Virus record (IMG/VR): IMGVR_UViG_3300046660_000716
Coordinates: 1-64,000 of that record
Strand: one strand, 5' to 3'
DNA: 64,000 bases
Origin: a virus
Shown: positions 1 to 64,000 of the stretch, piece by piece
How positions within the stretch are numbered: position 1 is the first letter of the stretch
Layout of the letters: the number at the start of each line of letters is the position of its first letter
The notes under the pieces: generated by a model
Told to the model about the DNA's origin: nothing
The model's input: only the letters and a program-made list of their open reading frames with translations
The model's database searches: none
Program-made: the position numbers and the translations under genes

Positions 1-171
1 CAGGCGCTCGCGCAGCGCCTCGCGGGTGCACGCGTCGCCCAGCTCGGACTCGGTGGCCCTGATGGCGATGCCCGCGCCCTTGCGGTCGAAGCCTGGAGGC
101 GGGGTGAAGACGCCGGTCACGCCGCCGCCCATCGGGTCCTCCACCAGCACGACGAATGGTTCGCTGGCCAT
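1..171 (-). CDS. Hypothetical protein, 3' end outside window
   Basis: The first 57 codons of a minus-strand gene are visible; the gene runs off the left edge. The product starts MASEPFVVLVEDPMGGG and has a short Pro-rich stretch (TPPPGF), with no recognisable domain. The upstream gene ends only 4 bases away, so it belongs to the same minus-strand operon. The sequence before the ATG (GAGGAGTAAATCT) holds a good ribosome binding site. Function unknown. Confidence 0.6.
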   Translation of the reverse strand, partial: MASEPFVVLVEDPMGGGVTGVFTPPPGFDRKGAGIAIRATESELGDACTREALRERL

Positions 172-175
172 AGAT

Positions 176-418
176 TTACTCCTCATCTTCTCTCTGGTAC
201 AGGCACATGTATCCGGTTTTGAAGAGCTCGAAGCCGCGCTGCTTCATCGCCTCCACGAGCGCCTCCTCGGTCTGGCCGCCTTCCGGCAGGGCATCCCAGG
301 TTGCCGAAATGGCCATTCTGGCCTCTTTCTCCGTGAAATTGTCCGGCGCCTGGAAGACGCAGGTGTGCGCCTCCCAGAGCGAGTCGCCGCCTTCCACGCT
401 CACGAACGGCCCGGCCAT
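176..418 (-). CDS. Hypothetical protein (80 aa)
   Basis: This small acidic protein begins MAGPFVSVEGGDSLWEA and ends QREDEE. Its ATG overlaps the TGA of the upstream gene by one base (TGATG), which suggests translational coupling. The same frame stays open further upstream, but that part runs antiparallel to nothing and through the preceding gene in another frame, so the coupled ATG is preferred. The middle (FTEKEARMAISATWDAL) is probably helical. No family recognised. Confidence 0.7.
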   Translation of the reverse strand: MAGPFVSVEGGDSLWEAHTCVFQAPDNFTEKEARMAISATWDALPEGGQTEEALVEAMKQRGFELFKTGYMCLYQREDEE

Positions 419-627
419 CAGTTGACCTTCAGGTTGACGGTGGTCAGTTCGAAGCGGGTGAAGCCCAGGATTTCGAGGCGCTCGAAGAATTCCTCGTAGT
501 CGCCCAGCTCGTCCTTGTCCACCTCCAGGATGGCGCGCTCGGCCTGCTCGAAGGTCCAGCCTTCGGGGGCCACCACGTTGAGGGCGTTCTGGCCCTCCAT
601 GTTGTCGATGCACAGATGCAGTGCCAT
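418..627 (-). CDS. Hypothetical protein (69 aa)
   Basis: Small acidic protein beginning MALHLCIDNMEGQNALN, preceded by an AAGGAG ribosome binding site 7 bases before the ATG. It is followed by a one-base overlap with the next gene. Pattern suggests alternating strands and a central helix (WTFEQAERAILEV). No family recognised; it is probably one of the small accessory proteins common in large phage genomes. Confidence 0.7.
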   Translation of the reverse strand: MALHLCIDNMEGQNALNVVAPEGWTFEQAERAILEVDKDELGDYEEFFERLEILGFTRFELTTVNLKVN

Positions 628-637
628 GTGTCTCTCC

Positions 638-1405
638 TTATGCTATGGAGCGCGCCAGGGGTATGACGACGTTCCGTATGTTGTGGGTGATGTCTATCTC
701 GCTCTTGTCGATGTCGGTGCCGTCGCTGTCTATCAGGTACAGGGACCGGCCGGCGTGGCGCGCGAAGGCCGACGCCGAGTTGAACTCGCGGTAGAACCCC
801 GCGGGGAGGCGGAGCGCCGAGTACTCCGAGAGGAACTGCTGCAGCGTCGCCGCCGCCTCCACCCTGTCGGCGCGCTCGATCAGCCCGAGGACGTCGAGCA
901 CCATGCGCGTCACGAACTGGCGGTGCAGGTGGCGCTTCTCCTCCGGCACGCCCTTCAGGTCCACGGTCCCGCGCCTCGGCACGCCGTAGACCTCGACCGT
1001 CCCCAGCTTGGCGAACGCCGTGTAGCCGTTCTTGAGCTTGAACTTGGTGCCGTCGCTCAGCACCAGCCGGGCGGGAGGCGGGCCGGTAACGAACACCGCA
1101 TCCCGCTTGACCGAGAGGATCCGGTCGTCCCCGATGCTGTTGATCTGCAGCATGTTCTCCACGCGGCGCCGGATGCCGTCGGTGATCTTCCCGGAGAGCG
1201 CCTTCAGCTCCGGCGTCCTGGAGAGCTTGCCGATCGCGACGGACTGCTGGTGCTTCGGCAGGGCCTCGACCTCAGCCAGGACGGCGCGCGGAAGCAGCCC
1301 CTCGGACCGGATCACGGTCATGCCGGCCGAAACCATGTCGACCTCCGTGATCTGTCCGACGAACACGTCGACCGGCGCCGTGTAATTCATGCCTGGCAAA
1401 GCCAT
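638..1405 (-). CDS. Hypothetical protein (255 aa)
   Basis: Well-formed minus-strand gene with an AGGAG ribosome binding site before ATG. The product begins MALPGMNYTAPVDVF and shows no membrane segment or signal peptide. A central stretch with alternating hydrophobics (residues about 100-140, with KFKLKNGYTAFAKLG) may be a beta-sheet domain; the C-terminal half is helical. It lies 12 bases downstream of the guanylate-kinase-like gene and is probably cotranscribed with it. I do not recognise the family. Confidence 0.7.
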   Translation of the reverse strand: MALPGMNYTAPVDVFVGQITEVDMVSAGMTVIRSEGLLPRAVLAEVEALPKHQQSVAIGKLSRTPELKALSGKITDGIRRRVENMLQINSIGDDRILSVKRDAVFVTGPPPARLVLSDGTKFKLKNGYTAFAKLGTVEVYGVPRRGTVDLKGVPEEKRHLHRQFVTRMVLDVLGLIERADRVEAAATLQQFLSEYSALRLPAGFYREFNSASAFARHAGRSLYLIDSDGTDIDKSEIDITHNIRNVVIPLARSIA

Positions 1406-1417
1406 CTGCTCTCCTAG

Positions 1418-2833
1418 TTATGCTGCCTTCGATGTCACGATCTGCTTGATGCGCTCGTTGAACTCCACGATGTACATCGGCGAGTTAGGCATGCGCACCA
1501 GGAACCCGCGCACGATGCCGCCCTTGCCGTCCTTCGACTCCTGCGAGGAGACGCTCATGCCCGACGGATCGCCGCCGTGCGAGGAGATGAACTGCTGGAA
1601 CATCAGCAGGAAGGTGTTGTCGTTGGCCATGGCTTCCTCGCCGATCGCCTCGTCCATCAGCCAGTCGGTCAGGCTGTCGGTAGCGTAGATCACGGCGGTG
1701 GCGCGGGGCGCGACCAGGGGGATGACCGGTTCCTCCGGCTCGTTGGCGACGATTGCCGGCTCATCCGCTGGGATCGGAGGAACCACCGCGGCCTCGGCCG
1801 TGCGCTCCTCGTTCGACACCGGGGGCAGAGCCTCGCCGGAGCCGTCGCCCGTGAGTTCAGTGAGCACCTCGGCTTCTGGTTGACTGGAAGCGTTGAGTAC
1901 CACTTCCAGGGTGACGTGCTGCAGTTGGGGCGCCACGCTGCCCTGTTGGACGAGCTCGTCGATTTTGGCGCGCGTCTCATTCGTTACCTGATCGACAACC
2001 TCGTACTCCAGCACGCTTTGTGGCCGGATCACAGGAGAAGCAAGTGCATCGTCGATGCCGTCGGCGGCCGGGGCTTTGGCCTGGGTCCGCGGCGGACTTG
2101 CGTCGTCCAGCACGCTCTGCAGGTACGCCGCGATGGCCTCGCCCTCGGGCCAGTCGCCGCCGCTCAGGGCCATGGCGTGCGCCGCCAGGTCGTTGCACAG
2201 GTCGTGGACGCGCTCGCCCCAGTCGACCGAGGAAGCGAACGGCTGGGTGATGGCCGGCCAGATCACGTCGTTGAAGAACTTCTCCTCGTCGGGCCACGCC
2301 TTGGTGGTGTCCAGCACTTCTTCGAACGAGATGCCGATGAAGGCGTCCGCCTCGGCCTTGATGAACTCGGGGGTGCGGTCGCGGCCGCCGGTGCGTTCGG
2401 CGAAGTTGGCACAGTCGCGGTCGTAGATCATGAAGACCTTGATCAGCCGCACGGGCTGGTCGCCGAACTTGCCGCCGAAGTCGCCGCGCGCCAGCGCCTC
2501 GTTGTGCTCCCTGGTGTCCTTCTCCAGGTCGCGCACGCCGTTGGCGTCCACGATGGTCAGGACCGCCGTCCCGCCCGGGGTCGGCTCGGGGATGGTGCCG
2601 TAGAAGTTCCCGTTGAACTCCGTGCGGCACGTCATCGCGCCCTTCATGTGCTGGTACTGCGCTTTCGTCACGAAGACGTAGTCGTCGCCCGGCCCGCGTC
2701 GCTTGCGGGTCGTGCTCTGCGGCCACTTCAGCAGGTTCTCCGGCCAGCCCTTCTGCAGGCGGGCCGCGAGCTCGGACTTGCCGGAGCCCGATGGGCCGCT
2801 GAATGCTACGATCGTGATGTGGTTCTGTGTCAT
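1418..2833 (-). CDS. Guanylate-kinase-like P-loop protein with long C-terminal extension
   Basis: The 471-residue product has guanylate kinase hallmarks. Walker A GPSGSGKS is at residues 13-20, the GMP-binding-type STTRKRRGPGDDY segment at about 40-52, and GNFYGT at about 75-80, which matches the family's GNxYGT. Ordinary guanylate kinases are about 200 residues; here about 250 further residues follow, with a Pro/Glu/Ala-rich linker (about 290-410) and a small C-terminal domain. The likely role is nucleotide phosphorylation, or use of the P-loop fold for another purpose. The ATG at 2833 is chosen because GAGGAC precedes it and the P-loop begins right after; the frame stays open further upstream through the promoter region, which is judged non-coding. 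Catalytic activity is inference. Confidence 0.75.
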   Translation of the reverse strand: MTQNHITIVAFSGPSGSGKSELAARLQKGWPENLLKWPQSTTRKRRGPGDDYVFVTKAQYQHMKGAMTCRTEFNGNFYGTIPEPTPGGTAVLTIVDANGVRDLEKDTREHNEALARGDFGGKFGDQPVRLIKVFMIYDRDCANFAERTGGRDRTPEFIKAEADAFIGISFEEVLDTTKAWPDEEKFFNDVIWPAITQPFASSVDWGERVHDLCNDLAAHAMALSGGDWPEGEAIAAYLQSVLDDASPPRTQAKAPAADGIDDALASPVIRPQSVLEYEVVDQVTNETRAKIDELVQQGSVAPQLQHVTLEVVLNASSQPEAEVLTELTGDGSGEALPPVSNEERTAEAAVVPPIPADEPAIVANEPEEPVIPLVAPRATAVIYATDSLTDWLMDEAIGEEAMANDNTFLLMFQQFISSHGGDPSGMSVSSQESKDGKGGIVRGFLVRMPNSPMYIVEFNERIKQIVTSKAA

Positions 2834-2865
2834 GTTTGTCCTCAAGGTTAAACGGATTGCAGGCC

Positions 2866-2880
2866 CGTATATCATTTGGT
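2866..2880 (-). promoter_or_regulatory. Candidate promoter motif for the leftward operon
   Basis: On the minus strand this reads CCAAATGATATACGGG, an extended -10-like TGATATA box about 35 bases before the guanylate-kinase-like gene. On the plus strand the same bases give TATCAT (2870-2875), a hexamer that recurs upstream of several other genes here. No convincing -35 box is present. Confidence 0.4.
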
Positions 2881-2927
2881 TGCGACGGCCTTCCGCCCAC
2901 AAAACTAGGGCGGTTTGGACTGAAGCA

Positions 2928-2936
2928 TGATATAAT
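2928..2936 (+). promoter_or_regulatory. Candidate extended -10 promoter (TGATATAAT)
   Basis: TGA immediately followed by the perfect hexamer TATAAT (2931-2936) lies 70 bases upstream of the beta'-like gene. This fits a bacterial extended -10 promoter, and no good -35 box is visible. The local context GAAGCATGATATAATTC resembles GAAGCATATAATTC at 49621-49635. Confidence 0.5.
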
Positions 2937-3005
2937 TCCACGTATTTTGTTTGATCAAGAAAGGCCGAACTATTCCATGTTCGCACATCAAAAGGGAGAA
3001 AACAC

Positions 3006-4415
3006 GTGAGAATCACACTGAACCCGCTCGACGAGGGCTTCGACCCGTTCTTCACCGTAACGGACCACTCGCCGGTGATCGAGAAGACCGGCAAGTTCTC
3101 GGACGGCGGCGTGTTCTCCGAGCGCATCTTCGGCCGCATCCCGTCGAGCGGCCGCGAGTACGCGTGCGACTGCCCGTCCACGCAGAAGCCCATCGAGGGC
3201 CGGTTCTACGAGGGCACGATCTGCCCCAAGTGCAACGCCGCCGTCACCTGCCGCGACACGGTGTTTTCCAAGAAGGGCTGGGTCGACCTGGGCGCGCACC
3301 AGATCATCAGCCCGCTCTTCTTCCAGTACTTCGCCAAGGTGGTCGGTCCGACCCAGCTGGCCAAGATCGTCCACCAGAAGCGCGTCCTGACCATGGACGG
3401 CATCATCAAGGTGGCGGACGACGCCGGACCGTTCGACAACATGGGCCTCGCCGAGTTCTCCCGGCGCTGGCCCGAGGTCCTGGACCACTTCGAGGCCAAG
3501 AAGAAGTCCGATCCGCGCGTCGCCGAGTTCGCCCGCATCATCCGCGAGAACCCGACGATGGTGATGACCTCCAAGATCCTGGTTTTCAACCACATCCTGC
3601 GCCCGGCGCTGGTCGTGGAGAAGCAGATGATCTTCGACGAGGTCAACAACCTGTACAACCTGCTGATCAGCAACGCGTCGGTGCTGAACGACTACACGCC
3701 GGAGGAGGCCACGGACGGCAACGTCAACGCGGTCCTGTGGCGCATCCAGGAGCGGGCGAACGAGATCTTCGACCACGTCCTGTTCGTGCTGTCCGGCAAG
3801 GGCGGCTACCTGCGCGGCCAGCTGCTCGGCAACCGCATCAACTTCTGCGGCCGCATGGTCATCACCCCGCTCGGCCCCGGCCACGAGCAGGACGAGGTCG
3901 AGGTCCCGTACCTGGCCTTCCTGGAGATGTACCGCTTCCAGCTGACCAACCTGACCGCCCGCATGAAGGGCATCTCGCTAGCGAAGGCCAACGACCTGTG
4001 GCACGAGGCCCAGACCAAGTTCGACCCGTCGATGTACGCGGCGATGCTCCAGCTGATCAAGCGCGGCCCGGACGGCCACGGCCTGTACGCGCTGCTGAAT
4101 CGCAACCCGACCATCGCGTTCGGCTCCATCCTGCGCGTGCGCATCACCGGCATCAAGCGCGACCCGCTCGACTACACGATGAGCGTGCACAACGGCATCC
4201 TGAAGCTGATCGGCGGCGACTACGACGGCGACGTCTGCGCCCTGATCCCGTTCCTGGACCGCGACTTCGCCGACGCCTTCCGCGTCTTCGACCCGCGCCT
4301 CATGATGATCTCGCGCGACGGCCCACGCGTCAACCGCGCCATGCTCATGGACAAGGACCACGTCCTGGGCCTGAGCGTGCTGACCGAGGACGATCCGCGC
4401 CTCATGGTCGCATAG
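3006..4415 (+). CDS. Phage RNA polymerase beta'-like subunit (N-terminal/catalytic half)
   Basis: This 469-residue protein carries the front part of a multisubunit RNA polymerase beta' chain. A zinc-ribbon pattern CxC (54, 56) and CxxC (73, 76) sits in GTICPKCNAAVT, as in bacterial beta'. The conserved GKGGYLRGQLLGNRINFCGR block (about 263-282) matches the region leading to the active site. NRNP at 364 is followed by GGDYDGD with D404, D406 and D408, the equivalent of the Mg-binding NADFDGD loop. The protein stops soon after the catalytic loop, so the trigger loop and C-terminal half must be a separate gene outside the window, as in phages with split polymerase subunits. The start is GTG, chosen for AAGGGAG 8 bases upstream. 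It would act in phage-specific transcription. Confidence 0.88.
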   Translation: MRITLNPLDEGFDPFFTVTDHSPVIEKTGKFSDGGVFSERIFGRIPSSGREYACDCPSTQKPIEGRFYEGTICPKCNAAVTCRDTVFSKKGWVDLGAHQIISPLFFQYFAKVVGPTQLAKIVHQKRVLTMDGIIKVADDAGPFDNMGLAEFSRRWPEVLDHFEAKKKSDPRVAEFARIIRENPTMVMTSKILVFNHILRPALVVEKQMIFDEVNNLYNLLISNASVLNDYTPEEATDGNVNAVLWRIQERANEIFDHVLFVLSGKGGYLRGQLLGNRINFCGRMVITPLGPGHEQDEVEVPYLAFLEMYRFQLTNLTARMKGISLAKANDLWHEAQTKFDPSMYAAMLQLIKRGPDGHGLYALLNRNPTIAFGSILRVRITGIKRDPLDYTMSVHNGILKLIGGDYDGDVCALIPFLDRDFADAFRVFDPRLMMISRDGPRVNRAMLMDKDHVLGLSVLTEDDPRLMVA

Positions 4416-4426
4416 CATTGCGCTAC

Positions 4427-4448
4427 CGGAGGGAGTTGCGCCCCTCCG
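4427..4448 (+). terminator. Hairpin after beta'-like gene
   Basis: CGGAGGG (4427-4433) pairs with CCCTCCG (4442-4448) over an 8-base loop, just after the beta'-like stop codon. There is no T-run, so it may be a weak terminator or an mRNA-stabilising hairpin. Confidence 0.4.
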
Positions 4449-4488
4449 CACCTGGCCGCGAGGCCGTTACTACACTAGGAGCAACACC

Positions 4489-4761
4489 ATGCTTTTCCTG
4501 AAAGTCATGTACGACGACGGGCTGCCCGACACGTCGCGCGCGAAGTCGTTCAAGGTCATCCAGCTGGAGGACGACCTGCTGGTCGACTTCTTCAAGGAGT
4601 CGCCGGAGGTCCGCGGTCAGGGCGACTTCAACGAGAAGTACCTGCACACCGCCCGCGTCATGCGCGGCGGCGAGGTCGTCGAGCAGTTCGCCCTCAAGGG
4701 CACGGCGTACCTGATGACCGAGCGCGGCGCCACGATCGCCACCTACCAGCCGATCGGTTAA
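4489..4761 (+). CDS. Hypothetical protein (90 aa)
   Basis: Small protein beginning MLFLKVMYDDGLPDTS, with a clear GGAG ribosome binding site and a strong intrinsic terminator directly after its stop. Alternating hydrophobic residues suggest a small beta-rich domain. No family recognised. Confidence 0.7.
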   Translation: MLFLKVMYDDGLPDTSRAKSFKVIQLEDDLLVDFFKESPEVRGQGDFNEKYLHTARVMRGGEVVEQFALKGTAYLMTERGATIATYQPIG

Positions 4762-4767
4762 ACAGCA

Positions 4768-4797
4768 GGCGAAGCCCCTCCGGGGCTTCGCCATTTT
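4768..4797 (+). terminator. Intrinsic terminator
   Basis: A perfect 11-base-pair stem, GGCGAAGCCCC / GGGGCTTCGCC with a TCC loop, is followed by ATTTTC. It closes the transcription unit that begins at the beta'-like gene. Confidence 0.8.
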
Positions 4798-4811
4798 CAT
4801 ACGGGATTCCT

Positions 4812-5144
4812 ATGAACCAACTGAGCTTCAAATACGGTGCGTCGTTCAATGTTGACGTTGATGCGCCGGTAGATATCGGCTGCTGCACGTACGCGGGCGA
4901 CCCATGTACTCCCACTCTAGACTACGTCAGCGATAGCCAGAACGATCTGGAGCGAAACATTCGCAATGACGAAGGTCACATCGTCGTCAACGATCACCTC
5001 CTGATCGGTAAGTCGCTGCACGACTTCCGCGGTGGCCCGGTCGTCTCTGTGCTGATCGCAATCCCGGATCCGCTGGACGATCCGAAAACGGCGACTCCGA
5101 TCGCCGTGGTCTTCGAGAACCCAAAAATGCCGGCGGTGGTCTGA
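4812..5144 (+). CDS. Hypothetical protein, tandem paralogue A (110 aa)
   Basis: The product begins MNQLSFKYGASFNVD. It resembles the next gene product: both open with an FxYGxxFN pattern, carry LIGK in the middle, then a VVSVxL / IVSVML strand and a VFENPKM / VFREPTR ending. The two genes abut without a gap. This looks like a tandem duplication of a small beta-rich protein with diverged sequence. Function unknown. Confidence 0.7.
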   Translation: MNQLSFKYGASFNVDVDAPVDIGCCTYAGDPCTPTLDYVSDSQNDLERNIRNDEGHIVVNDHLLIGKSLHDFRGGPVVSVLIAIPDPLDDPKTATPIAVVFENPKMPAVV

Positions 5145-5483
5145 ATGGCTACCCTCCACACCTTCGCCTATGGCGTTACGTTCAATGGCATCGTTGCCCT
5201 GCCAGGTGGTCGCACCCTGCGCTTGGACACCCTCGGCGAATCCGTCGACATGGTGAGCTACGTCGGCAACGACATCTTCAAGATCAAGGCGTTCCTGCTG
5301 GACCTCGTGCGCCCGCACACCGCACGCGCGCTGCAGTTCATCGATGAAGGCCACGAACTGATCGGCAAGCCCATGCTCAACATCGGCGGTGAGATCGTGT
5401 CCGTGATGCTGAAGACCGGCGAGTCCGAGCCCGTCCTGGTTGTGTTCCGCGAACCCACTCGCCTTAAGGGCGCCATCGAGTAG
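5145..5483 (+). CDS. Hypothetical protein, tandem paralogue B (112 aa)
   Basis: Begins MATLHTFAYGVTFNG directly after the stop of the preceding gene. The shared FxYGxxFN, ELIGKP, EIVSVML and VVFREPT segments line up in order with its neighbour, so the pair probably arose by duplication. No known domain, signal or membrane segment. Confidence 0.7.
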   Translation: MATLHTFAYGVTFNGIVALPGGRTLRLDTLGESVDMVSYVGNDIFKIKAFLLDLVRPHTARALQFIDEGHELIGKPMLNIGGEIVSVMLKTGESEPVLVVFREPTRLKGAIE

Positions 5484-5656
5484 CCTTCTCCCCGAACCAA
5501 TCCGATGCGGGGTCCGAGCGACCCTCCCGCCCCGCACGTTCCACCACTCCCCATCAACCCCATCTCCATTAGGAGCACGACGGCGCCACCAACGCCCGGA
5601 GGGACCCGGCACGCACCCGCAACACGCCGGAATCCCCGAACCAAGAGGAACACCTC

Positions 5657-6187
5657 ATGCTCAGAAAACTCATCGCTGCCGCTCTGTCCGCAGCCCTGCT
5701 GGCCGCGCTACCCGCGCTGGCCCAAACCCTGACGTCCGAGGGCTCACCGGCCGCGCGCAACTGCCTGGTTGCCGCCGCCTGGATCGAGGCCCGCGGCCGA
5801 CCCGCCATAGAGGCGGAGGCCGTCATGCACGTCATCGTGAACCGCTCGAACCATCCGGCGTACGGAGGCACGGCCTGCGACGTGGTGCTGGCCAAGGGTC
5901 AGTTCCAGATGGTGCCCGCCGTCCGGTCAGCGCTCAGGCGCGTCCGCGACGGAACCGCGCCCGTGACGGTCATGTCCAAGAAACACGACGACCCGGAGAT
6001 CGCCCGGCTGATCGAGTGCGCGGAGCGCGTGCTCGAAGGCGGCGACGACCCGACGCACGGCGCCACGCACTTCTACTCGCCCAAGCTCCGCATAGCGATG
6101 AACCTGGACCGCGTCCCCTACTGGGCGCGCAGGATGCCGCTGACGGCCTCGCTCGGCGAGTTCCGCTTCCACCGCCTCCGGTCCTAG
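5657..6187 (+). CDS. Exported SleB-type cell wall hydrolase
   Basis: The 176-residue product has an N-terminal signal peptide (MLRKLIAAALSAALLAALPALA, cleavage near residue 22). It then has the signature of the SleB / Hydrolase_2 family: IEARG with Glu44, VxxVIVNRSNHPAYG around 58-70, Cys74-VV, QF at 82-83, and a later GATHFYSP. Members cleave peptidoglycan, classically as lytic enzymes in spore germination and as phage or prophage wall hydrolases. It is separate from the main lysis cassette at 16-18 kb and has its own export signal, so it could help wall remodelling during lysis. It is preceded by a 173-base gap and an AGAGGA ribosome binding site. Confidence 0.85.
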   Translation: MLRKLIAAALSAALLAALPALAQTLTSEGSPAARNCLVAAAWIEARGRPAIEAEAVMHVIVNRSNHPAYGGTACDVVLAKGQFQMVPAVRSALRRVRDGTAPVTVMSKKHDDPEIARLIECAERVLEGGDDPTHGATHFYSPKLRIAMNLDRVPYWARRMPLTASLGEFRFHRLRS

Positions 6188-6212
6188 CGATCCAAGGGCT
6201 GCCACGGGCCGA

Positions 6213-6218
6213 TATCAT
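6213..6218 (+). promoter_or_regulatory. Candidate -10 motif TATCAT upstream of the E1/JAMM operon
   Basis: GGGCCGATATCATGG lies 73 bases before the first gene of the operon. The hexamer TATCAT in a GCCNA context recurs upstream of other genes here (48.5 kb minus strand, 61.7 kb). No -35 box is convincing. Confidence 0.4.
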
Positions 6219-6240
6219 GGTACCGAGCAAACACCCAAGT

Positions 6241-6265
6241 CCCCATGCCCCATTTGGGCATGGGG
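6241..6265 (+). terminator. Hairpin CCCCATGCCC/GGGCATGGGG between promoter motif and gene
   Basis: A perfect 10-base-pair stem with a CATTT loop. It lies downstream of the candidate promoter but upstream of the ribosome binding site (AAGGAG) of the next gene. It could terminate the previous unit or form a 5' leader structure. Its stem matches the GGGCATGGG family found at 16.03, 31.34 and 38.0 kb. Confidence 0.5.
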
Positions 6266-6290
6266 CGCAAACAACGAAGGAGAAATTTGC

Positions 6291-7220
6291 ATGACGATGC
6301 CAACAGCAACGACCGACAACTTCGTCGGTCTCTTCGGTCGCCAGGCCCCGATCGGCCTCGACATACCGCAGTGGGTCACCGTGTACGTGCCGCACGGCGC
6401 GTGGCAGAAGCAGGAGGTCGGCGGGACCGTCGGCGGTTTCATGGCGGTCCTGGTGGAGGGCCTGGCGGTGATCGGGCTCACCGGGGTCACGATCGTCATC
6501 GACGAGAACGTGAAGACCTGGTCCATGCACAGCCTGAACGACCTCGGGGCCACGCTCAAGGGCGCGGTCGCGCCGAGCCGGCCCTACTTCCGGATCATCG
6601 TCTCCAACGTGGCGGCGGCCCTCGAGAACGACGGGGCGACCATGAGCGGCCCTCTGCTCGTCGTCACCAACGGCGAGGCGGTCGCCGTGCCGGAGGCGGT
6701 GCTGAGGGGCGGCGACGCGATCTGCGTGGACGTCGCCACCACGATGGTCGCCAAGACCACGCACCCGTACGAGCTGTCGAAGGACGCCATTCAGGAGCTG
6801 GGCGTCAAGGACCTGTACAAGCAGCCGCAGTGGGCCGAGAAGTGGTCGCGGACCGTCCTGCGCTCGACCACCGCCCTGATGGCGCTGAACGTCCTGGCCA
6901 AGCCCGAGCGCTTCGGCATGAACCGCTTCTTCTTCGCCTGCGACTTCCTCGACGAGACGATCATGCAGGCCGTCAACGCGCGGGGTGTTCGCCCTCGCTT
7001 CCGCGACGAAAAGAAGACGCGAACCAAGAAAACGAAAGACGCAGCTGCTGTTCAGCCCGATCCACCGACCGACGGCCCCGCTCCCGCGTCGGCCGCTGGC
7101 ATGGGCGAGGCGATCCTGGAGGCGGCATCCGTCGTCTTCGGAACCGACCACGTGCGCCAGACGGCCGACTTCCTCCAGATGTTCGCCGACCAGATCAACA
7201 CGCAACCGCAATTCGCATAA
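6291..7220 (+). CDS. Hypothetical protein, first gene of E1/JAMM operon (309 aa)
   Basis: Begins MTMPTATTDNFVGLFG after an AAGGAG site. The N-terminal 180 residues are rich in alternating Val/Ile strands and Gly (for example VTIVIDENVKTW), suggesting an alpha/beta or beta-rich fold. A basic Lys-rich segment (about 240-255, KKTRTKKTKD) precedes a helical C-terminus. No known domain is recognised. Tight spacing to the next gene (9 bases) and shared direction place it in the operon with the ThiF-like and JAMM proteins, so a role in that system is plausible but unproven. Confidence 0.7.
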   Translation: MTMPTATTDNFVGLFGRQAPIGLDIPQWVTVYVPHGAWQKQEVGGTVGGFMAVLVEGLAVIGLTGVTIVIDENVKTWSMHSLNDLGATLKGAVAPSRPYFRIIVSNVAAALENDGATMSGPLLVVTNGEAVAVPEAVLRGGDAICVDVATTMVAKTTHPYELSKDAIQELGVKDLYKQPQWAEKWSRTVLRSTTALMALNVLAKPERFGMNRFFFACDFLDETIMQAVNARGVRPRFRDEKKTRTKKTKDAAAVQPDPPTDGPAPASAAGMGEAILEAASVVFGTDHVRQTADFLQMFADQINTQPQFA

Positions 7221-7229
7221 GGAACCACC

Positions 7230-9155
7230 ATGGAAGAGACCCAAGCACCGGCAGCACCGCCTCGACGCGCCAGCAGCCCGGTAGTAGCTCCGGTCAGGGA
7301 CCGGCCCGCCGGATCGAGCACGCTGCGCTCCCTGCGCGAGCTCTCGCCGGAGGCGGTGGCGGAGCTGAATAAGGCGCCGTCCATCCCGACGTACATGTAC
7401 GTCGACGTCTCCACCTGGTACGTGGCAGACCAGAAGGGCATCCCGATCAAGGCCATTGAGGTCAGCAGTGTCCCGACCGGCTACGCGCGCACCATGTACA
7501 TCTCCTGGCTGAGCGAGCAGCGCTCGTTCTGCTGGCGGGGTATGCGATATGTGTACTCATGCCACCCGGACGAGCACCCTGGTGAGGACGACGTAATCGT
7601 CGACCGCAGCTACCAGTTCCCCCATCTGAGCGACAAAGATCCGAGCGCCATCGACATCCCGATCCTCCACGCCCTGCACTACCTGCTGAGCGGCCATTCG
7701 ACCCAGGTCACGGTGGACGCCTACGCGCTGGGCGTGGACCCGCTCGCCGCGATCCGCGACTGGTCGGCCGACAAGGTCGCTGCGTTCGGCCAGTGGGCCG
7801 TGTACATCCGCGGCTCCGTGACCGCCACGACCTTCACCGTGCTGGAGATGGCGTCGCTCTACGAGTCCGAGACCGAGGGCATCCTGCGCGGACGCCTCGA
7901 CTGGGTGCGCTTCCCGGACGGCGACGGCTGCGGCAACGTCCTCGCGGTCAGCGAGCTCAGCTACGTCGGCGAGGACTTCGAGGACGAGCTTGGCGTGCCG
8001 CACTGGCGGGTCGGCGACGAGTGGACGGCCAACGTCATGGACCGCGACGGCATACTGCACGCCCACGTGGACGTCAAGAACTTCGGCGTTGTGCCACGAT
8101 CCCGCGCCCACAAGCTCATGGAGCTCGCGGCCAAGATGAGCGGTGCGGTCGTCTCCAAGCTGAATCTGGCCTCGGGCGGCAACACGTTCGCGGACATCGA
8201 GGGCTTCTCGATGGAATCGCTCGACCAGATGATCGCGTTCATCGGCAGCGACTCGGTGGACAGCCTCGTCACCTGGGAGCAGCTGAAGCGAGGCCACACG
8301 CACATCAACCAGGTGCCGATCAGCACAACGATCGGCTACGAGGTGAGCCACTGGGTGGACGCAGCGCTGAGCAAGCTCGTGTGGGCCGGCGCCGCAGAGA
8401 TCACGTCCGCCCTGCGCACAGGCCGCGAGATCAGCATGGACACAATCGACATAAGCGACTTCGCGAAGATCGAGTTCCCGCAGAACGACCTGATCGAGTC
8501 CATCAAGATGCTCAAGGGCGGCACCGTGCGCGTGATCCTGAAGGACGTGGTCTACCCGACCCAGGTCCTGCGCCGCGGCATCACCTACATCGAGGACGAC
8601 GCGGGTTCGGTGCTGAGCGACATGTCCATCAGGGCGTTCGACCTGGACTTCCGCGGCAACCTGACCAAGTTCCCGAACGCCACGGCGTACGCCGACGAGG
8701 CGTGCAAGCACATCGCGCGTCACACCAACATCTCCAGCGGCGGTCGCGTGTGCCTGGGCAACATCAACCAGGGTATGACCGAGGCCGAGATCGCCGCGCG
8801 CGGCGGCTTCGGCATGCCGTCCGTGGGGGACTTCCTGCAGATGCTCCGCCAGTGCAACCTGGACAGCGCGTACCACGGGGGCCGCGAGTTCGTCCTGGCC
8901 GACCCGGAATCGGTCGAGCAGGGCCACTACTCGAACGCGCCGAAGTGGCGCATCCCCGGCCTGCGCCGCATCGAGGTCGACGACTTCGCGGAGCTGCGCA
9001 AGCAGTTCGCAGCCCAGGCCGCCGCTGAGGCGGAGGAAGACGGCGAGGAGGCCGACCCGATCGCCGAGGGCGCCGCCGATGCCGAACCGGCGACGGAGGC
9101 CGAGCCGGAAACTACCGAAGAACCAACAGAGGAGGCCGCAGATGCCGATAACTAG
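7230..9155 (+). CDS. Large hypothetical protein of E1/JAMM operon (641 aa)
   Basis: Begins MEETQAPAAPPRRASS; the first 40 residues look disordered and Pro/Arg-rich. The central 530 residues are a mixed alpha/beta globular region with several Cys (for example near SFCWRGMRYVYSCHP). The last 55 residues are a strongly acidic Glu/Ala/Asp tail. An E2-like conjugating domain was looked for because of the neighbours, but no clear E2 fold signature was seen. The gene overlaps the ThiF-like gene by 14 bases, implying coupled translation. Function unknown. Confidence 0.7.
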   Translation: MEETQAPAAPPRRASSPVVAPVRDRPAGSSTLRSLRELSPEAVAELNKAPSIPTYMYVDVSTWYVADQKGIPIKAIEVSSVPTGYARTMYISWLSEQRSFCWRGMRYVYSCHPDEHPGEDDVIVDRSYQFPHLSDKDPSAIDIPILHALHYLLSGHSTQVTVDAYALGVDPLAAIRDWSADKVAAFGQWAVYIRGSVTATTFTVLEMASLYESETEGILRGRLDWVRFPDGDGCGNVLAVSELSYVGEDFEDELGVPHWRVGDEWTANVMDRDGILHAHVDVKNFGVVPRSRAHKLMELAAKMSGAVVSKLNLASGGNTFADIEGFSMESLDQMIAFIGSDSVDSLVTWEQLKRGHTHINQVPISTTIGYEVSHWVDAALSKLVWAGAAEITSALRTGREISMDTIDISDFAKIEFPQNDLIESIKMLKGGTVRVILKDVVYPTQVLRRGITYIEDDAGSVLSDMSIRAFDLDFRGNLTKFPNATAYADEACKHIARHTNISSGGRVCLGNINQGMTEAEIAARGGFGMPSVGDFLQMLRQCNLDSAYHGGREFVLADPESVEQGHYSNAPKWRIPGLRRIEVDDFAELRKQFAAQAAAEAEEDGEEADPIAEGAADAEPATEAEPETTEEPTEEAADADN

Positions 9156-9813
9156 AGCAGAGGTGGGTCGCCTCGAAATGCGACCCATCATGGCCAACAC
9201 CATGCGACGCCGCCTCAACCTGCTGGGAGTGGGCGGCGTCGGCAGCAACTTCATGCGGCTGATGTGCCACCACGAGGACGAGGTCATGGTCCGCATCTTC
9301 GACATGGACACGGTCGAGCTGCACAACCTGAACCGCGCGAGCATGTTCACGATCGACGACGCGTTCAGCAACGCGAGCAAGGTGAGCGCGATCGCTGCGT
9401 CGTGCAAGCGGCTCGCCAGCGAGCTGTCCGTTACCCCGAGCAACGCCGAGATCGACAGGGACACGGTGCTGCCCAAGGGCTTGGTGATCGACGCGCGGGA
9501 CACGCTGAACCCGACCAAGATCCCGGCGGCGACCTGGCTGAAGCTGGCCTACGACGGCGGCAGCGAGATGAGCTTCACCTGGCTGCCGCACATCGTCTCG
9601 AAACACGTCGTCGACCTGAGCAACGGTCGCAGCAACGCGTACGCCGTCGTGCCGAGCTTCTACGTGCCGGCGGCGCTGCTGTCCATCCTGGCCATGCGGT
9701 TCATGCAGTTCGAGAACTTCCTGGAGATCACCGAGATGCGCGCCGGCACCTTCCACATGAACCTTGACGAGATGGTCGACTCCGTCTCATACGAATGGGA
9801 GCCACCGCAATGA
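9142..9813 (+). CDS. ThiF/E1-like adenylating enzyme
   Basis: The 223-residue product is a compact member of the ThiF/MoeB/E1 superfamily. The nucleotide-binding glycine motif GVGGVGS is at 29-35. DMDTVELHNLNR (54-65) carries the conserved Asp and the Asn/Arg pair, and K80 and VIDARD (115-120) follow as expected. Such enzymes adenylate the C-terminus of a ubiquitin-like or sulfur-carrier protein. The only cysteines (42, 88) lie in the N-terminal half and no CxxC zinc site is present, so a standard E1 thioester cysteine seems missing and the enzyme may only adenylate. The start at 9142 is supported by GAGG and removes a basic stretch encoded inside the previous gene. It overlaps both neighbours. 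Confidence 0.85.
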   Translation: MPITRAEVGRLEMRPIMANTMRRRLNLLGVGGVGSNFMRLMCHHEDEVMVRIFDMDTVELHNLNRASMFTIDDAFSNASKVSAIAASCKRLASELSVTPSNAEIDRDTVLPKGLVIDARDTLNPTKIPAATWLKLAYDGGSEMSFTWLPHIVSKHVVDLSNGRSNAYAVVPSFYVPAALLSILAMRFMQFENFLEITEMRAGTFHMNLDEMVDSVSYEWEPPQ

Positions 9814-10712
9814 GCGACACGCGCATCGAAATCGACCCAAGCACGGCGCGAGTCAGGTCCGTGACGTACCAGGACGTGACTGGCGAGATGATCACCGTCA
9901 CCGAAGGAGCGGTGGCGCCGGCCTTCGAGAACATCGCGTCGGCGCATCGCCACCACGCGCATTCCGATGTCGCCGACATGGCGACCCAGACCATGGCTGA
10001 GATCGAAGCGGCCATCGGCGAGCCGCCGATCATCTCGATCCAAGCTCCGGTGACCGAGGACGTGATGGTGCCGGAGGAGGACACGGCCGAAGTGCAGACC
10101 GTTCTACGCTTCCTCGAGGACGACTCGATCGACATGAAGCGCACCGTGGGCAAGATCCGCTCCCTGCCGCCGGAGCGCGTCCGCGACGCGCTCTCCGTGG
10201 CCTACGCCGACATCATCGGCGGCCGAGCCGGTCCTGCCCCGAGCATCGCCCGCGCTCTGCACATGGTGGTCTCGCCGTTCCTGACCGCGCTGCCGGGCCT
10301 GGTCCGCGACCACGGACCGCAGAACGAGCAGCTGCGCCGCCTCACCGCCGAGATCCTGGTGATCCTCAAGGGCGTGTACGTGGCCGAGTCCAAGTCGCGC
10401 AATAACACGCTGATCATCCGCCCCCTGCGCGGATCCGTCACGGGCCGCGACCTGACGCCGATGCAGCTGCTGCAGATGCAGCTCAAGATGTCGGCGACCC
10501 TGGAGCGCGAGCTGGCGGAGCTCGCCAGCAACGGCGGCTTCTGGAGCGTATTCATGAACGCCCACCAGTACCGCCAGATGGCGCTGCACTCCCCGGTCAA
10601 CCTGATCAACACCATCGCGGAGATGGGAACTTACCTCAAGGCTGTCTCGTTCAAGACCAAATTGGACAATCAACAGCTTAAGATTCTTCAGGCGTTCTTC
10701 CGTACTGCCTGA
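9810..10712 (+). CDS. Hypothetical protein of E1/JAMM operon (300 aa)
   Basis: The start ATG overlaps the ThiF-like stop codon (ATGA), so the two proteins are probably made together. The product begins MSDTRIEIDPSTARVR. An N-terminal beta-like region with a His-rich patch (SAHRHHAHSD, about 45-54) is followed by a long helical domain (about 100-300) with QLLQMQLKMSATLERELAEL. No family recognised. It could be a partner or substrate of the adenylating enzyme; this is inferred from position only. Confidence 0.7.
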   Translation: MSDTRIEIDPSTARVRSVTYQDVTGEMITVTEGAVAPAFENIASAHRHHAHSDVADMATQTMAEIEAAIGEPPIISIQAPVTEDVMVPEEDTAEVQTVLRFLEDDSIDMKRTVGKIRSLPPERVRDALSVAYADIIGGRAGPAPSIARALHMVVSPFLTALPGLVRDHGPQNEQLRRLTAEILVILKGVYVAESKSRNNTLIIRPLRGSVTGRDLTPMQLLQMQLKMSATLERELAELASNGGFWSVFMNAHQYRQMALHSPVNLINTIAEMGTYLKAVSFKTKLDNQQLKILQAFFRTA

Positions 10713-10746
10713 AGCACCAGCAACAATCCCACTCACTACGATTGAC

Positions 10747-10764
10747 GGGGCCGTGCACGGCCCC
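10747..10764 (+). terminator. Palindromic hairpin GGGGCCGTGCACGGCCCC
   Basis: A perfect 18-base palindrome in the 69-base gap between two operon genes. There is no T-run; it may be an internal processing or attenuation site. Confidence 0.45.
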
Positions 10765-10781
10765 GCTTGAAAGGAATCACA

Positions 10782-11522
10782 ATGGCAACAGCTACTCCAC
10801 GCGGCGCATCCTCCATCCCTGACCTGGAATTCCTGAAGGCGTACAACGACCCGAAGGCATCCAACGCCCAGATCCTGGAGGCCCTGCAAACCGACTGGAC
10901 TGCCGTGGGCGTCAAGCTGCGCTCCGCACGTCTGCAGCTGCACACCCTGGTGACCCGCACCGGCGGCGCCAAGGGTACCGCCGAAGCGAAGGACAAGGAC
11001 GACCTGGCGCTGGAAGCCCAGATCTTCAAGAAGCACGAGATCGTGCAGCCGCAGCCGAACGGCCCCTACATCTCGCTGCAAGAGCGCATCGACGCGGGCA
11101 AGATCAAGGTCAACTCCAAGCTGGAAGTGACCGAGCTGGAATCCAAGGGCGAGACCGCCAAGCCGGCCGCGAAGGCCGACGCCCCGGCCAAGGGCAAAGC
11201 TGACGCCAAGGCAGACAAGGCGAAGCCCGCCGACAAGGCCAAGGACTCGGGCAAGGCCGCCGCGGAAGAGCCAGCCAAGCCGACCAAGACCAAGGTAGCC
11301 GCCGATCCGCGCGCCTTCGTGTTCCAGGCCAACATCTTCAGCACGAACTACGAGTTCGCCGGCGCGTCGAAGAACGACGCCACCAACGCCCTCTTCACCA
11401 AGCTGCAAGAGCTGAACGTTAGCAAGGTCCAGATCTCCGACAACAACGGCCGCAGCTGCGGCTTCGCCGACATCGTGCACGGCGGCAAGTACAAGTTCAG
11501 CAAGCAGCTGACCGCGGCGTAA
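10782..11522 (+). CDS. Two-domain protein with Ala/Lys-rich linker (246 aa)
   Basis: Begins MATATPRGASSIPDLEF after AAGGAA; an upstream in-frame TTG is less likely. Residues about 1-115 form one domain. A histone H1-like linker rich in Lys, Ala, Asp and Pro follows (about 120-170). A C-terminal domain of about 70 residues has a beta-hairpin, helix, beta pattern (FVFQANIFSTNYEF, then NALFTKLQEL, then GGKYKF). That order is compatible with a small beta-grasp fold, which would suit a ubiquitin-like substrate for the neighbouring ThiF and JAMM proteins, but it ends QLTAA rather than Gly-Gly. This reading is speculative. Confidence 0.65.
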   Translation: MATATPRGASSIPDLEFLKAYNDPKASNAQILEALQTDWTAVGVKLRSARLQLHTLVTRTGGAKGTAEAKDKDDLALEAQIFKKHEIVQPQPNGPYISLQERIDAGKIKVNSKLEVTELESKGETAKPAAKADAPAKGKADAKADKAKPADKAKDSGKAAAEEPAKPTKTKVAADPRAFVFQANIFSTNYEFAGASKNDATNALFTKLQELNVSKVQISDNNGRSCGFADIVHGGKYKFSKQLTAA

Positions 11523-11539
11523 AGGCGCGCCGGAAGGTA

Positions 11540-11563
11540 GCGATGGACCCGAGGGTCCATCGC
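11540..11563 (+). terminator. Hairpin GCGATGGACC/GGTCCATCGC
   Basis: Perfect 10-base-pair stem with a CGAG loop between the linker protein gene and the JAMM gene. There is no T-run. Possibly a partial terminator within the operon. Confidence 0.5.
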
Positions 11564-11592
11564 GTCTAGACGAACACAAAGAAGGGTAAAGA

Positions 11593-12483
11593 ATGCGCAA
11601 CGATCACCTCATCAGCACGGGCCTGCAGCTTCACAGCAAGGCGTTCGTCGTGATGCCGCAGGACATCTGCCGCACCATGGCCGCGGCTCTGTCCGCCATC
11701 CCCGACCCGAGCCTCGAGTACGGCATGTACCTGAAGGGCGACTGGGATCCGAAGACCTGCACCGTCATCGTTCGCCCCGGCGAATTCTATGTACCGGAGC
11801 AGGTCGTGAGCGGCGCCTCCATCCAGTTCACCGAGGAGCCGCCCGGCCCGGAGTGGAACGTGGTCATCCACCGTCACCCGCCGGGCGTGAACCGCTTCTC
11901 CAGCACCGACGAGAACTCGATCAACGAGGAGTTCCTCGCCTCGGTCCTGTTCATGCCGCCGTGGGGCTTCCCCGACGCCGTGGTCAACATCCCGCTGGCG
12001 CCAGGCTCCAAGTTCCAGACCCGCGCCGTTGTCAATCCCGAGGGCACGCTGCTGGACATGCCAGAGGAGCTGACCGCCAAGATCAAGGCCAACGTCAAGC
12101 GCTACACGGCTCCGAAGGTCGAGAAGATGGGCGCCGGCCACGTCACCACCCTGGGACCGGACGAGCGCGCGTCCCTCCAGCGCGAGCTCGGCGAGAGCGG
12201 CCTGGATTTCGACAATGGTGGCTACGGACGTCCGCTGCCCGGCGTGGGCACCGGTAAGATCGGTCAGGCCCGCCAGGTGGCCGGCGGCGGCACCATCCGC
12301 GCGCTGGGCTACGAGCCTGACAAGGTCCGCCCGCGCATCCAGCCGATCCGCGGCGGCAAGGCCAAGCCGGGTCCGCTCAACGGCGACGCCGCCGGACTGG
12401 TGGCCGCAGGCTTCCACGCCTCCGACATCGAGGACATCGCCGACGCGCAGCGCGAGAGCCAGATGATCCGCGTGCAGGGCTAA
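11593..12483 (+). CDS. JAMM/JAB-domain metalloprotease
   Basis: The N-terminal 150 residues contain a complete JAMM (MPN+) zinc site: Glu42 in LEYGMYLKGDW, then H93-R-H95-P with six residues to S103 and D106 (HRHPPGVNRFSSTD). This exactly fits the consensus E..HxHPx6SxxD. Such enzymes remove or process ubiquitin-like proteins by cleaving isopeptide or peptide bonds. Residues about 170-296 form a Gly/Arg-rich, low-complexity tail with a short C-terminal helix of possible UBA-like character (DAAGLVAAGFHASDIEDI). The protein sits two genes after the ThiF-like enzyme in the same operon, the pairing seen in bacterial ubiquitin-like systems. All catalytic residues are intact. Confidence 0.87.
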   Translation: MRNDHLISTGLQLHSKAFVVMPQDICRTMAAALSAIPDPSLEYGMYLKGDWDPKTCTVIVRPGEFYVPEQVVSGASIQFTEEPPGPEWNVVIHRHPPGVNRFSSTDENSINEEFLASVLFMPPWGFPDAVVNIPLAPGSKFQTRAVVNPEGTLLDMPEELTAKIKANVKRYTAPKVEKMGAGHVTTLGPDERASLQRELGESGLDFDNGGYGRPLPGVGTGKIGQARQVAGGGTIRALGYEPDKVRPRIQPIRGGKAKPGPLNGDAAGLVAAGFHASDIEDIADAQRESQMIRVQG

Positions 12484-12504
12484 CCACAACTACAAGGGAA
12501 TACA

Positions 12505-13245
12505 GTGGACAAAATCAAGAAGGTCAAGCTCTTCATGGGCTTGGGGGTGGCCGCGCTGCTGATACTCATCGGCCCGCTGCTTTGGATGCTGCTGCAGGCC
12601 GGGCTCGCTCTGAGCCTGGTCGGCGCGCTCGGCGTCGCCATGGCCGGGGCCATCCGACTGCTGCCGCTGGCCGGGCAGAAGCTGGAGAATAAGATCCTCG
12701 AACTGCGCAAGGCCGAGGCTCGCAAGAACCCGATCGAGCAGAAGCAGAACGAACTCCTGCGCCGCCGCAAGCAGATCGAGATGGCCAAGAAGGCGCTCGT
12801 CGGCGCCGGCTCCCAGATCGAGGGCATGGAGGACATGATCCGCGAGCAGGCCAGGAAGGACCCGGACTGCGACATGTCGCAGGAGCGCCGCGGCCTCGAG
12901 AAGATGAAGGCGTTCTACCAGGGCAACCTGGAGAAGCTGCGCTACCGCGAGGGTAAGATCGCCGAGTTCGCCAAGAACATCGAGCGCGACATCTTCAAGT
13001 GGGAATTCACCCAGAAGGGCAAGGCCACCATCGAGGGACTGAACGTTAACGACCAGGAATCCGTGCTGAACGAGATCCTGACCAGCGAGGCCAACCGCGC
13101 CGTCAACGACGAATTCAACCAGATCTGCGCCGAGATGGACATGGAAGTCAGCACCATGAACGCCCAAGGCGTGATCACTTACGAGGGCGGCCTGACGCTG
13201 GACATGACCGGCTACAAGGTGCCCGAAATGGCGAAGGTGAACTGA
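12505..13245 (+). CDS. Membrane-anchored coiled-coil protein (246 aa)
   Basis: Starts with GTG after an AAGGGA site. Two membrane helices follow each other at about residues 9-31 and 32-53. A long charged coiled-coil (about 56-165, for example NELLRRRKQIEMAKKAL) comes next, then a small C-terminal domain. It was probably placed in the inner membrane with the coiled coil in the cytoplasm. It follows the JAMM gene by 21 bases and so is likely made with it. No family recognised. Confidence 0.75.
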   Translation: MDKIKKVKLFMGLGVAALLILIGPLLWMLLQAGLALSLVGALGVAMAGAIRLLPLAGQKLENKILELRKAEARKNPIEQKQNELLRRRKQIEMAKKALVGAGSQIEGMEDMIREQARKDPDCDMSQERRGLEKMKAFYQGNLEKLRYREGKIAEFAKNIERDIFKWEFTQKGKATIEGLNVNDQESVLNEILTSEANRAVNDEFNQICAEMDMEVSTMNAQGVITYEGGLTLDMTGYKVPEMAKVN

Positions 13246-13246
13246 C

Positions 13247-13396
13247 ATGAACTACTGGAAGATCCTCAAGATCGCCGCGCCCATCCTGGTCGTGATCATC
13301 ACCGCCGTCGTCTGCGCCTTGGGTCAGCCCTCGTCGCCGGCCGACGCCCCGGCACCGGCTACCCAGCCGGCCGCCGGCCCCAACTACAACCTGTGA
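13247..13396 (+). CDS. Small single-span membrane protein (49 aa)
   Basis: The reading frame ATG to TGA gives MNYWKILKIAAPILVVII, followed by the rest of one hydrophobic helix (about residues 8-25) and a Pro/Ala-rich tail ending GPNYNL. The Cys at 23 does not sit in a good lipobox, so this is a membrane protein rather than a lipoprotein. It starts one base after the previous stop and so is part of the operon. Function unknown. Confidence 0.65.
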   Translation: MNYWKILKIAAPILVVIITAVVCALGQPSSPADAPAPATQPAAGPNYNL

Positions 13397-13419
13397 CACC
13401 AACGATGAAGGACAGCACC

Positions 13420-14409
13420 ATGAACGTGATGCAACCGAAGTACATCAAGGGCCTGCTGGCCGCCATGCTGGTCATGATGGTTTCCGCCTTCGCCCACGCC
13501 GCGCCGGAAGAGGGCGGCCCGGCCGCCTCCTGCGGCGAGGACGCGCTGGAGATCGCCACCGGCGCCAAGGGCAAGGGCTACTCCCTGCTGTACGCGAACC
13601 TGGAGAAGGTCTGCGGCCAGGTCGTCCCGATGTGCGAGCACCCGACCAACGGCGGCCTGGACAACGTGAACGCGCTGTCCGTCAAGGAAGCCGACCTGGG
13701 CTTCGCCCAGTTGGACACCGCGAGCAGCATGAAGAGCGACGAGAACATCGCCGCCCTGGTCTCCGTGGCCACGCTGAACACGAACTTCATGCACACCGTC
13801 GTGTCGAGCTCCGGCTTCAACGTGCCCGGTCCGAAGAAGTGGGGCGGCATGAAGGACGGCGACCCGATCCAGGTGCAGCTGCGCTCCTTCTCCGACCTGA
13901 AGGGCCGCACGATCGGCGCCGTCGGCTCGGCCGACCTGCTGATCCGCCAGCTGAACAAGCAGCTGGGCTACAACATGACCATCCGCGGCTTCAAGAGCGA
14001 CGCCGACGCGATCCAGGCCATGAAGAACCCGGCCAACATCGTGGCCTTCGTGACGGTCAGCGGATGGCCGCACGGCGCCCTGAAGAACCTGACGCCGGAC
14101 AGCGGCCTGACCCTGGCGAGCTTCGACGCGGTCGTGGCCGCCCCGTACATCGTCAAGCCGCTGAACTACCGCAGCATGGCCGTGTACAACAGCAACACGC
14201 TGGGCGTGCCCAACCTGCTGCTGGCCCGCCAGTTCACGGGCGAGAAGGCCGCCCAGGTCAGCAAGCTGCGCGCCTGCATGGCCTCCAGCCTGACCAAGCT
14301 CCAGCAGGGCAAGTTCGAGCCGGGCTGGAACGAGATGAAGAGCCTGGACGGCGCCAACGACTGGCCGAAGTTCGTGCCGTCGTCGGCCGCCGCGCCGCGC
14401 AAGAAGTAA
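13420..14409 (+). CDS. Exported TAXI-type (TRAP transporter) solute-binding protein
   Basis: The 329-residue product has a signal peptide (about residues 1-27, hydrophobic core LLAAMLVMMVSAFAHA). The mature part matches TAXI family periplasmic binding proteins: IATGAKGKGYSLLYANLEKV, a TNGGLDNVNAL segment equivalent to the family's TGGSVEN, EADLGFAQLD, and SFSDLKGRTIGAVG. TAXI proteins bind small solutes for tripartite ATP-independent transporters; no transporter membrane gene is nearby. The ATG at 13420 is chosen for AAGGA and because the signal peptide follows. A periplasmic solute-binding protein in a phage operon is unusual. It could be a captured host gene that was reused, perhaps to bind a periplasmic ligand. 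Confidence 0.8.
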   Translation: MNVMQPKYIKGLLAAMLVMMVSAFAHAAPEEGGPAASCGEDALEIATGAKGKGYSLLYANLEKVCGQVVPMCEHPTNGGLDNVNALSVKEADLGFAQLDTASSMKSDENIAALVSVATLNTNFMHTVVSSSGFNVPGPKKWGGMKDGDPIQVQLRSFSDLKGRTIGAVGSADLLIRQLNKQLGYNMTIRGFKSDADAIQAMKNPANIVAFVTVSGWPHGALKNLTPDSGLTLASFDAVVAAPYIVKPLNYRSMAVYNSNTLGVPNLLLARQFTGEKAAQVSKLRACMASSLTKLQQGKFEPGWNEMKSLDGANDWPKFVPSSAAAPRKK

Positions 14410-14717
14410 CCAACCGAGCATCAAACAGCTGCAGAGATGTGGCTGCCAGGAGCGTGACAGCGTACGCCGAATGGGCGCTGGTTCACGACGAAGGCTCCCA
14501 AAGCTAGCCAACGGGAGTCCGCAAGTAGGAGGGCAGGGTAGGTACTCGTGAGGCCGCCCGTCCCTCCGGGACCGCGATCAGGATCTGGCTGGACCGGATC
14601 CGGACCGAAACCCCGCGGAGGGGTATAGTGAGGGGGAAGCGGACCGCGCGGTCCGACCCCCTCGCGGTTTTTTTTTGCCGGAACATGCAGCTATAGAGAC
14701 CCAAAGGCGAACCCATC
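14410..14717 (+). other. Non-coding structured leader ending in a terminator
   Basis: No convincing gene lies in these 308 bases. The second half is full of short hairpins: GTCCC/GGGAC at 14560-14572, the palindrome CCGGATCCGG near 14595-14604, and ACCCC/GGGGT near 14609-14624. A strong intrinsic terminator then follows. This may be the structured end of the operon transcript or an independent small RNA. No tRNA cloverleaf was found. Confidence 0.45.
14630..14676 (+). terminator. Strong intrinsic terminator
   Basis: GAGGGGG (14630-14636) pairs with CCCCCTC (14657-14663). The inner stem CGGACC (14640-14645) pairs with GGTCCG (14650-14655). A run of nine T (14668-14676) follows. It ends the E1/JAMM operon before the structural gene at 14718. 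Confidence 0.85.
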
Positions 14718-16025
14718 ATGGCATTCAAAGACGTCACAATCTCCCGGCCCGTGTCCGTAGTGGCACCGGTCATCAGCAGCCTCGCGGGAGCCCTGCGCCG
14801 GTACGTCATGAGCGTGCTGCCGACCGAGTACGTGAGGGACTACTTCATCGACACGGAGCTTCCGATCGTGCGCTTCCAGCAGCGCCGCAAGTTCCGGCCG
14901 ATGATGCACTCGCAGCTGGACATTCGCAAGCTGCCGCTCCTGAGCATCAAGGTGGACTCGACGGCCGACCCATCGCCGTTCGCCACCGGCACGACGTTCT
15001 GGACCAGCACCCGCTTCCTGGACGACCCGACCCGGCTGGCCCGCCTGATCGTCGACGACGACAACCTGCGCTACGTCGGATACGAGACCGAGCGCATGGT
15101 CATGCGGTTCCAGGTGTCGTTCACCGTGGAGACTGACCTCAAGGCCGCCGAGCTGATGATGTACCTGCGCCGCAGCCTGCCGATCGACCAGAAGGTGTAC
15201 CTTAACGACGTGGACGTCGCCACCGAGGTGCCGATGGACGTGCTGCGCCCGATCTGGACCGACATGGGGCTGGGCGACGGCACGGACCCCGACGACGTGG
15301 CGGAATTCCGCGAGTACCTGACGGCCTCGACCGCCGGCCTGGTGGAGCAGGTGACGAGCTCCTCGACGGGCCGCCTCGTCTTCGCCTTCCACTACCGGGC
15401 GAACCCGATCGTCAACATCACCTCGGTCCCTTCCATGACGCCCATCCGGGACGGCAACGTCGTGACGAAGGCGCAGGTCGACATCCCGTTCGAGATGGAC
15501 GTCATGGTGCCGGTGGCGTACGCGCTGCGCCAGGAGCAGTCCCTGGGGTCGGTCACCCCCATAAACCCCACGCCGTTCGACATCGGCGACGAGGGCGCGG
15601 GGGCGTACTACAGCGCCCAGCACCGGACGCGCCCGCCGCAGACCGTGGCGGACAACCTGACGCTCGTCTACTTCACCGCGGTCGTGACGGCCGACGTGGA
15701 TCCCGCCCGCCCGGGCGCCCCCGACGTGACGGACCTGTCCACGTCCGTGGACGGCAGGATGCGGGCGTACATCCACGCCCTCCTGTCGGGCGGAGCACAG
15801 GACAAGGTCGAGGCCAAGCTCTGGCTGGACGGCGACGAGATCGGGGCCGGGTGGGAGTTCGACCCGGCCACGTGGGCGCTGACCATCGACAAGGTGGCGT
15901 TCCAGCCGCGCCAGAAGTACCACTTTGGACTGTACACCGACCTGTCCCGCCTCGACGAGCTCGCGCCGGTCGTCCGCAGGCCGCAGGCCCCGAGCCCCAC
16001 GTTCAAGCGCATCAACACCGTGTAG
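14718..16025 (+). CDS. Putative virion structural protein (435 aa)
   Basis: Begins MAFKDVTISRPVSVVAP and has no signal or membrane segment. Composition (beta-rich, many Val/Thr/Asp, domains separated by Gly/Pro turns) is typical of baseplate or tail structural proteins, and it stands at the edge of the lysis and tail fibre modules. The C-terminal part (about 360-420, DKVEAKLWLDGDEIGAGWEF) looks like an immunoglobulin-like beta domain. No specific family recognised; the structural assignment is inferred from context. Confidence 0.6.
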   Translation: MAFKDVTISRPVSVVAPVISSLAGALRRYVMSVLPTEYVRDYFIDTELPIVRFQQRRKFRPMMHSQLDIRKLPLLSIKVDSTADPSPFATGTTFWTSTRFLDDPTRLARLIVDDDNLRYVGYETERMVMRFQVSFTVETDLKAAELMMYLRRSLPIDQKVYLNDVDVATEVPMDVLRPIWTDMGLGDGTDPDDVAEFREYLTASTAGLVEQVTSSSTGRLVFAFHYRANPIVNITSVPSMTPIRDGNVVTKAQVDIPFEMDVMVPVAYALRQEQSLGSVTPINPTPFDIGDEGAGAYYSAQHRTRPPQTVADNLTLVYFTAVVTADVDPARPGAPDVTDLSTSVDGRMRAYIHALLSGGAQDKVEAKLWLDGDEIGAGWEFDPATWALTIDKVAFQPRQKYHFGLYTDLSRLDELAPVVRRPQAPSPTFKRINTV

Positions 16026-16032
16026 AAGAAGA

Positions 16033-16057
16033 GCCCATGCCCTCCGCGGGCATGGGC
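16033..16057. terminator. Bidirectional terminator hairpin GCCCATGCCC/GGGCATGGGC
   Basis: Perfect 10-base-pair stem with a TCCGC loop between the convergent stop codons of the 14.7 kb gene (plus) and the spanin gene (minus). It shares the CCATGCCC/GGGCATGG stem with other hairpins in the window. Confidence 0.7.
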
Positions 16058-16062
16058 GTCCT

Positions 16063-16653
16063 TCAGGCGTTCACTGCTACGGCTGCTTGGGCGCCGTCGG
16101 GAACTTCTGCTCCCACGCTGCCTTTTGCGTCCTGATCCAGTTCTGGAGGCCGATGATCTGCTCCTCCATCAGGCTGGCCTTCTTGGCCTCCAGGGCGTGC
16201 TGCGTCTCCACCTCGCTCAGCTTGGGGCTGTCCTTGAGGCGCTCCGACTTCAGGCTGGCCGGCGGGTCCATCAGCTTTTGGGGCGTCTCCGGCCAGGGGG
16301 GTGTTGCTGTTGGCGGCGTTCCACACGCGCACAAAGCCAGCGCCAATAACGCCGCACTTGTCGTCATCCTGCTTGGTGACATAGATCGGTACCTCCTTGA
16401 TGATGGCGTCCGCCTTCTTGGTCACTGTGACGACCCTGTCGACGTACTCGGTTATGACCTTCACGTTTGCCTCGGCCTGCTGGACCTTGACCTCCGCGAC
16501 CTTCTCCACAACGGTCGCCTTCTCCTTGTCCCACCGCGCCTGGACGCGGCCCGAGCCGTTGGCGTCGCCCTTGAGGTAGGCGCCGCCGACCGCGAAGAGC
16601 AGAAGCAGCCCGATGCCGATGGACTTCCAGTTTTCTAGTAGGAACAGTGGCAT
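16063..16653 (-). CDS. Inner-membrane spanin (Rz-like, i-spanin)
   Basis: The product begins MPLFLLENWKSIGIGLLLLF, giving one N-terminal membrane helix (about 10-28). A charged helical stretch follows (about 35-90) with coiled-coil character (EKATVVEKVAEVKVQQAEA), as in Rz proteins that span the periplasm. The C-terminal half is Pro/Gly/Gln-rich because the sequence also encodes the o-spanin in another frame. It is the last gene of the lysis cassette, with GGAG before the ATG. It should join with the o-spanin to fuse inner and outer membranes at lysis. Confidence 0.8.
   Translation of the reverse strand: MPLFLLENWKSIGIGLLLLFAVGGAYLKGDANGSGRVQARWDKEKATVVEKVAEVKVQQAEANVKVITEYVDRVVTVTKKADAIIKEVPIYVTKQDDDKCGVIGAGFVRVWNAANSNTPLAGDAPKADGPAGQPEVGAPQGQPQAERGGDAARPGGQEGQPDGGADHRPPELDQDAKGSVGAEVPDGAQAAVAVNA
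16077..16382 (-). CDS. Outer-membrane spanin lipoprotein (Rz1-like), embedded
   Basis: This gene lies wholly inside the i-spanin gene in a different frame, the lambda Rz/Rz1 arrangement. The 101-residue precursor MSPSRMTTSAALLALALCAC carries a lipoprotein signal with LCAC as the lipobox (modified Cys about 20). A Pro-rich segment (GTPPTATPPWPETP) follows, then a helical C-terminus (about 45-95). A very good site, AAGGAGG, lies 9 bases before the chosen ATG at 16382. The mature protein would be anchored in the outer membrane and bind the i-spanin. Confidence 0.83.
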   Translation of the reverse strand: MSPSRMTTSAALLALALCACGTPPTATPPWPETPQKLMDPPASLKSERLKDSPKLSEVETQHALEAKKASLMEEQIIGLQNWIRTQKAAWEQKFPTAPKQP

Positions 16654-16681
16654 GGCGTTCTCCGTGAGTGGATTGGGTGGG

Positions 16682-17140
16682 TTAGGAGGGGGTCTGCGGC
16701 GAGGCGTCGGCGACGGCCTGGTCCTTGCCCTCCGGGGAGGTCGAGTCGTTGACCGCCGAGTCGCAGGCGTAGCCGGCCGTGAAGGCCGAGGTGATGAGCT
16801 GGGAGGCGGTCAGGTTGTCCAGCTGGTTCGCCAGCAGGGCGGTGAGCGCCGCGGAGCCCAGGGTGATGAGCGCCAGCGCGGTCGCCTTCGGCTTTCGGCG
16901 GAACATGTAGTCCACGAAGTTCCCCTCGATCTCGCCGCGCAGCCACTTCTTGACGTAGTGGCCGATCATGCCGACCATGCCCACGCCGAAGAACAGCGTG
17001 ATGCGAGCGATCGCGTCGGCGCCGCCCAGGTCGGCGAAGAGGTTGAGGGGCTGGGCCACCGCCGCGCCCGAAAGCAGGACGGAGGCCAGGAGGACGATCG
17101 CAGCCGCGCAGGCGGCCATGTAGTTTCGGACTTTTTTCAT
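16682..17140 (-). CDS. Multi-span membrane protein, candidate holin
   Basis: Lies between the endolysin and the spanin pair. The 152-residue product has an N-terminal hydrophobic segment (about 8-30, AIVLLASVLLSGAAVA), which could be a signal or a membrane helix. Two further hydrophobic stretches follow, near ITLFFGVGMVGMIG and ALALITLGSAALTALL, separated by a basic loop (FRRKPKA). The C-terminal tail is hydrophilic. This topology and position fit a class I-like holin. An alternative ATG at 17167 would add nine residues (MQHHNNENE), so a dual-start holin/antiholin arrangement is possible. No family match is claimed. Confidence 0.65.
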   Translation of the reverse strand: MKKVRNYMAACAAAIVLLASVLLSGAAVAQPLNLFADLGGADAIARITLFFGVGMVGMIGHYVKKWLRGEIEGNFVDYMFRRKPKATALALITLGSAALTALLANQLDNLTASQLITSAFTAGYACDSAVNDSTSPEGKDQAVADASPQTPS

Positions 17141-17169
17141 TTCGTTCTCGTTGTTGTGATGTTGCATGC

Positions 17170-18000
17170 CTACGCCACGGCCTTTCGGTACGCGTCGCAG
17201 GTCCCGGCCGGCAGGAGGACGATGCCGCGCTTGTAGGCATCGCTGAAGTGGTCCAGGCCATTGGACCCGCCGTTGACGATCCGGCGCGCGTGGCGCAGGT
17301 CGCCCTCGAGCAGCGCGTGCTTGGCCTCGACCACGTGGTCGCTGATGAACGCTGCCAGAATCAGGCCGGCGTACTTGGCGTCGCACGCCAGCGCCGGGTT
17401 GGCGGCCAGGTCCGCGCCGACCACCTTGCCGTACTTGATGTAGTTGTCGCGGCCGGTCAGCTGGACGTAGCCGCCGCCCGGGAAGCTCGCGCCGTCGCCG
17501 AACGCGCCGCCCCGGTTGCCGAGGTCGCGGCGGTTGTCGTACAGGTCGTATGGCTTGCCGCCCGGCGAGGTGTTGTACTTGCTGATGCCTTCCTTGATCG
17601 GCTGGAAGCCCTCGGTCTCGGCGCGGATCGTCGCCAGCGCCATCAGGATGACGGGGGCGTCGGTCAGCTTGAAGTATGCGAGGCCGGCCATCACGCCCGG
17701 CAGGTTCTTCTCGATGTTCGCGCGCGGCGTGACCGGGAACATCTTGGCCACGAGGTCGACGGTGAACAGGGAGGCGTCGTTCGCCACCAGGCCGGCGGAC
17801 AGGCCGAGCTCCGACTGCGTGCGCGGGCCGGCGACGCCGTCCGCGACGAGGCCGTGGGACTTCTGGAACGCCGTGACGGCGGCCGCCGTGCCCGGGCCGA
17901 ACTGGCCGTCCGGCAGGCCGCAGGGGAAGCCGGCGGCGGCCAGCGCGCGCTGCAGGGTCGCTACTTCGTCGCCGGTGCTGCCCAGGGTGAGTTGTGTCAT
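17170..18000 (-). CDS. Endolysin: peptidoglycan-binding domain plus GH19-like catalytic domain
   Basis: The 276-residue protein starts at ATG 18000 behind GGAGG. Residues about 3-62 form a PG_binding_1 domain (GSTGDEVATLQRALAAAGF, then GPGTAAAVTAFQKSHGL). Residues about 100-276 resemble glycoside hydrolase family 19 / chitinase-like endolysins: ATIRAETEGFQPIKEG with candidate catalytic Glu, a Tyr/Asp-rich stretch, then GGGYVQLTGRDNYIKYG, which matches the conserved GRGxxQLTGRxNY. No signal peptide is present, so export would need the holin. It is first in the lysis cassette, divergent from the structural gene at 18129. Confidence 0.88.
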   Translation of the reverse strand: MTQLTLGSTGDEVATLQRALAAAGFPCGLPDGQFGPGTAAAVTAFQKSHGLVADGVAGPRTQSELGLSAGLVANDASLFTVDLVAKMFPVTPRANIEKNLPGVMAGLAYFKLTDAPVILMALATIRAETEGFQPIKEGISKYNTSPGGKPYDLYDNRRDLGNRGGAFGDGASFPGGGYVQLTGRDNYIKYGKVVGADLAANPALACDAKYAGLILAAFISDHVVEAKHALLEGDLRHARRIVNGGSNGLDHFSDAYKRGIVLLPAGTCDAYRKAVA

Positions 18001-18128
18001 GTCGATGAACCTCCATAAAGTTGTCAATCTGATGTTGCAGCAGGGCCGGCCCTCCGCCCCGATCGGCCTTCGTGGCCACAATCGCGGGACGCCAAACAAC
18101 CGAATAGAAAACTCGCCTGGACAACAAA

Positions 18129-20123
18129 ATGCTCACTCCCCCTAACTACGTCGATCTCTTCGATCGTCTGTACCCGGAGCAGCAGCTGACCGGCCTGACG
18201 GACGACGGACAGATCACCGTCGAGGAGCTGAACCAGAGATACGCCATCCAGCGCGCCAACCAGCGCACGATGATGACGGCCCTACAGGGCATCTGGCAGG
18301 CGCTCCCCGACGGCTCCCGCTTCGGCGACTTCGTGGCCCCCTTCTGGGAGGTCGCAGTCAGCCGCGTGTGGAACCTGGACGCGCCGCAGGTCGCGCTGCT
18401 CACCTACCGCCACGGCTTCGACGCCGCCGGCACCGGTCTGGACTTCCCCGAGGAGCGCATCGCGCTCCGCATGAACGACCTGGGCGGCGCCGAGTTCGGC
18501 AACGCCGCGGAGGTCCTGGTCTTCGTGGACGGCCGCCTCGTCGGCCCGTCGGCGTATCTGCTGAGCTCGGTCCAGGGCGGCTTCACCGTCTACCTGAAGA
18601 AGGAGGTCGGCGTCCGCGACGTGCCTATCCGCGTCGTCGCTCTCCGCAAGTTCGGCGAGCGCGGCGTCACGCACGGCGCGTCTCCGATGCTGTCGGCCGG
18701 CGCGGGCGACCCGTCCTCGGGCTACCCGATCACCGTGCAGGACCTGGGCGCATACGGTCCCGTGATGGACATCCGGTACTACCACCTGTTCACCCGGACC
18801 CCCGGAGACCAGTTCTTCCGCCCCGTGGACCTGGCCAAGTTCGTGGCCCGCGCGGACGACGCGACCCCGGCCGCCCTGTTCCTCTACCTGGACCAGGTGG
18901 TGGCGGGCCAGCTCTTCATCGTCGTCAACGTCGCGTCCTTCTGGAAGGCCGAGTACGAGACCCTCGTCACCGACGCCTCCGACGTGTGGCGCGTGAAGCT
19001 GACGTACCCGGACGGCCAGCCCGCCCCGGTGGCGCGCATCGAGGACGTGGACGTGTGGCTGGACGGCCGCCTGCTGCGCCCGAGCGTGGACTTCTGGCTG
19101 TCCTGGAACCGGCGCAACCCGACCAAGCCTCCGCACCTGATCTTCAAGGGCATCCCTCCGGGGCAGCGCCACCTCTTCGTGATCGCGAACGCCCCGTACG
19201 ACCAGGAGCTCGAGCTGACCATCGACGAGCCGGGCACCATCACCGACCCGCGCGCGATCTACGACCTGCCGCGAGCCCAGCACCTGCTGCGCCTGGTGGA
19301 CAACGTGGGCATCGCCTCCACGGGCGGCTACGTCGACAGCGTGGGCGACAGCATCAAGGTCGTCGCCGAGAACATCGGCGTGCACCTGAAGGGTCTGAGC
19401 GACGACCGGGAGCTGAAGTTCCGCGCCCGCTTCGTCTGGCCCCCGGGCCTGCTGGCCGCCGCCCTCCAGGGCTCGGTCGCGCAGACCCCGCTGGAGCGCC
19501 TCGTCGAGATGCTGCAGCCGTCCGGCGGCTTCGGCGTGGACTTCGTGGACAAGTACCGCGGCGAGAACCCGACCCCGGTGCCGCACCTGGACTACCGCCC
19601 CGAGACACGCCCCGGCTACTTCGGCGCGGGCTACTTCTGGACGCGAGACGAGCAGGCCGCGGCCCGCACGGCGTACGTGGCGGTGGACTGCCGCCCAGGC
19701 CAGAACGAGCACTTCGACCCCTGGCGCCAGGGCGGCGCGGACGGCCACGTGCTGTTCGACTGCCGCGTGCAGCCCGAGGTCCTGGTGGACGCCCGCGACG
19801 GCGCCGCCTCGATCTCGTACATCAACTCGCTGGACGCCCGGGAGGGCCACGGCAGCGGGCTGGCCGACTTCCGCTACGACACCGTGGGCCTCGTGCTCGA
19901 CGGCAGGTACGAGGGGGAGACCGGCCTGGTGGACGCCCGCAACGGCGGCTCCGTGAGTCTGCCCCAGCAGTTCTGGGGCCAGGCCGCGGCCCAGACCGGG
20001 AGCATCGACTTCCGCGAGGGCGCAGCCGACCAGCTGTCCGTCCGCCCGACCGACCCGGCCACGTGGCCCGACTGGGCTCGCCTGCACACGACCTCACTCT
20101 CGCTCGACTTCCGCGAGCAATGA
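18129..20123 (+). CDS. Putative virion/tail structural protein (664 aa)
   Basis: Begins MLTPPNYVDLFDRLYPEQQL, with a helical N-terminal 100 residues. Several beta-rich segments follow, containing repeated FVDGRLVGPSAY- and WLDGRLLRPSVDF-like motifs (near residues 138-150 and 312-325), which suggests internally repeated beta domains. The last 130 residues are Asp/Gly-rich with short repeats (VDARDG, LDAREG, VDARNG). It opens the tail fibre block, so a baseplate or fibre-connector role is likely. No specific family recognised. Confidence 0.65.
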   Translation: MLTPPNYVDLFDRLYPEQQLTGLTDDGQITVEELNQRYAIQRANQRTMMTALQGIWQALPDGSRFGDFVAPFWEVAVSRVWNLDAPQVALLTYRHGFDAAGTGLDFPEERIALRMNDLGGAEFGNAAEVLVFVDGRLVGPSAYLLSSVQGGFTVYLKKEVGVRDVPIRVVALRKFGERGVTHGASPMLSAGAGDPSSGYPITVQDLGAYGPVMDIRYYHLFTRTPGDQFFRPVDLAKFVARADDATPAALFLYLDQVVAGQLFIVVNVASFWKAEYETLVTDASDVWRVKLTYPDGQPAPVARIEDVDVWLDGRLLRPSVDFWLSWNRRNPTKPPHLIFKGIPPGQRHLFVIANAPYDQELELTIDEPGTITDPRAIYDLPRAQHLLRLVDNVGIASTGGYVDSVGDSIKVVAENIGVHLKGLSDDRELKFRARFVWPPGLLAAALQGSVAQTPLERLVEMLQPSGGFGVDFVDKYRGENPTPVPHLDYRPETRPGYFGAGYFWTRDEQAAARTAYVAVDCRPGQNEHFDPWRQGGADGHVLFDCRVQPEVLVDARDGAASISYINSLDAREGHGSGLADFRYDTVGLVLDGRYEGETGLVDARNGGSVSLPQQFWGQAAAQTGSIDFREGAADQLSVRPTDPATWPDWARLHTTSLSLDFREQ

Positions 20124-20150
20124 CAAACCCTCACACTACGAAGGCCCAAC

Positions 20151-21095
20151 ATGTCCCGCATCCAGTTTAAACTTTGGGAAGCGCCGCTGGCGACCCTGCA
20201 GCAACCGTACCCGACCGGCCTGGCCGAGGGCGAGGTCGCGATCGCCGCCGAGTCAGGCGCGATCTTCAAGCGTCCTGACAACCAGCCCGTCGCGCCGCTG
20301 GTGCAGGTCGGCCTGCCGGACCTGGGCGCCGGTTTCGCCGTCGATCCGGCCACGGGCAAGATCATCATCTCGGCCGAGTCGCTGGCTCAGGTGCTGACCC
20401 CGGCGTCGATCGGCGACGTGCTGACGCCAGAGGTGCTGGCCGCCGCGCTGACCCCGGAGGCTGTACTGGCAGCCATTCCGGTCGCCGGTCCGAACCAGGC
20501 CGGCTTGGTCAAGCCCGGCAACCAGTTCACGATCGACGCCAACGGCTTTCTGGTCTACAACGGCGGGGGCGGCGGTGCCGGCGGAGCTGCCGACACAGCG
20601 GCCAAGCTGCTGACGGCGCGCGCCATCCAGCTGACCGGCGATGTGACCGGCGCCGTGCAGTTCGACGGTTCGATCGACGTGGCCATTGTCACCCACATCG
20701 ACCAGGCGGCCATCGCCGCCGCCGTGAGCTCGGCCCAGGCCGGCGCCGCGCTGACCGAGGTGTCGTACACCGCGAACACCACGCTGCAGGCTAGCGACAT
20801 CGGCAAGCTGATCAACAACATCGGCGCGACCGCCGCCGTCCAGCTGCAGCTGCCGTCCGCGTCGGCCGTCGGCTTCAAGGGCGCCAGCTTCGAGGTCGCC
20901 AAGGTCGTAGACCAGACGATCGGCTTCAAGGCCGCCGCAGGTCAGTTCATCATGGACTCCTCGGCTGGCGGCACCCTGACCAACTCGACCGGCGGCGAGC
21001 TGCTGTCGACCGTCAAGATCCGCTCGACGAACTGCGGCGGCGGCGTGTACAAGTGGGCGATCGTCGCCGGCTTCGGCACCTGGACCACCGCGTAA
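20151..21095 (+). CDS. Putative tail fibre protein (314 aa)
   Basis: Begins MSRIQFKLWEAPLATLQQPY. A fibre-like N-terminal part (PTGLAEGEVAIAAESGAIFKR) is a pattern common in phage fibre proteins that sit on the baseplate. It is followed by a Gly-rich hinge (GGGGGAGGA, near 140) and RAIQLTGDVTGAVQFDGS, a repeat typical of fibre shafts. The C-terminal 100 residues are a Ser/Thr/Val-rich beta domain. Placed between the 18.1 kb structural gene and the adhesin array, it is probably part of the fibre apparatus. Confidence 0.7.
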   Translation: MSRIQFKLWEAPLATLQQPYPTGLAEGEVAIAAESGAIFKRPDNQPVAPLVQVGLPDLGAGFAVDPATGKIIISAESLAQVLTPASIGDVLTPEVLAAALTPEAVLAAIPVAGPNQAGLVKPGNQFTIDANGFLVYNGGGGGAGGAADTAAKLLTARAIQLTGDVTGAVQFDGSIDVAIVTHIDQAAIAAAVSSAQAGAALTEVSYTANTTLQASDIGKLINNIGATAAVQLQLPSASAVGFKGASFEVAKVVDQTIGFKAAAGQFIMDSSAGGTLTNSTGGELLSTVKIRSTNCGGGVYKWAIVAGFGTWTTA

Positions 21096-21131
21096 TCGCG
21101 CCCGACAACCCACAACTCTAGGAAGACAGAC

Positions 21132-21593
21132 ATGTCCGATACCGTCCGCCAGTACCTCACGTACATCCCGCAGTACGTCCGCAACTCCGACTTCCCGGGC
21201 GGCGCGTACGTCGACCCGCGCGCCTACTTCGAGCTGAACTTCGGCCCGACCGAGACGCTGAACACCGACGAGCACTTCTCGCGCCACTACAACGGCCAGG
21301 ACTGCCGCACCCTCGCCTGGGTCGACGGTCCAGACGACCACCTGTCCACCGGCAGCACCATCACCGTGGCGCAGATGGCCGCGGACCAGGGTCTGCGCAG
21401 CTTCTGCTCGCAGACGTTGACCATCGAAGAGGCCCTCGAAATCGCCAAGGCGTTCTCGCCTGCCCGCGAGAACACCTTCCCGAACTGGATGCCGGGCGGC
21501 GGCGACATCACCGTCACGTACTCGGAGTGCCGCATTGAGGCCGGTGCGATCGTCCAGGACCGCACCTCGGTGGTGGCTTCGGTGGAGGGCTAA
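21132..21593 (+). CDS. Hypothetical protein of tail fibre module (153 aa)
   Basis: Begins MSDTVRQYLTYIPQYVRNSD after a TAGGAAG site. The acidic, aromatic-rich sequence has no membrane segment. It stands four bases before the first repeat-containing adhesin and is likely coexpressed; it could be a small structural or assembly protein. No family recognised. Confidence 0.65.
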   Translation: MSDTVRQYLTYIPQYVRNSDFPGGAYVDPRAYFELNFGPTETLNTDEHFSRHYNGQDCRTLAWVDGPDDHLSTGSTITVAQMAADQGLRSFCSQTLTIEEALEIAKAFSPARENTFPNWMPGGGDITVTYSECRIEAGAIVQDRTSVVASVEG

Positions 21594-21597
21594 TCCC

Positions 21598-22848
21598 ATG
21601 ACCACATTCAAAATGGGGCTGGCGCCTTCTGCGGGCGCCAGCGATCAGATCATCCTGACGGGCCAGACGGTGGACGTCTCGATGGTGCCGGGCGATCCGA
21701 CCTACAAGGATGCCGGCGGGACCTGGAAGAAGGCCACGGCCGCCACGCTCGTTCCCGAGGGCGTAGTAGGTCCGTCGGCCAACAGCGTGGTCACCTTCGG
21801 CCGCGCCTCGCTGCTTTCCGGCCTAAACATCGGAAGCATGTACTACCTCGCGGCGACCGGCGGTCTGACGCTCACACAAACCACGGTCAAAATCGGCGTC
21901 GCCTTTAGCGCAACCGAGCTCCTGGTTGACATCGACACAGATGCCACTGCGGGTGCCTATGCCGGCAAGGCAGCATACATCGCTGGCGGCTACAACTCTG
22001 GTCAAACGCCTACGCGCGGCACGACCACTGAGAAGCTGACGTTCGCCACGGAGATCGTCAATTCGCAGGGCGTCACGATCTCCAACGGTCGCGCCAACGG
22101 CATGTCGCACGTGTCGTCCTCGGCGGGCTACGTGGCCGGCGGCTTCGGCGTGGCCAATCTGACGTACGTGGACAAGATGCCGTTCGCCACGGAAGTGTAC
22201 GCGCTGATCGCCGGTCGCAACAGCAACTCGTGCAACAGCAACGGCGCATCTGCATCGAGCTCGTCCGCAGGTTACACGCTGAGCGGCCAGGGCACTGTCG
22301 TCACCGAGTCGACGAACCGCGCGAAAATGCCGTTCTCCACGGAGGTGACAGCGCTGCTGTCAGCAGCTGGCGCACAGGCTCGTCTTTTGGATGCTGGCAC
22401 GCAGTCCAGCACGGCAGCCTATTCCGGCGGCGGCCAGACGGCGGATGGTTCGGGGCAATATTCGAGCATCGATCGCATGGTGTTTTCTACCGAGACCACC
22501 ACGAACAACGCCAGCAGCATGACCCGTTCCGGCTCAGTCCTGTCGGCATGTAGCTCGCTGGTCGCAGGTTACTACCACTCGAATAGTTCTCCGAACAGCA
22601 CGCTGATGAACAAGTTGACGTTTGCAACGGACACAGCTGCAACCGTGAACGTGGGAACCGCCGCATTGACGGCCACGTCGTCGGGCGGTGCGACAGCATC
22701 AAGCACTGCTGGCTACATCATCATGGGTAGCAGCACCGGCGGAACCATCTTGAACAAACTGGCCTTCGTAAGTGACACCGTCGCCTTGAGCACCGCGCAG
22801 CTCGTGCTGGGCCGCGTATCGCCGTTCATGTTTGCCAACCTGTCGTAG
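21598..22848 (+). CDS. Repeat-containing tail adhesin 1 (416 aa)
   Basis: The first of three paralogues. The N-terminal 120 residues (MTTFKMGLAPSAGASDQI, ending near VKIGVAFSATELLVDID) match the other two in order: a SGD/ASD-ILTGQ strand, TWKKAT, a SGL block, and GxAxSATELLxDI. The rest is a set of about seven repeats of roughly 45-50 residues, each opening SAGYxxGG and containing KMPFxTE or KLTFATE. This resembles a kelch-like beta-propeller. Ser, Thr and Asn are abundant on the variable parts. The likely role is receptor binding at a fibre tip. Followed by a hairpin. Confidence 0.75.
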   Translation: MTTFKMGLAPSAGASDQIILTGQTVDVSMVPGDPTYKDAGGTWKKATAATLVPEGVVGPSANSVVTFGRASLLSGLNIGSMYYLAATGGLTLTQTTVKIGVAFSATELLVDIDTDATAGAYAGKAAYIAGGYNSGQTPTRGTTTEKLTFATEIVNSQGVTISNGRANGMSHVSSSAGYVAGGFGVANLTYVDKMPFATEVYALIAGRNSNSCNSNGASASSSSAGYTLSGQGTVVTESTNRAKMPFSTEVTALLSAAGAQARLLDAGTQSSTAAYSGGGQTADGSGQYSSIDRMVFSTETTTNNASSMTRSGSVLSACSSLVAGYYHSNSSPNSTLMNKLTFATDTAATVNVGTAALTATSSGGATASSTAGYIIMGSSTGGTILNKLAFVSDTVALSTAQLVLGRVSPFMFANLS

Positions 22849-22857
22849 CACTTCGGC

Positions 22858-22882
22858 CCCTCCGGAGCTTCCAACCGGAGGG
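22858..22882 (+). terminator. Hairpin after adhesin 1
   Basis: CCCTCCGG (22858-22865) pairs with CCGGAGGG (22875-22882) around a 9-base loop. There is no T-run. Adhesins 1 and 3 have such a hairpin just after their stop codons. Confidence 0.5.
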
Positions 22883-22936
22883 ATCGAACGTACCATTGTA
22901 GCGCCCCACAAAAACACACAGCAGAAAGATCCGGAA

Positions 22937-23683
22937 ATGACCACCCAAGACAGCAAGCAGCTCTCCATCGTCACCGTCGAAGACACGGCCAGCGTCCGCT
23001 ACGCCGATCTGCTGGCCCTGGTGCCGTTCGGCCAGTCGAAGTACCAGACCGAGCAGTTCCTGGTGAACCAGCACCGCACGCCCCACCGCCAGCTGCGCCA
23101 GATCCTGCTGCAGTACGACCAGCTGTGCTACACGCTGATCGGCAGCCAGAACAAGCAGGCCCAGACCGCGCTGGACCTGGACGACAAGCAGAACCAGATC
23201 GACCGCCTGGAGCACAAGATGGCAAAAGGCGACTTCGACAAATTCGACACGCGCGACGCGGAGATCAAGATCAGCAAACTCCGGCTGGAGATCGAAGAGA
23301 TCAACGTCGGCCGCCAGCAAGGCGCCAAGATGCTGGATGACGCGTTTGCGGAGAAAAAAACCTTCGAGAACGCGCTCGCCAAGGTCATTCCCGAGGTGCA
23401 GGCCCTCGAAGCCCAGGGCATCACCTTCGACGTGGCCGAGAAGGGCTACTGGTCGGAGCGATTCCTGGAGGATGCGCGTCTGACGCTGTTCGGCATCAAG
23501 ACCGGTCACCAGGTCGACAAGGAAATCATGCGCGCGATCACGCAGATGGAGCCGGAGGGCCGCGCCGCATTCATGCAGGGCCTCGGCATGGACCCACAGC
23601 TCCTGGAGCAGAGCGGTCTTCTCGACAAGCCGGTGCTGAAGCTCAGCGCACCATCGGCGCCTGAAGCGCCGCGACTCACCTAA
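22937..23683 (+). CDS. Coiled-coil protein between adhesins (248 aa)
   Basis: Begins MTTQDSKQLSIVTVEDTASV. Residues about 60-165 are rich in Gln/Leu/Glu heptads (for example DDKQNQIDRLEHKMAKGDF), indicating a coiled coil. A C-terminal helical part follows, ending PSAPEAPRLT. No family recognised. Position between two adhesin genes suggests a fibre chaperone or structural role, as inference. Confidence 0.65.
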   Translation: MTTQDSKQLSIVTVEDTASVRYADLLALVPFGQSKYQTEQFLVNQHRTPHRQLRQILLQYDQLCYTLIGSQNKQAQTALDLDDKQNQIDRLEHKMAKGDFDKFDTRDAEIKISKLRLEIEEINVGRQQGAKMLDDAFAEKKTFENALAKVIPEVQALEAQGITFDVAEKGYWSERFLEDARLTLFGIKTGHQVDKEIMRAITQMEPEGRAAFMQGLGMDPQLLEQSGLLDKPVLKLSAPSAPEAPRLT

Positions 23684-23694
23684 CCAACACCCAC

Positions 23695-23720
23695 GGTCCG
23701 CTCGTTTCCACGAGCGGGCC
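23695..23720 (+). terminator. Hairpin GGTCCGCTCGT/ACGAGCGGGCC
   Basis: Eleven-base-pair stem (one G-T pair) with a TTCC loop, between the coiled-coil gene and adhesin 2. No T-run. Confidence 0.55.
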
Positions 23721-23738
23721 ACAACCTGGAGTCCAAGA

Positions 23739-24974
23739 ATGACGACCTACACCAATGGCCCATCGGCTGCTGCCGCCAGCGGCGACGCTTTGATTCTGAC
23801 AGGCCAGAACACCGAAGGCAGCGGCCAGCCTGTCTACATGGACAACGCGACCGGCATCTGGAAGTTGGCCACCTCGTCCACACCGCGTCCGAGCGGCTTT
23901 TCCGCCGGCTCCGGAGCCGGGTCGAATGTCTACCTCGGTGGTCGCGTTCCTGGCTTCAGCGCCCTGTCGGTCGGCGCATCCTACTGGCTGCTGGACGGCG
24001 GCGGCATCGGCCTTTCGCCTGGCTCCATCCAGACCCGCATCGGCACCGCGATCAGTGCGACCGAGCTGTTGCTGGACATCGAGTTCTTCAGCTCGAATCC
24101 GACTGGCGTGGCGGGCTACACCGCACAGGGCGGCCCGTCGAACGCCAGTGGTTACCTGGACAAGATGCCTTTCTCCACCGAAGTGAACGCGCGTATTGGC
24201 ACCCAAGCCACCGCAGGCCGCTACTATGCCAGCGCGGTTTCCTCGTCGGTGGCCGGCTACGTTGTCGACGGCGGACAGGACTACAAGTCGTCCATCGACA
24301 AGCTGGCGTTCTCCACGGACGTGAGCGCCTTGATCGCCAGTCAGGCTGCGCCCGGCCACTATGCCGCGTTTTCTGGATGCATGAGTCCTACGGCCGGCTA
24401 CATTGCCGGCGGCTGGAATCCAAATATCTACACCTCCATCAAGGTTCTGACCTTCAGCAATGACGTGGTCAGCACGCTGAACGGTGCTCTGATCTCGCAG
24501 AATGCCACGTGGGGTGCCGGCTTTGCGAACTCGGCAAATGCATGGTTTGCTGGCGGTTTCGACCTGAATACAGGCCAGGGCATCTCGTACATCGTCCAGC
24601 TTCCATTCGCCACAAACACCCCCAGCCTCCTCGGTTCGACGCTGGTGTCGCAGGGTGGCCGCCAGGGTCCGATCGCTTATTCGTCTACCACTGGTTACAC
24701 CGGCGGCGGCGCCTCTGCCGTGGGAACTCGGGTTGACAAGTTTGTCTATGCGACCCTTGTTACCAGTGCTATCGGCCCAGGTGTGCCTCAACCGCTCACC
24801 GGTGGTCCGGCGTCCTTCGGCAACAGCCTGACTGGATACGCCGCGGGCGGACAGCAAGCCTCGTCGCTCTACAAGATGAGCTTCGCCACCGAGGGCACCT
24901 GGAGTATCCTCGGTGCACAAGTCACATCCACGTCGACCGTCGACAATACCGGCTTCGCGAACAACGGCGGCTAA
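23739..24974 (+). CDS. Repeat-containing tail adhesin 2 (411 aa)
   Basis: Second member of the adhesin family. It opens MTTYTNGPSAAAASGDALIL, with the same N-terminal block as its paralogues (LATSSTPRPSGFS, TAISATELLLDIEF). Repeats beginning AGYxxxGG with KMPFSTE or KLAFSTD follow, spaced about 50 residues. A shared N-terminus with diverged repeats suggests a common attachment end and different receptor specificities. It is directly followed by the GT4-type glycosyltransferase gene (12 bases). Confidence 0.75.
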   Translation: MTTYTNGPSAAAASGDALILTGQNTEGSGQPVYMDNATGIWKLATSSTPRPSGFSAGSGAGSNVYLGGRVPGFSALSVGASYWLLDGGGIGLSPGSIQTRIGTAISATELLLDIEFFSSNPTGVAGYTAQGGPSNASGYLDKMPFSTEVNARIGTQATAGRYYASAVSSSVAGYVVDGGQDYKSSIDKLAFSTDVSALIASQAAPGHYAAFSGCMSPTAGYIAGGWNPNIYTSIKVLTFSNDVVSTLNGALISQNATWGAGFANSANAWFAGGFDLNTGQGISYIVQLPFATNTPSLLGSTLVSQGGRQGPIAYSSTTGYTGGGASAVGTRVDKFVYATLVTSAIGPGVPQPLTGGPASFGNSLTGYAAGGQQASSLYKMSFATEGTWSILGAQVTSTSTVDNTGFANNGG

Positions 24975-24986
24975 CCTAGGATCGTC

Positions 24987-26048
24987 ATGCACATCATCAT
25001 TCACTGCGATTCCATCCCGTTCGGCATGCGCTCCCTCGAGACGCACCCGCTGGGCGGGACCGAGTCGTCCGTCATCTCCCTGTCGCGTGAGCTCGCGCTG
25101 CTTGGCCACCAGGTCACGGTCGTGGCCAAGTGCCCGACGTACGAGTTCGCCGACGGTGTCGAGGTGATCCCCGCCGCCTCCGTCGACATGAAGCGCCTCT
25201 CCGGCGACGTCTTCGTGTCCGTGCGCGACGCGGGCGCCGTCCTGGCAATCGATCGGTCGAACTTCGGCAAAGTCGTCTTCTGGAGCCACGACGTCATGCA
25301 GCACCCGGCGTCGGAGCACCTGCTGAACGACACAGGCGGAGCGGTCTCGGAGCGCATCGACGCCATCGTGCTCGTGTCAGACTTCGTGCAGAGCCAGCTG
25401 CGCATCCAGCGCCAGCCGCATCTGCGCGACAAGCTGCACGTCATCCGCAACGGCGTGGACGACCGGTTCCTGGTCGAGCGCCCCGAGGGCGACGGGCTGC
25501 TGCACTGCACCTACCACTCCATGCCGTACCGCGGCCTGGTGTATCTGCTCGACGCGTGGCAGGCCATCCAGGCCGCCGTGCCGGAGGCCCGCCTTCACCT
25601 GCGCACCGGCAACCAGATCTACGGCGGGGGCGACGCCGAGAACCAGTGGCTCTGGAACCGGGCGAAGCGCGTGGGCGCCGAGCTGCATGGCCCTGTGTGT
25701 CAGAGGGATCTCATGGCCTCGCTGGCGGGCATGGACCTACACCTCTACCCGACCGACTTCGTCGAGTCCAGCTGCACGGCGACCATGATGTCCCTCGCCT
25801 CGGGCTGCGCAGTCGTGGCCACCGACCTGGGCGCGCTGAACGAGCAAGTGGACGGGACCAACGGCAAGCTCATCGACGGCCACCCTGGAACAAAGGGATA
25901 TGCGCAGGAGTTCGTCGCCACGACCGTCTCGATCCTGGCGGACCGTGCGCGCCTCCGGGCGATGCAGGACAAGGCCCGCACCTCCATGGCGGGACAGACG
26001 TGGAAACGGCGCGCCCAGCAGTGGGTCGCCATGATCGAAGGACTCTGA
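24987..26048 (+). CDS. GT-B glycosyltransferase (GT4-like)
   Basis: The 353-residue product has a glycosyltransferase family 4 architecture. The N-terminal Rossmann domain carries THPLGGTESSVISLSRELAL and GHQVTVVAK (about 19-50); VIRNGVDDRF is at the domain junction. The C-terminal donor-binding part has YPTDFVESSCTATMMSLASG and AVVATDLGALNEQV. In many GT4 enzymes the second Glu of an E-x7-E motif lies in that region; here a Met stands in its place, so donor contacts may differ. Placed between adhesins 2 and 3, starting 12 bases after one and ending one base before the other. It may glycosylate the adhesins or alter host surface sugars; both are inference. Confidence 0.85.
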   Translation: MHIIIHCDSIPFGMRSLETHPLGGTESSVISLSRELALLGHQVTVVAKCPTYEFADGVEVIPAASVDMKRLSGDVFVSVRDAGAVLAIDRSNFGKVVFWSHDVMQHPASEHLLNDTGGAVSERIDAIVLVSDFVQSQLRIQRQPHLRDKLHVIRNGVDDRFLVERPEGDGLLHCTYHSMPYRGLVYLLDAWQAIQAAVPEARLHLRTGNQIYGGGDAENQWLWNRAKRVGAELHGPVCQRDLMASLAGMDLHLYPTDFVESSCTATMMSLASGCAVVATDLGALNEQVDGTNGKLIDGHPGTKGYAQEFVATTVSILADRARLRAMQDKARTSMAGQTWKRRAQQWVAMIEGL

Positions 26049-26049
26049 T

Positions 26050-27273
26050 ATGACGATTTACAAACTGTGGAACGGCGGCGGTTCCGCCGCCTCTGGCGAC
26101 GCCGTTGTGCTTTCTGGCGTCAGCTACCAAGGCACGCCGGTGCAGGGCCAGCCGATGTACAAGATCGCAGGCAGCACCTGGGCCATCGCCACCAAGGACA
26201 CACCGCGCCCGTCCGGCGTGTACTCCGGCTCCGGCACCATCACGCTCTTGGGACATGTGACGGGGTTGAGCGGACTTACGCGCGGTGCCACGTACTATAT
26301 GGCCGACGCGGGCGGTCTCTCGGCTGTGCCCGGGGCCGCTGTGGTGAAGATGGGTGTAGCCATCAGCGCTACCGATTTTCAGGTAGACATCAATATTTCC
26401 ACTCCGTACGTGTCCACAGGCCAAGCGATGTATGCAACGTCGGGCGCGGCAGCCACCGGTAATTCGACTTACATCGATCGCCTGCAGTTCTCCACCGAGG
26501 TCGTGACGGGGCTGGCCGGCGGCGTCGGCCTTGTGGCGGCGTACGACACGAACGGCTTCGCCTCGCTGTCAGCGGGCTACCAGGTCGGCGGGGGCAACAA
26601 CACGTCCACGACGAACATCGCGAAGATGCCCTTCGCGACGGAAGTTCTGGCCATGGCAACAGTGAAGAATTTCACAGACACTCAGCTGGCCTCGTCGATG
26701 GCTTCCTCCACCACGGGGTACACCTGCGGCGGTCAGAGCGCGGCCAGCGGCACCTACGATTACCTCGCCAAGCTGGTCTTCTCAACGGACACGCCGAGCT
26801 CCGCGACGGCGCGTATGGCCGTCGGCCGTTACCAGGCGGCGGGCTTCTCCTCGTCGTCGGCCGGATATGCCGTGGGCGGTAACTTCGGTAGCTCCAGCAT
26901 CGAGAAGATGGCATTTTCCAACGAGGTGTCAGTCCTGCTTTCCGGCAACCTGCCGGCGACGCGGTACTACTCGACCGGGTTTGCGTCCCCCACCGCCGGC
27001 TACACGAGCGGTGGCGTGAGCCAGCTGCTCATCAACAAGCTCACGTTCGCGTCGGACACCAACGCCAACACGGGTGCGTCTCTCAGCCAGACGCGCTACT
27101 ACGAAATGTCATCAGCCTCGGGGCTCATCGGATACCTGGCGGGCGGTTACGCTTCCAGTGTACCCACCACGCGGATCGATAGATTGACCTTTGCGACCGA
27201 TGCACAATCGATCGTCAGCGCCAACCTGTCCGTTGCACGCTACTCTGGCTGCGCATTCGCCAACATGTCGTAG
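26050..27273 (+). CDS. Repeat-containing tail adhesin 3 (407 aa)
   Basis: Third adhesin paralogue, beginning MTIYKLWNGGGSAASGDAVV. The shared N-terminal domain (about 1-120) contains TPRPSGVYSGSGTITLLG and GVAISATDFQVDI. At least six repeats of about 45-50 residues follow, each opening AGY/TGY/IGY plus GG and containing KMPFATE, KLVFSTD, KMAFSNE, KLTFASD or RLTFATD. Its start lies two bases after the glycosyltransferase stop codon. Predicted receptor-binding fibre protein with a possible beta-propeller head. Confidence 0.75.
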   Translation: MTIYKLWNGGGSAASGDAVVLSGVSYQGTPVQGQPMYKIAGSTWAIATKDTPRPSGVYSGSGTITLLGHVTGLSGLTRGATYYMADAGGLSAVPGAAVVKMGVAISATDFQVDINISTPYVSTGQAMYATSGAAATGNSTYIDRLQFSTEVVTGLAGGVGLVAAYDTNGFASLSAGYQVGGGNNTSTTNIAKMPFATEVLAMATVKNFTDTQLASSMASSTTGYTCGGQSAASGTYDYLAKLVFSTDTPSSATARMAVGRYQAAGFSSSSAGYAVGGNFGSSSIEKMAFSNEVSVLLSGNLPATRYYSTGFASPTAGYTSGGVSQLLINKLTFASDTNANTGASLSQTRYYEMSSASGLIGYLAGGYASSVPTTRIDRLTFATDAQSIVSANLSVARYSGCAFANMS

Positions 27274-27293
27274 CAGCCGCAGCTCCAAAGGAT

Positions 27294-27321
27294 GCCGAAC
27301 GGTCCATTGCGGCCGTTCGGC
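27294..27321 (+). terminator. Hairpin GCCGAACGG/CCGTTCGGC
   Basis: Nine-base-pair stem with a 10-base loop just after adhesin 3, followed by a pyrimidine tract (CCCTCCTTT). Likely a terminator. Confidence 0.55.
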
Positions 27322-27350
27322 CCCTCCTTTCAACGAATCACGGACACGCC

Positions 27351-28055
27351 ATGATCCCTCTCTACTTCGCTACCCCTTTCCGCCACGCGGCCAACCCACA
27401 CCTCGTCGGCTTCAACACGATCGACCAGAAGACACGTATCTTCGCACCAATCCGCGGCGCCGTGGCTGAGCTGCCCGTGGACGTCGCGCGCAACGCCCTG
27501 GTGGAGGACTTTCTGGCAAAGACGCAGGGCGTGGACGACGCGTGGCTGCTCTTCATGGACGACGACGTGCTCTTCCCGACCGACGCGCTGGACCTGTGGC
27601 TGGAGGCGCTGCGCGCCAATCCGACGTCGCCTGTCTTCTTCGGTGAGTACCCGCTGAAGAAGCGCACTTTCGAGCCGGCGTGCGTGTTCGATGCCGCCGG
27701 CGGCATCGTGACCGTGGCCACGGGCTGCATGTTCGTGCACCGCAGCGTCTTCGTGCACCTGCGCACCGACCGCGCCACCGCCTTCGGCCTGCAGCCGTAC
27801 GACGGTCGCTGGTTCATCTGCTCGGCTGAGAACCCGCTGGGTGGAGAGGATGCGTACTTCACGAAGACCTTGCTGGACGTCGGCATCGTGCCGGTGAAGA
27901 TCCCGGGCCTGGAGTGCGTCCACGTGGAGTTCAGTCGTAAAGCTGCATTCGGCCATCCGGACGTCGTCAAGGACGGCAAGATCCGAAAAGAAAAAGCTTA
28001 CATCTACGCGATCGAGCCCGACGCGCCGCTCTACGAACACATCGTTGAGCAATAA
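27351..28055 (+). CDS. GT-A fold glycosyltransferase-like protein
   Basis: The 234-residue product shows a GT-A pattern: RNALVEDFLAK, then WLLFMDDDVLFP with D70-D72 as the DxD metal and nucleotide-sugar site, and ENPLGGEDAYFTKTLLDVG, which carries the acceptor-side acidic residues. The start (MIPLYFATPFRHAANP) is also typical of this family. It follows adhesin 3 and precedes the long tail fibre. With the GT4 enzyme two genes upstream it makes a two-enzyme set inside a fibre cluster. Confidence 0.8.
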   Translation: MIPLYFATPFRHAANPHLVGFNTIDQKTRIFAPIRGAVAELPVDVARNALVEDFLAKTQGVDDAWLLFMDDDVLFPTDALDLWLEALRANPTSPVFFGEYPLKKRTFEPACVFDAAGGIVTVATGCMFVHRSVFVHLRTDRATAFGLQPYDGRWFICSAENPLGGEDAYFTKTLLDVGIVPVKIPGLECVHVEFSRKAAFGHPDVVKDGKIRKEKAYIYAIEPDAPLYEHIVEQ

Positions 28056-28067
28056 CCTGCAGCATAT

Positions 28068-28097
28068 GAGGTCCATGCCGTCCGCGGCATGGACCTC
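28068..28097 (+). terminator. Hairpin GAGGTCCATGCCG/CGGCATGGACCTC
   Basis: Perfect 13-base-pair stem with a TCCG loop, between the GT-A gene and the long tail fibre gene. It shares the CATGCC/GGCATG core with the other hairpins. No T-run beyond a CTCTC tract. Confidence 0.6.
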
Positions 28098-28153
28098 CTC
28101 TCACCGCCGAGCCTCCGCGGACCCCACGAACCAACGACGAACGGAAGAAGAAC

Positions 28154-30043
28154 ATGACGAATCCCGGCGTGACCGCGCGCACAAAAATGTCCCTACGCGC
28201 GGGCCTCGGCATCAAGCCGGTAGCGGCGCTGCCGCAGGTAGAGGACGGAGACGTCACCCTGTACAACGGCCGCATCTGGATCGGCCGCATCTCGTCCGGC
28301 CTCAAGGTGGCGGTCCCCGCCGGCCCCGAGACCCCGCAGTACCCCCACTTCCAGGCCGTCGCCTCGACGCTGTGGCAGATCAGTCACGGCCTGAACACCG
28401 CCGGGACGCCGACCATCGCCGTGCGCGATGGCGCCGGCAATCCGCTGACGCCGATGGCCGTCACCGTGGTGTCCGACAACCAGACGAACCTGACGTTCAG
28501 CGCGGCCCAGTCCGGCAGCGCCTTCCTGCTGTTCGGCAACTCCATCTCGACGGACTCGGTGCACACCAGCAAGGTGCTGGTCGGCAGCCGCGGCATCACC
28601 GACTCGGGCAGCGCCCTGCAGGTCGACGGCGTGGACGTCTCGCTCCTGGGCCACGCGCACGCCTTCTCGACCCTGACCGGCAAGCCGACGACTCTGGGCG
28701 GCTACGGCATCACCGACGCGCAGAGCCTGATCGTCGCCGGGAGCGCCGCGCAGTACTACCGCGGTGACAAGACGTTCCAGACGCTGGACAAGGCAGCGGT
28801 CGGCCTGGGTCTGGTGGAGAACACCGCGCTGTCGACGTGGGCCGGCTCGGCCAGCCTGGTAACGGCGGGCAACCTCACCGCCGCGGCGCTGACCGTCTCC
28901 GGCTCCACCGTCTTCACAGGTCCGGTGACATTCAACGGAACGACGACCACGGTCAACGCGACCACTGTGACGCTGGCGGATCCGGTGATGACCCTGGGTG
29001 GCACCGCTGCGCTCACCGTGGACGACGGCAAGGACCGCGGCATCGAGTACCGATGGTACAACGGCGCGGCCAAGACGGGCTTCTTCGGCTTCGACCGTTC
29101 GACCGGTCGCATGACCTTCATCCCGGACGCCGTGAATGCCGGCGAGGTGTTCTCCGGCGCGGTGGGCGTGGTTGAGGCGAACCTGCTGGGGAACGTGACG
29201 GGCGCCGTGACCGGCAACGCCGACACCGCCACGAAGCTCAGCTCGGTCCGCTCCCTGTCGATCACGGGCGACGCCGCCTGGACGACGAACTTCGACGGCT
29301 CGGCCAACGCGACGGGCGCGCTGACTCTGGCCAACACTGCCGTGGCCGCGGGCGCGTACGGCTCCGGCACCCAGATCCCGACCTTCACGGTCGACGGCAA
29401 GGGCCGGCTCGTGGCCGCGGGGTCTGTCGCCGTGACGCCTCCCGCCTTCGCAGCGGTGACGGGCAAGCCTACCACGCTGGGAGGCTACGGCATCACGGAC
29501 GGCGCGCTGCAGGCCGACCTTCTGGCCCACACGGGCGGCGCCGACCCGCACCCGCAGTACTACAACCAGGTCCGAGGCGACGCCCGGTACTCGCAGCTGC
29601 TGAACGTCGTCGGGAAGAACGCCGTCAATACGGCCAGCACGAGCACCACCCTCGCCAACGCGACGGGCCTCTCGATCCAGCTCGCTGCGAACACGCTCTA
29701 CCGCGTCAGCATGATGGTGCGATTCTCTTCGACGAATGCCGGTACTGGCGTCAAGCTCGGCGTGACCGCACCGGCGTCCGCGACGGTGGCCCTGGCGGCG
29801 ACCATCCCGCGCGCCGCCGACGGCACGGGCTCGGCGTTCTACGGGCAGATCACGTCCTCTGGCGACTCCGTCCTGAGCAACGGCGTGGAGGCGGCCAACA
29901 CGACGTACATGGCGACCATCCTCGGTACCGTCCAGACGGGCGCCACCGCCGGTCCGCTCCAGGTGCAGCTCGCCACAGAGGTCAACAGCGTCTCGGTCTC
30001 CGTGGTGGCCGGCTCGGTCATCGTGGCCGACATCATTCCATAA
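28154..30043 (+). CDS. Long tail fibre protein (629 aa)
   Basis: Begins MTNPGVTARTKMSLRAGLG. Fibre hallmarks: two copies of TGKPTTLGGYGITD (about 176-190 and 437-450), a sequence widespread in phage fibre shafts, and SVRSLSITGDAAWTTNFDGS plus YNQVRGDARYSQL near the distal end. The C-terminal 110 residues are a compact beta domain (ANTLYRVSMMVRFSST), possibly the receptor-binding or trimerising tip. Followed within 12 bases by a small gene likely to encode its assembly protein. A long open frame on the opposite strand of this gene is a composition artefact. Confidence 0.8.
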   Translation: MTNPGVTARTKMSLRAGLGIKPVAALPQVEDGDVTLYNGRIWIGRISSGLKVAVPAGPETPQYPHFQAVASTLWQISHGLNTAGTPTIAVRDGAGNPLTPMAVTVVSDNQTNLTFSAAQSGSAFLLFGNSISTDSVHTSKVLVGSRGITDSGSALQVDGVDVSLLGHAHAFSTLTGKPTTLGGYGITDAQSLIVAGSAAQYYRGDKTFQTLDKAAVGLGLVENTALSTWAGSASLVTAGNLTAAALTVSGSTVFTGPVTFNGTTTTVNATTVTLADPVMTLGGTAALTVDDGKDRGIEYRWYNGAAKTGFFGFDRSTGRMTFIPDAVNAGEVFSGAVGVVEANLLGNVTGAVTGNADTATKLSSVRSLSITGDAAWTTNFDGSANATGALTLANTAVAAGAYGSGTQIPTFTVDGKGRLVAAGSVAVTPPAFAAVTGKPTTLGGYGITDGALQADLLAHTGGADPHPQYYNQVRGDARYSQLLNVVGKNAVNTASTSTTLANATGLSIQLAANTLYRVSMMVRFSSTNAGTGVKLGVTAPASATVALAATIPRAADGTGSAFYGQITSSGDSVLSNGVEAANTTYMATILGTVQTGATAGPLQVQLATEVNSVSVSVVAGSVIVADIIP

Positions 30044-30055
30044 GGAAACAACACT

Positions 30056-30472
30056 ATGACCATCCAGAAAAGTGTCATCGACGACCTCATTGCTTCCATC
30101 GAATCGGCGGCCGACGACGCCCGGGTCCGGATCGTAGGGGACCCCGTGCGGGTCGTCGAGTACCAGTCGGCCGAGCTCGACGCCAAGGCGTACGTGGCGG
30201 CCAACTACGAGGGCGACGTGCCGGTGTACATCCAGTGCTGGGCCGACGCGAAGCACTGGACCCCGAGGGAGGCGTGCGACGACATCCTGGGCGCCGCGAC
30301 GGCCTGGCGCGCCGCGCTGATCAACATCCGCGTGGCTCGGCTGCATGGCAAGCAGGGCGTCCGCGACGCCGCCCTCATCGAGGACGACGAGGTCGCCTTC
30401 CAGACGGCGCGCGCCGCCACCGACACCGCCATCGCGCAGCTCAAGTACATCCTGTCCCTCACAATCGCATAG
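30056..30472 (+). CDS. Putative tail fibre assembly protein (138 aa)
   Basis: Small protein following the long fibre by 12 bases. The pattern WADAKHWTPREACDDIL then AATAWRAALINIRVAR resembles the DUF4376-type region of fibre assembly proteins (a helical segment with a Trp and spaced Arg). It ends in a helix (AIAQLKYILSLTIA). Role as fibre chaperone is inferred from position and this weak likeness. Confidence 0.55.
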   Translation: MTIQKSVIDDLIASIESAADDARVRIVGDPVRVVEYQSAELDAKAYVAANYEGDVPVYIQCWADAKHWTPREACDDILGAATAWRAALINIRVARLHGKQGVRDAALIEDDEVAFQTARAATDTAIAQLKYILSLTIA

Positions 30473-30481
30473 GAGAACCAC

Positions 30482-30961
30482 ATGAAGGTCGCATTCTACA
30501 AGGACAACTCGCACGTCTTCAACGCCCTGGTGTCCTGGTGGACGCGCGGCCCGTACTCCCACTGCGAGCTGATCATCGGCTACACCGGCGACGGTAAGGC
30601 CATCTGCTACTCTTCGTCCTTCCGCGACGGCGGCGTCCGCCTGAAGATCGTCGACCTGATCCCTGAGCACTGGGACATCGTCGACATCGGCGGCACCGAG
30701 AGCGACGCCATCGCGGCGGTGGCGTGGTTCGCCGAGCGCGTCGGCGCGAAGTACGACGTGATGGGCCTGGTGGGATGTGTCTTCCGCTCCGTGGCCGACG
30801 ACCGCGACAAGTACTACTGCTCGGAGGCCGTCGCCGCAGCGGTCGGCTTCCCCGAGTCGTGGCGCATGGACCCGAACACGCTCTACTCGGTCTTCACGCG
30901 CGCCGCGTCTTTGCCGGAAAAGGTTGGGGCCCAACAGCCAGTTGTCGTCCAACCAACCTGA
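30482..30961 (+). CDS. Permuted NlpC/P60 (papain-like) fold protein
   Basis: The 159-residue product shows YSHCELIIG (about 26-34) with the likely catalytic His, SSFRDGGVRLKIVD (about 45-58) as in phage members of this group, and YYCSEAVAAAVG (about 107-118) with the likely catalytic Cys. His before Cys marks a circularly permuted papain-like fold (YiiX/NlpC-P60-related). Such enzymes are amidases or peptidases. Its location beside fibre genes might suit a wall- or lipid-active role, but the substrate is unknown. Confidence 0.75.
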   Translation: MKVAFYKDNSHVFNALVSWWTRGPYSHCELIIGYTGDGKAICYSSSFRDGGVRLKIVDLIPEHWDIVDIGGTESDAIAAVAWFAERVGAKYDVMGLVGCVFRSVADDRDKYYCSEAVAAAVGFPESWRMDPNTLYSVFTRAASLPEKVGAQQPVVVQPT

Positions 30962-30969
30962 GAGATACC

Positions 30970-31323
30970 ATGTCCGATCAAACAAACCAGCAGCAAGCCC
31001 CCGACGTCCAAGTCAACGTGCCCCTGTTCGTGTCCGAGGTGAACTTCATCACCGACGCGCTGAACAAGCTGCCGCACCCGCTGTCGCTGAAGCTGCAGCA
31101 GCTGGCCATGGCCGACCTGAACGCGCAGGGCATGGCCCGCCAGCAGCTGCTGCAACAGCAGGCCGCAGCGGCCCAGGCTGCGATCGATGCGGCCGAAGCC
31201 CTGAAGGACCAGTCGTCCGCGACCGCCGAGATCGCCGCCAACGGCGCTGCAGTGGTCGCCGCGACCGCCGAGGCGCTGGCAGTGGCCGAAGCCGTTCCGG
31301 TGCCAGAAGCGCCGGCTCAGTAA
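30970..31323 (+). CDS. Hypothetical Gln/Ala-rich protein (117 aa)
   Basis: Begins MSDQTNQQQAPDVQVNVPLF after GAGAGATACC. It is probably all helical with Gln/Ala-rich heptads (ARQQLLQQQAAAAQAAIDAA). No known domain. It is the last gene of the adsorption module and is followed by a strong bidirectional terminator. Confidence 0.65.
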   Translation: MSDQTNQQQAPDVQVNVPLFVSEVNFITDALNKLPHPLSLKLQQLAMADLNAQGMARQQLLQQQAAAAQAAIDAAEALKDQSSATAEIAANGAAVVAATAEALAVAEAVPVPEAPAQ

Positions 31324-31366
31324 AAAAAAAATGAAGGATCCCATGCCCTCTCGGGCATGGGCCTTC
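31322..31366. terminator. Bidirectional terminator between convergent operons
   Basis: CCCATGCCC (31340-31348) pairs with GGGCATGGG (31353-31361), and GAAGG (31333-31337) with CCTTC (31362-31366). Ten A residues (31322-31331) give a T-run for minus-strand transcripts. The plus unit ends at 31323 and the minus unit at 31374. Confidence 0.75.
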
Positions 31367-31373
31367 TCACTGC

Positions 31374-32123
31374 TTACTCGGCTGGGACCGCTTCGCTCCC
31401 GAAGAGGATGCGGTTCCGCTCGTTCTCCAGACGCGCCCTGTGCGTGGTGTCGCAGGGCTTAGCCAACTGGATCTCGATCCGCGCAAGGCGGGCGATGCCG
31501 TTCACCGAATTGATGATCCAGGCCGTCTCATCCGCCGTGGCGGCCTCGAAACCGCCAACCAGCTCGGAGTTGGCATCGATCACCATCTGACCATTGTTCG
31601 CCAGTGGCAACGCGAACGGGGCCACTCGGCCCTGGAAGATGTTGCGCAACGGTCGACGAAGCTGCGACATGATCTCCTCGTTGCGATCGAGGAGGAACTG
31701 CATCACCTCCGCATGGCCCTCGCCCATGCCTTCCACGATGGCGGATGCGTTGGCGCGGATCCACTGCTCGCGGAACACCTTCAGTTGCTCGGGCGTCCCG
31801 GTCCACTCCTCGTCGCCGCCGTCACCGACGATGATATCCGCCTCCCTGATCGTTGCCAGCGCGGTCAGCGCTGCCAGGTACTCGCGGTAGGCGGCAACGC
31901 GCTCCAGCGGAACATCGAGGCGCTCGAGGAGCACCCTGGCTGCTTTGACGCGCGTTTCGTGGTTGGACGTGACATGGTGCAGGGCGCGCGTCATGTCCTG
32001 GATGGTCGTCTCCTGGTCCCGGCCGATCTTTCGGCGCGTCTCCATGACGCCGAGAAGTTCGCCCACCTGCGCTCTCAGGCGCTCATTGTCGGCGCGCAGT
32101 GCCGCTTCTTCGACCGGGGTCAC
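31374..32123 (-). CDS. Hypothetical helical protein (249 aa)
   Basis: Begins MTPVEEAALRADNERLRAQV, and residues 1-70 are a coiled coil. A mostly helical remainder follows, with a short hydrophobic strand pair in the middle. The start ATG overlaps the stop of the preceding gene by four bases (ATGA), so the two are coupled. No family recognised. Confidence 0.7.
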   Translation of the reverse strand: MTPVEEAALRADNERLRAQVGELLGVMETRRKIGRDQETTIQDMTRALHHVTSNHETRVKAARVLLERLDVPLERVAAYREYLAALTALATIREADIIVGDGGDEEWTGTPEQLKVFREQWIRANASAIVEGMGEGHAEVMQFLLDRNEEIMSQLRRPLRNIFQGRVAPFALPLANNGQMVIDANSELVGGFEAATADETAWIINSVNGIARLARIEIQLAKPCDTTHRARLENERNRILFGSEAVPAE

Positions 32124-32803
32124 TTATCGACCTCGGCCATTGCGCCCACGTTCGGCACCAGCTTCGGCAGCGGCGGCAGCTCCGGCTCCGAACCGATCGC
32201 TTCCAGATTCTCCTGGAGCTGCTCGATCCAGCCGTTGGCCATGGTCACTTCGGCCACGCGCAGGCGCAGCTGCTCGTCGCGGCGGTCGAAGTCCTTCCGC
32301 GCGGCTTCCAGGTACTGCGCCTTCAGCTCGGGGCCGGTGATCTCGAACTTGGCCTTCTCGATCATCTCGTCGTACTGCTCGGCCTCGCCCAGTGGGCAGT
32401 CGACGTCCATGCACTCAGCCAGGTGAGCAAGTATGAAGTCCTTCAGCGCCTGGTGGTTCTGGCTCGGCGGCGTCCAGTCTTCGACACGCGCGACCATGGC
32501 CTCGTAGCGAGCGCGCACGGCCGCCTTGTACGCCTTGGCGTCCGTGTAGTACCGGATGTACTCGGCGCCGTTGGTCGCGGCCTTCTCGGCCCACGTCGCG
32601 TCGTCGAAGGCCAGAGCGCGGTCCAGGCGGTCCTTCGCCTCCTCGCGCTCGGTGTAGAAGTGCGGCGGGACGGAGATCGATGCCAGAGGAGCGTCGATGT
32701 TGTCGGCGCCCCCCTTGTAGAAGGCGTGTGCGAAGCGTGTCACCATTGCGGCGAGCGTGGTGCCTTGGTCGGACAGGATGTGGTGGGTGAAGTTGGACGG
32801 CAT
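32120..32803 (-). CDS. Hypothetical helical protein (227 aa)
   Basis: The ATG at 32803 is chosen for its AGGAG. The product (MPSNFTHHILSDQGTTLAAM) is helical and charged, with a TEREEAKDRLDRALAF segment and a C-terminal Pro-rich end (SEPELPPLPKL). No known domain. Coupled to the next gene through an ATGA overlap. Confidence 0.7.
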   Translation of the reverse strand: MPSNFTHHILSDQGTTLAAMVTRFAHAFYKGGADNIDAPLASISVPPHFYTEREEAKDRLDRALAFDDATWAEKAATNGAEYIRYYTDAKAYKAAVRARYEAMVARVEDWTPPSQNHQALKDFILAHLAECMDVDCPLGEAEQYDEMIEKAKFEITGPELKAQYLEAARKDFDRRDEQLRLRVAEVTMANGWIEQLQENLEAIGSEPELPPLPKLVPNVGAMAEVDK

Positions 32804-32827
32804 GGTGTTGCTCCTCTCTTTTGGGTT

Positions 32828-32852
32828 CCCCTGCACCAGGGCAGTGCAGGGG
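32828..32852 (-). terminator. Hairpin CCCCTGCAC/GTGCAGGGG
   Basis: Nine-base-pair stem with a 7-base loop (CAGGGCA) between two minus-strand genes. Possibly an internal terminator or processing site. Confidence 0.45.
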
Positions 32853-32861
32853 CGTTGCGAT

Positions 32862-33179
32862 TCATTGGACCACGGTAGGGGTCCAGCGCGGGGGACTAGG
32901 GGGCTGTGGCGGGTCAGGCTGCCCCGCAGGCGCCACCTCTGGCGCGTAGCCGTTCGCGCGGTTGATTTCGTCGATCGCCACGTAGGCTTCGACGGCCTGA
33001 GCGGCCATCATCTGCGGGCCGGAGGGGGTCATGACCGTCACCAGCTGGGGCGCGGTCATCTTTGCGATCGCCTCCAGCGCCTGGCAGGCGCGCCCGATGG
33101 CGAACTGCAGCCGTCGCAGCTCGTCCATGGGAGTCAGGACGCTCAGCGACGGCGGAAGGACGTACTGCTCGTTGCTCAT
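32862..33179 (-). CDS. Hypothetical protein (105 aa)
   Basis: Begins MSNEQYVLPPSLSVLTPMDE behind AGGAGG. The first 75 residues are helical; the tail is Pro-rich (PAGQPDPPQPPSPPR). Its start overlaps the upstream stop by four bases (ATGA). No family recognised. Confidence 0.7.
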   Translation of the reverse strand: MSNEQYVLPPSLSVLTPMDELRRLQFAIGRACQALEAIAKMTAPQLVTVMTPSGPQMMAAQAVEAYVAIDEINRANGYAPEVAPAGQPDPPQPPSPPRWTPTVVQ

Positions 33180-33790
33180 GCTGCATCCTCCTTTTCGTTC
33201 TCATCTTCTTCATCGGTTTTGGTCGATGGCTCTTTCCCGATCTTCTTAGGGTCAGGCCACGCGGCCTTCGGAGGCTCCCACTTCGGAGTGCGCACCCACA
33301 CGAGAGGATCGCTGTCGTGCACGGGCGGAGCGCCGAAGATCAGCGCCACCGTGGCGTCGCGTGCGGGAACGGTTGTGTCCGTTCTGATCGAGTACCGCGC
33401 ATCGTAGTCCATCGTGTGTATGGTGGACCCCGGCACGGTAGGCCGCGCCTGATTGGTGGGCGATACAGCGGTGGGCTCCACCAGAGGCGGCGCCGAGTCC
33501 AGCAGCTCCCGGAACGATGCGATGGCGCGCTGGTTCTCCACATTGAGACAGTAGATCGCTCGGCCAGGGTACTTCCCGTTGGCGCCATCGTGGCGCAGGA
33601 CCACCATCACCCCGGCATCCACCATATCCACGAGATACTTGCGAACGCCGGAGGGGGTGAATCCAAGGATCATGGCAGCGTCTACGGCATCCATTTCCCC
33701 CTCGCTCAGCCGCTCCAAGAGCTTGCGCATGTTCTCGTGGCGACGACGGGTTGCAATCGTCGTTCTCTCCCTTGTGACTACGTCGTTCAT
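33176..33790 (-). CDS. Winged-helix DNA-binding protein, putative regulator
   Basis: The 204-residue product starts at ATG 33790 (GAAGGG upstream). Residues about 18-82 form a winged helix-turn-helix. MRKLLERLSEGEMDAVDAAM is followed by the GFTPSGVRKYLVDMVDAG recognition region and a wing with MVVLRHDGANGKY. The remaining C-terminal part is disordered, Pro/Glu-rich and ends in an acidic tail (TDEEDENEKEDAA). It is probably a transcription regulator or DNA-binding accessory factor. It lies in an operon with an SF1 helicase. Confidence 0.72.
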   Translation of the reverse strand: MNDVVTRERTTIATRRRHENMRKLLERLSEGEMDAVDAAMILGFTPSGVRKYLVDMVDAGVMVVLRHDGANGKYPGRAIYCLNVENQRAIASFRELLDSAPPLVEPTAVSPTNQARPTVPGSTIHTMDYDARYSIRTDTTVPARDATVALIFGAPPVHDSDPLVWVRTPKWEPPKAAWPDPKKIGKEPSTKTDEEDENEKEDAA

Positions 33791-33800
33791 ACTAGCCCTT

Positions 33801-34157
33801 CTAGATCTTGAGAATGTTGCTGTCGGCAAGCTCGCTCAGGGACTTAGACACGCGCCCGATGGCCGCATGCAGCTCCTTGGCGATGGCGATTGCGTGGAAG
33901 GCCTCGTCCCGCGTGTCGCAGATGTAAACCAGGCCGGCCTTCGCCACCCACCTCTCCGCCTTGGTCGCCTTGAACGGCGATCCCTCGCCATCGACTGGGA
34001 ACTGGCTGTCGATCTCGAAGTACACGCGGCTCTGCGCCTCCTTGGTCACGAGGCGAGGCACCCAGTCGCAGAGGCTGCCCGTGACGCGGGGTGCTGGAAG
34101 CACCCACTTGTCCTTGAGCTTCATGCCGGTGCCCATCTTGTATTTCACTACTGCCAT
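33801..34157 (-). CDS. Hypothetical protein (118 aa)
   Basis: Begins MAVVKYKMGTGMKLKDKWVL behind AAGGAG. A basic N-terminal part leads to a beta-strand-rich region (VYFEIDSQFPVDGEG) and a helical C-terminus (FHAIAIAKELHAAIGRV). No family recognised. It lies between the helicase and the winged-helix gene. Confidence 0.7.
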   Translation of the reverse strand: MAVVKYKMGTGMKLKDKWVLPAPRVTGSLCDWVPRLVTKEAQSRVYFEIDSQFPVDGEGSPFKATKAERWVAKAGLVYICDTRDEAFHAIAIAKELHAAIGRVSKSLSELADSNILKI

Positions 34158-34167
34158 GTGGTTCTCC

Positions 34168-35520
34168 TTATACGGCTTGGATGGCGTTCTGCTCGAAGCG
34201 CGTCAGCGCCGTGTACTCCCAGCGGCGGCGCATCTCAGCAGTCTTGCCGAGCGGCTCGCTCAGCACGATGCCGCTGTAGTACTGCGAGCCCTGCACCTTG
34301 TGGCACGTCAGCGCATTGGCGTAGTCCATGTGCAGGCACTTCTTGCGCGCCCAGCCCGGGGCCTCGTACAACGCGTCCTGGTTGCCGGGGTCCTGGAAGT
34401 ACGGCACCAGCACCGGGGCGATGATGCGGCGGCCGTCCTCGAGGTCGACCTCGATCTTGAAGGACTGAGCGCGCTCGTTGTAATCGTAGTAGTTGCCGGC
34501 GACCACTCCCAGCATACCGTTGACGACGTCGTACTCCTTGTTATTCTTCAGGAACACGACCTTGTCGCCCGGCACCGGGTACGGGTCGTCGCGGCCGAGG
34601 AAGTCCCGGACGTTGGCGTTCACGATGTGGCGCGTGGCGTTCTTGCCGACCACGATCTGCTCGGCGCGGGCCATGTGCTCGATCTTCAGCTGGGACCGGG
34701 GAACGCGGATCAACGTGGAGCCGCCGTCGCCCACCATCTTGCCCATGAAGGACAGCTCGTCGGTGCGGTTCTCGCGCAGGGCGCGGGAGTAGCGAATGAT
34801 CGGGCTGCCCTCGGCCTGCCGGTGGATCTCCGTAAGCTGGTGATCGACCGGGAGCGGGTTGTTCTGCCCGTCGAAGAAGACCGAGTCTCCCTCGTCGCCG
34901 TCCGTGACCGGGCCGAGCTGGAACTGGTCGCCGAGGTACAGGACCGGGACGCCGTAGCTCTCCAGGTCCTTGGCCAGGTTGCCGCCGACCATGCCGGCCT
35001 CGTCGCAGACGACCAGCTTCATGCTGGCAATCGCGCCGTTCGGATTGAGGATGAACTGCGCGTCGTCGTTGGCCTGCTCCTGCAGCGTGCGGATGCTCTC
35101 CACCAGCATCTCGATCTGGAGGTTGACCTGGTCGCGCTGCTCCAGCGGGATCGCCGACAGCGTGCCGCGCATCTTCAGCAGGGCGCTGCGCATCTCCTTG
35201 ATCTGCTCGTCCACGCCGTCCACCGGGATGTAGATGCTGGAGTGGATCGTCTTGGAGTAGATGAGTCCCTTGTTGCGCATCACCATGACGCACTTGCCGG
35301 TGAAGCCGACGGAGGCGACCTCGGAGCCATTCGGGTCCAGGCCGACGGCCTCCAGGGCGAAGAGCATCAGTGCGGACTTGCCGGAGCCCGCTGGTCCCGC
35401 CATCTTGAAGGTGAGCTTGTCAAACCCGAACTGGCGGCCGTGCTTGTACCATTTTACGAACTTGTCAATACCCCATAGCTGCTCTTCGGTGAGGTCGCTA
35501 CTACTAAGCGCTGTTGCCAT
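34168..35520 (-). CDS. SF1 helicase (Dda/RecD-like)
   Basis: The 450-residue product has the SF1B helicase motifs in order. Walker A GPAGSGKS is at 42-49, the Walker B-like VVCDEAGMV follows, then motif III VLYLGDQFQLGP, LTEIHRQAEGSPIIR (motif IV region), TCHKVQGSQY (motif V) and YTALTRF (motif VI). This matches the Dda/RecD2 type, which unwinds DNA 5' to 3' at replication forks or recombination sites. The ATG at 35520 is chosen for AGGAG and because the motifs follow. It could help phage replication together with the DnaB-like helicase. Confidence 0.88.
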   Translation of the reverse strand: MATALSSSDLTEEQLWGIDKFVKWYKHGRQFGFDKLTFKMAGPAGSGKSALMLFALEAVGLDPNGSEVASVGFTGKCVMVMRNKGLIYSKTIHSSIYIPVDGVDEQIKEMRSALLKMRGTLSAIPLEQRDQVNLQIEMLVESIRTLQEQANDDAQFILNPNGAIASMKLVVCDEAGMVGGNLAKDLESYGVPVLYLGDQFQLGPVTDGDEGDSVFFDGQNNPLPVDHQLTEIHRQAEGSPIIRYSRALRENRTDELSFMGKMVGDGGSTLIRVPRSQLKIEHMARAEQIVVGKNATRHIVNANVRDFLGRDDPYPVPGDKVVFLKNNKEYDVVNGMLGVVAGNYYDYNERAQSFKIEVDLEDGRRIIAPVLVPYFQDPGNQDALYEAPGWARKKCLHMDYANALTCHKVQGSQYYSGIVLSEPLGKTAEMRRRWEYTALTRFEQNAIQAV

Positions 35521-35589
35521 TTGTTGCTCCTGTGTGTCTGACACGCCCATGTTAAGCGGGCGACTGGTCGCTCTGGCGGTGGACGGGAT

Positions 35590-35608
35590 GTCCCCCCTAA
35601 AGGGGGAC
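35590..35608 (+). terminator. Hairpin GTCCCCC/GGGGGAC
   Basis: Seven-base-pair stem with a 5-base loop, in the 157-base divergent region between the helicase (minus) and the spike gene (plus). No clear promoter box was found beside it. Could be part of either leader. Confidence 0.35.
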
Positions 35609-35677
35609 TCCTCCCACCCCGGCGAGCCGCAAAAGACTAGTTGCCAACAGTTCGATGACAAAACACAAGAGGACACC

Positions 35678-36622
35678 ATGGCAAACTCACATCAGGGCCA
35701 GGTTCGGAATCTCAGCTTCGCCGGACTGATGCGGGGCAGGGTGGTGAAGAACGACGACGCGATGATGGACGGTCGCCTCGGGGTGTTCATCGCCTCCCTC
35801 ATCACCGAGGTGCCGAACACGCTCGAGGCCCCCACGCCGCAGACGCTGGTCATCCCGCCCGGCCTCTTCGCCAACGGGAAGGAGCTGAAGCTGCCGAGCC
35901 ACGTCAAGGGCGACAACTTCATCTGGGCCAGGCCGACCGCGTGGCTGGTCGAGAACGGCTCCAAGTCGAAGAACGCGGGCGGCTCCCACCGCATCCCGAA
36001 GGTCGGCACCATGGTGACGGTCTACTTCGAGAACGAGGACCCGAACAACTGCAGGTGGCTGCCGTTCAGCCCGACCATCAACGGCGACGCGATCGCCGGG
36101 TCGAACCTCGGCAAGGGCGTCAACCTCCAGGAGACGCTGGCGAACTGGCACGACCCGAAGAAGCGCACGGACATCCACGTGATCGCCGAGTACGACAGCG
36201 GCAACATCATCGCCGTCGACAACAACGACAACTCCAACAGCTTCGTCATCCGATGGGCCAACGGCCACACGCTGTCGATCGGCCACGCGGCCGAGTCCGG
36301 CATCGTGCTGCAGACCGGCAAGGGCCACCTCGTGCAGCTGGACGAGAACTCGGGCGAGATCCGCATCAGCACGCAGACGGGCAAGTCCCGCGCCGTGCTG
36401 AACGACAACGGCAACGTGTCCATCACCAACGAGGGAGACCTCACCACCGCGACCAAGGGCAACGTGTCGGTCTCGGCCCAGGGCAACGCGTCCGTGAGCG
36501 CCGGGGGAACGGTCTCCGTCAAGGCGGGCGGCGCGGCCACAGTGGAGGGATCGGACGTCACGGTCAAGGGCAAGAGCAGCGTCACGATCAAGGCGCCGTC
36601 TGTGAAAATTGTGGGAGGCTGA
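35678..36622 (+). CDS. Baseplate spike protein (gp5/VgrG-like)
   Basis: The 314-residue product begins MANSHQGQVRNLSFAGLMRG. The N-terminal and central part fits an OB-fold (about 80-160, with VGTMVTVYFENEDPNNCRW and a typical WLPFSPT). The C-terminal 120 residues are a triple-stranded beta-helix of repeats rich in Val/Ser/Gly/Asn (GNVSVSAQGNASVSAGGTV, then ATVEGSDVTVKGKSSVTIKA), the membrane-piercing spike shared by T4 gp5 and VgrG. It is immediately followed by a PAAR protein. No lysozyme domain is visible. Confidence 0.83.
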   Translation: MANSHQGQVRNLSFAGLMRGRVVKNDDAMMDGRLGVFIASLITEVPNTLEAPTPQTLVIPPGLFANGKELKLPSHVKGDNFIWARPTAWLVENGSKSKNAGGSHRIPKVGTMVTVYFENEDPNNCRWLPFSPTINGDAIAGSNLGKGVNLQETLANWHDPKKRTDIHVIAEYDSGNIIAVDNNDNSNSFVIRWANGHTLSIGHAAESGIVLQTGKGHLVQLDENSGEIRISTQTGKSRAVLNDNGNVSITNEGDLTTATKGNVSVSAQGNASVSAGGTVSVKAGGAATVEGSDVTVKGKSSVTIKAPSVKIVGG

Positions 36623-36623
36623 C

Positions 36624-36914
36624 ATGGGCAGCAAAGTAGCGTGCGTGGGCGACATCGGGGCGGGTGTCTGTCCGGTCAGGGGTCCGTACGTCGTCATCCT
36701 GGCGACGGGCGACTCAACCTTCGAGATCGACGGCAGGCAGGCGTGCCACGTCGGCTCCATCGGCGCGGCGTCCTGCGGCCACCCAACCGTGGCGCTCACC
36801 GGCGGTATGGCGACCATCAACGACAGCCAGCTGCACCGCATCGGCGACGTCGGGGTGTGCTCGGCCGGCGGACCCTACGTGGTGACCACGGGGTCCATAC
36901 TGGAAAGCGACTAG
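36624..36914 (+). CDS. PAAR-domain spike tip protein
   Basis: The 96-residue product MGSKVACVGDIGAGVCPVRG has the PAAR-like fold signature. Repeated short strands with Gly, Cys and His follow: ACHVGSIGAASCGHP, TGGMATINDSQLHRIGD and VCSAGGPYVVTTGS. The Cys and His are metal ligands in known members. PAAR proteins cap the spike of contractile tails. It starts one base after the spike stop codon and is surely coexpressed with it. Confidence 0.85.
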   Translation: MGSKVACVGDIGAGVCPVRGPYVVILATGDSTFEIDGRQACHVGSIGAASCGHPTVALTGGMATINDSQLHRIGDVGVCSAGGPYVVTTGSILESD

Positions 36915-36922
36915 GAGCGGCA

Positions 36923-37522
36923 ATGGAAGAAGCACTGAACGAGTCCATCCCGCTGATGCGGGCCGACGAGACGTACCGCCGGCAGGGCCGGCACATCATC
37001 GTGGCGCAGATCGAGAGCCTGGTCCCGCTGCACACCACGCTGGACCCGGCAATCTGGGGCGGCGGCAACACCAGCTACACGTGGAAGCGCGTGCAGACGT
37101 TCTACAGCCGCAGTCCGCTGGCGCGCAACAGCCAGCTGCCGATGCACTACTTCGCCGAGTACCTGGAGGACGACTACGTCATGTACGTTGGATGTCCGCT
37201 GACCAACAAGAGCTGGTTCCTCCAGCAGGCGGTGGCGGCCGGCGTGCTGCCCGTGCAGTACATGGACGCGATCCTGGTGGTGATCCAGGAGAACTACTCC
37301 GTGGAGAACGTGGAGCGGCGGCTGTGGCGCGTGCTGGCGAACAACCTGATCACGCCGATGATGCGCCTCTTCGACATCACGAAGGAGCGCGTCGTCTTCT
37401 TCGAGGACCTGGCGAACCGCGAGGCCGTGAACGGGCCGGACTGGCCCTTCCGCTGGCGCGAGCCGACGTTCCTCGACCCCCTGATGCTGCAGCTGCAGAT
37501 CAAGGACTTCATGAAAACCTGA
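36923..37522 (+). CDS. Putative baseplate protein (199 aa)
   Basis: Begins MEEALNESIPLMRADETYRR. Rich in aromatic residues (YTWKRVQTFYSRSPLAR), with no membrane segment or known motif. It lies between the PAAR gene and the gp53-like gene in the contractile-tail block, so a baseplate wedge or hub role is likely. Family not recognised. Confidence 0.6.
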   Translation: MEEALNESIPLMRADETYRRQGRHIIVAQIESLVPLHTTLDPAIWGGGNTSYTWKRVQTFYSRSPLARNSQLPMHYFAEYLEDDYVMYVGCPLTNKSWFLQQAVAAGVLPVQYMDAILVVIQENYSVENVERRLWRVLANNLITPMMRLFDITKERVVFFEDLANREAVNGPDWPFRWREPTFLDPLMLQLQIKDFMKT

Positions 37523-37536
37523 CCGGAGCATAGGAA

Positions 37537-37989
37537 ATGGGCATCTTCACCCAGTACGACTCGACGAGCCCGGACCTGGTCGACGAGGTGGCCCTGGCCG
37601 CCAAGAACCCACTGGAGATCGGCCGCCAGTACAAGCAGCTGGTCGTCGGCGCCACGACCATCACGGACCCCCAGTGGGAGATGTCCGGCATCGACTCGCT
37701 GCTCGACACCATGGTCAGCACGGACGACTTCGGCACCCAGTACGACTTCCTGCCGGACAAGATGTCCAGCGAACTGTACGACACCCACGAGCTGTGGGCG
37801 ATCCTCATGCGGATCAACGGCGCCCGCACCCGGGCGGACTTCCGCGGCCCCAAGCTGAAGTACGTCACGTCGGGCTACACGGGCCAGCTGCTCGCGATGC
37901 TGGCGATGGGGCAGAAGCGCGCCGCGGCCGCCGACAAGAAGGGCATCCCGACGCTGGAGGACCTGACAGTCCGCAAGGTGTTCGCGTAG
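37537..37989 (+). CDS. Putative baseplate wedge protein (gp53-like)
   Basis: The 150-residue product begins MGIFTQYDSTSPDLVDEVAL and contains YDTHELWAILMRINGAR, a pattern reminiscent of T4 gp53-type baseplate wedge proteins. No signal or membrane segment. It is last in the baseplate block and is followed by a bidirectional terminator hairpin. The gp53 link is by pattern and position only. Confidence 0.55.
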   Translation: MGIFTQYDSTSPDLVDEVALAAKNPLEIGRQYKQLVVGATTITDPQWEMSGIDSLLDTMVSTDDFGTQYDFLPDKMSSELYDTHELWAILMRINGARTRADFRGPKLKYVTSGYTGQLLAMLAMGQKRAAAADKKGIPTLEDLTVRKVFA

Positions 37990-37991
37990 CG

Positions 37992-38029
37992 AAAAAAAAG
38001 AGACGACCATGCCCTCCGCGGGCATGGTC
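37992..38029. terminator. Bidirectional terminator GACCATGCCC/GGGCATGGTC
   Basis: Ten-base-pair stem (38005-38014 with 38020-38029, TCCGC loop), preceded by eight A residues (37992-37999) that give a T-run for the minus-strand operon ending at 38035. Shares the CATGCCC/GGGCATG core with the hairpins at 6.2, 16.0 and 31.3 kb. Confidence 0.7.
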
Positions 38030-38034
38030 CGTTT

Positions 38035-38256
38035 CTACGGCGTCGAGATCCAGATGCCGTACCGCAGGCGCTGGACGAGCGCCTCGTGGTACATCGCACG
38101 CAGGTCCTCCAGGTCTTTGGCCCCGGGCGTGAGGTTCACGGGATCGGTGCCCGTGTTGCCGAAGAGCTCAGGGAAGTTCGCTTTGATCACGTTGTCGGCC
38201 GCTTCGAGGGCGCTCGTCACGGTCTGCTGGATCCACAGCTCGTCGGAGGCGCTCAT
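38035..38256 (-). CDS. Hypothetical protein (73 aa)
   Basis: Begins MSASDELWIQQTVTSALEAA. Small and probably helical, with a conserved-looking start MSASD. Its ATG overlaps the preceding stop codon (ATGA). It is the last gene of the long minus-strand operon. No family recognised. Confidence 0.65.
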   Translation of the reverse strand: MSASDELWIQQTVTSALEAADNVIKANFPELFGNTGTDPVNLTPGAKDLEDLRAMYHEALVQRLRYGIWISTP

Positions 38257-38690
38257 GACGGGATCCCATCAAGTTCGATGACTCTCACCGCAAGCGAACG
38301 GGCGAGCTCGTTGAACCCGCTCAGCGCGGCTCCGAGGGCTATCGGCTCAGAATTGCCGATGTTGCGCACCATCTGCGCCGCGTACTGCATTCCGACGTGG
38401 TGCTCCATAGGGATGAGCACGATGTGGGTCAGCAGCTCGCCCGTCGCTTCCTTGATCTTGAGGAGTACATCGGAGGCGCTCATTGCGTACAGGTTGCCTT
38501 CGATCTTAACGCTGCTCTCGTTCTGGCCTCCCATCGTGCCCGCCAGCAAGACCAGAACGTGCGGCGTCACCGCGAAGTCGTTCGGCCGTGGGATCACGAG
38601 GAACGAGTCGGTGGACAGGTCCACCGGTTCCCTGCCGGCATGCAGCAGGCCGCCGAACGGTCCATATGCGTAAGCGTAGTATTCGCTCAT
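38253..38690 (-). CDS. Hypothetical protein, paralogue family C member 1 (145 aa)
   Basis: Begins MSEYYAYAYGPFGGLLHAGR. It ends FNELARSLAVRVIELDG, matching the C-termini of the next two upstream gene products (YNKLIKEVATRVVAL and FNEMVKEAAVRVYRLP). It also shares a THIVLIP segment with them (THVAVIP, NAAVIP). This suggests a tandem family sharing one domain. ATGA overlaps tie the genes together. Function unknown. Confidence 0.7.
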   Translation of the reverse strand: MSEYYAYAYGPFGGLLHAGREPVDLSTDSFLVIPRPNDFAVTPHVLVLLAGTMGGQNESSVKIEGNLYAMSASDVLLKIKEATGELLTHIVLIPMEHHVGMQYAAQMVRNIGNSEPIALGAALSGFNELARSLAVRVIELDGIPS

Positions 38691-39127
38691 AGCGCCACCA
38701 CCCGGGTGGCAACCTCTTTGATGAGCTTATTGTAGGCCCGGACCACCCCGGCGGCGTAGTCGCGCGACTCCGGATTGGCCGACACGGACGGCGACATGCT
38801 CGGATCGATTCCCTTTGCAGCGCAGGCCTCGACGACGGCCCACGCCGAGGCGCAGTTGGCCTTGTAGTACTGACCTGGGATCACGGCGACGTGGGTCAGG
38901 CGGACGCCGGAGATCTGGAAGATCTCCTCAATGACACCCTGAACGTCCTGGGCCACGAGCGTGCGACCCTGGAGCAGGCCGACGGCCAACCGATCGATGA
39001 CCTCCGCGGTCACCAGGAAAGCCGCGCAGTCGCTGACCAGAGGCGGGCCGGCGAGGACGCCGCGCGGAATGGTGTCGTGCAGCAGCACGTCGTCGGAGAA
39101 CGCGTGCAGGTAGTGGACGAAGGTCAT
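38687..39127 (-). CDS. Hypothetical protein, paralogue family C member 2 (146 aa)
   Basis: Begins MTFVHYLHAFSDDVLLHDTI. The HYLHAFSD start aligns with HYLHIFADG inside the larger upstream protein, followed by the shared AVIP and final RV-L patterns. It is a standalone version of that protein's C-terminal domain. Coupled by ATGA overlaps on both sides. No known family. Confidence 0.7.
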   Translation of the reverse strand: MTFVHYLHAFSDDVLLHDTIPRGVLAGPPLVSDCAAFLVTAEVIDRLAVGLLQGRTLVAQDVQGVIEEIFQISGVRLTHVAVIPGQYYKANCASAWAVVEACAAKGIDPSMSPSVSANPESRDYAAGVVRAYNKLIKEVATRVVAL

Positions 39128-40098
39128 TCTTGATCTCCAAGGTCGGGGGTGGGGAGGCGATACACGCGCACGGCGGCCTCCTTCACCATCTCGTTGAACG
39201 CATCGATTACCTCACCGGTTTCTCCATTTGCGCTACCAGCGATCTTGGCCGCCGCGCACAACTCCGCATAGCGGGAGATCGGGATGACTGCGGCGTTGTC
39301 GCAGAAGAGAGTGCTCTCGTCGAAGAACTTAGCCATGACTTCTTCGGGAGTTTCCATGCGGCTGAAGTCGATCGAAACGGAATCGATGGTGTTGACGATG
39401 ATCTCCACCAGTTGATCGCGGGTCAGCCCGTTCGCCGCCAGATCGAGGTCGAACGGCACGGGCGCATGCGCGGCGTCCTCGGAGTGCGTCATCGTGTGGG
39501 AGTCGCCGTCCGCGAAGATGTGCAGGTAGTGGCCGCCGTTCGCCTTCGTCTCGCGGCGGGCGTACTCGAGCGCGGCCTTCCAGCCCTGTCGCGCCGCGTA
39601 GGTCTCGCGGTGCAGGAAGAGGTAGTGCAGCGGGTGCATCGCCATGTCGTAGCGGCGGTCCAGGGCGAACTGCTCGAACGCCGCGATCTCCTGCGGGCAG
39701 CTCGATGCCAGCGCGGCGAAGAACGCGCGCGGTGGTTCCTGGATGTGCTCCAACGGGGTGACGGCGCCGGCCCACTTCTGCGGCTCGATGAGGTCCCACG
39801 CGCCGTCCGGCATGATGTCTTCCAGATGGGTCAGCAGCGTGACCACGCGGTCGTAGTACGCAGCGTGCGCGGCGGCCTGCTTCGGGTCCGGCACGAAGAC
39901 GGGCCAGTCCTCGGGGCGAATGCGGTAGTCGAGGGTGCCGCGCGGGTTGCCTTCGGGGGTCGGGCCGAGCATGGCGTGGATGCTGCGGCCTTCCTGCTTG
40001 GCGATCTCCTGCATTTTCATCGGGACGTGCAGCGGGATCATTTCGTTGTCGGGGATGGTGGGGCTTTGCGCCACTTCACCGGTGGTTCCTTGAATCAT
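39124..40098 (-). CDS. Hypothetical protein, paralogue family C member 3 (324 aa)
   Basis: The ATG at 40098 lies two bases after the stop of the gene upstream. The N-terminal 180 residues form a unique helical domain (MIQGTTGEVAQSPTIPDNEM). Residues about 195-324 (from HYLHIFADGDSHTMTHS to FNEMVKEAAVRVYRLP) resemble the two smaller downstream proteins. So this looks like a fusion of one unknown domain with the shared one. No enzyme motif recognised. Confidence 0.68.
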   Translation of the reverse strand: MIQGTTGEVAQSPTIPDNEMIPLHVPMKMQEIAKQEGRSIHAMLGPTPEGNPRGTLDYRIRPEDWPVFVPDPKQAAAHAAYYDRVVTLLTHLEDIMPDGAWDLIEPQKWAGAVTPLEHIQEPPRAFFAALASSCPQEIAAFEQFALDRRYDMAMHPLHYLFLHRETYAARQGWKAALEYARRETKANGGHYLHIFADGDSHTMTHSEDAAHAPVPFDLDLAANGLTRDQLVEIIVNTIDSVSIDFSRMETPEEVMAKFFDESTLFCDNAAVIPISRYAELCAAAKIAGSANGETGEVIDAFNEMVKEAAVRVYRLPTPDLGDQE

Positions 40099-40099
40099 G

Positions 40100-40699
40100 T
40101 CAGTTCCATTCTTTGCAAATGCCGAAGGTGGTGTAGCTGTTACGGAGGAGCCCGTTCTGCTCCATCCATTGACGAATGCTGAGCTTCGGGTCGGGGTCGA
40201 TGAAGAGCAGTGCGCGCTCGGGGAGGGCGCCAAAGTTCTTGAGGAACTTGTTGCCCGCGGTTGGCTGACCGATCAGCCAATCGTTCAGCTCGGCGAAGCA
40301 CTCGGAGTTCTCGTCGTAGGTCATGCCGAGGCTGATCGAGTAAGACGTTTCGGCATCCGCCAGGTCCATCGACTTCTGGATCCAGGGGTCCGGATGCTCG
40401 CTACCGTTGGCCAGCAGCTGCAGCACCTTGGCCGGCACCCTGACTGCGTAGATGCCATCGTTCGTCACGACCTTGTTCTTCACCGAAAACGCAACGATCA
40501 GGACGGGCGTGTCGGCCGTCGCTTCCTTCTGCAGCAGCGAAATACTAGCCGCGCGCAGGTGGGCCGCCGCGCGCTCGCTGTAGGGCACGATTCGGAACGC
40601 GCCCTGGCAGTCCTCGTGGCTGAGCGAAATCCCGAGGGCCTTGCCCGACGCGACGATGTGCTCTATGAACTGGTCTACTTTTTCCCTGCCGATACTCAT
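40100..40699 (-). CDS. Hypothetical protein (199 aa)
   Basis: Begins MSIGREKVDQFIEHIVASGK. The preferred ATG at 40699 has GGAG nearby; another ATG lies 15 bases upstream. Mixed alpha/beta sequence with LIVAFSVKNKVVTNDG and a C-terminal FGICKEWN. It begins after a strong hairpin that follows the helicase gene, so it may start a separate transcript. No family recognised. Confidence 0.68.
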   Translation of the reverse strand: MSIGREKVDQFIEHIVASGKALGISLSHEDCQGAFRIVPYSERAAAHLRAASISLLQKEATADTPVLIVAFSVKNKVVTNDGIYAVRVPAKVLQLLANGSEHPDPWIQKSMDLADAETSYSISLGMTYDENSECFAELNDWLIGQPTAGNKFLKNFGALPERALLFIDPDPKLSIRQWMEQNGLLRNSYTTFGICKEWN

Positions 40700-40730
40700 G
40701 CTCTTCTCCCTCATCGTTATTGGTAAAGAC

Positions 40731-40758
40731 GACGGATAGGCCGGGTGGCCTATCCGTC
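40731..40758 (-). terminator. Hairpin terminator after DnaB-like gene
   Basis: Twelve-base-pair perfect stem GACGGATAGGCC / GGCCTATCCGTC with loop GGGT, directly following the helicase stop codon on the minus strand. Transcripts continue into CTTTACC. It is the most stable hairpin in this operon. Confidence 0.65.
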
Positions 40759-40765
40759 ATCGGTG

Positions 40766-42547
40766 TTACAGTCCGCTCAGCCCGAGGCCGTCCTGGCCAC
40801 GCTCCGGCACTTCCTGCATGGTGGCGTCGCCGGCCACCTCCGGGATGGCTGCGGGTCCGCCTCTGCGCGTAGGCGGAGCGTTCCGGCCACCCCTCGCCCC
40901 GGTCCTGCCTGGCCCCGAGGTGCCCTGCAGGGCGGCGGCGCTCCGGTCCGCTCTGCGGTCGTCGCGCGTGGTTCCGCCGGTCGGCGCCCCCTCGTCTGCG
41001 TCCCCACGGGCGGCGTTGGCGTCGTACTCCTTGCTCACCGCGTCGCTGAGCTCGCGCATGCCCCGGCACAGCTTCGGCGGCAGGTGCGCATCCTCGTACA
41101 GCTTCATCTCGTTGATGTCGCCGTTGGCGTCGCGGTCGAACGGCTGGCCGAAGAAGTCCAGGCCGGCCTTCCGCTTGCCGCGCATCTTGCCGAGCCGCAC
41201 CGTCAGGAACAGCTGGTCCAGCGCCTCGCTCGTCACGCGGCCCTGGAAGATGACGCAGTCGGCGTTCTCGTAGACGTTGATCGACTCGCCCACGTTGGAC
41301 GCGCCGAGCGACTTGACCGCGTCCATCTTGCCGGAGGCGATCGCCTGCTCGAACTTGACGTACGCCTCGCGGTTCAGCTGCATGCCCGTGACCACCGGGA
41401 TCGAGTAGCGCTTGGCGATCCCGCTGAACTCGTCGACCACGGCGCCCAGCTCCAGGTGGCGCTGGTCGCGGAAGTTCTCCACGGCCTTGATCCGCTTGAT
41501 GTAATCCTGCACGATCATGACTACTTCGTAGCCCTCCATGTACAGGTCGTGGATCATGGCCTCCAGGTCGGCCGTGCTGATCGAGCGCGACTGGCGGTAC
41601 TTGAACACGAAGCGGCACGTCTCGGAGGAGAACGCGTTGTCCATGGCTCGCACGATGTCGTCCACGTTGGAGCCGCGGAGGTCGATGTGCGAGCCGAGCG
41701 CGAACGACAGCATCCGCTCGATCGTCTCGTAGACGTCGTTCTCCATCGTGACGAAGAGGACGGCCGGCTTGCGGGTCGGGTCCTTGGTCACGAACTCCGG
41801 GTTGAACCGGGGGTCGCAGGCCCACATCGCGTCCGAGATCAGCATGCCCGACTTCCAGTCGCCGGAGCGGCCGAAGTGGACGTACACGCGGGATCCCTCG
41901 TAGCCTCCGCCCAGCATGTCGTTCAGCAGGCGGACGCCCGTGCGGACGACCGACTGGGGCTTGTTGCGCGCCGCGTGGGTCGAGCGGATCGCGGCCTCGA
42001 ACGAGGAGCGGCCCGTGGTGAAGTCCTGCGCCTCCTGGGAGGACGACGCCTTGACCTGGCGGCCGCGCTGCACGACGCGCTCGAGGGCGGTCATGACGTT
42101 GTCGTTGAAGTCCGAGACCTCGCCCATGTCGCCGGCGTCGATGCGGTCGGCGGTCTCGCGGAACAGGCCGCGCGCCTTCCACAGGTACGCGAAGCGGAGG
42201 CGCGTGGAGGCGTAGTTGTCGACGTAGTGGATGTCCTCGTCGCTCATCTCGTTCTCGAGGATGTATCCCTCGGCCGCGTGGCCCGTGTTGTTGACGTACG
42301 CGTCGAAGAACGCCGAGTGGTAGTCCGCCCACTCCGTGTCCTCCAGGACGCGGGTCTCGATCGCCGGGATGGTGCGGGCGCCGTGCTTGAGGACGGCCCG
42401 GCCGACCGCGCGCGCCAGCGAGATGCGCCACACGATGTCCTGGCTGTCGCCGTACTCCATCTCGTCGATCTCCTCCAGGAACTCGAGGAGCTTGCTGCGG
42501 AGGCGGTGCGTGGAGGAGATGTTGGTGGTGAGGAACGACAGGGTCAT
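40766..42547 (-). CDS. DnaB-like replicative helicase
   Basis: The protein has the RecA-like core of DnaB helicases at about 200-480. GVRLLNDMLGGG is followed by VHFGRSGDWKS (226-233), which occupies the Walker A place, then VLFVTMEND, VVMIVQDYIKRI (Walker B-like) and IPVVTGMQLNREA, the DnaB H4-type motif. The Walker A has Trp where almost all P-loops have Gly. The last 90 residues are a basic, Gly/Arg-rich tail. The first ATG is at 42547, but the same frame stays open 90 bases further upstream with good coding bias and no ATG, GTG or TTG; a GAGGGAG site precedes an ATC there. The true N-terminus may be about 32 residues longer. Confidence 0.85.
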   Translation of the reverse strand: MTLSFLTTNISSTHRLRSKLLEFLEEIDEMEYGDSQDIVWRISLARAVGRAVLKHGARTIPAIETRVLEDTEWADYHSAFFDAYVNNTGHAAEGYILENEMSDEDIHYVDNYASTRLRFAYLWKARGLFRETADRIDAGDMGEVSDFNDNVMTALERVVQRGRQVKASSSQEAQDFTTGRSSFEAAIRSTHAARNKPQSVVRTGVRLLNDMLGGGYEGSRVYVHFGRSGDWKSGMLISDAMWACDPRFNPEFVTKDPTRKPAVLFVTMENDVYETIERMLSFALGSHIDLRGSNVDDIVRAMDNAFSSETCRFVFKYRQSRSISTADLEAMIHDLYMEGYEVVMIVQDYIKRIKAVENFRDQRHLELGAVVDEFSGIAKRYSIPVVTGMQLNREAYVKFEQAIASGKMDAVKSLGASNVGESINVYENADCVIFQGRVTSEALDQLFLTVRLGKMRGKRKAGLDFFGQPFDRDANGDINEMKLYEDAHLPPKLCRGMRELSDAVSKEYDANAARGDADEGAPTGGTTRDDRRADRSAAALQGTSGPGRTGARGGRNAPPTRRGGPAAIPEVAGDATMQEVPERGQDGLGLSGL

Positions 42548-42635
42548 CAGGACGAGGATGTGCTCGCCGATGTCGAACCTGCAGCGCTCCGGCTCGTTGC
42601 TGCGCTTCTCGTCCTGTGCGTCGTCGATGTATGAC

Positions 42636-43010
42636 TTAGCGATGATGCGCTCCCTCTGCTACCGGGGTAGCACCGAACATGACATCCGCCAGTTGGCGGA
42701 GCTCGGGGGAAGCGACCGGGGCTGTGACGCGGACGCCGCCCGGCACCAGCAGGCCGTCGGCTTCCGACAGCAGATTCCGCACCAGCGCCATTATGGCCGC
42801 CTGGGTACGGGGAATTTCGATGAAGCACGAGTCGCTGACGGCGTCCTTCGAGTTGAACGGGGACAGGCGGAGGACCTCCTCACCTTTCACCGCGAGGACC
42901 TCGAGTCCGGTGCAGCGCCCCATCCCGTTGCGGCCCTTGTACAGGGTCGAGCGATCGGGGGCGTCGGCCGTCTGCGGCTCTGGTTGAAATTCGAATCGTA
43001 GTGATTCCAT
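42636..43010 (-). CDS. Hypothetical protein (124 aa)
   Basis: Begins MESLRFEFQPEPQTADAPDR. The middle is a hydrophobic-rich alpha/beta domain (CFIEIPRTQAAIMALVRNL). Its stop codon lies next to the likely start of the DnaB-like helicase, so the two are coupled. Preceded by a candidate promoter motif. No family recognised. Confidence 0.66.
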   Translation of the reverse strand: MESLRFEFQPEPQTADAPDRSTLYKGRNGMGRCTGLEVLAVKGEEVLRLSPFNSKDAVSDSCFIEIPRTQAAIMALVRNLLSEADGLLVPGGVRVTAPVASPELRQLADVMFGATPVAEGAHHR

Positions 43011-43050
43011 GATCTGGTGCTTCCTTTCTTGGTGCTGTGGTAACGACTGG

Positions 43051-43056
43051 ATGATA
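43051..43056 (-). promoter_or_regulatory. Candidate -10 motif TATCAT upstream of helicase genes
   Basis: On the minus strand the sequence reads GATCAATATCATCCAG. The hexamer TATCAT is the same as in other candidate promoters (6.2, 48.5, 61.7 kb), 41 bases upstream of the gene at 43010. No -35 element is obvious. Confidence 0.35.
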
Positions 43057-43061
43057 TTGAT

Positions 43062-43604
43062 CTAGTCGGTCTTCTTGCTTTGGGCGGCGAGATCCAAGCG
43101 CTCGATCGCTTCCGCGTACTGGTTGACACGCTCATCGCTGCTGAGCATGTCCTGGAGGAGGCGCATCATCGGCCCCTGCGGATCGGGGCGGACGCCCCAC
43201 TCGATGCGCTCGACGCTGCAGCCGGCGAGCAGCGGACGGTCCTTCGCGTACAGGGCGGCCATCAGCTGGCCCGTCAGTGCCGGATCGACGGCGGTCAGGT
43301 AGATGCAGAGTTTGCGGCCGGGCTTGAAAGTCGTGATCTCTTCGGCGTACGTAAGGCGCGCCTTCAGCTCGTCCGAGAGCTCGCGGCTTATGCCGCCGTT
43401 GACGATGTCGCTGTTGAACTGCAGGCGCGCCTGCACGGCTGGAACGAGGGCTTGGCGGACCTCCTCGAATGCGCCGTCATGGTGCGTGCCGTAGACCAGG
43501 CGGTCCAGCAGCTCCAGGTAGGCTGCGCCCAGCGCGCTGGGCACGGACTCAGCCAGCTCGATGGCGTACTTGTGGTTGGCGGGCTGCTTAGCTTGGTCGG
43601 ACAT
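43062..43604 (-). CDS. Hypothetical protein (180 aa)
   Basis: Begins MSDQAKQPANHKYAIELAES, preceded by AAGGGG. Helical N-terminal part, a strand-rich middle (KLCIYLTAVDPALTGQL) and a helical C-terminus. The gene overlaps the next upstream one by 17 bases. No family recognised. Confidence 0.68.
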   Translation of the reverse strand: MSDQAKQPANHKYAIELAESVPSALGAAYLELLDRLVYGTHHDGAFEEVRQALVPAVQARLQFNSDIVNGGISRELSDELKARLTYAEEITTFKPGRKLCIYLTAVDPALTGQLMAALYAKDRPLLAGCSVERIEWGVRPDPQGPMMRLLQDMLSSDERVNQYAEAIERLDLAAQSKKTD

Positions 43605-43902
43605 CGTGTTCCCCTTTGAGGCAGCTTGCGATGGTGAAGTGCTCCGGCTTGTAGTTCTTGAGCCACTTCATGCCGTGCTCGTCGATGAAGTAGTCCATCA
43701 GCTGGCGCACCGTCCAGTCTTCCAGCAGGACCGCGCGCACGACCGCGTCCTGCGGCGCGACGGAGTAACCGCCCTCGGTGACGTACTCGCGCGTCTCGAC
43801 GGCCTTCAGCCGCAGCTCGAACTCCAGCGCATTGAGCCGGTCGATGGCCTCGAAGTTGGCGAGGATGAGGTTCATGCCCGCGAATTTGGCCGGGTTCCCC
43901 AT
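43588..43902 (-). CDS. Hypothetical protein, tandem paralogue D1 (104 aa)
   Basis: Begins MGNPAKFAGMNLILANFEAI. Shares an ordered pattern with the neighbour at 43902-44216: FELRLK / FDLRLK, then T-x-x-(Y/F)V, and a terminal W(F/L)-x-x-F-x-(I/V)-x-S-x-L. The ATG overlaps the stop of that gene (TGATG). Likely a small tandemly duplicated domain of unknown role. Confidence 0.68.
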   Translation of the reverse strand: MGNPAKFAGMNLILANFEAIDRLNALEFELRLKAVETREYVTEGGYSVAPQDAVVRAVLLEDWTVRQLMDYFIDEHGMKWLKNYKPEHFTIASCLKGEHDVRPS

Positions 43903-44216
43903 CACAGTTCTCCCAGCGTGGAGTGGACCTCGAACGCGCCCGAGTCGTGATCGTGCAGCCAGCTCGCGCCGGCTTCCTCAGCGAACCACGCGTAGATGTA
44001 CTCCAGCGTCTCGCCGGCCGGACCGGTCTCGAACGCCAGGGCCATCGCCTCGTGGACGGTCATGCCCTCCTTCATCACGAACATGCCCGTGCCCTTGTGC
44101 TTCAGGCGCAGGTCGAACTTGATCTCACCGAAGTGCTTTTTCAGCAGCCCGGTCAGCATGGCGTCGGGCCACGTCTGGTCAGCCGCGATGTCCGGTAGTT
44201 TGTCTTCAATCAGCAT
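43902..44216 (-). CDS. Hypothetical protein, tandem paralogue D2 (104 aa)
   Basis: Begins MLIEDKLPDIAADQTWPDAM. It shares FDLRLK, FVMKEGMTV and WFAEEAGASWL-type motifs with the downstream neighbour (FELRLK, YVTEGGYSV, YFIDEHGMKWL). Helix-rich, acidic. No known domain. It overlaps the upstream gene by 7 bases. Confidence 0.68.
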   Translation of the reverse strand: MLIEDKLPDIAADQTWPDAMLTGLLKKHFGEIKFDLRLKHKGTGMFVMKEGMTVHEAMALAFETGPAGETLEYIYAWFAEEAGASWLHDHDSGAFEVHSTLGEL

Positions 44217-44698
44217 GGTTTCTTTCCGTGTCTTGATGGCTGCGCGTCGATCTCGAGATCAGCCAGCTGGCTGTCGGCTTTGATCCAGACGCAGCCGGCT
44301 TTTCGGATGCCCTTGAGGGCAGCTTTGGTGTCGCAGGCCATCGCCGCCTCCCTGTCGGGGAACGGCATCGTGGTGTACGGCGCTTCGTCCTTTGAGAGCG
44401 TGAAGCTGTAGCGGCCGGCGTAGGAGCCGGTCAGGCGGCTGACGAGGCGGATGTCGAACCACGGCCCGGCGTAGTCGGACGGGAGTCGGGAGTCCGCCAG
44501 CGGGTCCGGCATGAGGTCCAGCTGGTTCGGTGGCCACTTCCAGATCCACGTCAGCTTGGCAGTCTCCGTGAACCAGAAGCGGGCCGTCGCCGGAGTGTGG
44601 TGCTCGTCCGGAACCAGCACCGCGTCCTCCGGGTCGCCGGTCCACCCGTTCGACCCGGCCCAGAGGCCGGACCGCTTCTCCCTGATCAGGCGGCTCAT
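44210..44698 (-). CDS. Hypothetical protein (162 aa)
   Basis: Begins MSRLIREKRSGLWAGSNGWT. It is Trp-rich in the N-terminal half (WFTETAKLTWIWKWPPN) and may be beta-rich. No motif recognised. The start overlaps the SbcD-like stop codon (ATGA). Confidence 0.68.
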   Translation of the reverse strand: MSRLIREKRSGLWAGSNGWTGDPEDAVLVPDEHHTPATARFWFTETAKLTWIWKWPPNQLDLMPDPLADSRLPSDYAGPWFDIRLVSRLTGSYAGRYSFTLSKDEAPYTTMPFPDREAAMACDTKAALKGIRKAGCVWIKADSQLADLEIDAQPSRHGKKPC

Positions 44699-45906
44699 GC
44701 CGTGGCGAGGGGCGCCGTCAGCTCGCGCACCTCCTCCTCGGTGATGCCCTCCGTGCCGGGGATCGTCTCGTGCATGTACTGGGTCAGGCGGGACTCGCCG
44801 GGGCGGTTCGGATCGCGCAGATACGCCAGGCGGTTGTCGCGCACGCTGGTCTCCTCCAGCTGGGCCTCGGTCTGCTCGACGGCCTCGCCGTCGTCCGGGA
44901 CCTCGCTGATCGGGCGGGCCGTGCTGACCAGCTCGATCGAGTGATCGTTCACCAGCGCCCCGCGCACGATGGATAGCTCCTCGATGCCGATCGGGAAGTC
45001 GCCCATCTTGACGCGCAGGCGGTGCGACGCGCCGACGGCGGCGCGCAGCTTCATGACGATCGTGTCCGGTGCGTCGGACATGTCGAGGATCTCGCCGGCC
45101 ACCACGGTGTTGTAGATCGGCGCCAGCGTGTTAACCACGAACTCGACCTTGACGTCCCAGCCGGTCTTGTTGCGCTTCATGTCCAGCACGTCGAAGCCCT
45201 TGTCCTCCTCCTCGCCGTGGCACCAGCGGGTCCAGGAGCCGGAGTAGCCCACGCGCTTCTTGTGGCGGAAGCGCTTGTGGATGTGGCCGAACTGGATGGC
45301 GCCCGTGCAGTGCTCGAGCAGGAACTCGGCCTCGTGGCACGGGGTGCCGCCGTAGTGGCGCTCGCCCTCGTTGATCTGCGACCAGCCGGCCGCCACGTCG
45401 ATCTCGCCGTGTCCGAAGATGCCGTCGTAGTAGATCGGCTGCTGGCCGTCCTCGCCGCCGAAGAAGAACGGCGCGTAGAAGTCGCTGTAGTCGGTCGGGT
45501 ACTCCTCGGGCATCCACAGGACGTTGAAGCCCGGCAGCAACTCCTCGGCGCAGGCGGTGGTGATGATGCGGAAGTTGGCGAACTCGGTCTCCAGCGCGTG
45601 GTAGTTGCCCAGCTGGAAGAAGTCGTGGGTCAGCGTGCCCTTGATGATGCGGCACGGGATACCCTTGGCCTGGCAGATCTGCGCGAGCCGCAGCATCGCG
45701 CGGCCGGACGCCTTGGAGTCGTCGCTGTCCAGACCCAGGCGGCTGTGGAACCAGTCGCCGTCCTGGACGAAGGCATCGACCTGGGCCTGTTCGAGCCACG
45801 GGAAGAAGATCGTGTTGAGCTCGTTCTCCAGGCGGGTGGCCGGGACGGCGCCCCAGTGGAGGTCGCCGAGGTGGGCGATACGTGCGGTCTTGACTGGTGC
45901 GGTCAT
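44695..45906 (-). CDS. SbcD/Mre11-like DNA exonuclease (metallophosphoesterase)
   Basis: The 403-residue product shows the calcineurin-like phosphoesterase motifs of SbcD/Mre11/T4 gp47: GDLHWG with D15 and H17, QDGDWFH (49-54), then GTLTHD (90-95) where the family has GNHD, GHGEID, and FGHIHKRF. Its family processes DNA ends with a partner ATPase (SbcC/gp46), which is not in this window. The start at 45906 is chosen as the first ATG before the motifs, behind AAAGAG. It could function in replication-linked recombination or host DNA breakdown. The Asn of GNHD is replaced by Thr-Leu-Thr spacing, so one metal contact may be altered. Confidence 0.85.
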   Translation of the reverse strand: MTAPVKTARIAHLGDLHWGAVPATRLENELNTIFFPWLEQAQVDAFVQDGDWFHSRLGLDSDDSKASGRAMLRLAQICQAKGIPCRIIKGTLTHDFFQLGNYHALETEFANFRIITTACAEELLPGFNVLWMPEEYPTDYSDFYAPFFFGGEDGQQPIYYDGIFGHGEIDVAAGWSQINEGERHYGGTPCHEAEFLLEHCTGAIQFGHIHKRFRHKKRVGYSGSWTRWCHGEEEDKGFDVLDMKRNKTGWDVKVEFVVNTLAPIYNTVVAGEILDMSDAPDTIVMKLRAAVGASHRLRVKMGDFPIGIEELSIVRGALVNDHSIELVSTARPISEVPDDGEAVEQTEAQLEETSVRDNRLAYLRDPNRPGESRLTQYMHETIPGTEGITEEEVRELTAPLATA

Positions 45907-46559
45907 GGTTGCTCTTTCGATTCGTTTTGTTGGTCTTCCGATTCGCGCCTGGCCTGCTGGCGGGCCATCGCAATGTCGGCGTACTTGGTGAGCCAATCTC
46001 GGCCCTGCTCGTTTCCCTTGGCCATGCTATCGAGCTGCTCGGGGTTCAGGCTGCGACCGTAGTGAGTCCAGATCTCCATGCCGAAGTGCGCGGAGTTGTT
46101 CGGTTCCGGACGCATGATGCCCGCGCTGCCGATCATGCGGATGCGGTCGCTGGCAAGCAGGGCATCCCAGCGGTCGGCCGACTGCTTGAGGCGCTTGATC
46201 GCCTCGACCATGACCTCGGCATCCATCACGGCGTCCTCTGGCAGACCCAGCGCCGCGTGGACCATTGCAAATTCGTTGCCCATGGTGTGCGCGACGTGCT
46301 CGAGCTGCTTCTCGCGCGGCGCCGGTGACACGAGGCCGCCGAAGACCAGCGCGGCCTCCCACGTCAGACCGATCCGGTAGCCGTCCCAGTGGTCGACGAT
46401 CTCGCCGTCGGGGCCGGTGACGGAGGCCGAGCCGCCGTCTTCCTCGATGCCCTGGGCCTTGAGGCAGGCGGCTACGCGCCCGGTCACGCTGTCGTCGAAC
46501 TTACCGCCGTCCGTCATGCGGCCTTCGACATGGTATTGGGAAGTGTCGGTCATGGTCAT
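45903..46559 (-). CDS. Hypothetical protein (218 aa)
   Basis: Begins MTMTDTSQYHVEGRMTDGGK and overlaps both neighbours by ATGA. Alpha/beta sequence with HVAHTMGNEFAMVHAALG and a charged C-terminus (ARRESEDQQNESKEQP). No family recognised. Upstream of the SbcD-like nuclease and translated with it. Confidence 0.66.
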   Translation of the reverse strand: MTMTDTSQYHVEGRMTDGGKFDDSVTGRVAACLKAQGIEEDGGSASVTGPDGEIVDHWDGYRIGLTWEAALVFGGLVSPAPREKQLEHVAHTMGNEFAMVHAALGLPEDAVMDAEVMVEAIKRLKQSADRWDALLASDRIRMIGSAGIMRPEPNNSAHFGMEIWTHYGRSLNPEQLDSMAKGNEQGRDWLTKYADIAMARQQARRESEDQQNESKEQP

Positions 46560-47095
46560 TTCTTCGCCAGCGAGAAGGAGAAGGTGAACGGGAGGCGCAT
46601 CTCGGGACCCCACGGCTTGTCGTTCCAGCCGGTGAAGTAGCTGTTGTCCGCCAGGAAGTAGTTCCAGGCCTTCCAGCCGAACTTCCACTGGATGCCGAGC
46701 GCGGTGGTGCGCAGACAGAACGCGCCGTTCGGGCCGGTGGCGTAGAACTCCGGGCTCGGACCCGGCTCGTAGCGCACCACGGTCCACTCCTTCGGGTCGA
46801 ACTCGACGCCCAGCAGCCAGTACTCCAGGCCGTAGGCAGGGTTGCGGTACAGCCACTTGACGTGCGTCCAGTAGGTGCCGATCTGGCCCGCCGGGAGGCC
46901 GGCGTCCAGGTCCGCGTCGAACGTGTCGAACCACTTCAGCCACGAGGGCAGCGTCGGGCCGACGTGCATGACGCCGCGGTCCCACACCTCCCCGGGGCGG
47001 GCGAAAAGCGGCGCCCACCAGTAGACGAAGGCGAAGCAGAAGAGCGTGAACGCGAAGTCCAGCAGGGCGATGAACGGATAGAGAAGTCGCAGCAT
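46556..47095 (-). CDS. Aromatic-rich membrane protein (179 aa)
   Basis: Begins MLRLLYPFIALLDFAFTLFC, giving one hydrophobic N-terminal segment (about 3-30) that may cross the membrane once or twice. The rest is a soluble domain rich in Trp/Tyr/Phe (WLKWFDTFDADLDAGLP, then YEPGPSPEFYATGP). Similar membrane-leader proteins occur in other large phages, but I cannot name a family. Good AAAGGA site. Confidence 0.66.
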   Translation of the reverse strand: MLRLLYPFIALLDFAFTLFCFAFVYWWAPLFARPGEVWDRGVMHVGPTLPSWLKWFDTFDADLDAGLPAGQIGTYWTHVKWLYRNPAYGLEYWLLGVEFDPKEWTVVRYEPGPSPEFYATGPNGAFCLRTTALGIQWKFGWKAWNYFLADNSYFTGWNDKPWGPEMRLPFTFSFSLAKK

Positions 47096-47123
47096 GGCGT
47101 TTCCTTTGGTTGTGGTTGTTGTT

Positions 47124-47522
47124 CTAGATCAGGTCGTTGCGCATCACGGAGTACATCCGCATGGCCTTCTTGTACATCTGCAGCGCCACGCGCTGCGTGT
47201 TGGGGTGCTTGTCGAGCTTGGCGAGAAAGCCTTCGATCGTGTAGCTGCCGCCGGGCGTGTGGGACCCGGCCTTGTAGTCCACGTGCAGAGAGTGGAAGAG
47301 GCGGCCGCCGACGTACCGCTGGTGCTGGAAGTCGGTGATGCTGCAGACGCACAGGTAGATCGAGCCGGTGTCGTCGCCGTTGCCGATCACCCTCGTGGTG
47401 ATCTGGTGGAACCGCTTGCGGTAGGGGTACGATCGCTGGGCGTTGATGTACAGCATCGACTCCTCGTTGATGCTGAAGACCTGCCGAGGCACCAGCTTCG
47501 GCGTTTCCATCGCGGGCGTCAC
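47124..47522 (-). CDS. Hypothetical protein (132 aa)
   Basis: Likely GTG start overlapping the preceding stop (GTGA); an ATG lies 12 bases further in. The product has strands and aromatic residues (SYPYRKRFHQITTRVIGNG) then a helix at the C-terminus (TQRVALQMYKKAMRMYS). No family recognised. Confidence 0.62.
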   Translation of the reverse strand: MTPAMETPKLVPRQVFSINEESMLYINAQRSYPYRKRFHQITTRVIGNGDDTGSIYLCVCSITDFQHQRYVGGRLFHSLHVDYKAGSHTPGGSYTIEGFLAKLDKHPNTQRVALQMYKKAMRMYSVMRNDLI

Positions 47523-48091
47523 GGCGCCGCGCTTCCGGTGTCGGCCGATGCGCCCGATTCACAGGTAGCTGTTGCGGCGGGCTGTTTGGGCTGCCAGTGC
47601 AGGGTGGCGGTCACGCTGCAGTAGGCGCACGGGTCGTGGGCGTACACGGCGTACATGCTGATCTTCTCCAGCACCGCGCTGAAGTGATCCCGGAGGTGCG
47701 GATCTTCCAGCCACCTGGCGTCGATCAGGATCTGGTTGTCGCCCTGGCCCCGGGCGGCCTGCGCAAGCAGGGCTGTGAGCTGGTAGCGCATGAAGTTGCG
47801 GTAGCTTTCGAGGGCGCGGACCTCGTCGGTCAGGCTGAGAAGGAGCGCGTGGGCGGCGCGCAGCGGATCCGTCTCCCCGGCCCGCTTCCGCCTCTCCTCC
47901 GCCTCGACGAGCGCCAGGCAGATGCAGATGGACGCGCAGAAGACGAAGGACCCGACCGCCAAGGGAACGGCGATCTTCTGCGCGATGACGCCGGCCGTGA
48001 AGAGCCACCAGTCCATGACCAGATGGCAAACGAGAAGAGCCACGAGCGCAACGCGGCGCGTGACAAATATGGTCGTGCGGTTGAAGTTCAT
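47519..48091 (-). CDS. Membrane protein with two N-terminal spans (190 aa)
   Basis: Starts MNFNRTTIFVTRRVALVALL. Membrane helices at about 13-36 and 40-62, then a charged helix (VEAEERRKRAGETD) and a soluble domain with AHDPCAYCSVT, which has a CxxC-like pair. No family recognised. The gene is coupled to its neighbours by overlaps. Confidence 0.68.
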   Translation of the reverse strand: MNFNRTTIFVTRRVALVALLVCHLVMDWWLFTAGVIAQKIAVPLAVGSFVFCASICICLALVEAEERRKRAGETDPLRAAHALLLSLTDEVRALESYRNFMRYQLTALLAQAARGQGDNQILIDARWLEDPHLRDHFSAVLEKISMYAVYAHDPCAYCSVTATLHWQPKQPAATATCESGASADTGSAAP

Positions 48092-48498
48092 GGCTGTTTC
48101 CCTTGCTTTGGCACCATTGCTACGTGCGTGAGGACGAATTCGCGGACCGTCCCGTCCGGATCCACTTTTGCGGCGTATCCGCCGGGAACGAAATCGGCGA
48201 ATTCGCTCATGGGGGCGAGGGTGTTCGGTATGGGGCGCATCGCGGCCACCGCGCACCCCTCGTCATCGACATCCAGGCGCACTACGCGGTGCGTGATGTC
48301 ATCGATGCTGATGGTGAGGCCCGGCTGCTCCTTGACCGTGCCGAAGAACGATCCGTTCTCGACTCGGTCTGCCGCGCCGTTGACCATGGCCATGATCACT
48401 TCCCTGGGGTACACCCGCCCGTTCCTCGTGCGCTCACCGGCTTTGATGATTACCACGGTCTTCAGCTTGTCGTCGTCCGGTGCTTGTGTGTCTGCCAT
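48088..48498 (-). CDS. Small protein with prohead-protease-like pattern (136 aa)
   Basis: Begins MADTQAPDDDKLKTVVIIKA. The pattern NGRVYPREVIMAMV followed by GSFFGTVKEQ, ISIDDITHRVVRL and a C-terminal EFVLTHVAM resembles the fold of T4 gp21-type (S77) prohead proteases, which carry NGRxYP and a conserved VSH strand. It is shorter than an active protease, and a clear His/Ser catalytic set is not visible. It could be a degenerate or single-domain relative. First gene of the minus operon. Confidence 0.55.
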   Translation of the reverse strand: MADTQAPDDDKLKTVVIIKAGERTRNGRVYPREVIMAMVNGAADRVENGSFFGTVKEQPGLTISIDDITHRVVRLDVDDEGCAVAAMRPIPNTLAPMSEFADFVPGGYAAKVDPDGTVREFVLTHVAMVPKQGKQP

Positions 48499-48531
48499 CT
48501 TGAATCTCCTGTAGGTTGCGGTTGCAAGCGA

Positions 48532-48537
48532 ATGATA
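48532..48537 (-). promoter_or_regulatory. Candidate -10 motif TATCAT in divergent region
   Basis: On the minus strand GGCGCCGATATCATTCG precedes the gene starting at 48498; the same GCCGATATCAT string precedes the gene at 6291 on the plus strand. On the plus strand TGATATCGG could serve the 48595 gene. No firm -35 box. Confidence 0.38.
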
Positions 48538-48594
48538 TCGGCGCCGAACACTTGTTTAGAAGTCATCCCTTTTCCCACGCAGAGGAACGCCACA

Positions 48595-49566
48595 ATGTCC
48601 GCCCAACCGAAGACCCTGAGCAGCCTGTCGCTGATCGCCGTATCCTTCCCCAACGCCGAGAACCTCCGCGACCTCACCCAGTTCGTGCTGACCCGCGACG
48701 AGGTGCCGCACGCCGAGATCGAGGACAACCTGCGCCAGATCTCCCGCCGCTTCGAGCGCTTTCCGCTGAAGGGCCGGACCCTGGACCTGTACACCAACAA
48801 CCGCATCCACCTGCTGAGCAACAAGGACACCGTGAAGGTGCCGACCGTGCTGCCGGGCTGGCGCGTCGCGGGTGACCGCGGCGTCGTCGCCTACGTCAAC
48901 ATCTCGCAGTACGTCCCGGCGGCCGGCGCGCACTCGATGGACGTGCGCAAGCTGTTCGGCTTCATGGTGTTCGGCGAGGTCCTGGTGGACGTGTTCGACC
49001 AGTGGGCCAAGGTCGCCAACAGCGTCCAGCTCGCCAAGTCCGCGTCCGTCGTGTACGCCCGCATGATGCACAAGGTCGTCGACAAGCTGACCGGCGTCGG
49101 CATGGACCAGCTGCGCAGCGACCAGGTGAAGTTCATCTTCGCCAAGTACTTCCTGGTCAACATGCTGGGTCGCGCAGCCAACGAGTCGGCCGACACCCTG
49201 GCGCAGAGCGCCACCCGCGGCTCGGCGATGAACGCCCTCGGCGACTTCGAGAGCGGCGTCGCGGCGCAGTGCGGCGCGACCACGCAGAAGGACCTGTACT
49301 CGCTGGGGATCCTGGACTTCCTGGACGCGCTGTCCAAGTCCGCCCCGTGGCTGAACCGCATGTCGGGCCGCTCGTTCGTGCAGAACTACAGCTCGATGTA
49401 CGGCGCGCCCGCCCTGCTGGGCGCCGAGGACGCGGGGTACTTCCTGGCCCTGGTCGCCACCCACCAGGCCGGAGCCGAGATCATCGCCGGGTTCTCCTTT
49501 GATCCGGTGTACGGCAAGGAGGGCGACGACACCCTCGACGCCCTCGCGGCGCTCGTCCGCACCTGA
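48595..49566 (+). CDS. Hypothetical protein (323 aa)
   Basis: Begins MSAQPKTLSSLSLIAVSFPN behind AGAGGAA. An N-terminal alpha/beta part (about 1-100) leads to a long helical region with many Ala/Val/Met (VYARMMHKVVDKLTGVGMD) and a C-terminal domain containing YGAPALLGAEDAGYFLALV. No catalytic motif or membrane segment. It is first in the rightward block and is followed by a promoter motif, so it has its own transcript. Function unknown. Confidence 0.68.
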   Translation: MSAQPKTLSSLSLIAVSFPNAENLRDLTQFVLTRDEVPHAEIEDNLRQISRRFERFPLKGRTLDLYTNNRIHLLSNKDTVKVPTVLPGWRVAGDRGVVAYVNISQYVPAAGAHSMDVRKLFGFMVFGEVLVDVFDQWAKVANSVQLAKSASVVYARMMHKVVDKLTGVGMDQLRSDQVKFIFAKYFLVNMLGRAANESADTLAQSATRGSAMNALGDFESGVAAQCGATTQKDLYSLGILDFLDALSKSAPWLNRMSGRSFVQNYSSMYGAPALLGAEDAGYFLALVATHQAGAEIIAGFSFDPVYGKEGDDTLDALAALVRT

Positions 49567-49627
49567 CCCGGCGGTCTCCCGGTGCGTCTGTCTTTGGAGC
49601 CGTAAAGGCCCCCCGAAGACAGAAGCA

Positions 49628-49633
49628 TATAAT
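49628..49633 (+). promoter_or_regulatory. Candidate -10 promoter TATAAT
   Basis: GAAGCATATAATTCAG contains a perfect TATAAT about 90 bases before the gene at 49726. The context GAAGCATATAATTC is nearly the same as at 2921-2938. A hairpin lies between it and the ribosome binding site. Confidence 0.5.
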
Positions 49634-49670
49634 TCAGTTGGAGACCCAGAAAGTAGTCTTCGCGTTCGTG

Positions 49671-49697
49671 GCCCTTACCCGACCACCGGGTAAGGGC
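49671..49697 (+). terminator. 5' leader hairpin GCCCTTACCC/GGGTAAGGGC
   Basis: Ten-base-pair stem with a GACCACC loop between the TATAAT motif and the AAGGAG of the 49726 gene. It could end the previous transcript or act as a leader attenuator. The same arrangement (motif, hairpin, gene) occurs at 6213-6291. Confidence 0.45.
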
Positions 49698-49725
49698 ATT
49701 CATAATTCCTAGAAGGAGTCAGTAC

Positions 49726-51315
49726 ATGTCCCAAGCAACCATGAAGTCATTCGCAGATCTGCGCACCGCTGGAGTAGTTACCCGTCCAGGCGCCAGCGTG
49801 CACACCGGTTCCAAGGCTCAGCCGCCACAGCTGAACCCTCGCTCACGTGGTCGCCATCGCGCGCCCACCGTCGTGCGAGCGCGACCGGTATACGATCCGG
49901 TGACTAAGCCCCAAGAGTCCCTGGGGCAATTGGCTGCTATCATCGAGGCCGTATACAACGGCCGCGGCATCCAGCACGTGCTCCCGCTGTCCGACCACAT
50001 CGTCCGCTGCCTCACGGCCGTGGCGCTGCGCAAGGACCCCGGCTTGCCGCACGAAAAGACTGCGCTGCGCGCGGTCGAGAACATCGTCACCCAGGCCGCG
50101 GTCGGGGTGGACGGCCACTTCCACGCAACCCGCACCCGCCGCCTCCTGACCATGCTGGCCGAAACGCCAGCGGTCGACGAGCTGGGCAACCTGGTGCGCA
50201 TCAACAAGCGCAAAGAACCATTCACCCTCGAGGTCGTTGAGCGCCCCAAAGACGCAGCCAACGCCCGCGAGGTCTACGAACTTTGGGTCCCAATCGACGA
50301 CACCCTCCTCGGGCGCCTCGAAACTTCCAAGATCACCAAGCTGGACAGCATCCGCTCCAGCTCCATGGTCCATCTCCGCAACACCGTTCCGGACATCGGC
50401 TGCGCAATCGCAACGACGGCGCTCTCAATCAACGGCTACACCAGCAACGGTATGCCGATCACCGACCTGCTGCGCACGAACTTCCCGACCATCTCCTGGG
50501 TCGAGAACGTGATCAGCGATCTGCGCTCCATCCTCACCGACGAGGACGAAGCGTCGCGCGGCTACCTCTTCATCACCTTCGTCGAGGGCGAGAACGCCAT
50601 GGAGATCGAGGAGTACGCGGCGCTGGCCGAGGAGCTCGAAACCATCAAGGTGGTCGACGGCGCCCCGACGACCGAGCGCGACCGCGTCCGGGCCAAGTAC
50701 ATGGGCAAGAAGGCGCACTTTGACGGCCTCAAGGCGAAGTGGAAAGCCGTGCAGCGCGACATCGACGTGATCCAGCAGGAGGCGCTGGCGATCGCCGATA
50801 ACGTGCTGGCCTACGTCCGCTTCAAGCGCGACGAGAAGGAGTACGCGCGCAGCGTGGAGGCGATGCGCGCGGGGAACAACGAGCCGGAGCCTGCCAAGGC
50901 CGGCCCGAAAGTGGTGGCTCCAACCAAGCCACGCGTCGCCCGGCAATCGGAAATGACGCCGGACTCAGCTGCAGCGCTGGTCCGCATGACGAGCGATACG
51001 GAGATCGAACTGTCGGCTCCGATGTTCAACGCTGTGGCCCTCGGGCTCAGCGAGGTCGCCAACAAGCGCGACCTCCTCGCGATCGGCCTGGACGGCGGGC
51101 GCGAGTGCTTGGCGATCTATCCGGGCGTGGTGTGGGAAGCGGTCATCGGACCGATGGACCACGCGCTCGACATCGATCGCATTGAGACGGATGTGCGCAT
51201 GGTGGTCATCGCACCCCGTCGCGTCGGCAACATGGGACTGGACATGAGCCAAGCCCGCATGCTGATGGTGCACGAGTATGAGAACTACTTCAGCCCTGTG
51301 GTAGAGCTGGAGTAA
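49726..51315 (+). CDS. Hypothetical protein (529 aa)
   Basis: Begins MSQATMKSFADLRTAGVVTR, with a basic, Pro/Arg-rich N-terminal 60 residues (PRSRGRHRAPTVVRARP). The rest is a long alpha/beta protein with a coiled-coil stretch (about 310-370, AHFDGLKAKWKAVQRD). The C-terminal 130 residues form a separate alpha/beta domain (ECLAIYPGVVWEAVIGPM). No domain family recognised. Large, well expressed (own promoter motif, AAGGAG), closed by two terminators. Confidence 0.7.
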   Translation: MSQATMKSFADLRTAGVVTRPGASVHTGSKAQPPQLNPRSRGRHRAPTVVRARPVYDPVTKPQESLGQLAAIIEAVYNGRGIQHVLPLSDHIVRCLTAVALRKDPGLPHEKTALRAVENIVTQAAVGVDGHFHATRTRRLLTMLAETPAVDELGNLVRINKRKEPFTLEVVERPKDAANAREVYELWVPIDDTLLGRLETSKITKLDSIRSSSMVHLRNTVPDIGCAIATTALSINGYTSNGMPITDLLRTNFPTISWVENVISDLRSILTDEDEASRGYLFITFVEGENAMEIEEYAALAEELETIKVVDGAPTTERDRVRAKYMGKKAHFDGLKAKWKAVQRDIDVIQQEALAIADNVLAYVRFKRDEKEYARSVEAMRAGNNEPEPAKAGPKVVAPTKPRVARQSEMTPDSAAALVRMTSDTEIELSAPMFNAVALGLSEVANKRDLLAIGLDGGRECLAIYPGVVWEAVIGPMDHALDIDRIETDVRMVVIAPRRVGNMGLDMSQARMLMVHEYENYFSPVVELE

Positions 51316-51324
51316 CCTGTACGA

Positions 51325-51350
51325 GCCCCTACCCTTCGCGGGGTAGGGGC
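51325..51350 (+). terminator. Hairpin GCCCCTACCC/GGGTAGGGGC
   Basis: Ten-base-pair stem right after the 529-residue gene, followed by CACTTTTC. First of two hairpins in tandem. Confidence 0.65.
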
Positions 51351-51360
51351 GTCACTTTTC

Positions 51361-51391
51361 GAAGGGGCCGCGAACGCGCCCCTTCTTTTTT
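51361..51391 (+). terminator. Intrinsic terminator
   Basis: GAAGGGGC (51361-51368) pairs with GCCCCTTC (51378-51385), followed by TTTTTT. A second, stronger terminator after the same gene. Confidence 0.8.
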
Positions 51392-51424
51392 CACACCGAA
51401 TTCACTCGACCGGAGCACACGAAA

Positions 51425-51916
51425 ATGGAAAACTTCTTCAACCTGGTTCGCCAAGAGCAAGACAAGGCGGCCCGCGAAGAGCGCCTGAAGCCCAACGAGT
51501 TCGACATCCGCTGCTGCCAGCGCCTGGAGGCGGCCGGCGTCGAGGCGTTCGACAAGCGCACGCGCAAGTTCCCCGAGGACAGCATCTACATGGGCTCCCT
51601 GCACGGCTGGATGTTCGAGTTCCACCGCGGCTACATCATCGCGGAAGGCCCCGGCATCCCGCTGGTACCGTACGCCTGGAAGCTGCACGAGGACCACGGC
51701 CAGCACGTGCGCGTCGACGGCCACTGCGGCTGCCCGGCCCCGTACGAGCAGCACAACGGCCTGGCGATCGGGAAGTACCACGTGGACACGGACGCAGGCC
51801 TCCAGGCCTTAGTTACCGTGATCCGTAAAGTCGTATCAGACGCGGCCGTGACCGTGAAAGGCATGGAAACCGACAAAGCCGCACAGGCGCGAAAGGATAG
51901 CAATGGACAAAGTTAA
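51425..51916 (+). CDS. Hypothetical protein (163 aa)
   Basis: Begins MENFFNLVRQEQDKAAREER behind CGGAG. A helical N-terminal part, then an aromatic, Cys/His-containing middle (GWMFEFHRGYIIAEG, HCGCPAPYEQHNG) that could bind metal. The stop overlaps the next start by 14 bases. No family recognised. Confidence 0.66.
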   Translation: MENFFNLVRQEQDKAAREERLKPNEFDIRCCQRLEAAGVEAFDKRTRKFPEDSIYMGSLHGWMFEFHRGYIIAEGPGIPLVPYAWKLHEDHGQHVRVDGHCGCPAPYEQHNGLAIGKYHVDTDAGLQALVTVIRKVVSDAAVTVKGMETDKAAQARKDSNGQS

Positions 51917-52319
51917 CATCATACCGGAAGAGATGATCATCCTGCAGCTCAAGGACGAACTCCCGAACCGCAACCCGACCATCTCGGATCGGCGCCGCCC
52001 GCTCCTGCAGATCGGCATAGCCGACGTCTCTCTGCGCCCGATCGTCGCCCGCGGTCGCAAAGTCCTGCAGGACAGCGACCCGATGGGTTTCAGCCTGAAG
52101 TCGGTCGAGGTCATGCTCACGCCGGACGAAATGCAGCTCGTTCGCTTCCGGGACGAGCTGGGCTGGTGTAACGTCGGGAAGCACACGATCCTGACCGCCG
52201 CGAGCATCCGCGTATTCGAGGGCGTGGCGATCAAGATCTACGCCGAATTCAACCTGCCCGGCGTAGCCGCTCCGACCTCGTACTTCTGCACCGACGCAGT
52301 CGTGCATCCCTATCTTTGA
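51903..52319 (+). CDS. Hypothetical protein (138 aa)
   Basis: Begins MDKVNIIPEEMIILQLKDEL after AAAGGA. Mixed alpha/beta with a C-terminal strand-rich part (VAIKIYAEFNLPGVA). No known motif. Coupled with the preceding gene through overlap. Confidence 0.66.
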   Translation: MDKVNIIPEEMIILQLKDELPNRNPTISDRRRPLLQIGIADVSLRPIVARGRKVLQDSDPMGFSLKSVEVMLTPDEMQLVRFRDELGWCNVGKHTILTAASIRVFEGVAIKIYAEFNLPGVAAPTSYFCTDAVVHPYL

Positions 52320-52332
52320 AAGGACTGACCAA

Positions 52333-52797
52333 ATGAATCCAGCTCCACTTCTTGCCATCCTGCTCGGCGCGATCGGCTCATCCATCGGCATCTACTTCGG
52401 GTACCAGTGGGGGTACCGCGCGGCGTTCCGGCAGATCAAGAACGAGCCGGCGCCGGCAACCCCGCTGCGCGCGCCATCGATTGTCGGCGCCTTGGTCACC
52501 ATCCGCCAGCTCGCAGCCGCGATCGACCGCGATGACGCGTTCAGCGAGTTCGTCAAGAATCGGCTCTCCAGCTACCTGGAGGGCGCCGAGGCGGAATGGT
52601 CTTCGCTGCAGAGCCAGGACGAGCAGTGGATAGACCGGCCTCCAACCCGGAACGTCTTCTGCAAGGCACTCATCGCGGAGGGGTTCTACGTGGTGTGGCG
52701 ATCGATCGCCCAGAACCGCAGCGTGCTCTACATCTGCGCGGCCAACAACCTGGCTGCGCGCCAAGCACTGCAGGCCAAGCTGAAGGAGGCTGCGTGA
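52333..52797 (+). CDS. Membrane-anchored hypothetical protein (154 aa)
   Basis: Begins MNPAPLLAILLGAIGSSIGI, one membrane helix at about 5-25 with a Tyr/Trp-rich flank (YFGYQWGYRAAF). The soluble part has an N-terminal helix, a Trp-containing loop and a final strand set (SVLYICAANNLAARQ). The layout of helix plus soluble domain is like the next gene, which starts in its stop codon (TGATG). Confidence 0.68.
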   Translation: MNPAPLLAILLGAIGSSIGIYFGYQWGYRAAFRQIKNEPAPATPLRAPSIVGALVTIRQLAAAIDRDDAFSEFVKNRLSSYLEGAEAEWSSLQSQDEQWIDRPPTRNVFCKALIAEGFYVVWRSIAQNRSVLYICAANNLAARQALQAKLKEAA

Positions 52798-53318
52798 TGG
52801 ATCACCTGACCGTGAACTGGACCGGGTTCATTTGGGTGCTCATCCTCATGGGATGGGCGTACATCGCCGGCAGGAGCAGCGGCGCGAAGAGCGAGCGCCT
52901 GAGCGCCATGCGCGGCGCCCTGCAGGATGCCGAGTACGCGACCCGCCGCGCCAAGATGGAGATCGCCAGGCGCAACAGCCCACCGGTCCTGACCGTCTCC
53001 GTGGAGAAGGCCATGGCCGCGTGCGGCGAGCACCTCACCATCCAGCTCGCCCAGCAGCCGAACGACATCTACTCGCGCAGCCTCATGCGATTCGTGTCCG
53101 AGGACCTCCGCCAGTGCCTGACCGAGGCCGAAGAGACCGGCTTCGGATGCGTCCTCGACTGCAGCAACGAGACATGGATCTTGGACGGCGGCCTCGAGCG
53201 GTTCCTCAAGAAAATACTCAACGCGTCCGGCTTCGACATAGCCTTCACCGATTCGGACGACCTACCTATGTGCAAGATATTCTTCACCGTGCGTGGAGAG
53301 AAAGCGACCCAAGAATGA
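52797..53318 (+). CDS. Membrane-anchored hypothetical protein (173 aa)
   Basis: Begins MDHLTVNWTGFIWVLILMGW, a membrane helix at about 8-25. A soluble domain with Leu/Arg helices and a late strand pattern (CKIFFTVRGEK) follows. Its start overlaps the preceding stop and its stop overlaps the next start (ATGA). It looks like a diverged relative of the previous gene. Function unknown. Confidence 0.68.
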   Translation: MDHLTVNWTGFIWVLILMGWAYIAGRSSGAKSERLSAMRGALQDAEYATRRAKMEIARRNSPPVLTVSVEKAMAACGEHLTIQLAQQPNDIYSRSLMRFVSEDLRQCLTEAEETGFGCVLDCSNETWILDGGLERFLKKILNASGFDIAFTDSDDLPMCKIFFTVRGEKATQE

Positions 53319-53773
53319 CCATCCTGAAAGACCCGACCTTCAAGATCCTCCCGGGGACCCCCGCCAGCTTCCTGGCCTCCGAGGAGGTGGCCGACAACCG
53401 CCTGCGCTCCCGCGCAGCCATGTGCCTGCACGTCATCATCACCGCGGCGCTGTGCAACTATCCGGCCGTCATCGCTGCCATCGAGAACAAGGGCACCGAC
53501 TTCAGCTACCTGGCAACCATGGCTGCCGAGATCTCCGAGTGCCACGAGGCGTACGCCCGCGTGGCGCGGTCCGAGTCCAAGGACATGGCGGCTGACATCG
53601 CTCTGTACCTAAAGATCTCCGCGCGCACGGCCAAGTTCACGGAGGAGCTCGGCGTGAAGTTGGTGTCGATCGCTTTCGACACCCAGCTCACCGGGTGCAA
53701 TGGGACCCAGGACATCGACGAAAAGATTCTCTTCCCCCTGCGCTCGCTGGGCTACACGGCGACTTCGGCATGA
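53315..53773 (+). CDS. Hypothetical protein (152 aa)
   Basis: Begins MTILKDPTFKILPGTPASFL at an ATGA overlap with the preceding stop. Mainly helical (CLHVIITAALCNYPAVIAAI, then ALYLKISARTAKFTEEL). No membrane segment long enough and no known domain. The gene overlaps the following one by ATGA. Confidence 0.66.
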   Translation: MTILKDPTFKILPGTPASFLASEEVADNRLRSRAAMCLHVIITAALCNYPAVIAAIENKGTDFSYLATMAAEISECHEAYARVARSESKDMAADIALYLKISARTAKFTEELGVKLVSIAFDTQLTGCNGTQDIDEKILFPLRSLGYTATSA

Positions 53774-53925
53774 CGGCCGAGTTCCTGCGACTCGGCGCCT
53801 ACGTCCTCGTGGTGGCCTCGGCCTTTATGATCGGCTATTCCCGCGGCCGGGCCTCGGCGGTCGCCGAGCAGGCCATGAAAGACACCGCCAAGCACCTGGC
53901 ACTCTACGAGAAGGACGGCGAATGA
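53770..53925 (+). CDS. Small single-span membrane protein (51 aa)
   Basis: MTAEFLRLGAYVLVVASAFM starts at an ATGA overlap; one membrane helix at about 8-24, then a basic and charged tail (SRGRASAVAEQAMKD). It is one of a set of small membrane proteins in this operon. Function unknown. Confidence 0.65.
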   Translation: MTAEFLRLGAYVLVVASAFMIGYSRGRASAVAEQAMKDTAKHLALYEKDGE

Positions 53926-54626
53926 ACCACGCACTCTACAACGAAGTCCGCGACATCGCGGTCCAGTTCCCCATCACGCTCCTAACACGAGGATCCACAA
54001 TGAGCGCACCGGAAGTACCACTCTTCCTCTGGCAGACGCAGTCGCCGACGTACCGCGGGAAACCGCGCATCCGCCGGCTCGACGATGGTCGCTACAGCCT
54101 GGACATGACGGACTCGGAGCAGAGCCCGATCGGATGCATGCTGTACTACATCCACTACGGTAACACGACCCTGTACAAGCTGGCGCCGGACCCGACCGGC
54201 GCCCCGCACGACGGCGGAGAGCACAAGCTCCGCATTCGCGGTCGTATCGAGGATCTGATCGCCTACCTGGAGATCATCGTCGAGTGCTTCGTCGGCGATC
54301 GCTTCATCGACGGCCGAGCGGAGATGATGACCTGGCACGCTGACCTGAAGCGTATCTCGGAGCCGCTGAAGTTCACGGTGATGAAGAAGCGGGCTGCGCG
54401 CCCGGAAAGCGGGGCGTACACGTTCGATCTCGCCAGGGCGGCCGATACGCTGCTCGGCATCGAGCAGCCCGACGCACCAGTCGAAGGCTTCCGCCTGATC
54501 GACAACAGCCGCGGCACCGACGTCATCATGACGCAGAAGAAGCCGTACAAAATGACCCTCAGCGATAACGGCTTGCAGCTGTGTACCGAATCACTCGAAC
54601 CAACCAATCCAACCATGAAGGAGTAA
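53922..54626 (+). CDS. Hypothetical protein (234 aa)
   Basis: ATGA overlap with the previous gene gives the start MNHALYNEVRDIAVQF; an alternative ATG at 54000 (MSAPEVPLFLWQ) has a stronger GAGGATC site, and both are plausible. Beta-rich first half (IGCMLYYIHYGNTTLYKLAP), then helical (EDLIAYLEIIVECFVGD). No family recognised. Confidence 0.62.
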   Translation: MNHALYNEVRDIAVQFPITLLTRGSTMSAPEVPLFLWQTQSPTYRGKPRIRRLDDGRYSLDMTDSEQSPIGCMLYYIHYGNTTLYKLAPDPTGAPHDGGEHKLRIRGRIEDLIAYLEIIVECFVGDRFIDGRAEMMTWHADLKRISEPLKFTVMKKRAARPESGAYTFDLARAADTLLGIEQPDAPVEGFRLIDNSRGTDVIMTQKKPYKMTLSDNGLQLCTESLEPTNPTMKE

Positions 54627-54630
54627 CAAG

Positions 54631-55749
54631 ATGAGCCTCAACCTCTTAGACGTAGTGACCGTGCAGAAGCCCAAGCCAGCCAACCTGAACAAGGCAGAGC
54701 TGGAGGAGCTGAACGCGGCCCGCTTCGCTGCCGAGCTCTCGCTGAACACTATCGGCAAGGCCATGGCGAAGTCCAACGCAGCTCGCTCGGTCAAATACAG
54801 CGAAGAATGCGAAGCCATGGCGACGGCCGGCAAAATCATCGCAGCGCAGCAGAACGCCGCCGAGATCGAGCTGATGACGGCATTCTTCCACCGCACCGGC
54901 TCCCTGCCGGCCAACGCGGAGCAGCAAGCGATCGAACTGGACACCTACTACCGCAATGACGTAAAGGTGGAAAAGGGCCTGGGACGGATCGACGTCATCG
55001 ACCGCTTCAATCAGACGCCGCGCGTCGCCATGCCGGACCTGATGGAGATCTCCCGCATCGCCAACATGATCGTCATCCCGTTTGACTACCTCAACCCGCA
55101 GAGCTACAAGGATGAGAGCTACGAGATGCGCCAGTCGATCCAGCGGTTCCGCGACGCGGCGGTAAAGGCCAGCATGCAGATGTACGTCATCTGCCCGCTG
55201 CGCCACTACTCCATCCTGGAGCACCTGCGCGCCACGGATGCAAACCTGCCGATCGCGGCCAACGCATTCTCGCAGAACTTCGACGTGCTGGGGATGATGA
55301 TGCCGGCGATGATGATGTTCTCCGACAAGCTGCAGAACCTGGAAGGCGACATTCGCCAGCTCTACAGTAAGGTCGACACGCTCGATGCCGGAATGAAGGG
55401 CGTTGTGCGCGGCATGGAAAGCATGACGCAGAAGCTGGATGCGCTGCAGGCGACCGTGGAGAAACAGCAGCTCGAGCTGATCCGCCAGAAAGCGGAGCAG
55501 GCCGAGATAAAGCGCGCCGAACAGGCACGCGCCGCCGAGCGTACCCGCGCCGAGTATGTGTGGTACATGCCGTACGAACCTCTGGCGTTCGCCGTGCCCA
55601 AGGGCAAGACGATCCTGGATGCCGATTTCGGCTACCTCGGCCCATGCTGGGGTCCAGACTTCGATGCCATCGTGGCGGCGGCCCTGGAACTGAGCGTCCG
55701 CAAGGGTCAGCGCGCCAAGCTGGAAAACGTCATCGATCGCCTCTGGTGA
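54631..55749 (+). CDS. Coiled-coil hypothetical protein (372 aa)
   Basis: Begins MSLNLLDVVTVQKPKPANLN. Helices dominate; residues about 225-310 form a coiled coil (LQNLEGDIRQLYSKVDTLDA, then KQQLELIRQKAEQAEIKRAE). The final 60 residues are globular with a Trp/Gly-rich turn (YLGPCWGPDFDAIV). No known family. It is the largest protein in this small-gene cluster. Confidence 0.68.
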   Translation: MSLNLLDVVTVQKPKPANLNKAELEELNAARFAAELSLNTIGKAMAKSNAARSVKYSEECEAMATAGKIIAAQQNAAEIELMTAFFHRTGSLPANAEQQAIELDTYYRNDVKVEKGLGRIDVIDRFNQTPRVAMPDLMEISRIANMIVIPFDYLNPQSYKDESYEMRQSIQRFRDAAVKASMQMYVICPLRHYSILEHLRATDANLPIAANAFSQNFDVLGMMMPAMMMFSDKLQNLEGDIRQLYSKVDTLDAGMKGVVRGMESMTQKLDALQATVEKQQLELIRQKAEQAEIKRAEQARAAERTRAEYVWYMPYEPLAFAVPKGKTILDADFGYLGPCWGPDFDAIVAAALELSVRKGQRAKLENVIDRLW

Positions 55750-55753
55750 CGCC

Positions 55754-55876
55754 ATGGCCATCCACAAACTGACCATCTTGTTTGGCGTCGCCTCGACTGT
55801 CATCATGCTCACTGTCAGCTACCTCGCGGTGGCCGACTACGAGCAGCGGCACGAGGCGGCGGTTCTGAAACGCTGA
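55754..55876 (+). CDS. Small membrane protein (40 aa)
   Basis: ATG to TGA gives MAIHKLTILFGVASTVIMLT, followed by the end of one hydrophobic helix and a charged tail (ADYEQRHEAAVLKR). A start five bases after the preceding stop makes it likely to be coexpressed. It precedes a UUCG terminator. Too short for any family call. Confidence 0.55.
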   Translation: MAIHKLTILFGVASTVIMLTVSYLAVADYEQRHEAAVLKR

Positions 55877-55882
55877 TGCAGG

Positions 55883-55902
55883 GGTGCGGCTTCGGCCGCA
55901 CC
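55883..55902 (+). terminator. Terminator hairpin with UUCG loop
   Basis: GGTGCGGC (55883-55890) pairs with GCCGCACC (55895-55902) around TTCG, a very stable tetraloop. TTATTCTTTTTT follows some 8 bases later. It ends the small membrane protein cluster. Confidence 0.75.
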
Positions 55903-55988
55903 TCCCGCTTATTCTTTTTTGAAGTCGGAATAGCCATATTAGACCATTAACATTCGTCTGCAATGAATCCCATCCACGGAGAGAAACG

Positions 55989-56891
55989 ATGACCATAGCA
56001 GCACTGAAGCAAATGATCCCAGCAATGCCGACTGCGCGCGAAGCGCTCGACTCCCTGACCGACCTGTTCGGCATCATCCAGACCTTGAAGGTGCCGGTTC
56101 CGGATGACCGGCACGCGATGATTGCGCGTGCGCGCTCCTTCGTGGAGGCGGCAGCCCTGCACCGCGGGCTCGGCCCGGACGTCGATGGCAGCTCGGATAT
56201 GCCGGGCTCGCGCGCCATCGCCTGTAACTGCTCGCCCGGCGAGTCGTGCTTCCAGCGCCTGGACGGAACGATCGCGTGCGAAGACACGACCGGCGCCGCC
56301 CCGGCCCGCATTTTGGTGCGCTTCGACGGCAAGCAGATCGCCCGCACCTACGAAGAGCTTCCGCGCCAATCCGAGCTCATCGGTGACTTCAAAGAAGGCT
56401 TGCCGCTCTACCCGGTCGAAGCCCGCTGGCCTCTGGTCAAGCGCGAGCGCATGATCGGCGGCGGCATCGAAGACGTGGTCGCCACGGCTCTGAAGGAGAA
56501 CACCATGCTCGACGCCATCATGACGGCGTGCATCTGGGAGGGCGAGCGCGTCATCGGCGGCATCATGCACCAGGTCCGCACCGCCGTGCCGACCTTCAAC
56601 GTCGAGCAGTGGGACACCTGCTACGGCCACGTCATCGACCGCATCGTCACGAGCTGGATGAGCCAGCGCGTTACCACGGACCCGAACCACCTCAAGACCC
56701 TCGCGCGCGACACCTTCGAGCGCATGTACGGCATCGAGCCTAGCGCCCGCCTGGACGGTGAGTCGTTCATCTACCTAGACGGCGACATGAACGACCAGTG
56801 GCACGAGTTCAACCGGGGGTACGCCTCCGCGTACGCGGCGATCACCGCCGACGTCTACCTGACCCTGGAAAAGACGGGGTACCGCAAGTGA
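55989..56891 (+). CDS. Hypothetical protein (300 aa)
   Basis: Begins MTIAALKQMIPAMPTAREAL behind GGAGAG. The middle holds a Cys cluster (IACNCSPGESCF). The C-terminal half has helical stretches and a Trp/His region (EQWDTCYGHVIDRIVTSW). No enzyme motif recognised. Preceded by an AT-rich stretch with TATTAG, and its stop overlaps the next start (GTGA). Confidence 0.66.
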   Translation: MTIAALKQMIPAMPTAREALDSLTDLFGIIQTLKVPVPDDRHAMIARARSFVEAAALHRGLGPDVDGSSDMPGSRAIACNCSPGESCFQRLDGTIACEDTTGAAPARILVRFDGKQIARTYEELPRQSELIGDFKEGLPLYPVEARWPLVKRERMIGGGIEDVVATALKENTMLDAIMTACIWEGERVIGGIMHQVRTAVPTFNVEQWDTCYGHVIDRIVTSWMSQRVTTDPNHLKTLARDTFERMYGIEPSARLDGESFIYLDGDMNDQWHEFNRGYASAYAAITADVYLTLEKTGYRK

Positions 56892-57118
56892 GCCTCAACG
56901 GCTTCGTCAACCAGCCCGTCACCGTCCGCGTGAACGGGGTCGACTGGCACCTCTTCGACATCCAGTTCGAAACGCCGGACGGCACCTACAGCGTCTACAT
57001 GTACGCGATCAGCGACGAGCACGCCCGCCTGATGCTTGCGGACCTCAAGCTCAACGGCAAAGTCACGGGCCAGGTCCTGGGCTCCATGCCCGCGGACGGC
57101 GACCCACTCTCACTCTAA
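56888..57118 (+). CDS. Hypothetical protein (76 aa)
   Basis: GTG start overlapping the preceding stop codon (GTGA). The product begins VSLNGFVNQPVTVRVNGVDW (first residue read as Met) and continues with beta-strand-like segments (DGTYSVYMYAISDEHARL). Small, probably beta-sandwich-like. No family recognised. Confidence 0.62.
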   Translation: MSLNGFVNQPVTVRVNGVDWHLFDIQFETPDGTYSVYMYAISDEHARLMLADLKLNGKVTGQVLGSMPADGDPLSL

Positions 57119-57131
57119 CCAAGGCAATCCA

Positions 57132-59027
57132 ATGATCGATCTGAAGAACAAGGCCAGCATCGTTGCGGCACTGGCCGCCGTGCTCTCCGAGGCGAACCAC
57201 GTCATCATCCATGTCCGCACCATGCGCCAGGGCTCGCAGACGCTGACCTTCAACGAGACCATCAAGGACTTCGAGGTCCAGTACCCGTCTGACCTGCTGG
57301 CCTACGCCATGGTCGTCGCCTACGACGACGTGCGCCAATACGGCATCTCGCGCGGCGACGGCCGCCCGTTTATCGAGCAGCGCGTGATGGGCGAGGTGCG
57401 CGAGCGCCTACTGAACTGGATCAAGGACGCCGACCGCGCTGGCCTCGTGGCGCCGGGAACGTCCGGCTACCAAGCCGCGCTGAGCGCCGTGGACGGCGCC
57501 TTGGTCGTGGCGGTGCAGCTGCCCTCGTACGGCCTGGAGCACGACAGCAACGACGTCTGGCTGATCTCCAGTAGCAAGGCCGCGCTGGATGCACACGGCA
57601 CTCACTACAGCCACGGCCTGCTACCGATTCCGGTCTCGCCCCGCGACGCCGACGCACCGGATTACTCGACGTTCAGGGCGCCGACCCAGACCATCCAGGA
57701 GCCGCGCAAGGAGCGCCGCACGCACGTTCGCGGCGAGACCGTGGAAGTTCCGGTTCCCCTGCTGGCCAACACCAGGAAGAGCGACCGCACGATCAACGAC
57801 ATCATCGGTATTCCAGTCAAGCCGGGCATGACGCCCGAGCAAGCGCGCACCGCCCGCATCATGGACGCCATGAACACACAGGCCGGCGCGTTCCTCGACC
57901 GTGTGGGTCCGTTCCGCATGCGTTCCGCGCCGTTCATGCTGCGCGACATGTTTGCCGACGAGGAGTTCTCCGGCGCCGTCATGGCGCTGATCGACGGCGC
58001 ACCGCCCAAGGAGCCGACGGCCTACGACATCTCCTACATCCAGGACGAGCTCGGTCTGGAGACCTCCGAGGTGCTCCCGCCGGCTGATCTGGTGGCAGAG
58101 ATCCGCCGCCTGCGCCATGTGGAGGAGAGCTACGTCGCTATGACGGCGAAGTCGGATCCCGAGCCGGAGGTCCACGCGCCGACCGCGCGCAAGCGCTACG
58201 CCCACCGCAGCGGCTCGATGGGCGGCGGCGTCATCTACCACGAGTTCGACGGCGGCCAGCAGTACAACGTCCTCTGGACGGGCGGCGTTGAGATGCCCGG
58301 CCCGGACGGCGAGTACGACCAGGAGGACATCGACCGCTTCGTGGCCGAGGGCACCTGGATCGAGGTGCCGGTGACGTCCTGCGACAGCACGGCGCTGTAC
58401 GAGCACTTCTGCTCCTTCGCGTGGGGCCGCAACTACCGGCAGCTGTCGAGCCACATGCGGGCGCAGATGTACGATCGCGCCGTGGCGTTCATCGACAACA
58501 TCAAGCTGGCCCCGCCCAAGCTCAACGAGGGCGAGAAGGCCCCCATCCGCGAGCTGGCGCTGGCCTGCGGCTTCAAGCTGAAGGACCAGGGCAACGGCGT
58601 CGCCGACCTGAACCCGTACGTGTACGAGTTCGCCGCGCGCCTGATGTCCGGCTCGTCCGGCACCGACTTCCAGAGCCGCGCTCGCCCGTGGCTGGTGGCC
58701 TGCTTCGGCGAGGCCCAGCTGTCGGACACCCACAACCGCAGCGATCGCTTCATGGAGGAGGCGGCCGAGCTGTACCAGGCCCGCGGAGGGAACCTGGCGG
58801 ACTACATCATCCTGGGACAGTACGTCTTCGGCCGCCCGGTTGGCCAGACGTCCCAGGAGGTCGGCGGCGTGATGCTGACGCTGGCCTGCCTGTGCCTGAA
58901 CGAGGGCATCAATATGCACGACTGCGCCGACACCGAGCTGGCTCGCGTGTGGGGCAAGCTGGAGGTCATCCGTCAGAAGGACGCCCAGCGCATCGCCGGC
59001 CAGCCCCTCCCGGGCAGCGCCGAATAA
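57132..59027 (+). CDS. Large protein with C-terminal MazG-like pyrophosphohydrolase domain
   Basis: The 631-residue product ends in a MazG/DUF550-like domain (about 515-631): RFMEEAAELYQARGG, YVFGRPVGQTSQEVGGVMLTL, and a final region with GKLEVIRQKDAQRIAG and LPG. The acidic EExxE and later ExxG match the metal-binding helices of nucleotide pyrophosphohydrolases that act on dNTPs. The N-terminal 500 residues are unknown, with two alpha/beta parts and a linker. Such phage enzymes may adjust dNTP pools or clear modified nucleotides. It is not obviously a standard small MazG, so the fusion is of interest. Confidence 0.78.
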   Translation: MIDLKNKASIVAALAAVLSEANHVIIHVRTMRQGSQTLTFNETIKDFEVQYPSDLLAYAMVVAYDDVRQYGISRGDGRPFIEQRVMGEVRERLLNWIKDADRAGLVAPGTSGYQAALSAVDGALVVAVQLPSYGLEHDSNDVWLISSSKAALDAHGTHYSHGLLPIPVSPRDADAPDYSTFRAPTQTIQEPRKERRTHVRGETVEVPVPLLANTRKSDRTINDIIGIPVKPGMTPEQARTARIMDAMNTQAGAFLDRVGPFRMRSAPFMLRDMFADEEFSGAVMALIDGAPPKEPTAYDISYIQDELGLETSEVLPPADLVAEIRRLRHVEESYVAMTAKSDPEPEVHAPTARKRYAHRSGSMGGGVIYHEFDGGQQYNVLWTGGVEMPGPDGEYDQEDIDRFVAEGTWIEVPVTSCDSTALYEHFCSFAWGRNYRQLSSHMRAQMYDRAVAFIDNIKLAPPKLNEGEKAPIRELALACGFKLKDQGNGVADLNPYVYEFAARLMSGSSGTDFQSRARPWLVACFGEAQLSDTHNRSDRFMEEAAELYQARGGNLADYIILGQYVFGRPVGQTSQEVGGVMLTLACLCLNEGINMHDCADTELARVWGKLEVIRQKDAQRIAGQPLPGSAE

Positions 59028-59055
59028 CAACACCCAACGCTAGAGGAATCGCAAC

Positions 59056-60108
59056 ATGAGTGAAAACAACGAGACCCAAACCCCGCAGGTTGTCGCTGCG
59101 TCGAGCCTGGGCACAGACCTGGACGTGGACGCTGTAACCGGCGCACCACCGGTGGCGGACACGACCGCCGACTCGCCGGCCCCGCTGACCCCGCCATACT
59201 ACTCGCCGGCCTGCATCCCGGACTTCATCACGTTCACCGGCGTGGACGCGTTCACCGACGTGAACGAGCTGATCGCCATCTCGAAGGACTACCCCGTCGA
59301 GTGGGGCGTCCTGTTCTCCCCGTCCCGCCAGGGCGCCGAGAACCGCTACCCACCGCTGAACGCCGTGCGCGAGATGCTGTACGGCGAGGCCGCCACCAGC
59401 CAGGAGGCCCACCACCTGCGCTTCGCCGCCCACCTGTGCGGCGACGATGCGAAGGCGCTGCTGGACGGCGGGACGTCGCCGCACGACGACATGATCGGCC
59501 GCGCGTTCCACCGGGTCCAGGTCAACACCACCTCCAAGCGGTTCTCCTACGATCCGCTGGCGACCTGGGGTCACGAGCTGGGCGTGGACGTCATCCTGCA
59601 GTGCCGCGGCGAGTTCCCGACAGGCGACGAGTCCCGCAAGCTGAAGTGGCTCTTCGATCTCTCCGGCGGCCGCGGGGCATCCCCGTCGCGCTGGCCCCGC
59701 CCGACCCACGACGACCGCTCGCGCCTGCTGGGCTTCGCCGGCGGCCTGAACCCGGACAACGTGCACCAGCACGCGATCGACATCGGCGGCTGGTCGCGCA
59801 GCTACTGGCTGGACATGGAGACCGGCGTCCGCGACGAGAACGATCGCTTCAGCCTGGAGAAGTGCCGCGCCGTGCTGATGGCCGTCTACGGTCCGATGGT
59901 CGACCGCGAGCCGGTCACGCCGGAAGTCGAGGTAGTGGATGCAACGACGGAGGAGTACGAGACCGACGAGCTCGGTGATCCAGTCACGTACCGCGCGATT
60001 GCCGGCACTCCGCCGGTGTACGACAACACGACCGTCACCACCACCGTGAACTCCGTGACGGGTCAGGTGTACACCACGTCCAACGTGGCTTCCGACCGGA
60101 GCTCCTGA
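59056..60108 (+). CDS. TrpF-like TIM-barrel protein
   Basis: The 350-residue product has an acidic, disordered N-terminus (about 1-45). A phosphoribosylanthranilate-isomerase-like barrel follows: FITFTGVDAFTDVNEL, EWGVLFSPSRQGAENRYPP, HHLRFAAHLCGDDAK and LGFAGGLNPDNV, the last matching the TrpF GGLxxxNV motif. The C-terminal 60 residues are a Thr/Val-rich tail. TrpF itself would be odd without other tryptophan genes, so the barrel is probably reused. Specific reaction unknown. Confidence 0.65.
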   Translation: MSENNETQTPQVVAASSLGTDLDVDAVTGAPPVADTTADSPAPLTPPYYSPACIPDFITFTGVDAFTDVNELIAISKDYPVEWGVLFSPSRQGAENRYPPLNAVREMLYGEAATSQEAHHLRFAAHLCGDDAKALLDGGTSPHDDMIGRAFHRVQVNTTSKRFSYDPLATWGHELGVDVILQCRGEFPTGDESRKLKWLFDLSGGRGASPSRWPRPTHDDRSRLLGFAGGLNPDNVHQHAIDIGGWSRSYWLDMETGVRDENDRFSLEKCRAVLMAVYGPMVDREPVTPEVEVVDATTEEYETDELGDPVTYRAIAGTPPVYDNTTVTTTVNSVTGQVYTTSNVASDRSS

Positions 60109-60476
60109 TGGCCGACCAGACCGAACCGACTCAGCCGGTCGCCCGCACGGGCCACTGGCGCGCGATCCCGCTCCACGGCGGCGGCGCCGCGATCCTCGAC
60201 GAGGAGATGAGCGTGCTCATCGAAACGACGGCGGAGCGCGCCCAGACCCTCGCCCTGGTGCACAACTCGTTCATCGAGGGGGCGCCGGAGACCACCGTGC
60301 GCATCGCGCGCATGATGCTCTTCGGCGAGTTCATCAAGGAGTTCGAGGAGCGCGTCGCCAAGCTCGTGATGGGCAGCAACGACGAGCACATGCGCGAGTG
60401 GGAGAGCCGCGTCCGCAGCGTCACCAACGACATGCGCGACTACCTCCACAAGGGCGTCTCGGCGGAGATGGGCTGA
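60108..60476 (+). CDS. Hypothetical protein (122 aa)
   Basis: Start ATG overlaps the preceding stop (TGATG). Begins MADQTEPTQPVARTGHWRAI. A beta-like N-terminal part and a long C-terminal helix (FIKEFEERVAKLVMGSNDEH). No family recognised. Confidence 0.66.
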   Translation: MADQTEPTQPVARTGHWRAIPLHGGGAAILDEEMSVLIETTAERAQTLALVHNSFIEGAPETTVRIARMMLFGEFIKEFEERVAKLVMGSNDEHMREWESRVRSVTNDMRDYLHKGVSAEMG

Positions 60477-60829
60477 TGCACGACATCGAGAAGGAGAGGG
60501 CGAACCGGGAGGGCCTCGCCAGCCTGACCCGGATGTACGCCGCGCAGGACCGAGAGCGCACCGGCACCATGGTGAGCTTCGACGACAGCACCCACTGCAT
60601 GAAGATCCTGGACGACAGCTACGGCAAGCTGACCGTCCGGATCGGGTCGCTGAAGGACGGCAAGGCGGTGCACGTCGTCCGGTTCCGCAAGAAGCCGGGC
60701 ATGGGCGTGATCTACACGTTCAAGAGCTCGGTCAGGCTCAGCGACATCGCCATCGAGGCGGCTCAGATTGCGGCGCTGGAGCAGGAAGCCGTCCTGCACG
60801 ACGAAGCCGTCAAACACTACAGAACCTAG
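60476..60829 (+). CDS. Hypothetical protein (117 aa)
   Basis: ATG overlaps the preceding stop (TGATG). Begins MHDIEKERANREGLASLTRM. A charged N-terminal helix is followed by a strand-rich middle (KLTVRIGSLKDGKAVHVVRF) and a C-terminal helix. No known family. Confidence 0.66.
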   Translation: MHDIEKERANREGLASLTRMYAAQDRERTGTMVSFDDSTHCMKILDDSYGKLTVRIGSLKDGKAVHVVRFRKKPGMGVIYTFKSSVRLSDIAIEAAQIAALEQEAVLHDEAVKHYRT

Positions 60830-60841
60830 CAAGGAGAACCA

Positions 60842-61150
60842 ATGAACCACGAACTGAAGACCGATCCCGAAGTGTTCGGCGACGTGCTGCGCGGCGCGAA
60901 GGACTACGAGATCCGCCTGGACGACCGCGGCTTCGCGGTCGGGGACACGCTGCTGCTGCGCGAGACGCTGCACACCGGCGCCGAGATGCGCGCCGGCAAG
61001 CCGCTGGTGTACACGGGTCGCACCATCACCGAGACGGTCGGGCACATCCTGAAGGGCTACGGCCTGGCTGAGAACTGGGCGATCCTCAACTTCGCCGGCC
61101 GGATGCGCGTGAACGGCTCTGTCAGCATCGGTCCATCGGCGACGTCATGA
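60842..61150 (+). CDS. DUF3850/ASCH-like protein
   Basis: The 102-residue product begins MNHELKTDPEVFGDVLRGAK, then YEIRLDDRGFAVGDTLLLRE, YTGRTITETVGHIL and WAILNF. This order (HELKxxPExF, GxKxxEIRxxDRxFxVGDxLxLRE) matches DUF3850, a PUA/ASCH-related fold linked with RNA or nucleic acid binding. Found in many phages. Overlaps the next gene by ATGA, which may encode a sigma-like factor. Confidence 0.72.
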   Translation: MNHELKTDPEVFGDVLRGAKDYEIRLDDRGFAVGDTLLLRETLHTGAEMRAGKPLVYTGRTITETVGHILKGYGLAENWAILNFAGRMRVNGSVSIGPSATS

Positions 61151-61632
61151 AAGTCGTATTTCCGGGCGTAGTGATTTCGCAGCTCTCAAGCGAGCTGAGA
61201 GCACTGTGCATTGATCGACACAAAGAGCCGACTCCGTCGCCGGAACACGGCTTCAGGTGCTGGCACGAGACCGATCCGATGCAGAGCGAAAATGTTCTCT
61301 TCTGTCGACAGCTGCTATCCATTGCTGCCGATCATCGGTATTTCAAGAGTACCGACGGACCCAAAGCTATGGACGTTCTACTTCGCTGGCTCTACCATGA
61401 CGAGACCCTCGATGAGATCGCGCTGCACCTCAACCTCTCGTACGTGCGCATCCGGCAGCTGCACATGAAGGCATTGAATACACTTAGGGGGATTGTGTAT
61501 CCGCTCCTGCGCGAGATCGACCATCCGACCGATGCGCCTCCTCCAGACAGGCCGGATCCGATGGAGCGGCAAGAACTGCGAATTCGTGAGATGAACGCAG
61601 AAATTCGGTATCGGGCGCGCCTCACCGATTGA
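61147..61632 (+). CDS. Sigma-region-4-like DNA-binding protein
   Basis: The 161-residue product ends its central part with a helix-turn-helix of the sigma-70 region 4 type: MDVLLRWLYHDETLDEIALH, then LNLSYVRIRQLHMKALNTLR (about 75-114). In sigma factors this pattern binds the -35 element. The N-terminal 70 residues do not show regions 2 or 3, and the C-terminal part is Pro/Arg-rich. So it may be a partial sigma-like factor or a DNA-binding regulator. The phage carries RNA polymerase subunits, so a role in promoter choice is possible. Confidence 0.72.
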   Translation: MKVVFPGVVISQLSSELRALCIDRHKEPTPSPEHGFRCWHETDPMQSENVLFCRQLLSIAADHRYFKSTDGPKAMDVLLRWLYHDETLDEIALHLNLSYVRIRQLHMKALNTLRGIVYPLLREIDHPTDAPPPDRPDPMERQELRIREMNAEIRYRARLTD

Positions 61633-61640
61633 TTATCGCA

Positions 61641-61667
61641 AGAGGGGCTCCGGTCCCTCTTTTTTTG
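61641..61667 (+). terminator. Intrinsic terminator
   Basis: AGAGGG (61641-61646) pairs with CCCTCT (61655-61660), followed by a run of T. It closes the sigma-like unit before the topoisomerase promoter. Confidence 0.75.
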
Positions 61668-61694
61668 ACCGCTCGGCGCCGGGAACCAGCAAGA

Positions 61695-61722
61695 TTGACA
61701 CAGCGGCTCTGGCCCATATCAT
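61695..61722 (+). promoter_or_regulatory. Sigma-70-like promoter for topoisomerase gene
   Basis: TTGACA (61695-61700), a 16-base spacer, then TATCAT (61717-61722), 40 bases upstream of the GyrB-like start. It is the only candidate here with a full -35. This anchors the TATCAT motif as a -10 element. Confidence 0.65.
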
Positions 61723-61762
61723 GTCACCGTAGGAACCCGAAAAACCGATCAGAGGACGATCC

Positions 61763-64000
61763 ATGAGCAGCAAACAGAAGAAGAGTTACGAGGCGGAAGA
61801 CATCCAGACGCTGGAGATCATCGAGGCCATCCGCCTGCGCCCCGGCATGTATCTGGGCAGCGCGGACGACGACGGCGTGGCGGTGGCCACCCGCGAGGTG
61901 ATCGACAACGTGGTCGACGAGCACCTGAACGGCAACGGCGACGTCGTGCTGATCTCCATCAACGAGGAGACCGGCGTGATCTCAGTCGAGGACCGCGCTC
62001 GCGGCATCCCGGTCGAGGAGCACCCGCAGCACCCGGGCGTCTCCACGCTGGAGGCCGTCCTGACCAAAGCCCACACGGGCGGCAAGTTCGGCAAGAGTTA
62101 CGGCATCTCCGGCGGCCTGCACGGTACGGGTCTGAAAGCGGTCACCGCCACATCCACCCACCTCCGTGCCACCGTCTGGCGCAACGGCCTCGAGAGCGTC
62201 CTGGTGTTCAACAACGCCAAGATCGTCGCGCCGCTGGCGTCGACCCCGCTGCCGAAGTCCCAGGCCAAGCTGACCGGCACGCGCATCGAGTTCGTGCTGG
62301 ACAAGACCGTGTTCAAGGACGCCACCAGCCTGGTGCCGAACCGCGAGACCCTGCGCCGCATGCTCCGCGAGCGGGCGTACATCAACGCCGGCCTGACGCT
62401 GACGCTGAACTGGGCCGGGCAGCCGAGCGAGACCTTCTTCGAGCGCGACGGCATCGCGGCCTTCGCGGCCCACCTGGCTGACGGTAAGCAGATCTTCAAG
62501 AAGCCGTGCTACTTCCAGAACCCGGAAGACTCCGAGGTGCGCGTCGCGGTGGCCCTGGCCTGGACCTCCGGCTACGGTCGCGACAACGTGCAGGGCTTCA
62601 CCAACAGCGTGCGCCAGAGCGAGGGCGGTACCCACATCACCGGCCTGAAGATGGCTGTACCGCAGGTCATGCGCGCCTACGTCGAAGCGAACGGGATCTT
62701 GACTGGAAAGGACAAGGACCTGAAGATCGAGGCGCAGGACTTCTTCGAGGGCGTGATCGCGCTGGTGAGCATCCGCCACAAGTCGCCGGTCTTCAAGGGT
62801 CAGCACAAGGGCGGGCTGTCCAACACCGACGCCCAGGGCGCAGTGATCAAGGCGGTCAACACCGCGCTGGCGCAGTGGCTGGAGGAGAATCCGAAGGAGG
62901 CTCGCTCGGCCGCCCTTCGCGCGGTCGGTGCCGCCAAGGCCCGCATCGCCGCATCCAAGGCCCGCGAGGCCGTGCGCAAGAACGACGCCGGCACCTTCGG
63001 CATGAAGAACTTCGGCAAGCTGAAGGACTGCGCGTCCAAGGACCCGACCATCAACGAGCTCTTCCTGGTCGAGGGCGACTCCGCGGGCGGCAGCGCCAGC
63101 ATGGGCCGCAACCGCGAGACCCAGGCCATCTACGCCCTGCGCGGCAAGCCGCTCAACTCCTGGGAGGCCGACGCCAACCAGGTAATGAGCAACAACGAGC
63201 TGTCCGACCTGGCCGCCGCCGTGGGCACCGGCCTGTTCAACGACCAGATGACGCAGGAAGAGATCGATGAGCTGATGGCCAAGCTCCGGTACCACAAGAT
63301 CGTCATCCTGGCCGACGCCGACATCGACGGCTCGCACATCGACTGCCTGCTGAACGGCCACTTCTACAAGCACATGCTGCCGCTGATCGAGCGCGGTCAT
63401 ATCTACATCGGGCAGCCCCCGCTGTACCGCGTGACCGAGCGCGGCAAGCACACGTACCTGAAGGACGAGACGGCCCTGCGCGCGTTCTTCCGCAAGCGGG
63501 CCAAGGCGTCCATCGGGGACGACAAGGACCTGCTGGCCCTGGCCGGCGTCGCCACCCAGGTGCGCGGCGCGTTCGAGAAGGCCGCGTCCAGCGTCGGCGT
63601 GACCGCGGCGGACATCTCGCAGGCGTTCGAAGCGGTGATCAGCTACGACCAGAACCGCGAGGACTGGCTGATGGCGTTCGCCGAGCGGCTGGTGTCCATC
63701 CGCGAGCGCGACTGCGAGGCCGTGGAGGCGGGCATGCTGGAGAACGGCGCCGTCATCATGTCCGGCCTCGAACCGAGCGGGCGCTTCTTCACCACGGTGG
63801 TGAACGACGTGTTCTACGGCGCGGTGGCCGAGACGTGGAAGACCATCGGCGAGCTGATGGACGACGACTCCTTCGCGAACATCAACCACGGCGAGCCGCG
63901 CTCGATCGGCGAGCTGGTGTCGCGCGATCTCTTCCAGCTGGCCAAGGAGATCGAGCGTATCTCCACCAAGGGCATCTCCATCCAGCGCATCAAGGGGCTG
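61763..64000 (+). CDS. GyrB-like type II topoisomerase ATPase subunit, 3' end outside window
   Basis: 746 codons are visible with no stop. Typical motifs: IRLRPGMYLGS (about 23-33), the GHKL Asn/Glu region REVIDNVVDEH (44-54), an ATP lid with GGLHGTGLKAV, TOPRIM with ELFLVEGDSAGGSA, and DADIDGSHI as the DxD metal site. The final visible residues GISIQRIKGL match the start of the GyrB C-terminal QRYKGLGEM motif, so only a short end is missing. The sequence past TOPRIM has the inserted segment seen in larger GyrB forms. It would pair with a GyrA-type subunit beyond the window to relax or supercoil phage DNA. Start ATG behind AGAGGAC. Confidence 0.9.
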   Translation, partial: MSSKQKKSYEAEDIQTLEIIEAIRLRPGMYLGSADDDGVAVATREVIDNVVDEHLNGNGDVVLISINEETGVISVEDRARGIPVEEHPQHPGVSTLEAVLTKAHTGGKFGKSYGISGGLHGTGLKAVTATSTHLRATVWRNGLESVLVFNNAKIVAPLASTPLPKSQAKLTGTRIEFVLDKTVFKDATSLVPNRETLRRMLRERAYINAGLTLTLNWAGQPSETFFERDGIAAFAAHLADGKQIFKKPCYFQNPEDSEVRVAVALAWTSGYGRDNVQGFTNSVRQSEGGTHITGLKMAVPQVMRAYVEANGILTGKDKDLKIEAQDFFEGVIALVSIRHKSPVFKGQHKGGLSNTDAQGAVIKAVNTALAQWLEENPKEARSAALRAVGAAKARIAASKAREAVRKNDAGTFGMKNFGKLKDCASKDPTINELFLVEGDSAGGSASMGRNRETQAIYALRGKPLNSWEADANQVMSNNELSDLAAAVGTGLFNDQMTQEEIDELMAKLRYHKIVILADADIDGSHIDCLLNGHFYKHMLPLIERGHIYIGQPPLYRVTERGKHTYLKDETALRAFFRKRAKASIGDDKDLLALAGVATQVRGAFEKAASSVGVTAADISQAFEAVISYDQNREDWLMAFAERLVSIRERDCEAVEAGMLENGAVIMSGLEPSGRFFTTVVNDVFYGAVAETWKTIGELMDDDSFANINHGEPRSIGELVSRDLFQLAKEIERISTKGISIQRIKGL

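What the first reader, a model, noticed from the sequence alone, without database searches (positions are those of the whole stretch)
6291..14409. Phage operon with ThiF/E1-like enzyme, intact JAMM protease, unknown partners and an exported TAXI protein
Seen: the ThiF-like product at 9142-9813 has all adenylation motifs, and the JAMM product at 11593-12483 has a full E42/H93/H95/S103/D106 site. They are embedded with four uncharacterised proteins (309, 641, 300, 246 residues), two membrane proteins and a secreted solute-binding protein. Known: E1-like and JAMM proteins pair in bacterial ubiquitin-like conjugation systems (for example CBASS Cap2/Cap3 and the ThiF/JAB cassettes of plasmids). Inferred: the phage has its own small protein-tagging system, perhaps for virion proteins or against host defence. 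The partner proteins fit none of the families I know, so the operon may be an undescribed system.
Basis: partly seen in the sequence, partly recalled or inferred. Interest (0 to 1): 0.85.

Follow-up and report, generated by a model that had tools for sequence, protein, structure and literature searches.

The report
Jumbo phage's own ubiquitin-like tagging operon
A giant bacterial virus carries a compact six-gene operon that looks like a complete home-made ubiquitin-type tagging kit (activating enzyme, conjugating enzyme, small tag and tag-removing enzyme), a kind of machinery so far known in bacteria mainly as a weapon against viruses.

Summary
The ORFs and both active sites are as reported. 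The window lies in a 259-kb jumbo-phage record. Searches found one relative, a 64-kb phage contig (L015). It keeps p309, p641, ThiF, p300, p246a and JAMM in the same order at 20-54% identity. The two downstream genes (membrane protein p246b and TAXI protein) are absent there but occur as a pair in Achromobacter phage Motura, so they are a separate module.

Two of the 'unknown' partners fit the missing parts. The C-terminal domain of p246a is predicted (pLDDT 73-78) as a ubiquitin beta-grasp; its Foldseek hits are mainly ubiquitin-fold domains, bacterial Ubl complexes among them. p641 carries an E2-type active-site loop, HTNISSGGRVCLGNI (H498, C508), conserved in the relative, aligned to the catalytic Cys of PRTRC E2s, and unique among the phage's six-frame ORFs. 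The E2 fold itself was not shown: the p641 model failed.

Best reading: a phage-encoded E1-E2-Ubl-JAMM system with unusual chemistry (no conserved E1 cysteine; Ubl ends in Ala). Composition is closest to plasmid PRTRC cassettes, but defining features fail, so it is a new variant. It probably acts late, on a virion or host protein; the target is unknown, as are the roles of p309 and p300.

The parts
6291..7220 (+). p309: first gene of the conserved unit, no known family
   Evidence: Ortholog in L015 at 30% identity in the same position; no Pfam/NCBIfam/PHROG/PADLOC match
7230..9155 (+). p641: putative E2 conjugating enzyme; E2-like region roughly aa 420-580, motif H498-T-N...V-C508-L-G-N
   Evidence: Ortholog 34%, E2 region 47% identical, motif invariant; weak Pfam UQ_con hit to the ortholog placing its Cys at the E2 active-site position (position read from the coordinates); hhalign to PRTRC_B P=0.004, Cys to Cys; motif unique among the phage's six-frame ORFs
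8487..8969 (+). E2-like region of p641 used as profile A7
9142..9813 (+). ThiF/E1-like adenylating enzyme, no conserved cysteine between the two orthologs
   Evidence: PF00899 E=1.7e-12; ortholog 47-50%; profile hits UBA6 (E=3.4e-4) and Citrobacter BubCD (1.8e-3) among solved structures
9810..10712 (+). p300: unknown partner; start overlaps the ThiF stop by 4 bp
   Evidence: Syntenic, very divergent counterpart in L015 (20%)
10782..11522 (+). p246a: conserved N-terminal helical segment + disordered linker + C-terminal ubiquitin-like domain (aa 179-242) ending in -QLTAA
   Evidence: AF2 model m6c8e0c8cc827, domain pLDDT 73-78 with beta-beta-alpha-beta-(3-10)-beta order; Foldseek top hits mainly ubiquitin-fold domains; ortholog 37-44%
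11593..12483 (+). JAMM/JAB metallopeptidase (E42, H93, H95, S103, D106); aa 1-169 conserved, long variable tail
   Evidence: Ortholog 54% over aa 1-169 with every catalytic residue kept
12505..13245 (+). p246b: membrane/coiled-coil protein, NOT part of the conserved unit
   Evidence: Absent from L015; homolog next to the TAXI homolog in phage Motura
13393..14409 (+). Exported TAXI-like solute-binding protein, NOT part of the conserved unit
   Evidence: TIGR02122 E=1.1e-8 (below cut-off) and phrog_6856; Motura homolog
3006..4415 (+). Flanking core gene: multisubunit RNA polymerase beta' fragment
   Evidence: 33% identical to phiR1-37 g274
14718..16025 (+). Flanking core gene: homolog of phiR1-37 g272, annotated structural protein
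   Evidence: phmmer 9.6e-17, annotation

Best explanation
The six genes 6291-12483 encode a phage ubiquitin-like conjugation/deconjugation system. [quoted passage not shown] The activated Ubl would pass to Cys508 of p641 (E2), apparently without a dedicated E1 catalytic cysteine, and from there to a target. JAMM would remove the tag (or trim it), making the mark reversible. p309 and p300 are accessory or target-recruiting proteins. Because the operon sits between the phage RNA polymerase gene and virion-protein genes, the most likely setting is late infection, tagging a virion or host protein. Shown: sequences, motifs, conserved order and invariant catalytic residues. Predicted: the Ubl fold. 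Inferred: E2 fold, enzymatic chain, reversibility, timing, target.
For: E1 family membership and intact adenylation motifs. JAMM catalytic pentad invariant in a divergent ortholog. p246a C-terminal domain predicted as a ubiquitin fold; Foldseek top hits include UBL, SUMO, ISG15 and bacterial Ubl-deubiquitinase (8tyx) and E1-E2-Ubl (8tyz) structures. p641 motif HTN-x7-C invariant; UQ_con is one of only two Pfam models reported for the ortholog segment (E=0.19 over 24,736 models), matching profile 65-121 and residues 192-253 with the Cys at residue 209. In a matrix against six PRTRC families the expected partners score best: E2 0.004, JAB 0.022, E1 3.6e-7; the off-diagonal cells for these three profiles are 0.02 or worse. 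The E2 motif occurs once in ~284,000 residues of six-frame ORFs of the phage and once in the relative, both times in the gene just before E1. Gene order and tight spacing/overlaps kept in a phage with 20-54% identical operon proteins. Ubl C-terminus is Ala in both phages; Cap2-linked CBASS substrates end in Gly or Ala (PMC10097602). Flanks match phiR1-37, which has only one small gene between rpoC and the structural gene.
Against: The p641 AF2 model is unusable (mean pLDDT 29), no relevant PDB sequence hit for the E2 or JAMM profiles, and Pfam finds nothing in the window's own E2 region. The alignment to PRTRC_B covers only 18 columns; against Prok-E2_A/B the E2 region scores P=0.27. The Ubl model comes from a two-sequence alignment, no Foldseek hit passes E<=0.001, and its sequence profile has no ubiquitin-like hit. 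The E1 lacks a conserved catalytic Cys. Only two genomes carry the system. No target known.
Confidence: 0.68

Rival explanations
1. The set is a sulfur-carrier/cofactor system (ThiF or MoeB with a ThiS-like carrier and a JAB peptidase, as in cysteine or siderophore operons), and the p641 motif is coincidental.
For: Best E1 model hits are ThiF/MoeB; the E1 lacks a catalytic Cys as in MoeB-type adenylation-only enzymes; JAB+E1+Ubl sets without E2 exist in sulfur operons (Iyer 2006, PMC1779556).
Against: No rhodanese, cysteine synthase, sulfurtransferase or cofactor gene was recognised among the operon proteins; the Ubl domain is fused to a long N-terminal region and does not end in Gly-Gly; a partner carries an invariant E2-type motif.
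Confidence: 0.12
2. A phage decoy or antagonist set: E1/E2/Ubl mimics that titrate or strip host conjugation systems (CBASS Cap2/Cap3, BIL, Bub) rather than performing a complete conjugation.
For: JAMM is intact; host conjugation systems of this type act against phages (PMC10097602); an E1 without catalytic Cys and an E2-like protein could act as traps (inference).
Against: All ATP-site residues and the E2-type Cys are invariant between diverged phages, unexpected for pure decoys; a Ubl of its own would not be needed.
Confidence: 0.1
3. A phage tail-assembly module like lambda gpK/gpI (JAB peptidase with a ubiquitin-like protein) that kept extra genes.
For: Phage context next to virion genes; Ubl + JAB pair (PMC1779556).
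Against: No NlpC/P60 domain on the JAMM protein, E1 and E2-like genes present, Ubl not followed by a glycine-rich linker and TAPI-C domain.
Confidence: 0.03
4. Unrelated genes that merely sit together.
For: Low identity of p300 (20%) and p309 (30%); only two genomes.
Against: Six genes in the same order at 20-54% identity in a divergent phage, while the neighbouring p246b/TAXI pair is not kept; three profiles match their PRTRC counterparts best.
Confidence: 0.05

Closest known systems
PRTRC cassettes of plasmids and integrative elements (type 6d of Iyer et al. 2006; PRTRC A, B, C, E, F, ThiF, ParB)
   Same: E1 (ThiF), separate E2-like protein with an N-[VI]-x2-G/x-G-x-[IV]-C-x-G type loop, separate JAB protein, a ubiquitin-like protein, extra partners; best profile matches E1-E1, E2-E2, JAB-JAB.
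   Different: Gene order (PRTRC: ParB-E-C-F-B-A-ThiF; phage: p309-E2-E1-p300-Ubl-JAMM). No PF14460 match, no ParB, E or F counterpart. Phage E2 has the HxN histidine that PRTRC E2s lack; phage Ubl is the C-terminal domain of a longer protein ending in Ala; phage E1 lacks the conserved PSCS cysteine; JAMM lacks the JAB-N region.
Type II CBASS Cap2/Cap3
   Same: E1/E2 plus JAB reversible conjugation; substrate C-terminus Gly or Ala (PMC10097602).
   Different: Cap2 is an E1-E2 fusion and its substrate is a CD-NTase; here E1 and E2 are separate proteins and no CD-NTase is recognised in the unit.
BIL (BilABCD)
   Same: Separate Ubl, E2, JAB and E1 genes; Foldseek hits include solved bacterial Ubl complexes.
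   Different: BilA has two Ubl domains, BilB uses a CEHH motif and BilD has a Cys domain (PMC11354881); none of these is seen here.
Eukaryotic E2 (UBC) enzymes
   Same: HPN-x7-C active-site loop (phage HTNISSGGRVC); weak UQ_con match.
   Different: No significant sequence similarity; fold not established.

Membership tests
PRTRC cassette | ThiF-family E1 gene | tested here: met
   hhalign to PRTRC ThiF P=3.6e-7, but only the adenylation core aligns
PRTRC cassette | Prok-E2_D (PF14460) E2 protein | tested here: not met
   No PF14460 hit in Pfam scans at E<=10 or in the relative's contig; only the catalytic loop aligns (P=0.004)
PRTRC cassette | Small standalone Ubl with C-terminal Gly | tested here: not met
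   p246a is 246 aa, Ubl at its C-terminus, ends TAA / TAAGA
PRTRC cassette | JAB protein with JAB-N region | tested here: not met
   Catalytic Glu at residue 42 leaves no room for the ~95-residue N-terminal region seen in PRTRC_A; JAB active sites align in register (P=0.022)
PRTRC cassette | ParB, E and F partner proteins | tested here: not met
   No NCBIfam PRTRC model hit; p309 and p300 do not match E or F
Type II CBASS | CD-NTase in the operon | tested here: not met
   No CD-NTase model among PADLOC, Pfam or NCBIfam hits for the operon proteins
Type II CBASS | E1-E2 fusion (Cap2) | tested here: not met
   E1 is a 223-aa protein separate from p641
BIL | E1 with catalytic Cys domain | tested here: not met
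   No conserved Cys and no Cys domain in 223/237-aa E1
BIL | E2 with CEHH motif | tested here: not met
   Motif is HTN-x7-C
E2 (UBC) superfamily | Catalytic Cys with upstream HxN | tested here: met
   H498/N500/C508 invariant in both phages
E2 (UBC) superfamily | UBC fold | tested here: inconclusive
   AF2 model of p641 failed, pLDDT 29
Ubiquitin-like modifiers | Beta-grasp fold | tested here: met
   Predicted fold of aa 179-242 at moderate confidence; top Foldseek hits are ubiquitin-fold domains, best E=1.7e-3
Ubiquitin-like modifiers | Conjugatable C-terminus (Gly-Gly, or Gly/Ala as in Cap2 substrates) | tested here: inconclusive
   Both orthologs end in Ala; the GG lies just before the predicted last strand
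JAMM/JAB metallopeptidases | E...HxHx7Sx2D metal site | tested here: met
   Invariant between the two orthologs
All of the above | Conjugation activity | not testable with these tools
   Needs biochemistry

The most novel reading that the evidence does not exclude
A complete virus-encoded E1-E2-Ubl-JAMM conjugation cascade of a family not described before, with a cysteine-less E1 handing the adenylated, Ala-terminated Ubl directly to the E2, used by the phage to mark virion or host proteins during infection.
Probability: 0.4. Interest if true: 0.88.

Novelty: new variant of a known kind. Interest (0 to 1): 0.72.

Why it matters
Bacterial ubiquitin-like conjugation is studied largely as anti-phage defence (CBASS Cap2/Cap3, BIL). 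A phage that encodes its own full set would show the chemistry used by the other side, give a compact system of about six proteins to reconstitute, and test whether an E1 without a catalytic cysteine can charge an E2 directly, which bears on how the ubiquitin cascade evolved.

Tried and rejected
Relatives: tblastn of ThiF, p641, p246a and JAMM in 50,697 phage records found none; the L015 ThiF gave only weak partial hits. The E2 region against plasmids found none. Eight IMG/VR scans found only one relative contig. The genome-contig scan returned distant ThiF relatives (at least two next to thiamine genes) and no match to the partner profiles. phiR1-37, AR9 and Motura lack matches to the E1, E2 and JAMM profiles. 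E2: p641 AF2 model unusable; PDB sequence hits to p641 were unrelated proteins; Prok-E2_A/B profiles gave no significance. p309 and p300: no match to any PRTRC partner or family library. Rejected: TAXI and p246b as system parts. Literature searches in the open-access library returned no description of a phage-encoded E1-E2-Ubl-JAMM set in the titles and abstract openings shown; subscription papers and preprints are not held, so absence is weak evidence.
Full report
What was checked. The window is the first 64 kb of a 259,338-bp virus record. The ORFs are at the stated coordinates; most starts are preceded by Shine-Dalgarno-like sequence, and third-position GC is 0.88-0.97, like the flanking core genes. 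The record is a jumbo phage with a multisubunit RNA polymerase. Its beta' fragment at 3006-4415 is closest to Yersinia phage phiR1-37 (33%), then Bacillus phages Goe21, BpSp and AR9/PBS1.

Is it one unit? One relative was found, IMG/VR contig IMGVR_UViG_3300043786_001845 (64 kb, L015), and the eight IMG/VR scans that were run returned no other. Its proteins are about 30-70% identical to those of this phage where they match. It keeps p309 (30%), p641 (34-35%), ThiF (47%), p300 (20%, by position and C-terminal pattern), p246a (37%) and JAMM (54% over aa 1-169), in that order and followed by the same p435 gene. Starts and stops overlap or nearly touch in both phages (p641/ThiF, ThiF/p300), which points to translational coupling. 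p246b and TAXI are not between JAMM and p435 in the relative. They occur as an adjacent pair in Achromobacter phage Motura, which has no match to the E1, E2 or JAMM profiles. So the system ends at JAMM.

Genomic setting. p435 and the 664-aa protein at 18129-20123 are homologous to phiR1-37 g272 and g271, annotated as structural proteins. In phiR1-37 only one small gene lies between rpoC and g272; here about 10 kb lies between them. A strong terminator-like hairpin follows the gene after rpoC (4768-4792), and the consensus scan lists none on the + strand from there to 17103. The insert also carries a cell-wall hydrolase (5657-6187, PF07486). This suggests late expression with lysis and virion genes, by inference only.

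E1. ThiF matches PF00899 (1.7e-12). The two-sequence profile hits human UBA6 (3.4e-4) and Citrobacter BubCD (1.8e-3) among solved structures. ATP-site motifs are invariant in both phages. No cysteine is conserved between the two, whereas PRTRC E1s carry a conserved PSCS cysteine.

Ubiquitin-like protein. AF2 on p246a gave low confidence overall (44), but aa 179-242 reached 73-78 with element order strand 179-185, strand 188-194, helix 197-210, strand 216-219, short helical turn, strand 236-241. Foldseek against the PDB returned mainly ubiquitin-fold domains (ubiquilin-type UBLs, SUMO, ISG15, CIDE-N, PB1, FERM), including a bacterial Ubl-deubiquitinase complex (8tyx) and an E1-E2-Ubl complex (8tyz). 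Best E was 1.7e-3, with no hit at or below 0.001. The viral library also gave CIDE-N and ubiquitin-like proteins first. The C-terminus is -QLTAA here and -QLTAAGA in the relative: no terminal Gly-Gly, but Ala in both. In type II CBASS the Cap2 substrate ends in conserved Gly or Ala, and Ala supports conjugation (PMC10097602).

E2. The strongest conserved block of p641 contains RHTNISSGGRVCLGNIN here and KHTNISSSGAVCLGDIN in the relative. This resembles the eukaryotic HPN...C loop and the PRTRC E2 loop (N-V-W-x-G-G-x-I-C-T-G-N), and a later block MLRQCNLDSAY lies where E2s have LLxxPNxxDP (the eukaryotic comparisons are from memory). Three tests: Pfam UQ_con is one of two models reported for the relative's segment (E=0.19 for 24,736 models), with the Cys at the expected place; hhalign to PRTRC_B gives P=0.004 over 18 columns, Cys to Cys, and this is the best of six PRTRC families for that profile; three motif patterns each match once in the phage's six-frame ORFs and once in the relative, both times in this gene. 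None of these alone is decisive, and the motif was noticed before it was counted. The AF2 model of p641 failed, so the fold is not shown.

JAMM. E42, H93, H95, S103 and D106 are invariant. The family is divergent: Prok-JAB E=0.019, no PDB sequence hit. It aligns in register with the PRTRC JAB active site (P=0.022).

Mechanism. Best supported: ATP-dependent activation of p246a by ThiF, transfer to C508 of p641, attachment to an unknown target, reversal by JAMM. Whether E1 hands the adenylate directly to E2 is inferred from the missing E1 cysteine. Roles of p309 and p300 are unknown.

Comparison. The content resembles PRTRC cassettes (type 6d in Iyer et al. 2006, PMC1779556), but PF14460, standalone Gly-terminal Ubl, JAB-N, ParB/E/F and gene order all fail. 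It is not CBASS (no CD-NTase recognised, no E1-E2 fusion), nor BIL (no E1 Cys domain, no CEHH). I therefore call it a new variant of bacterial ubiquitin-like conjugation systems, phage-borne. The main weakness is that everything rests on two genomes.

Noticed in passing
L002 (phage Motura) 11019-12852; window 12505-14409: A coiled-coil/membrane protein and a TAXI-like exported solute-binding protein occur as an adjacent pair in two otherwise dissimilar jumbo phages; in Motura they sit beside genes annotated homospermidine synthase and glutathionylspermidine synthase. A periplasmic protein encoded by a phage is unusual.
   Followed up: partly
L015 11156-12088: In the relative, the RNA polymerase beta' gene is interrupted after about residue 370 (window numbering) by an ORF that reads like an HNH homing endonuclease; AR9 carries an annotated HNH endonuclease within the same gene, apparently at another position.
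   Followed up: no
window 16063-16653 and 16077-16382, - strand: Looks like a spanin pair with the small lipoprotein (Rz1-like) embedded in another frame of the Rz-like gene; from sequence only.
   Followed up: no
window 5657-6187 (+) and 17170-18099 (-): Two cell-wall-active proteins flank the operon: a Hydrolase_2 protein with an apparent signal peptide and a peptidoglycan-binding endolysin-like protein.
   Followed up: partly
window 1418-2926, - strand: Guanylate-kinase-like domain (PF00625, 6.6e-6) in a 502-aa protein with a long C-terminal extension.
   Followed up: no
window 4768-4792: Strong hairpin with T-rich tails on both strands after the rpoC-proximal gene, a likely bidirectional terminator delimiting the inserted 10-kb block.
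   Followed up: no
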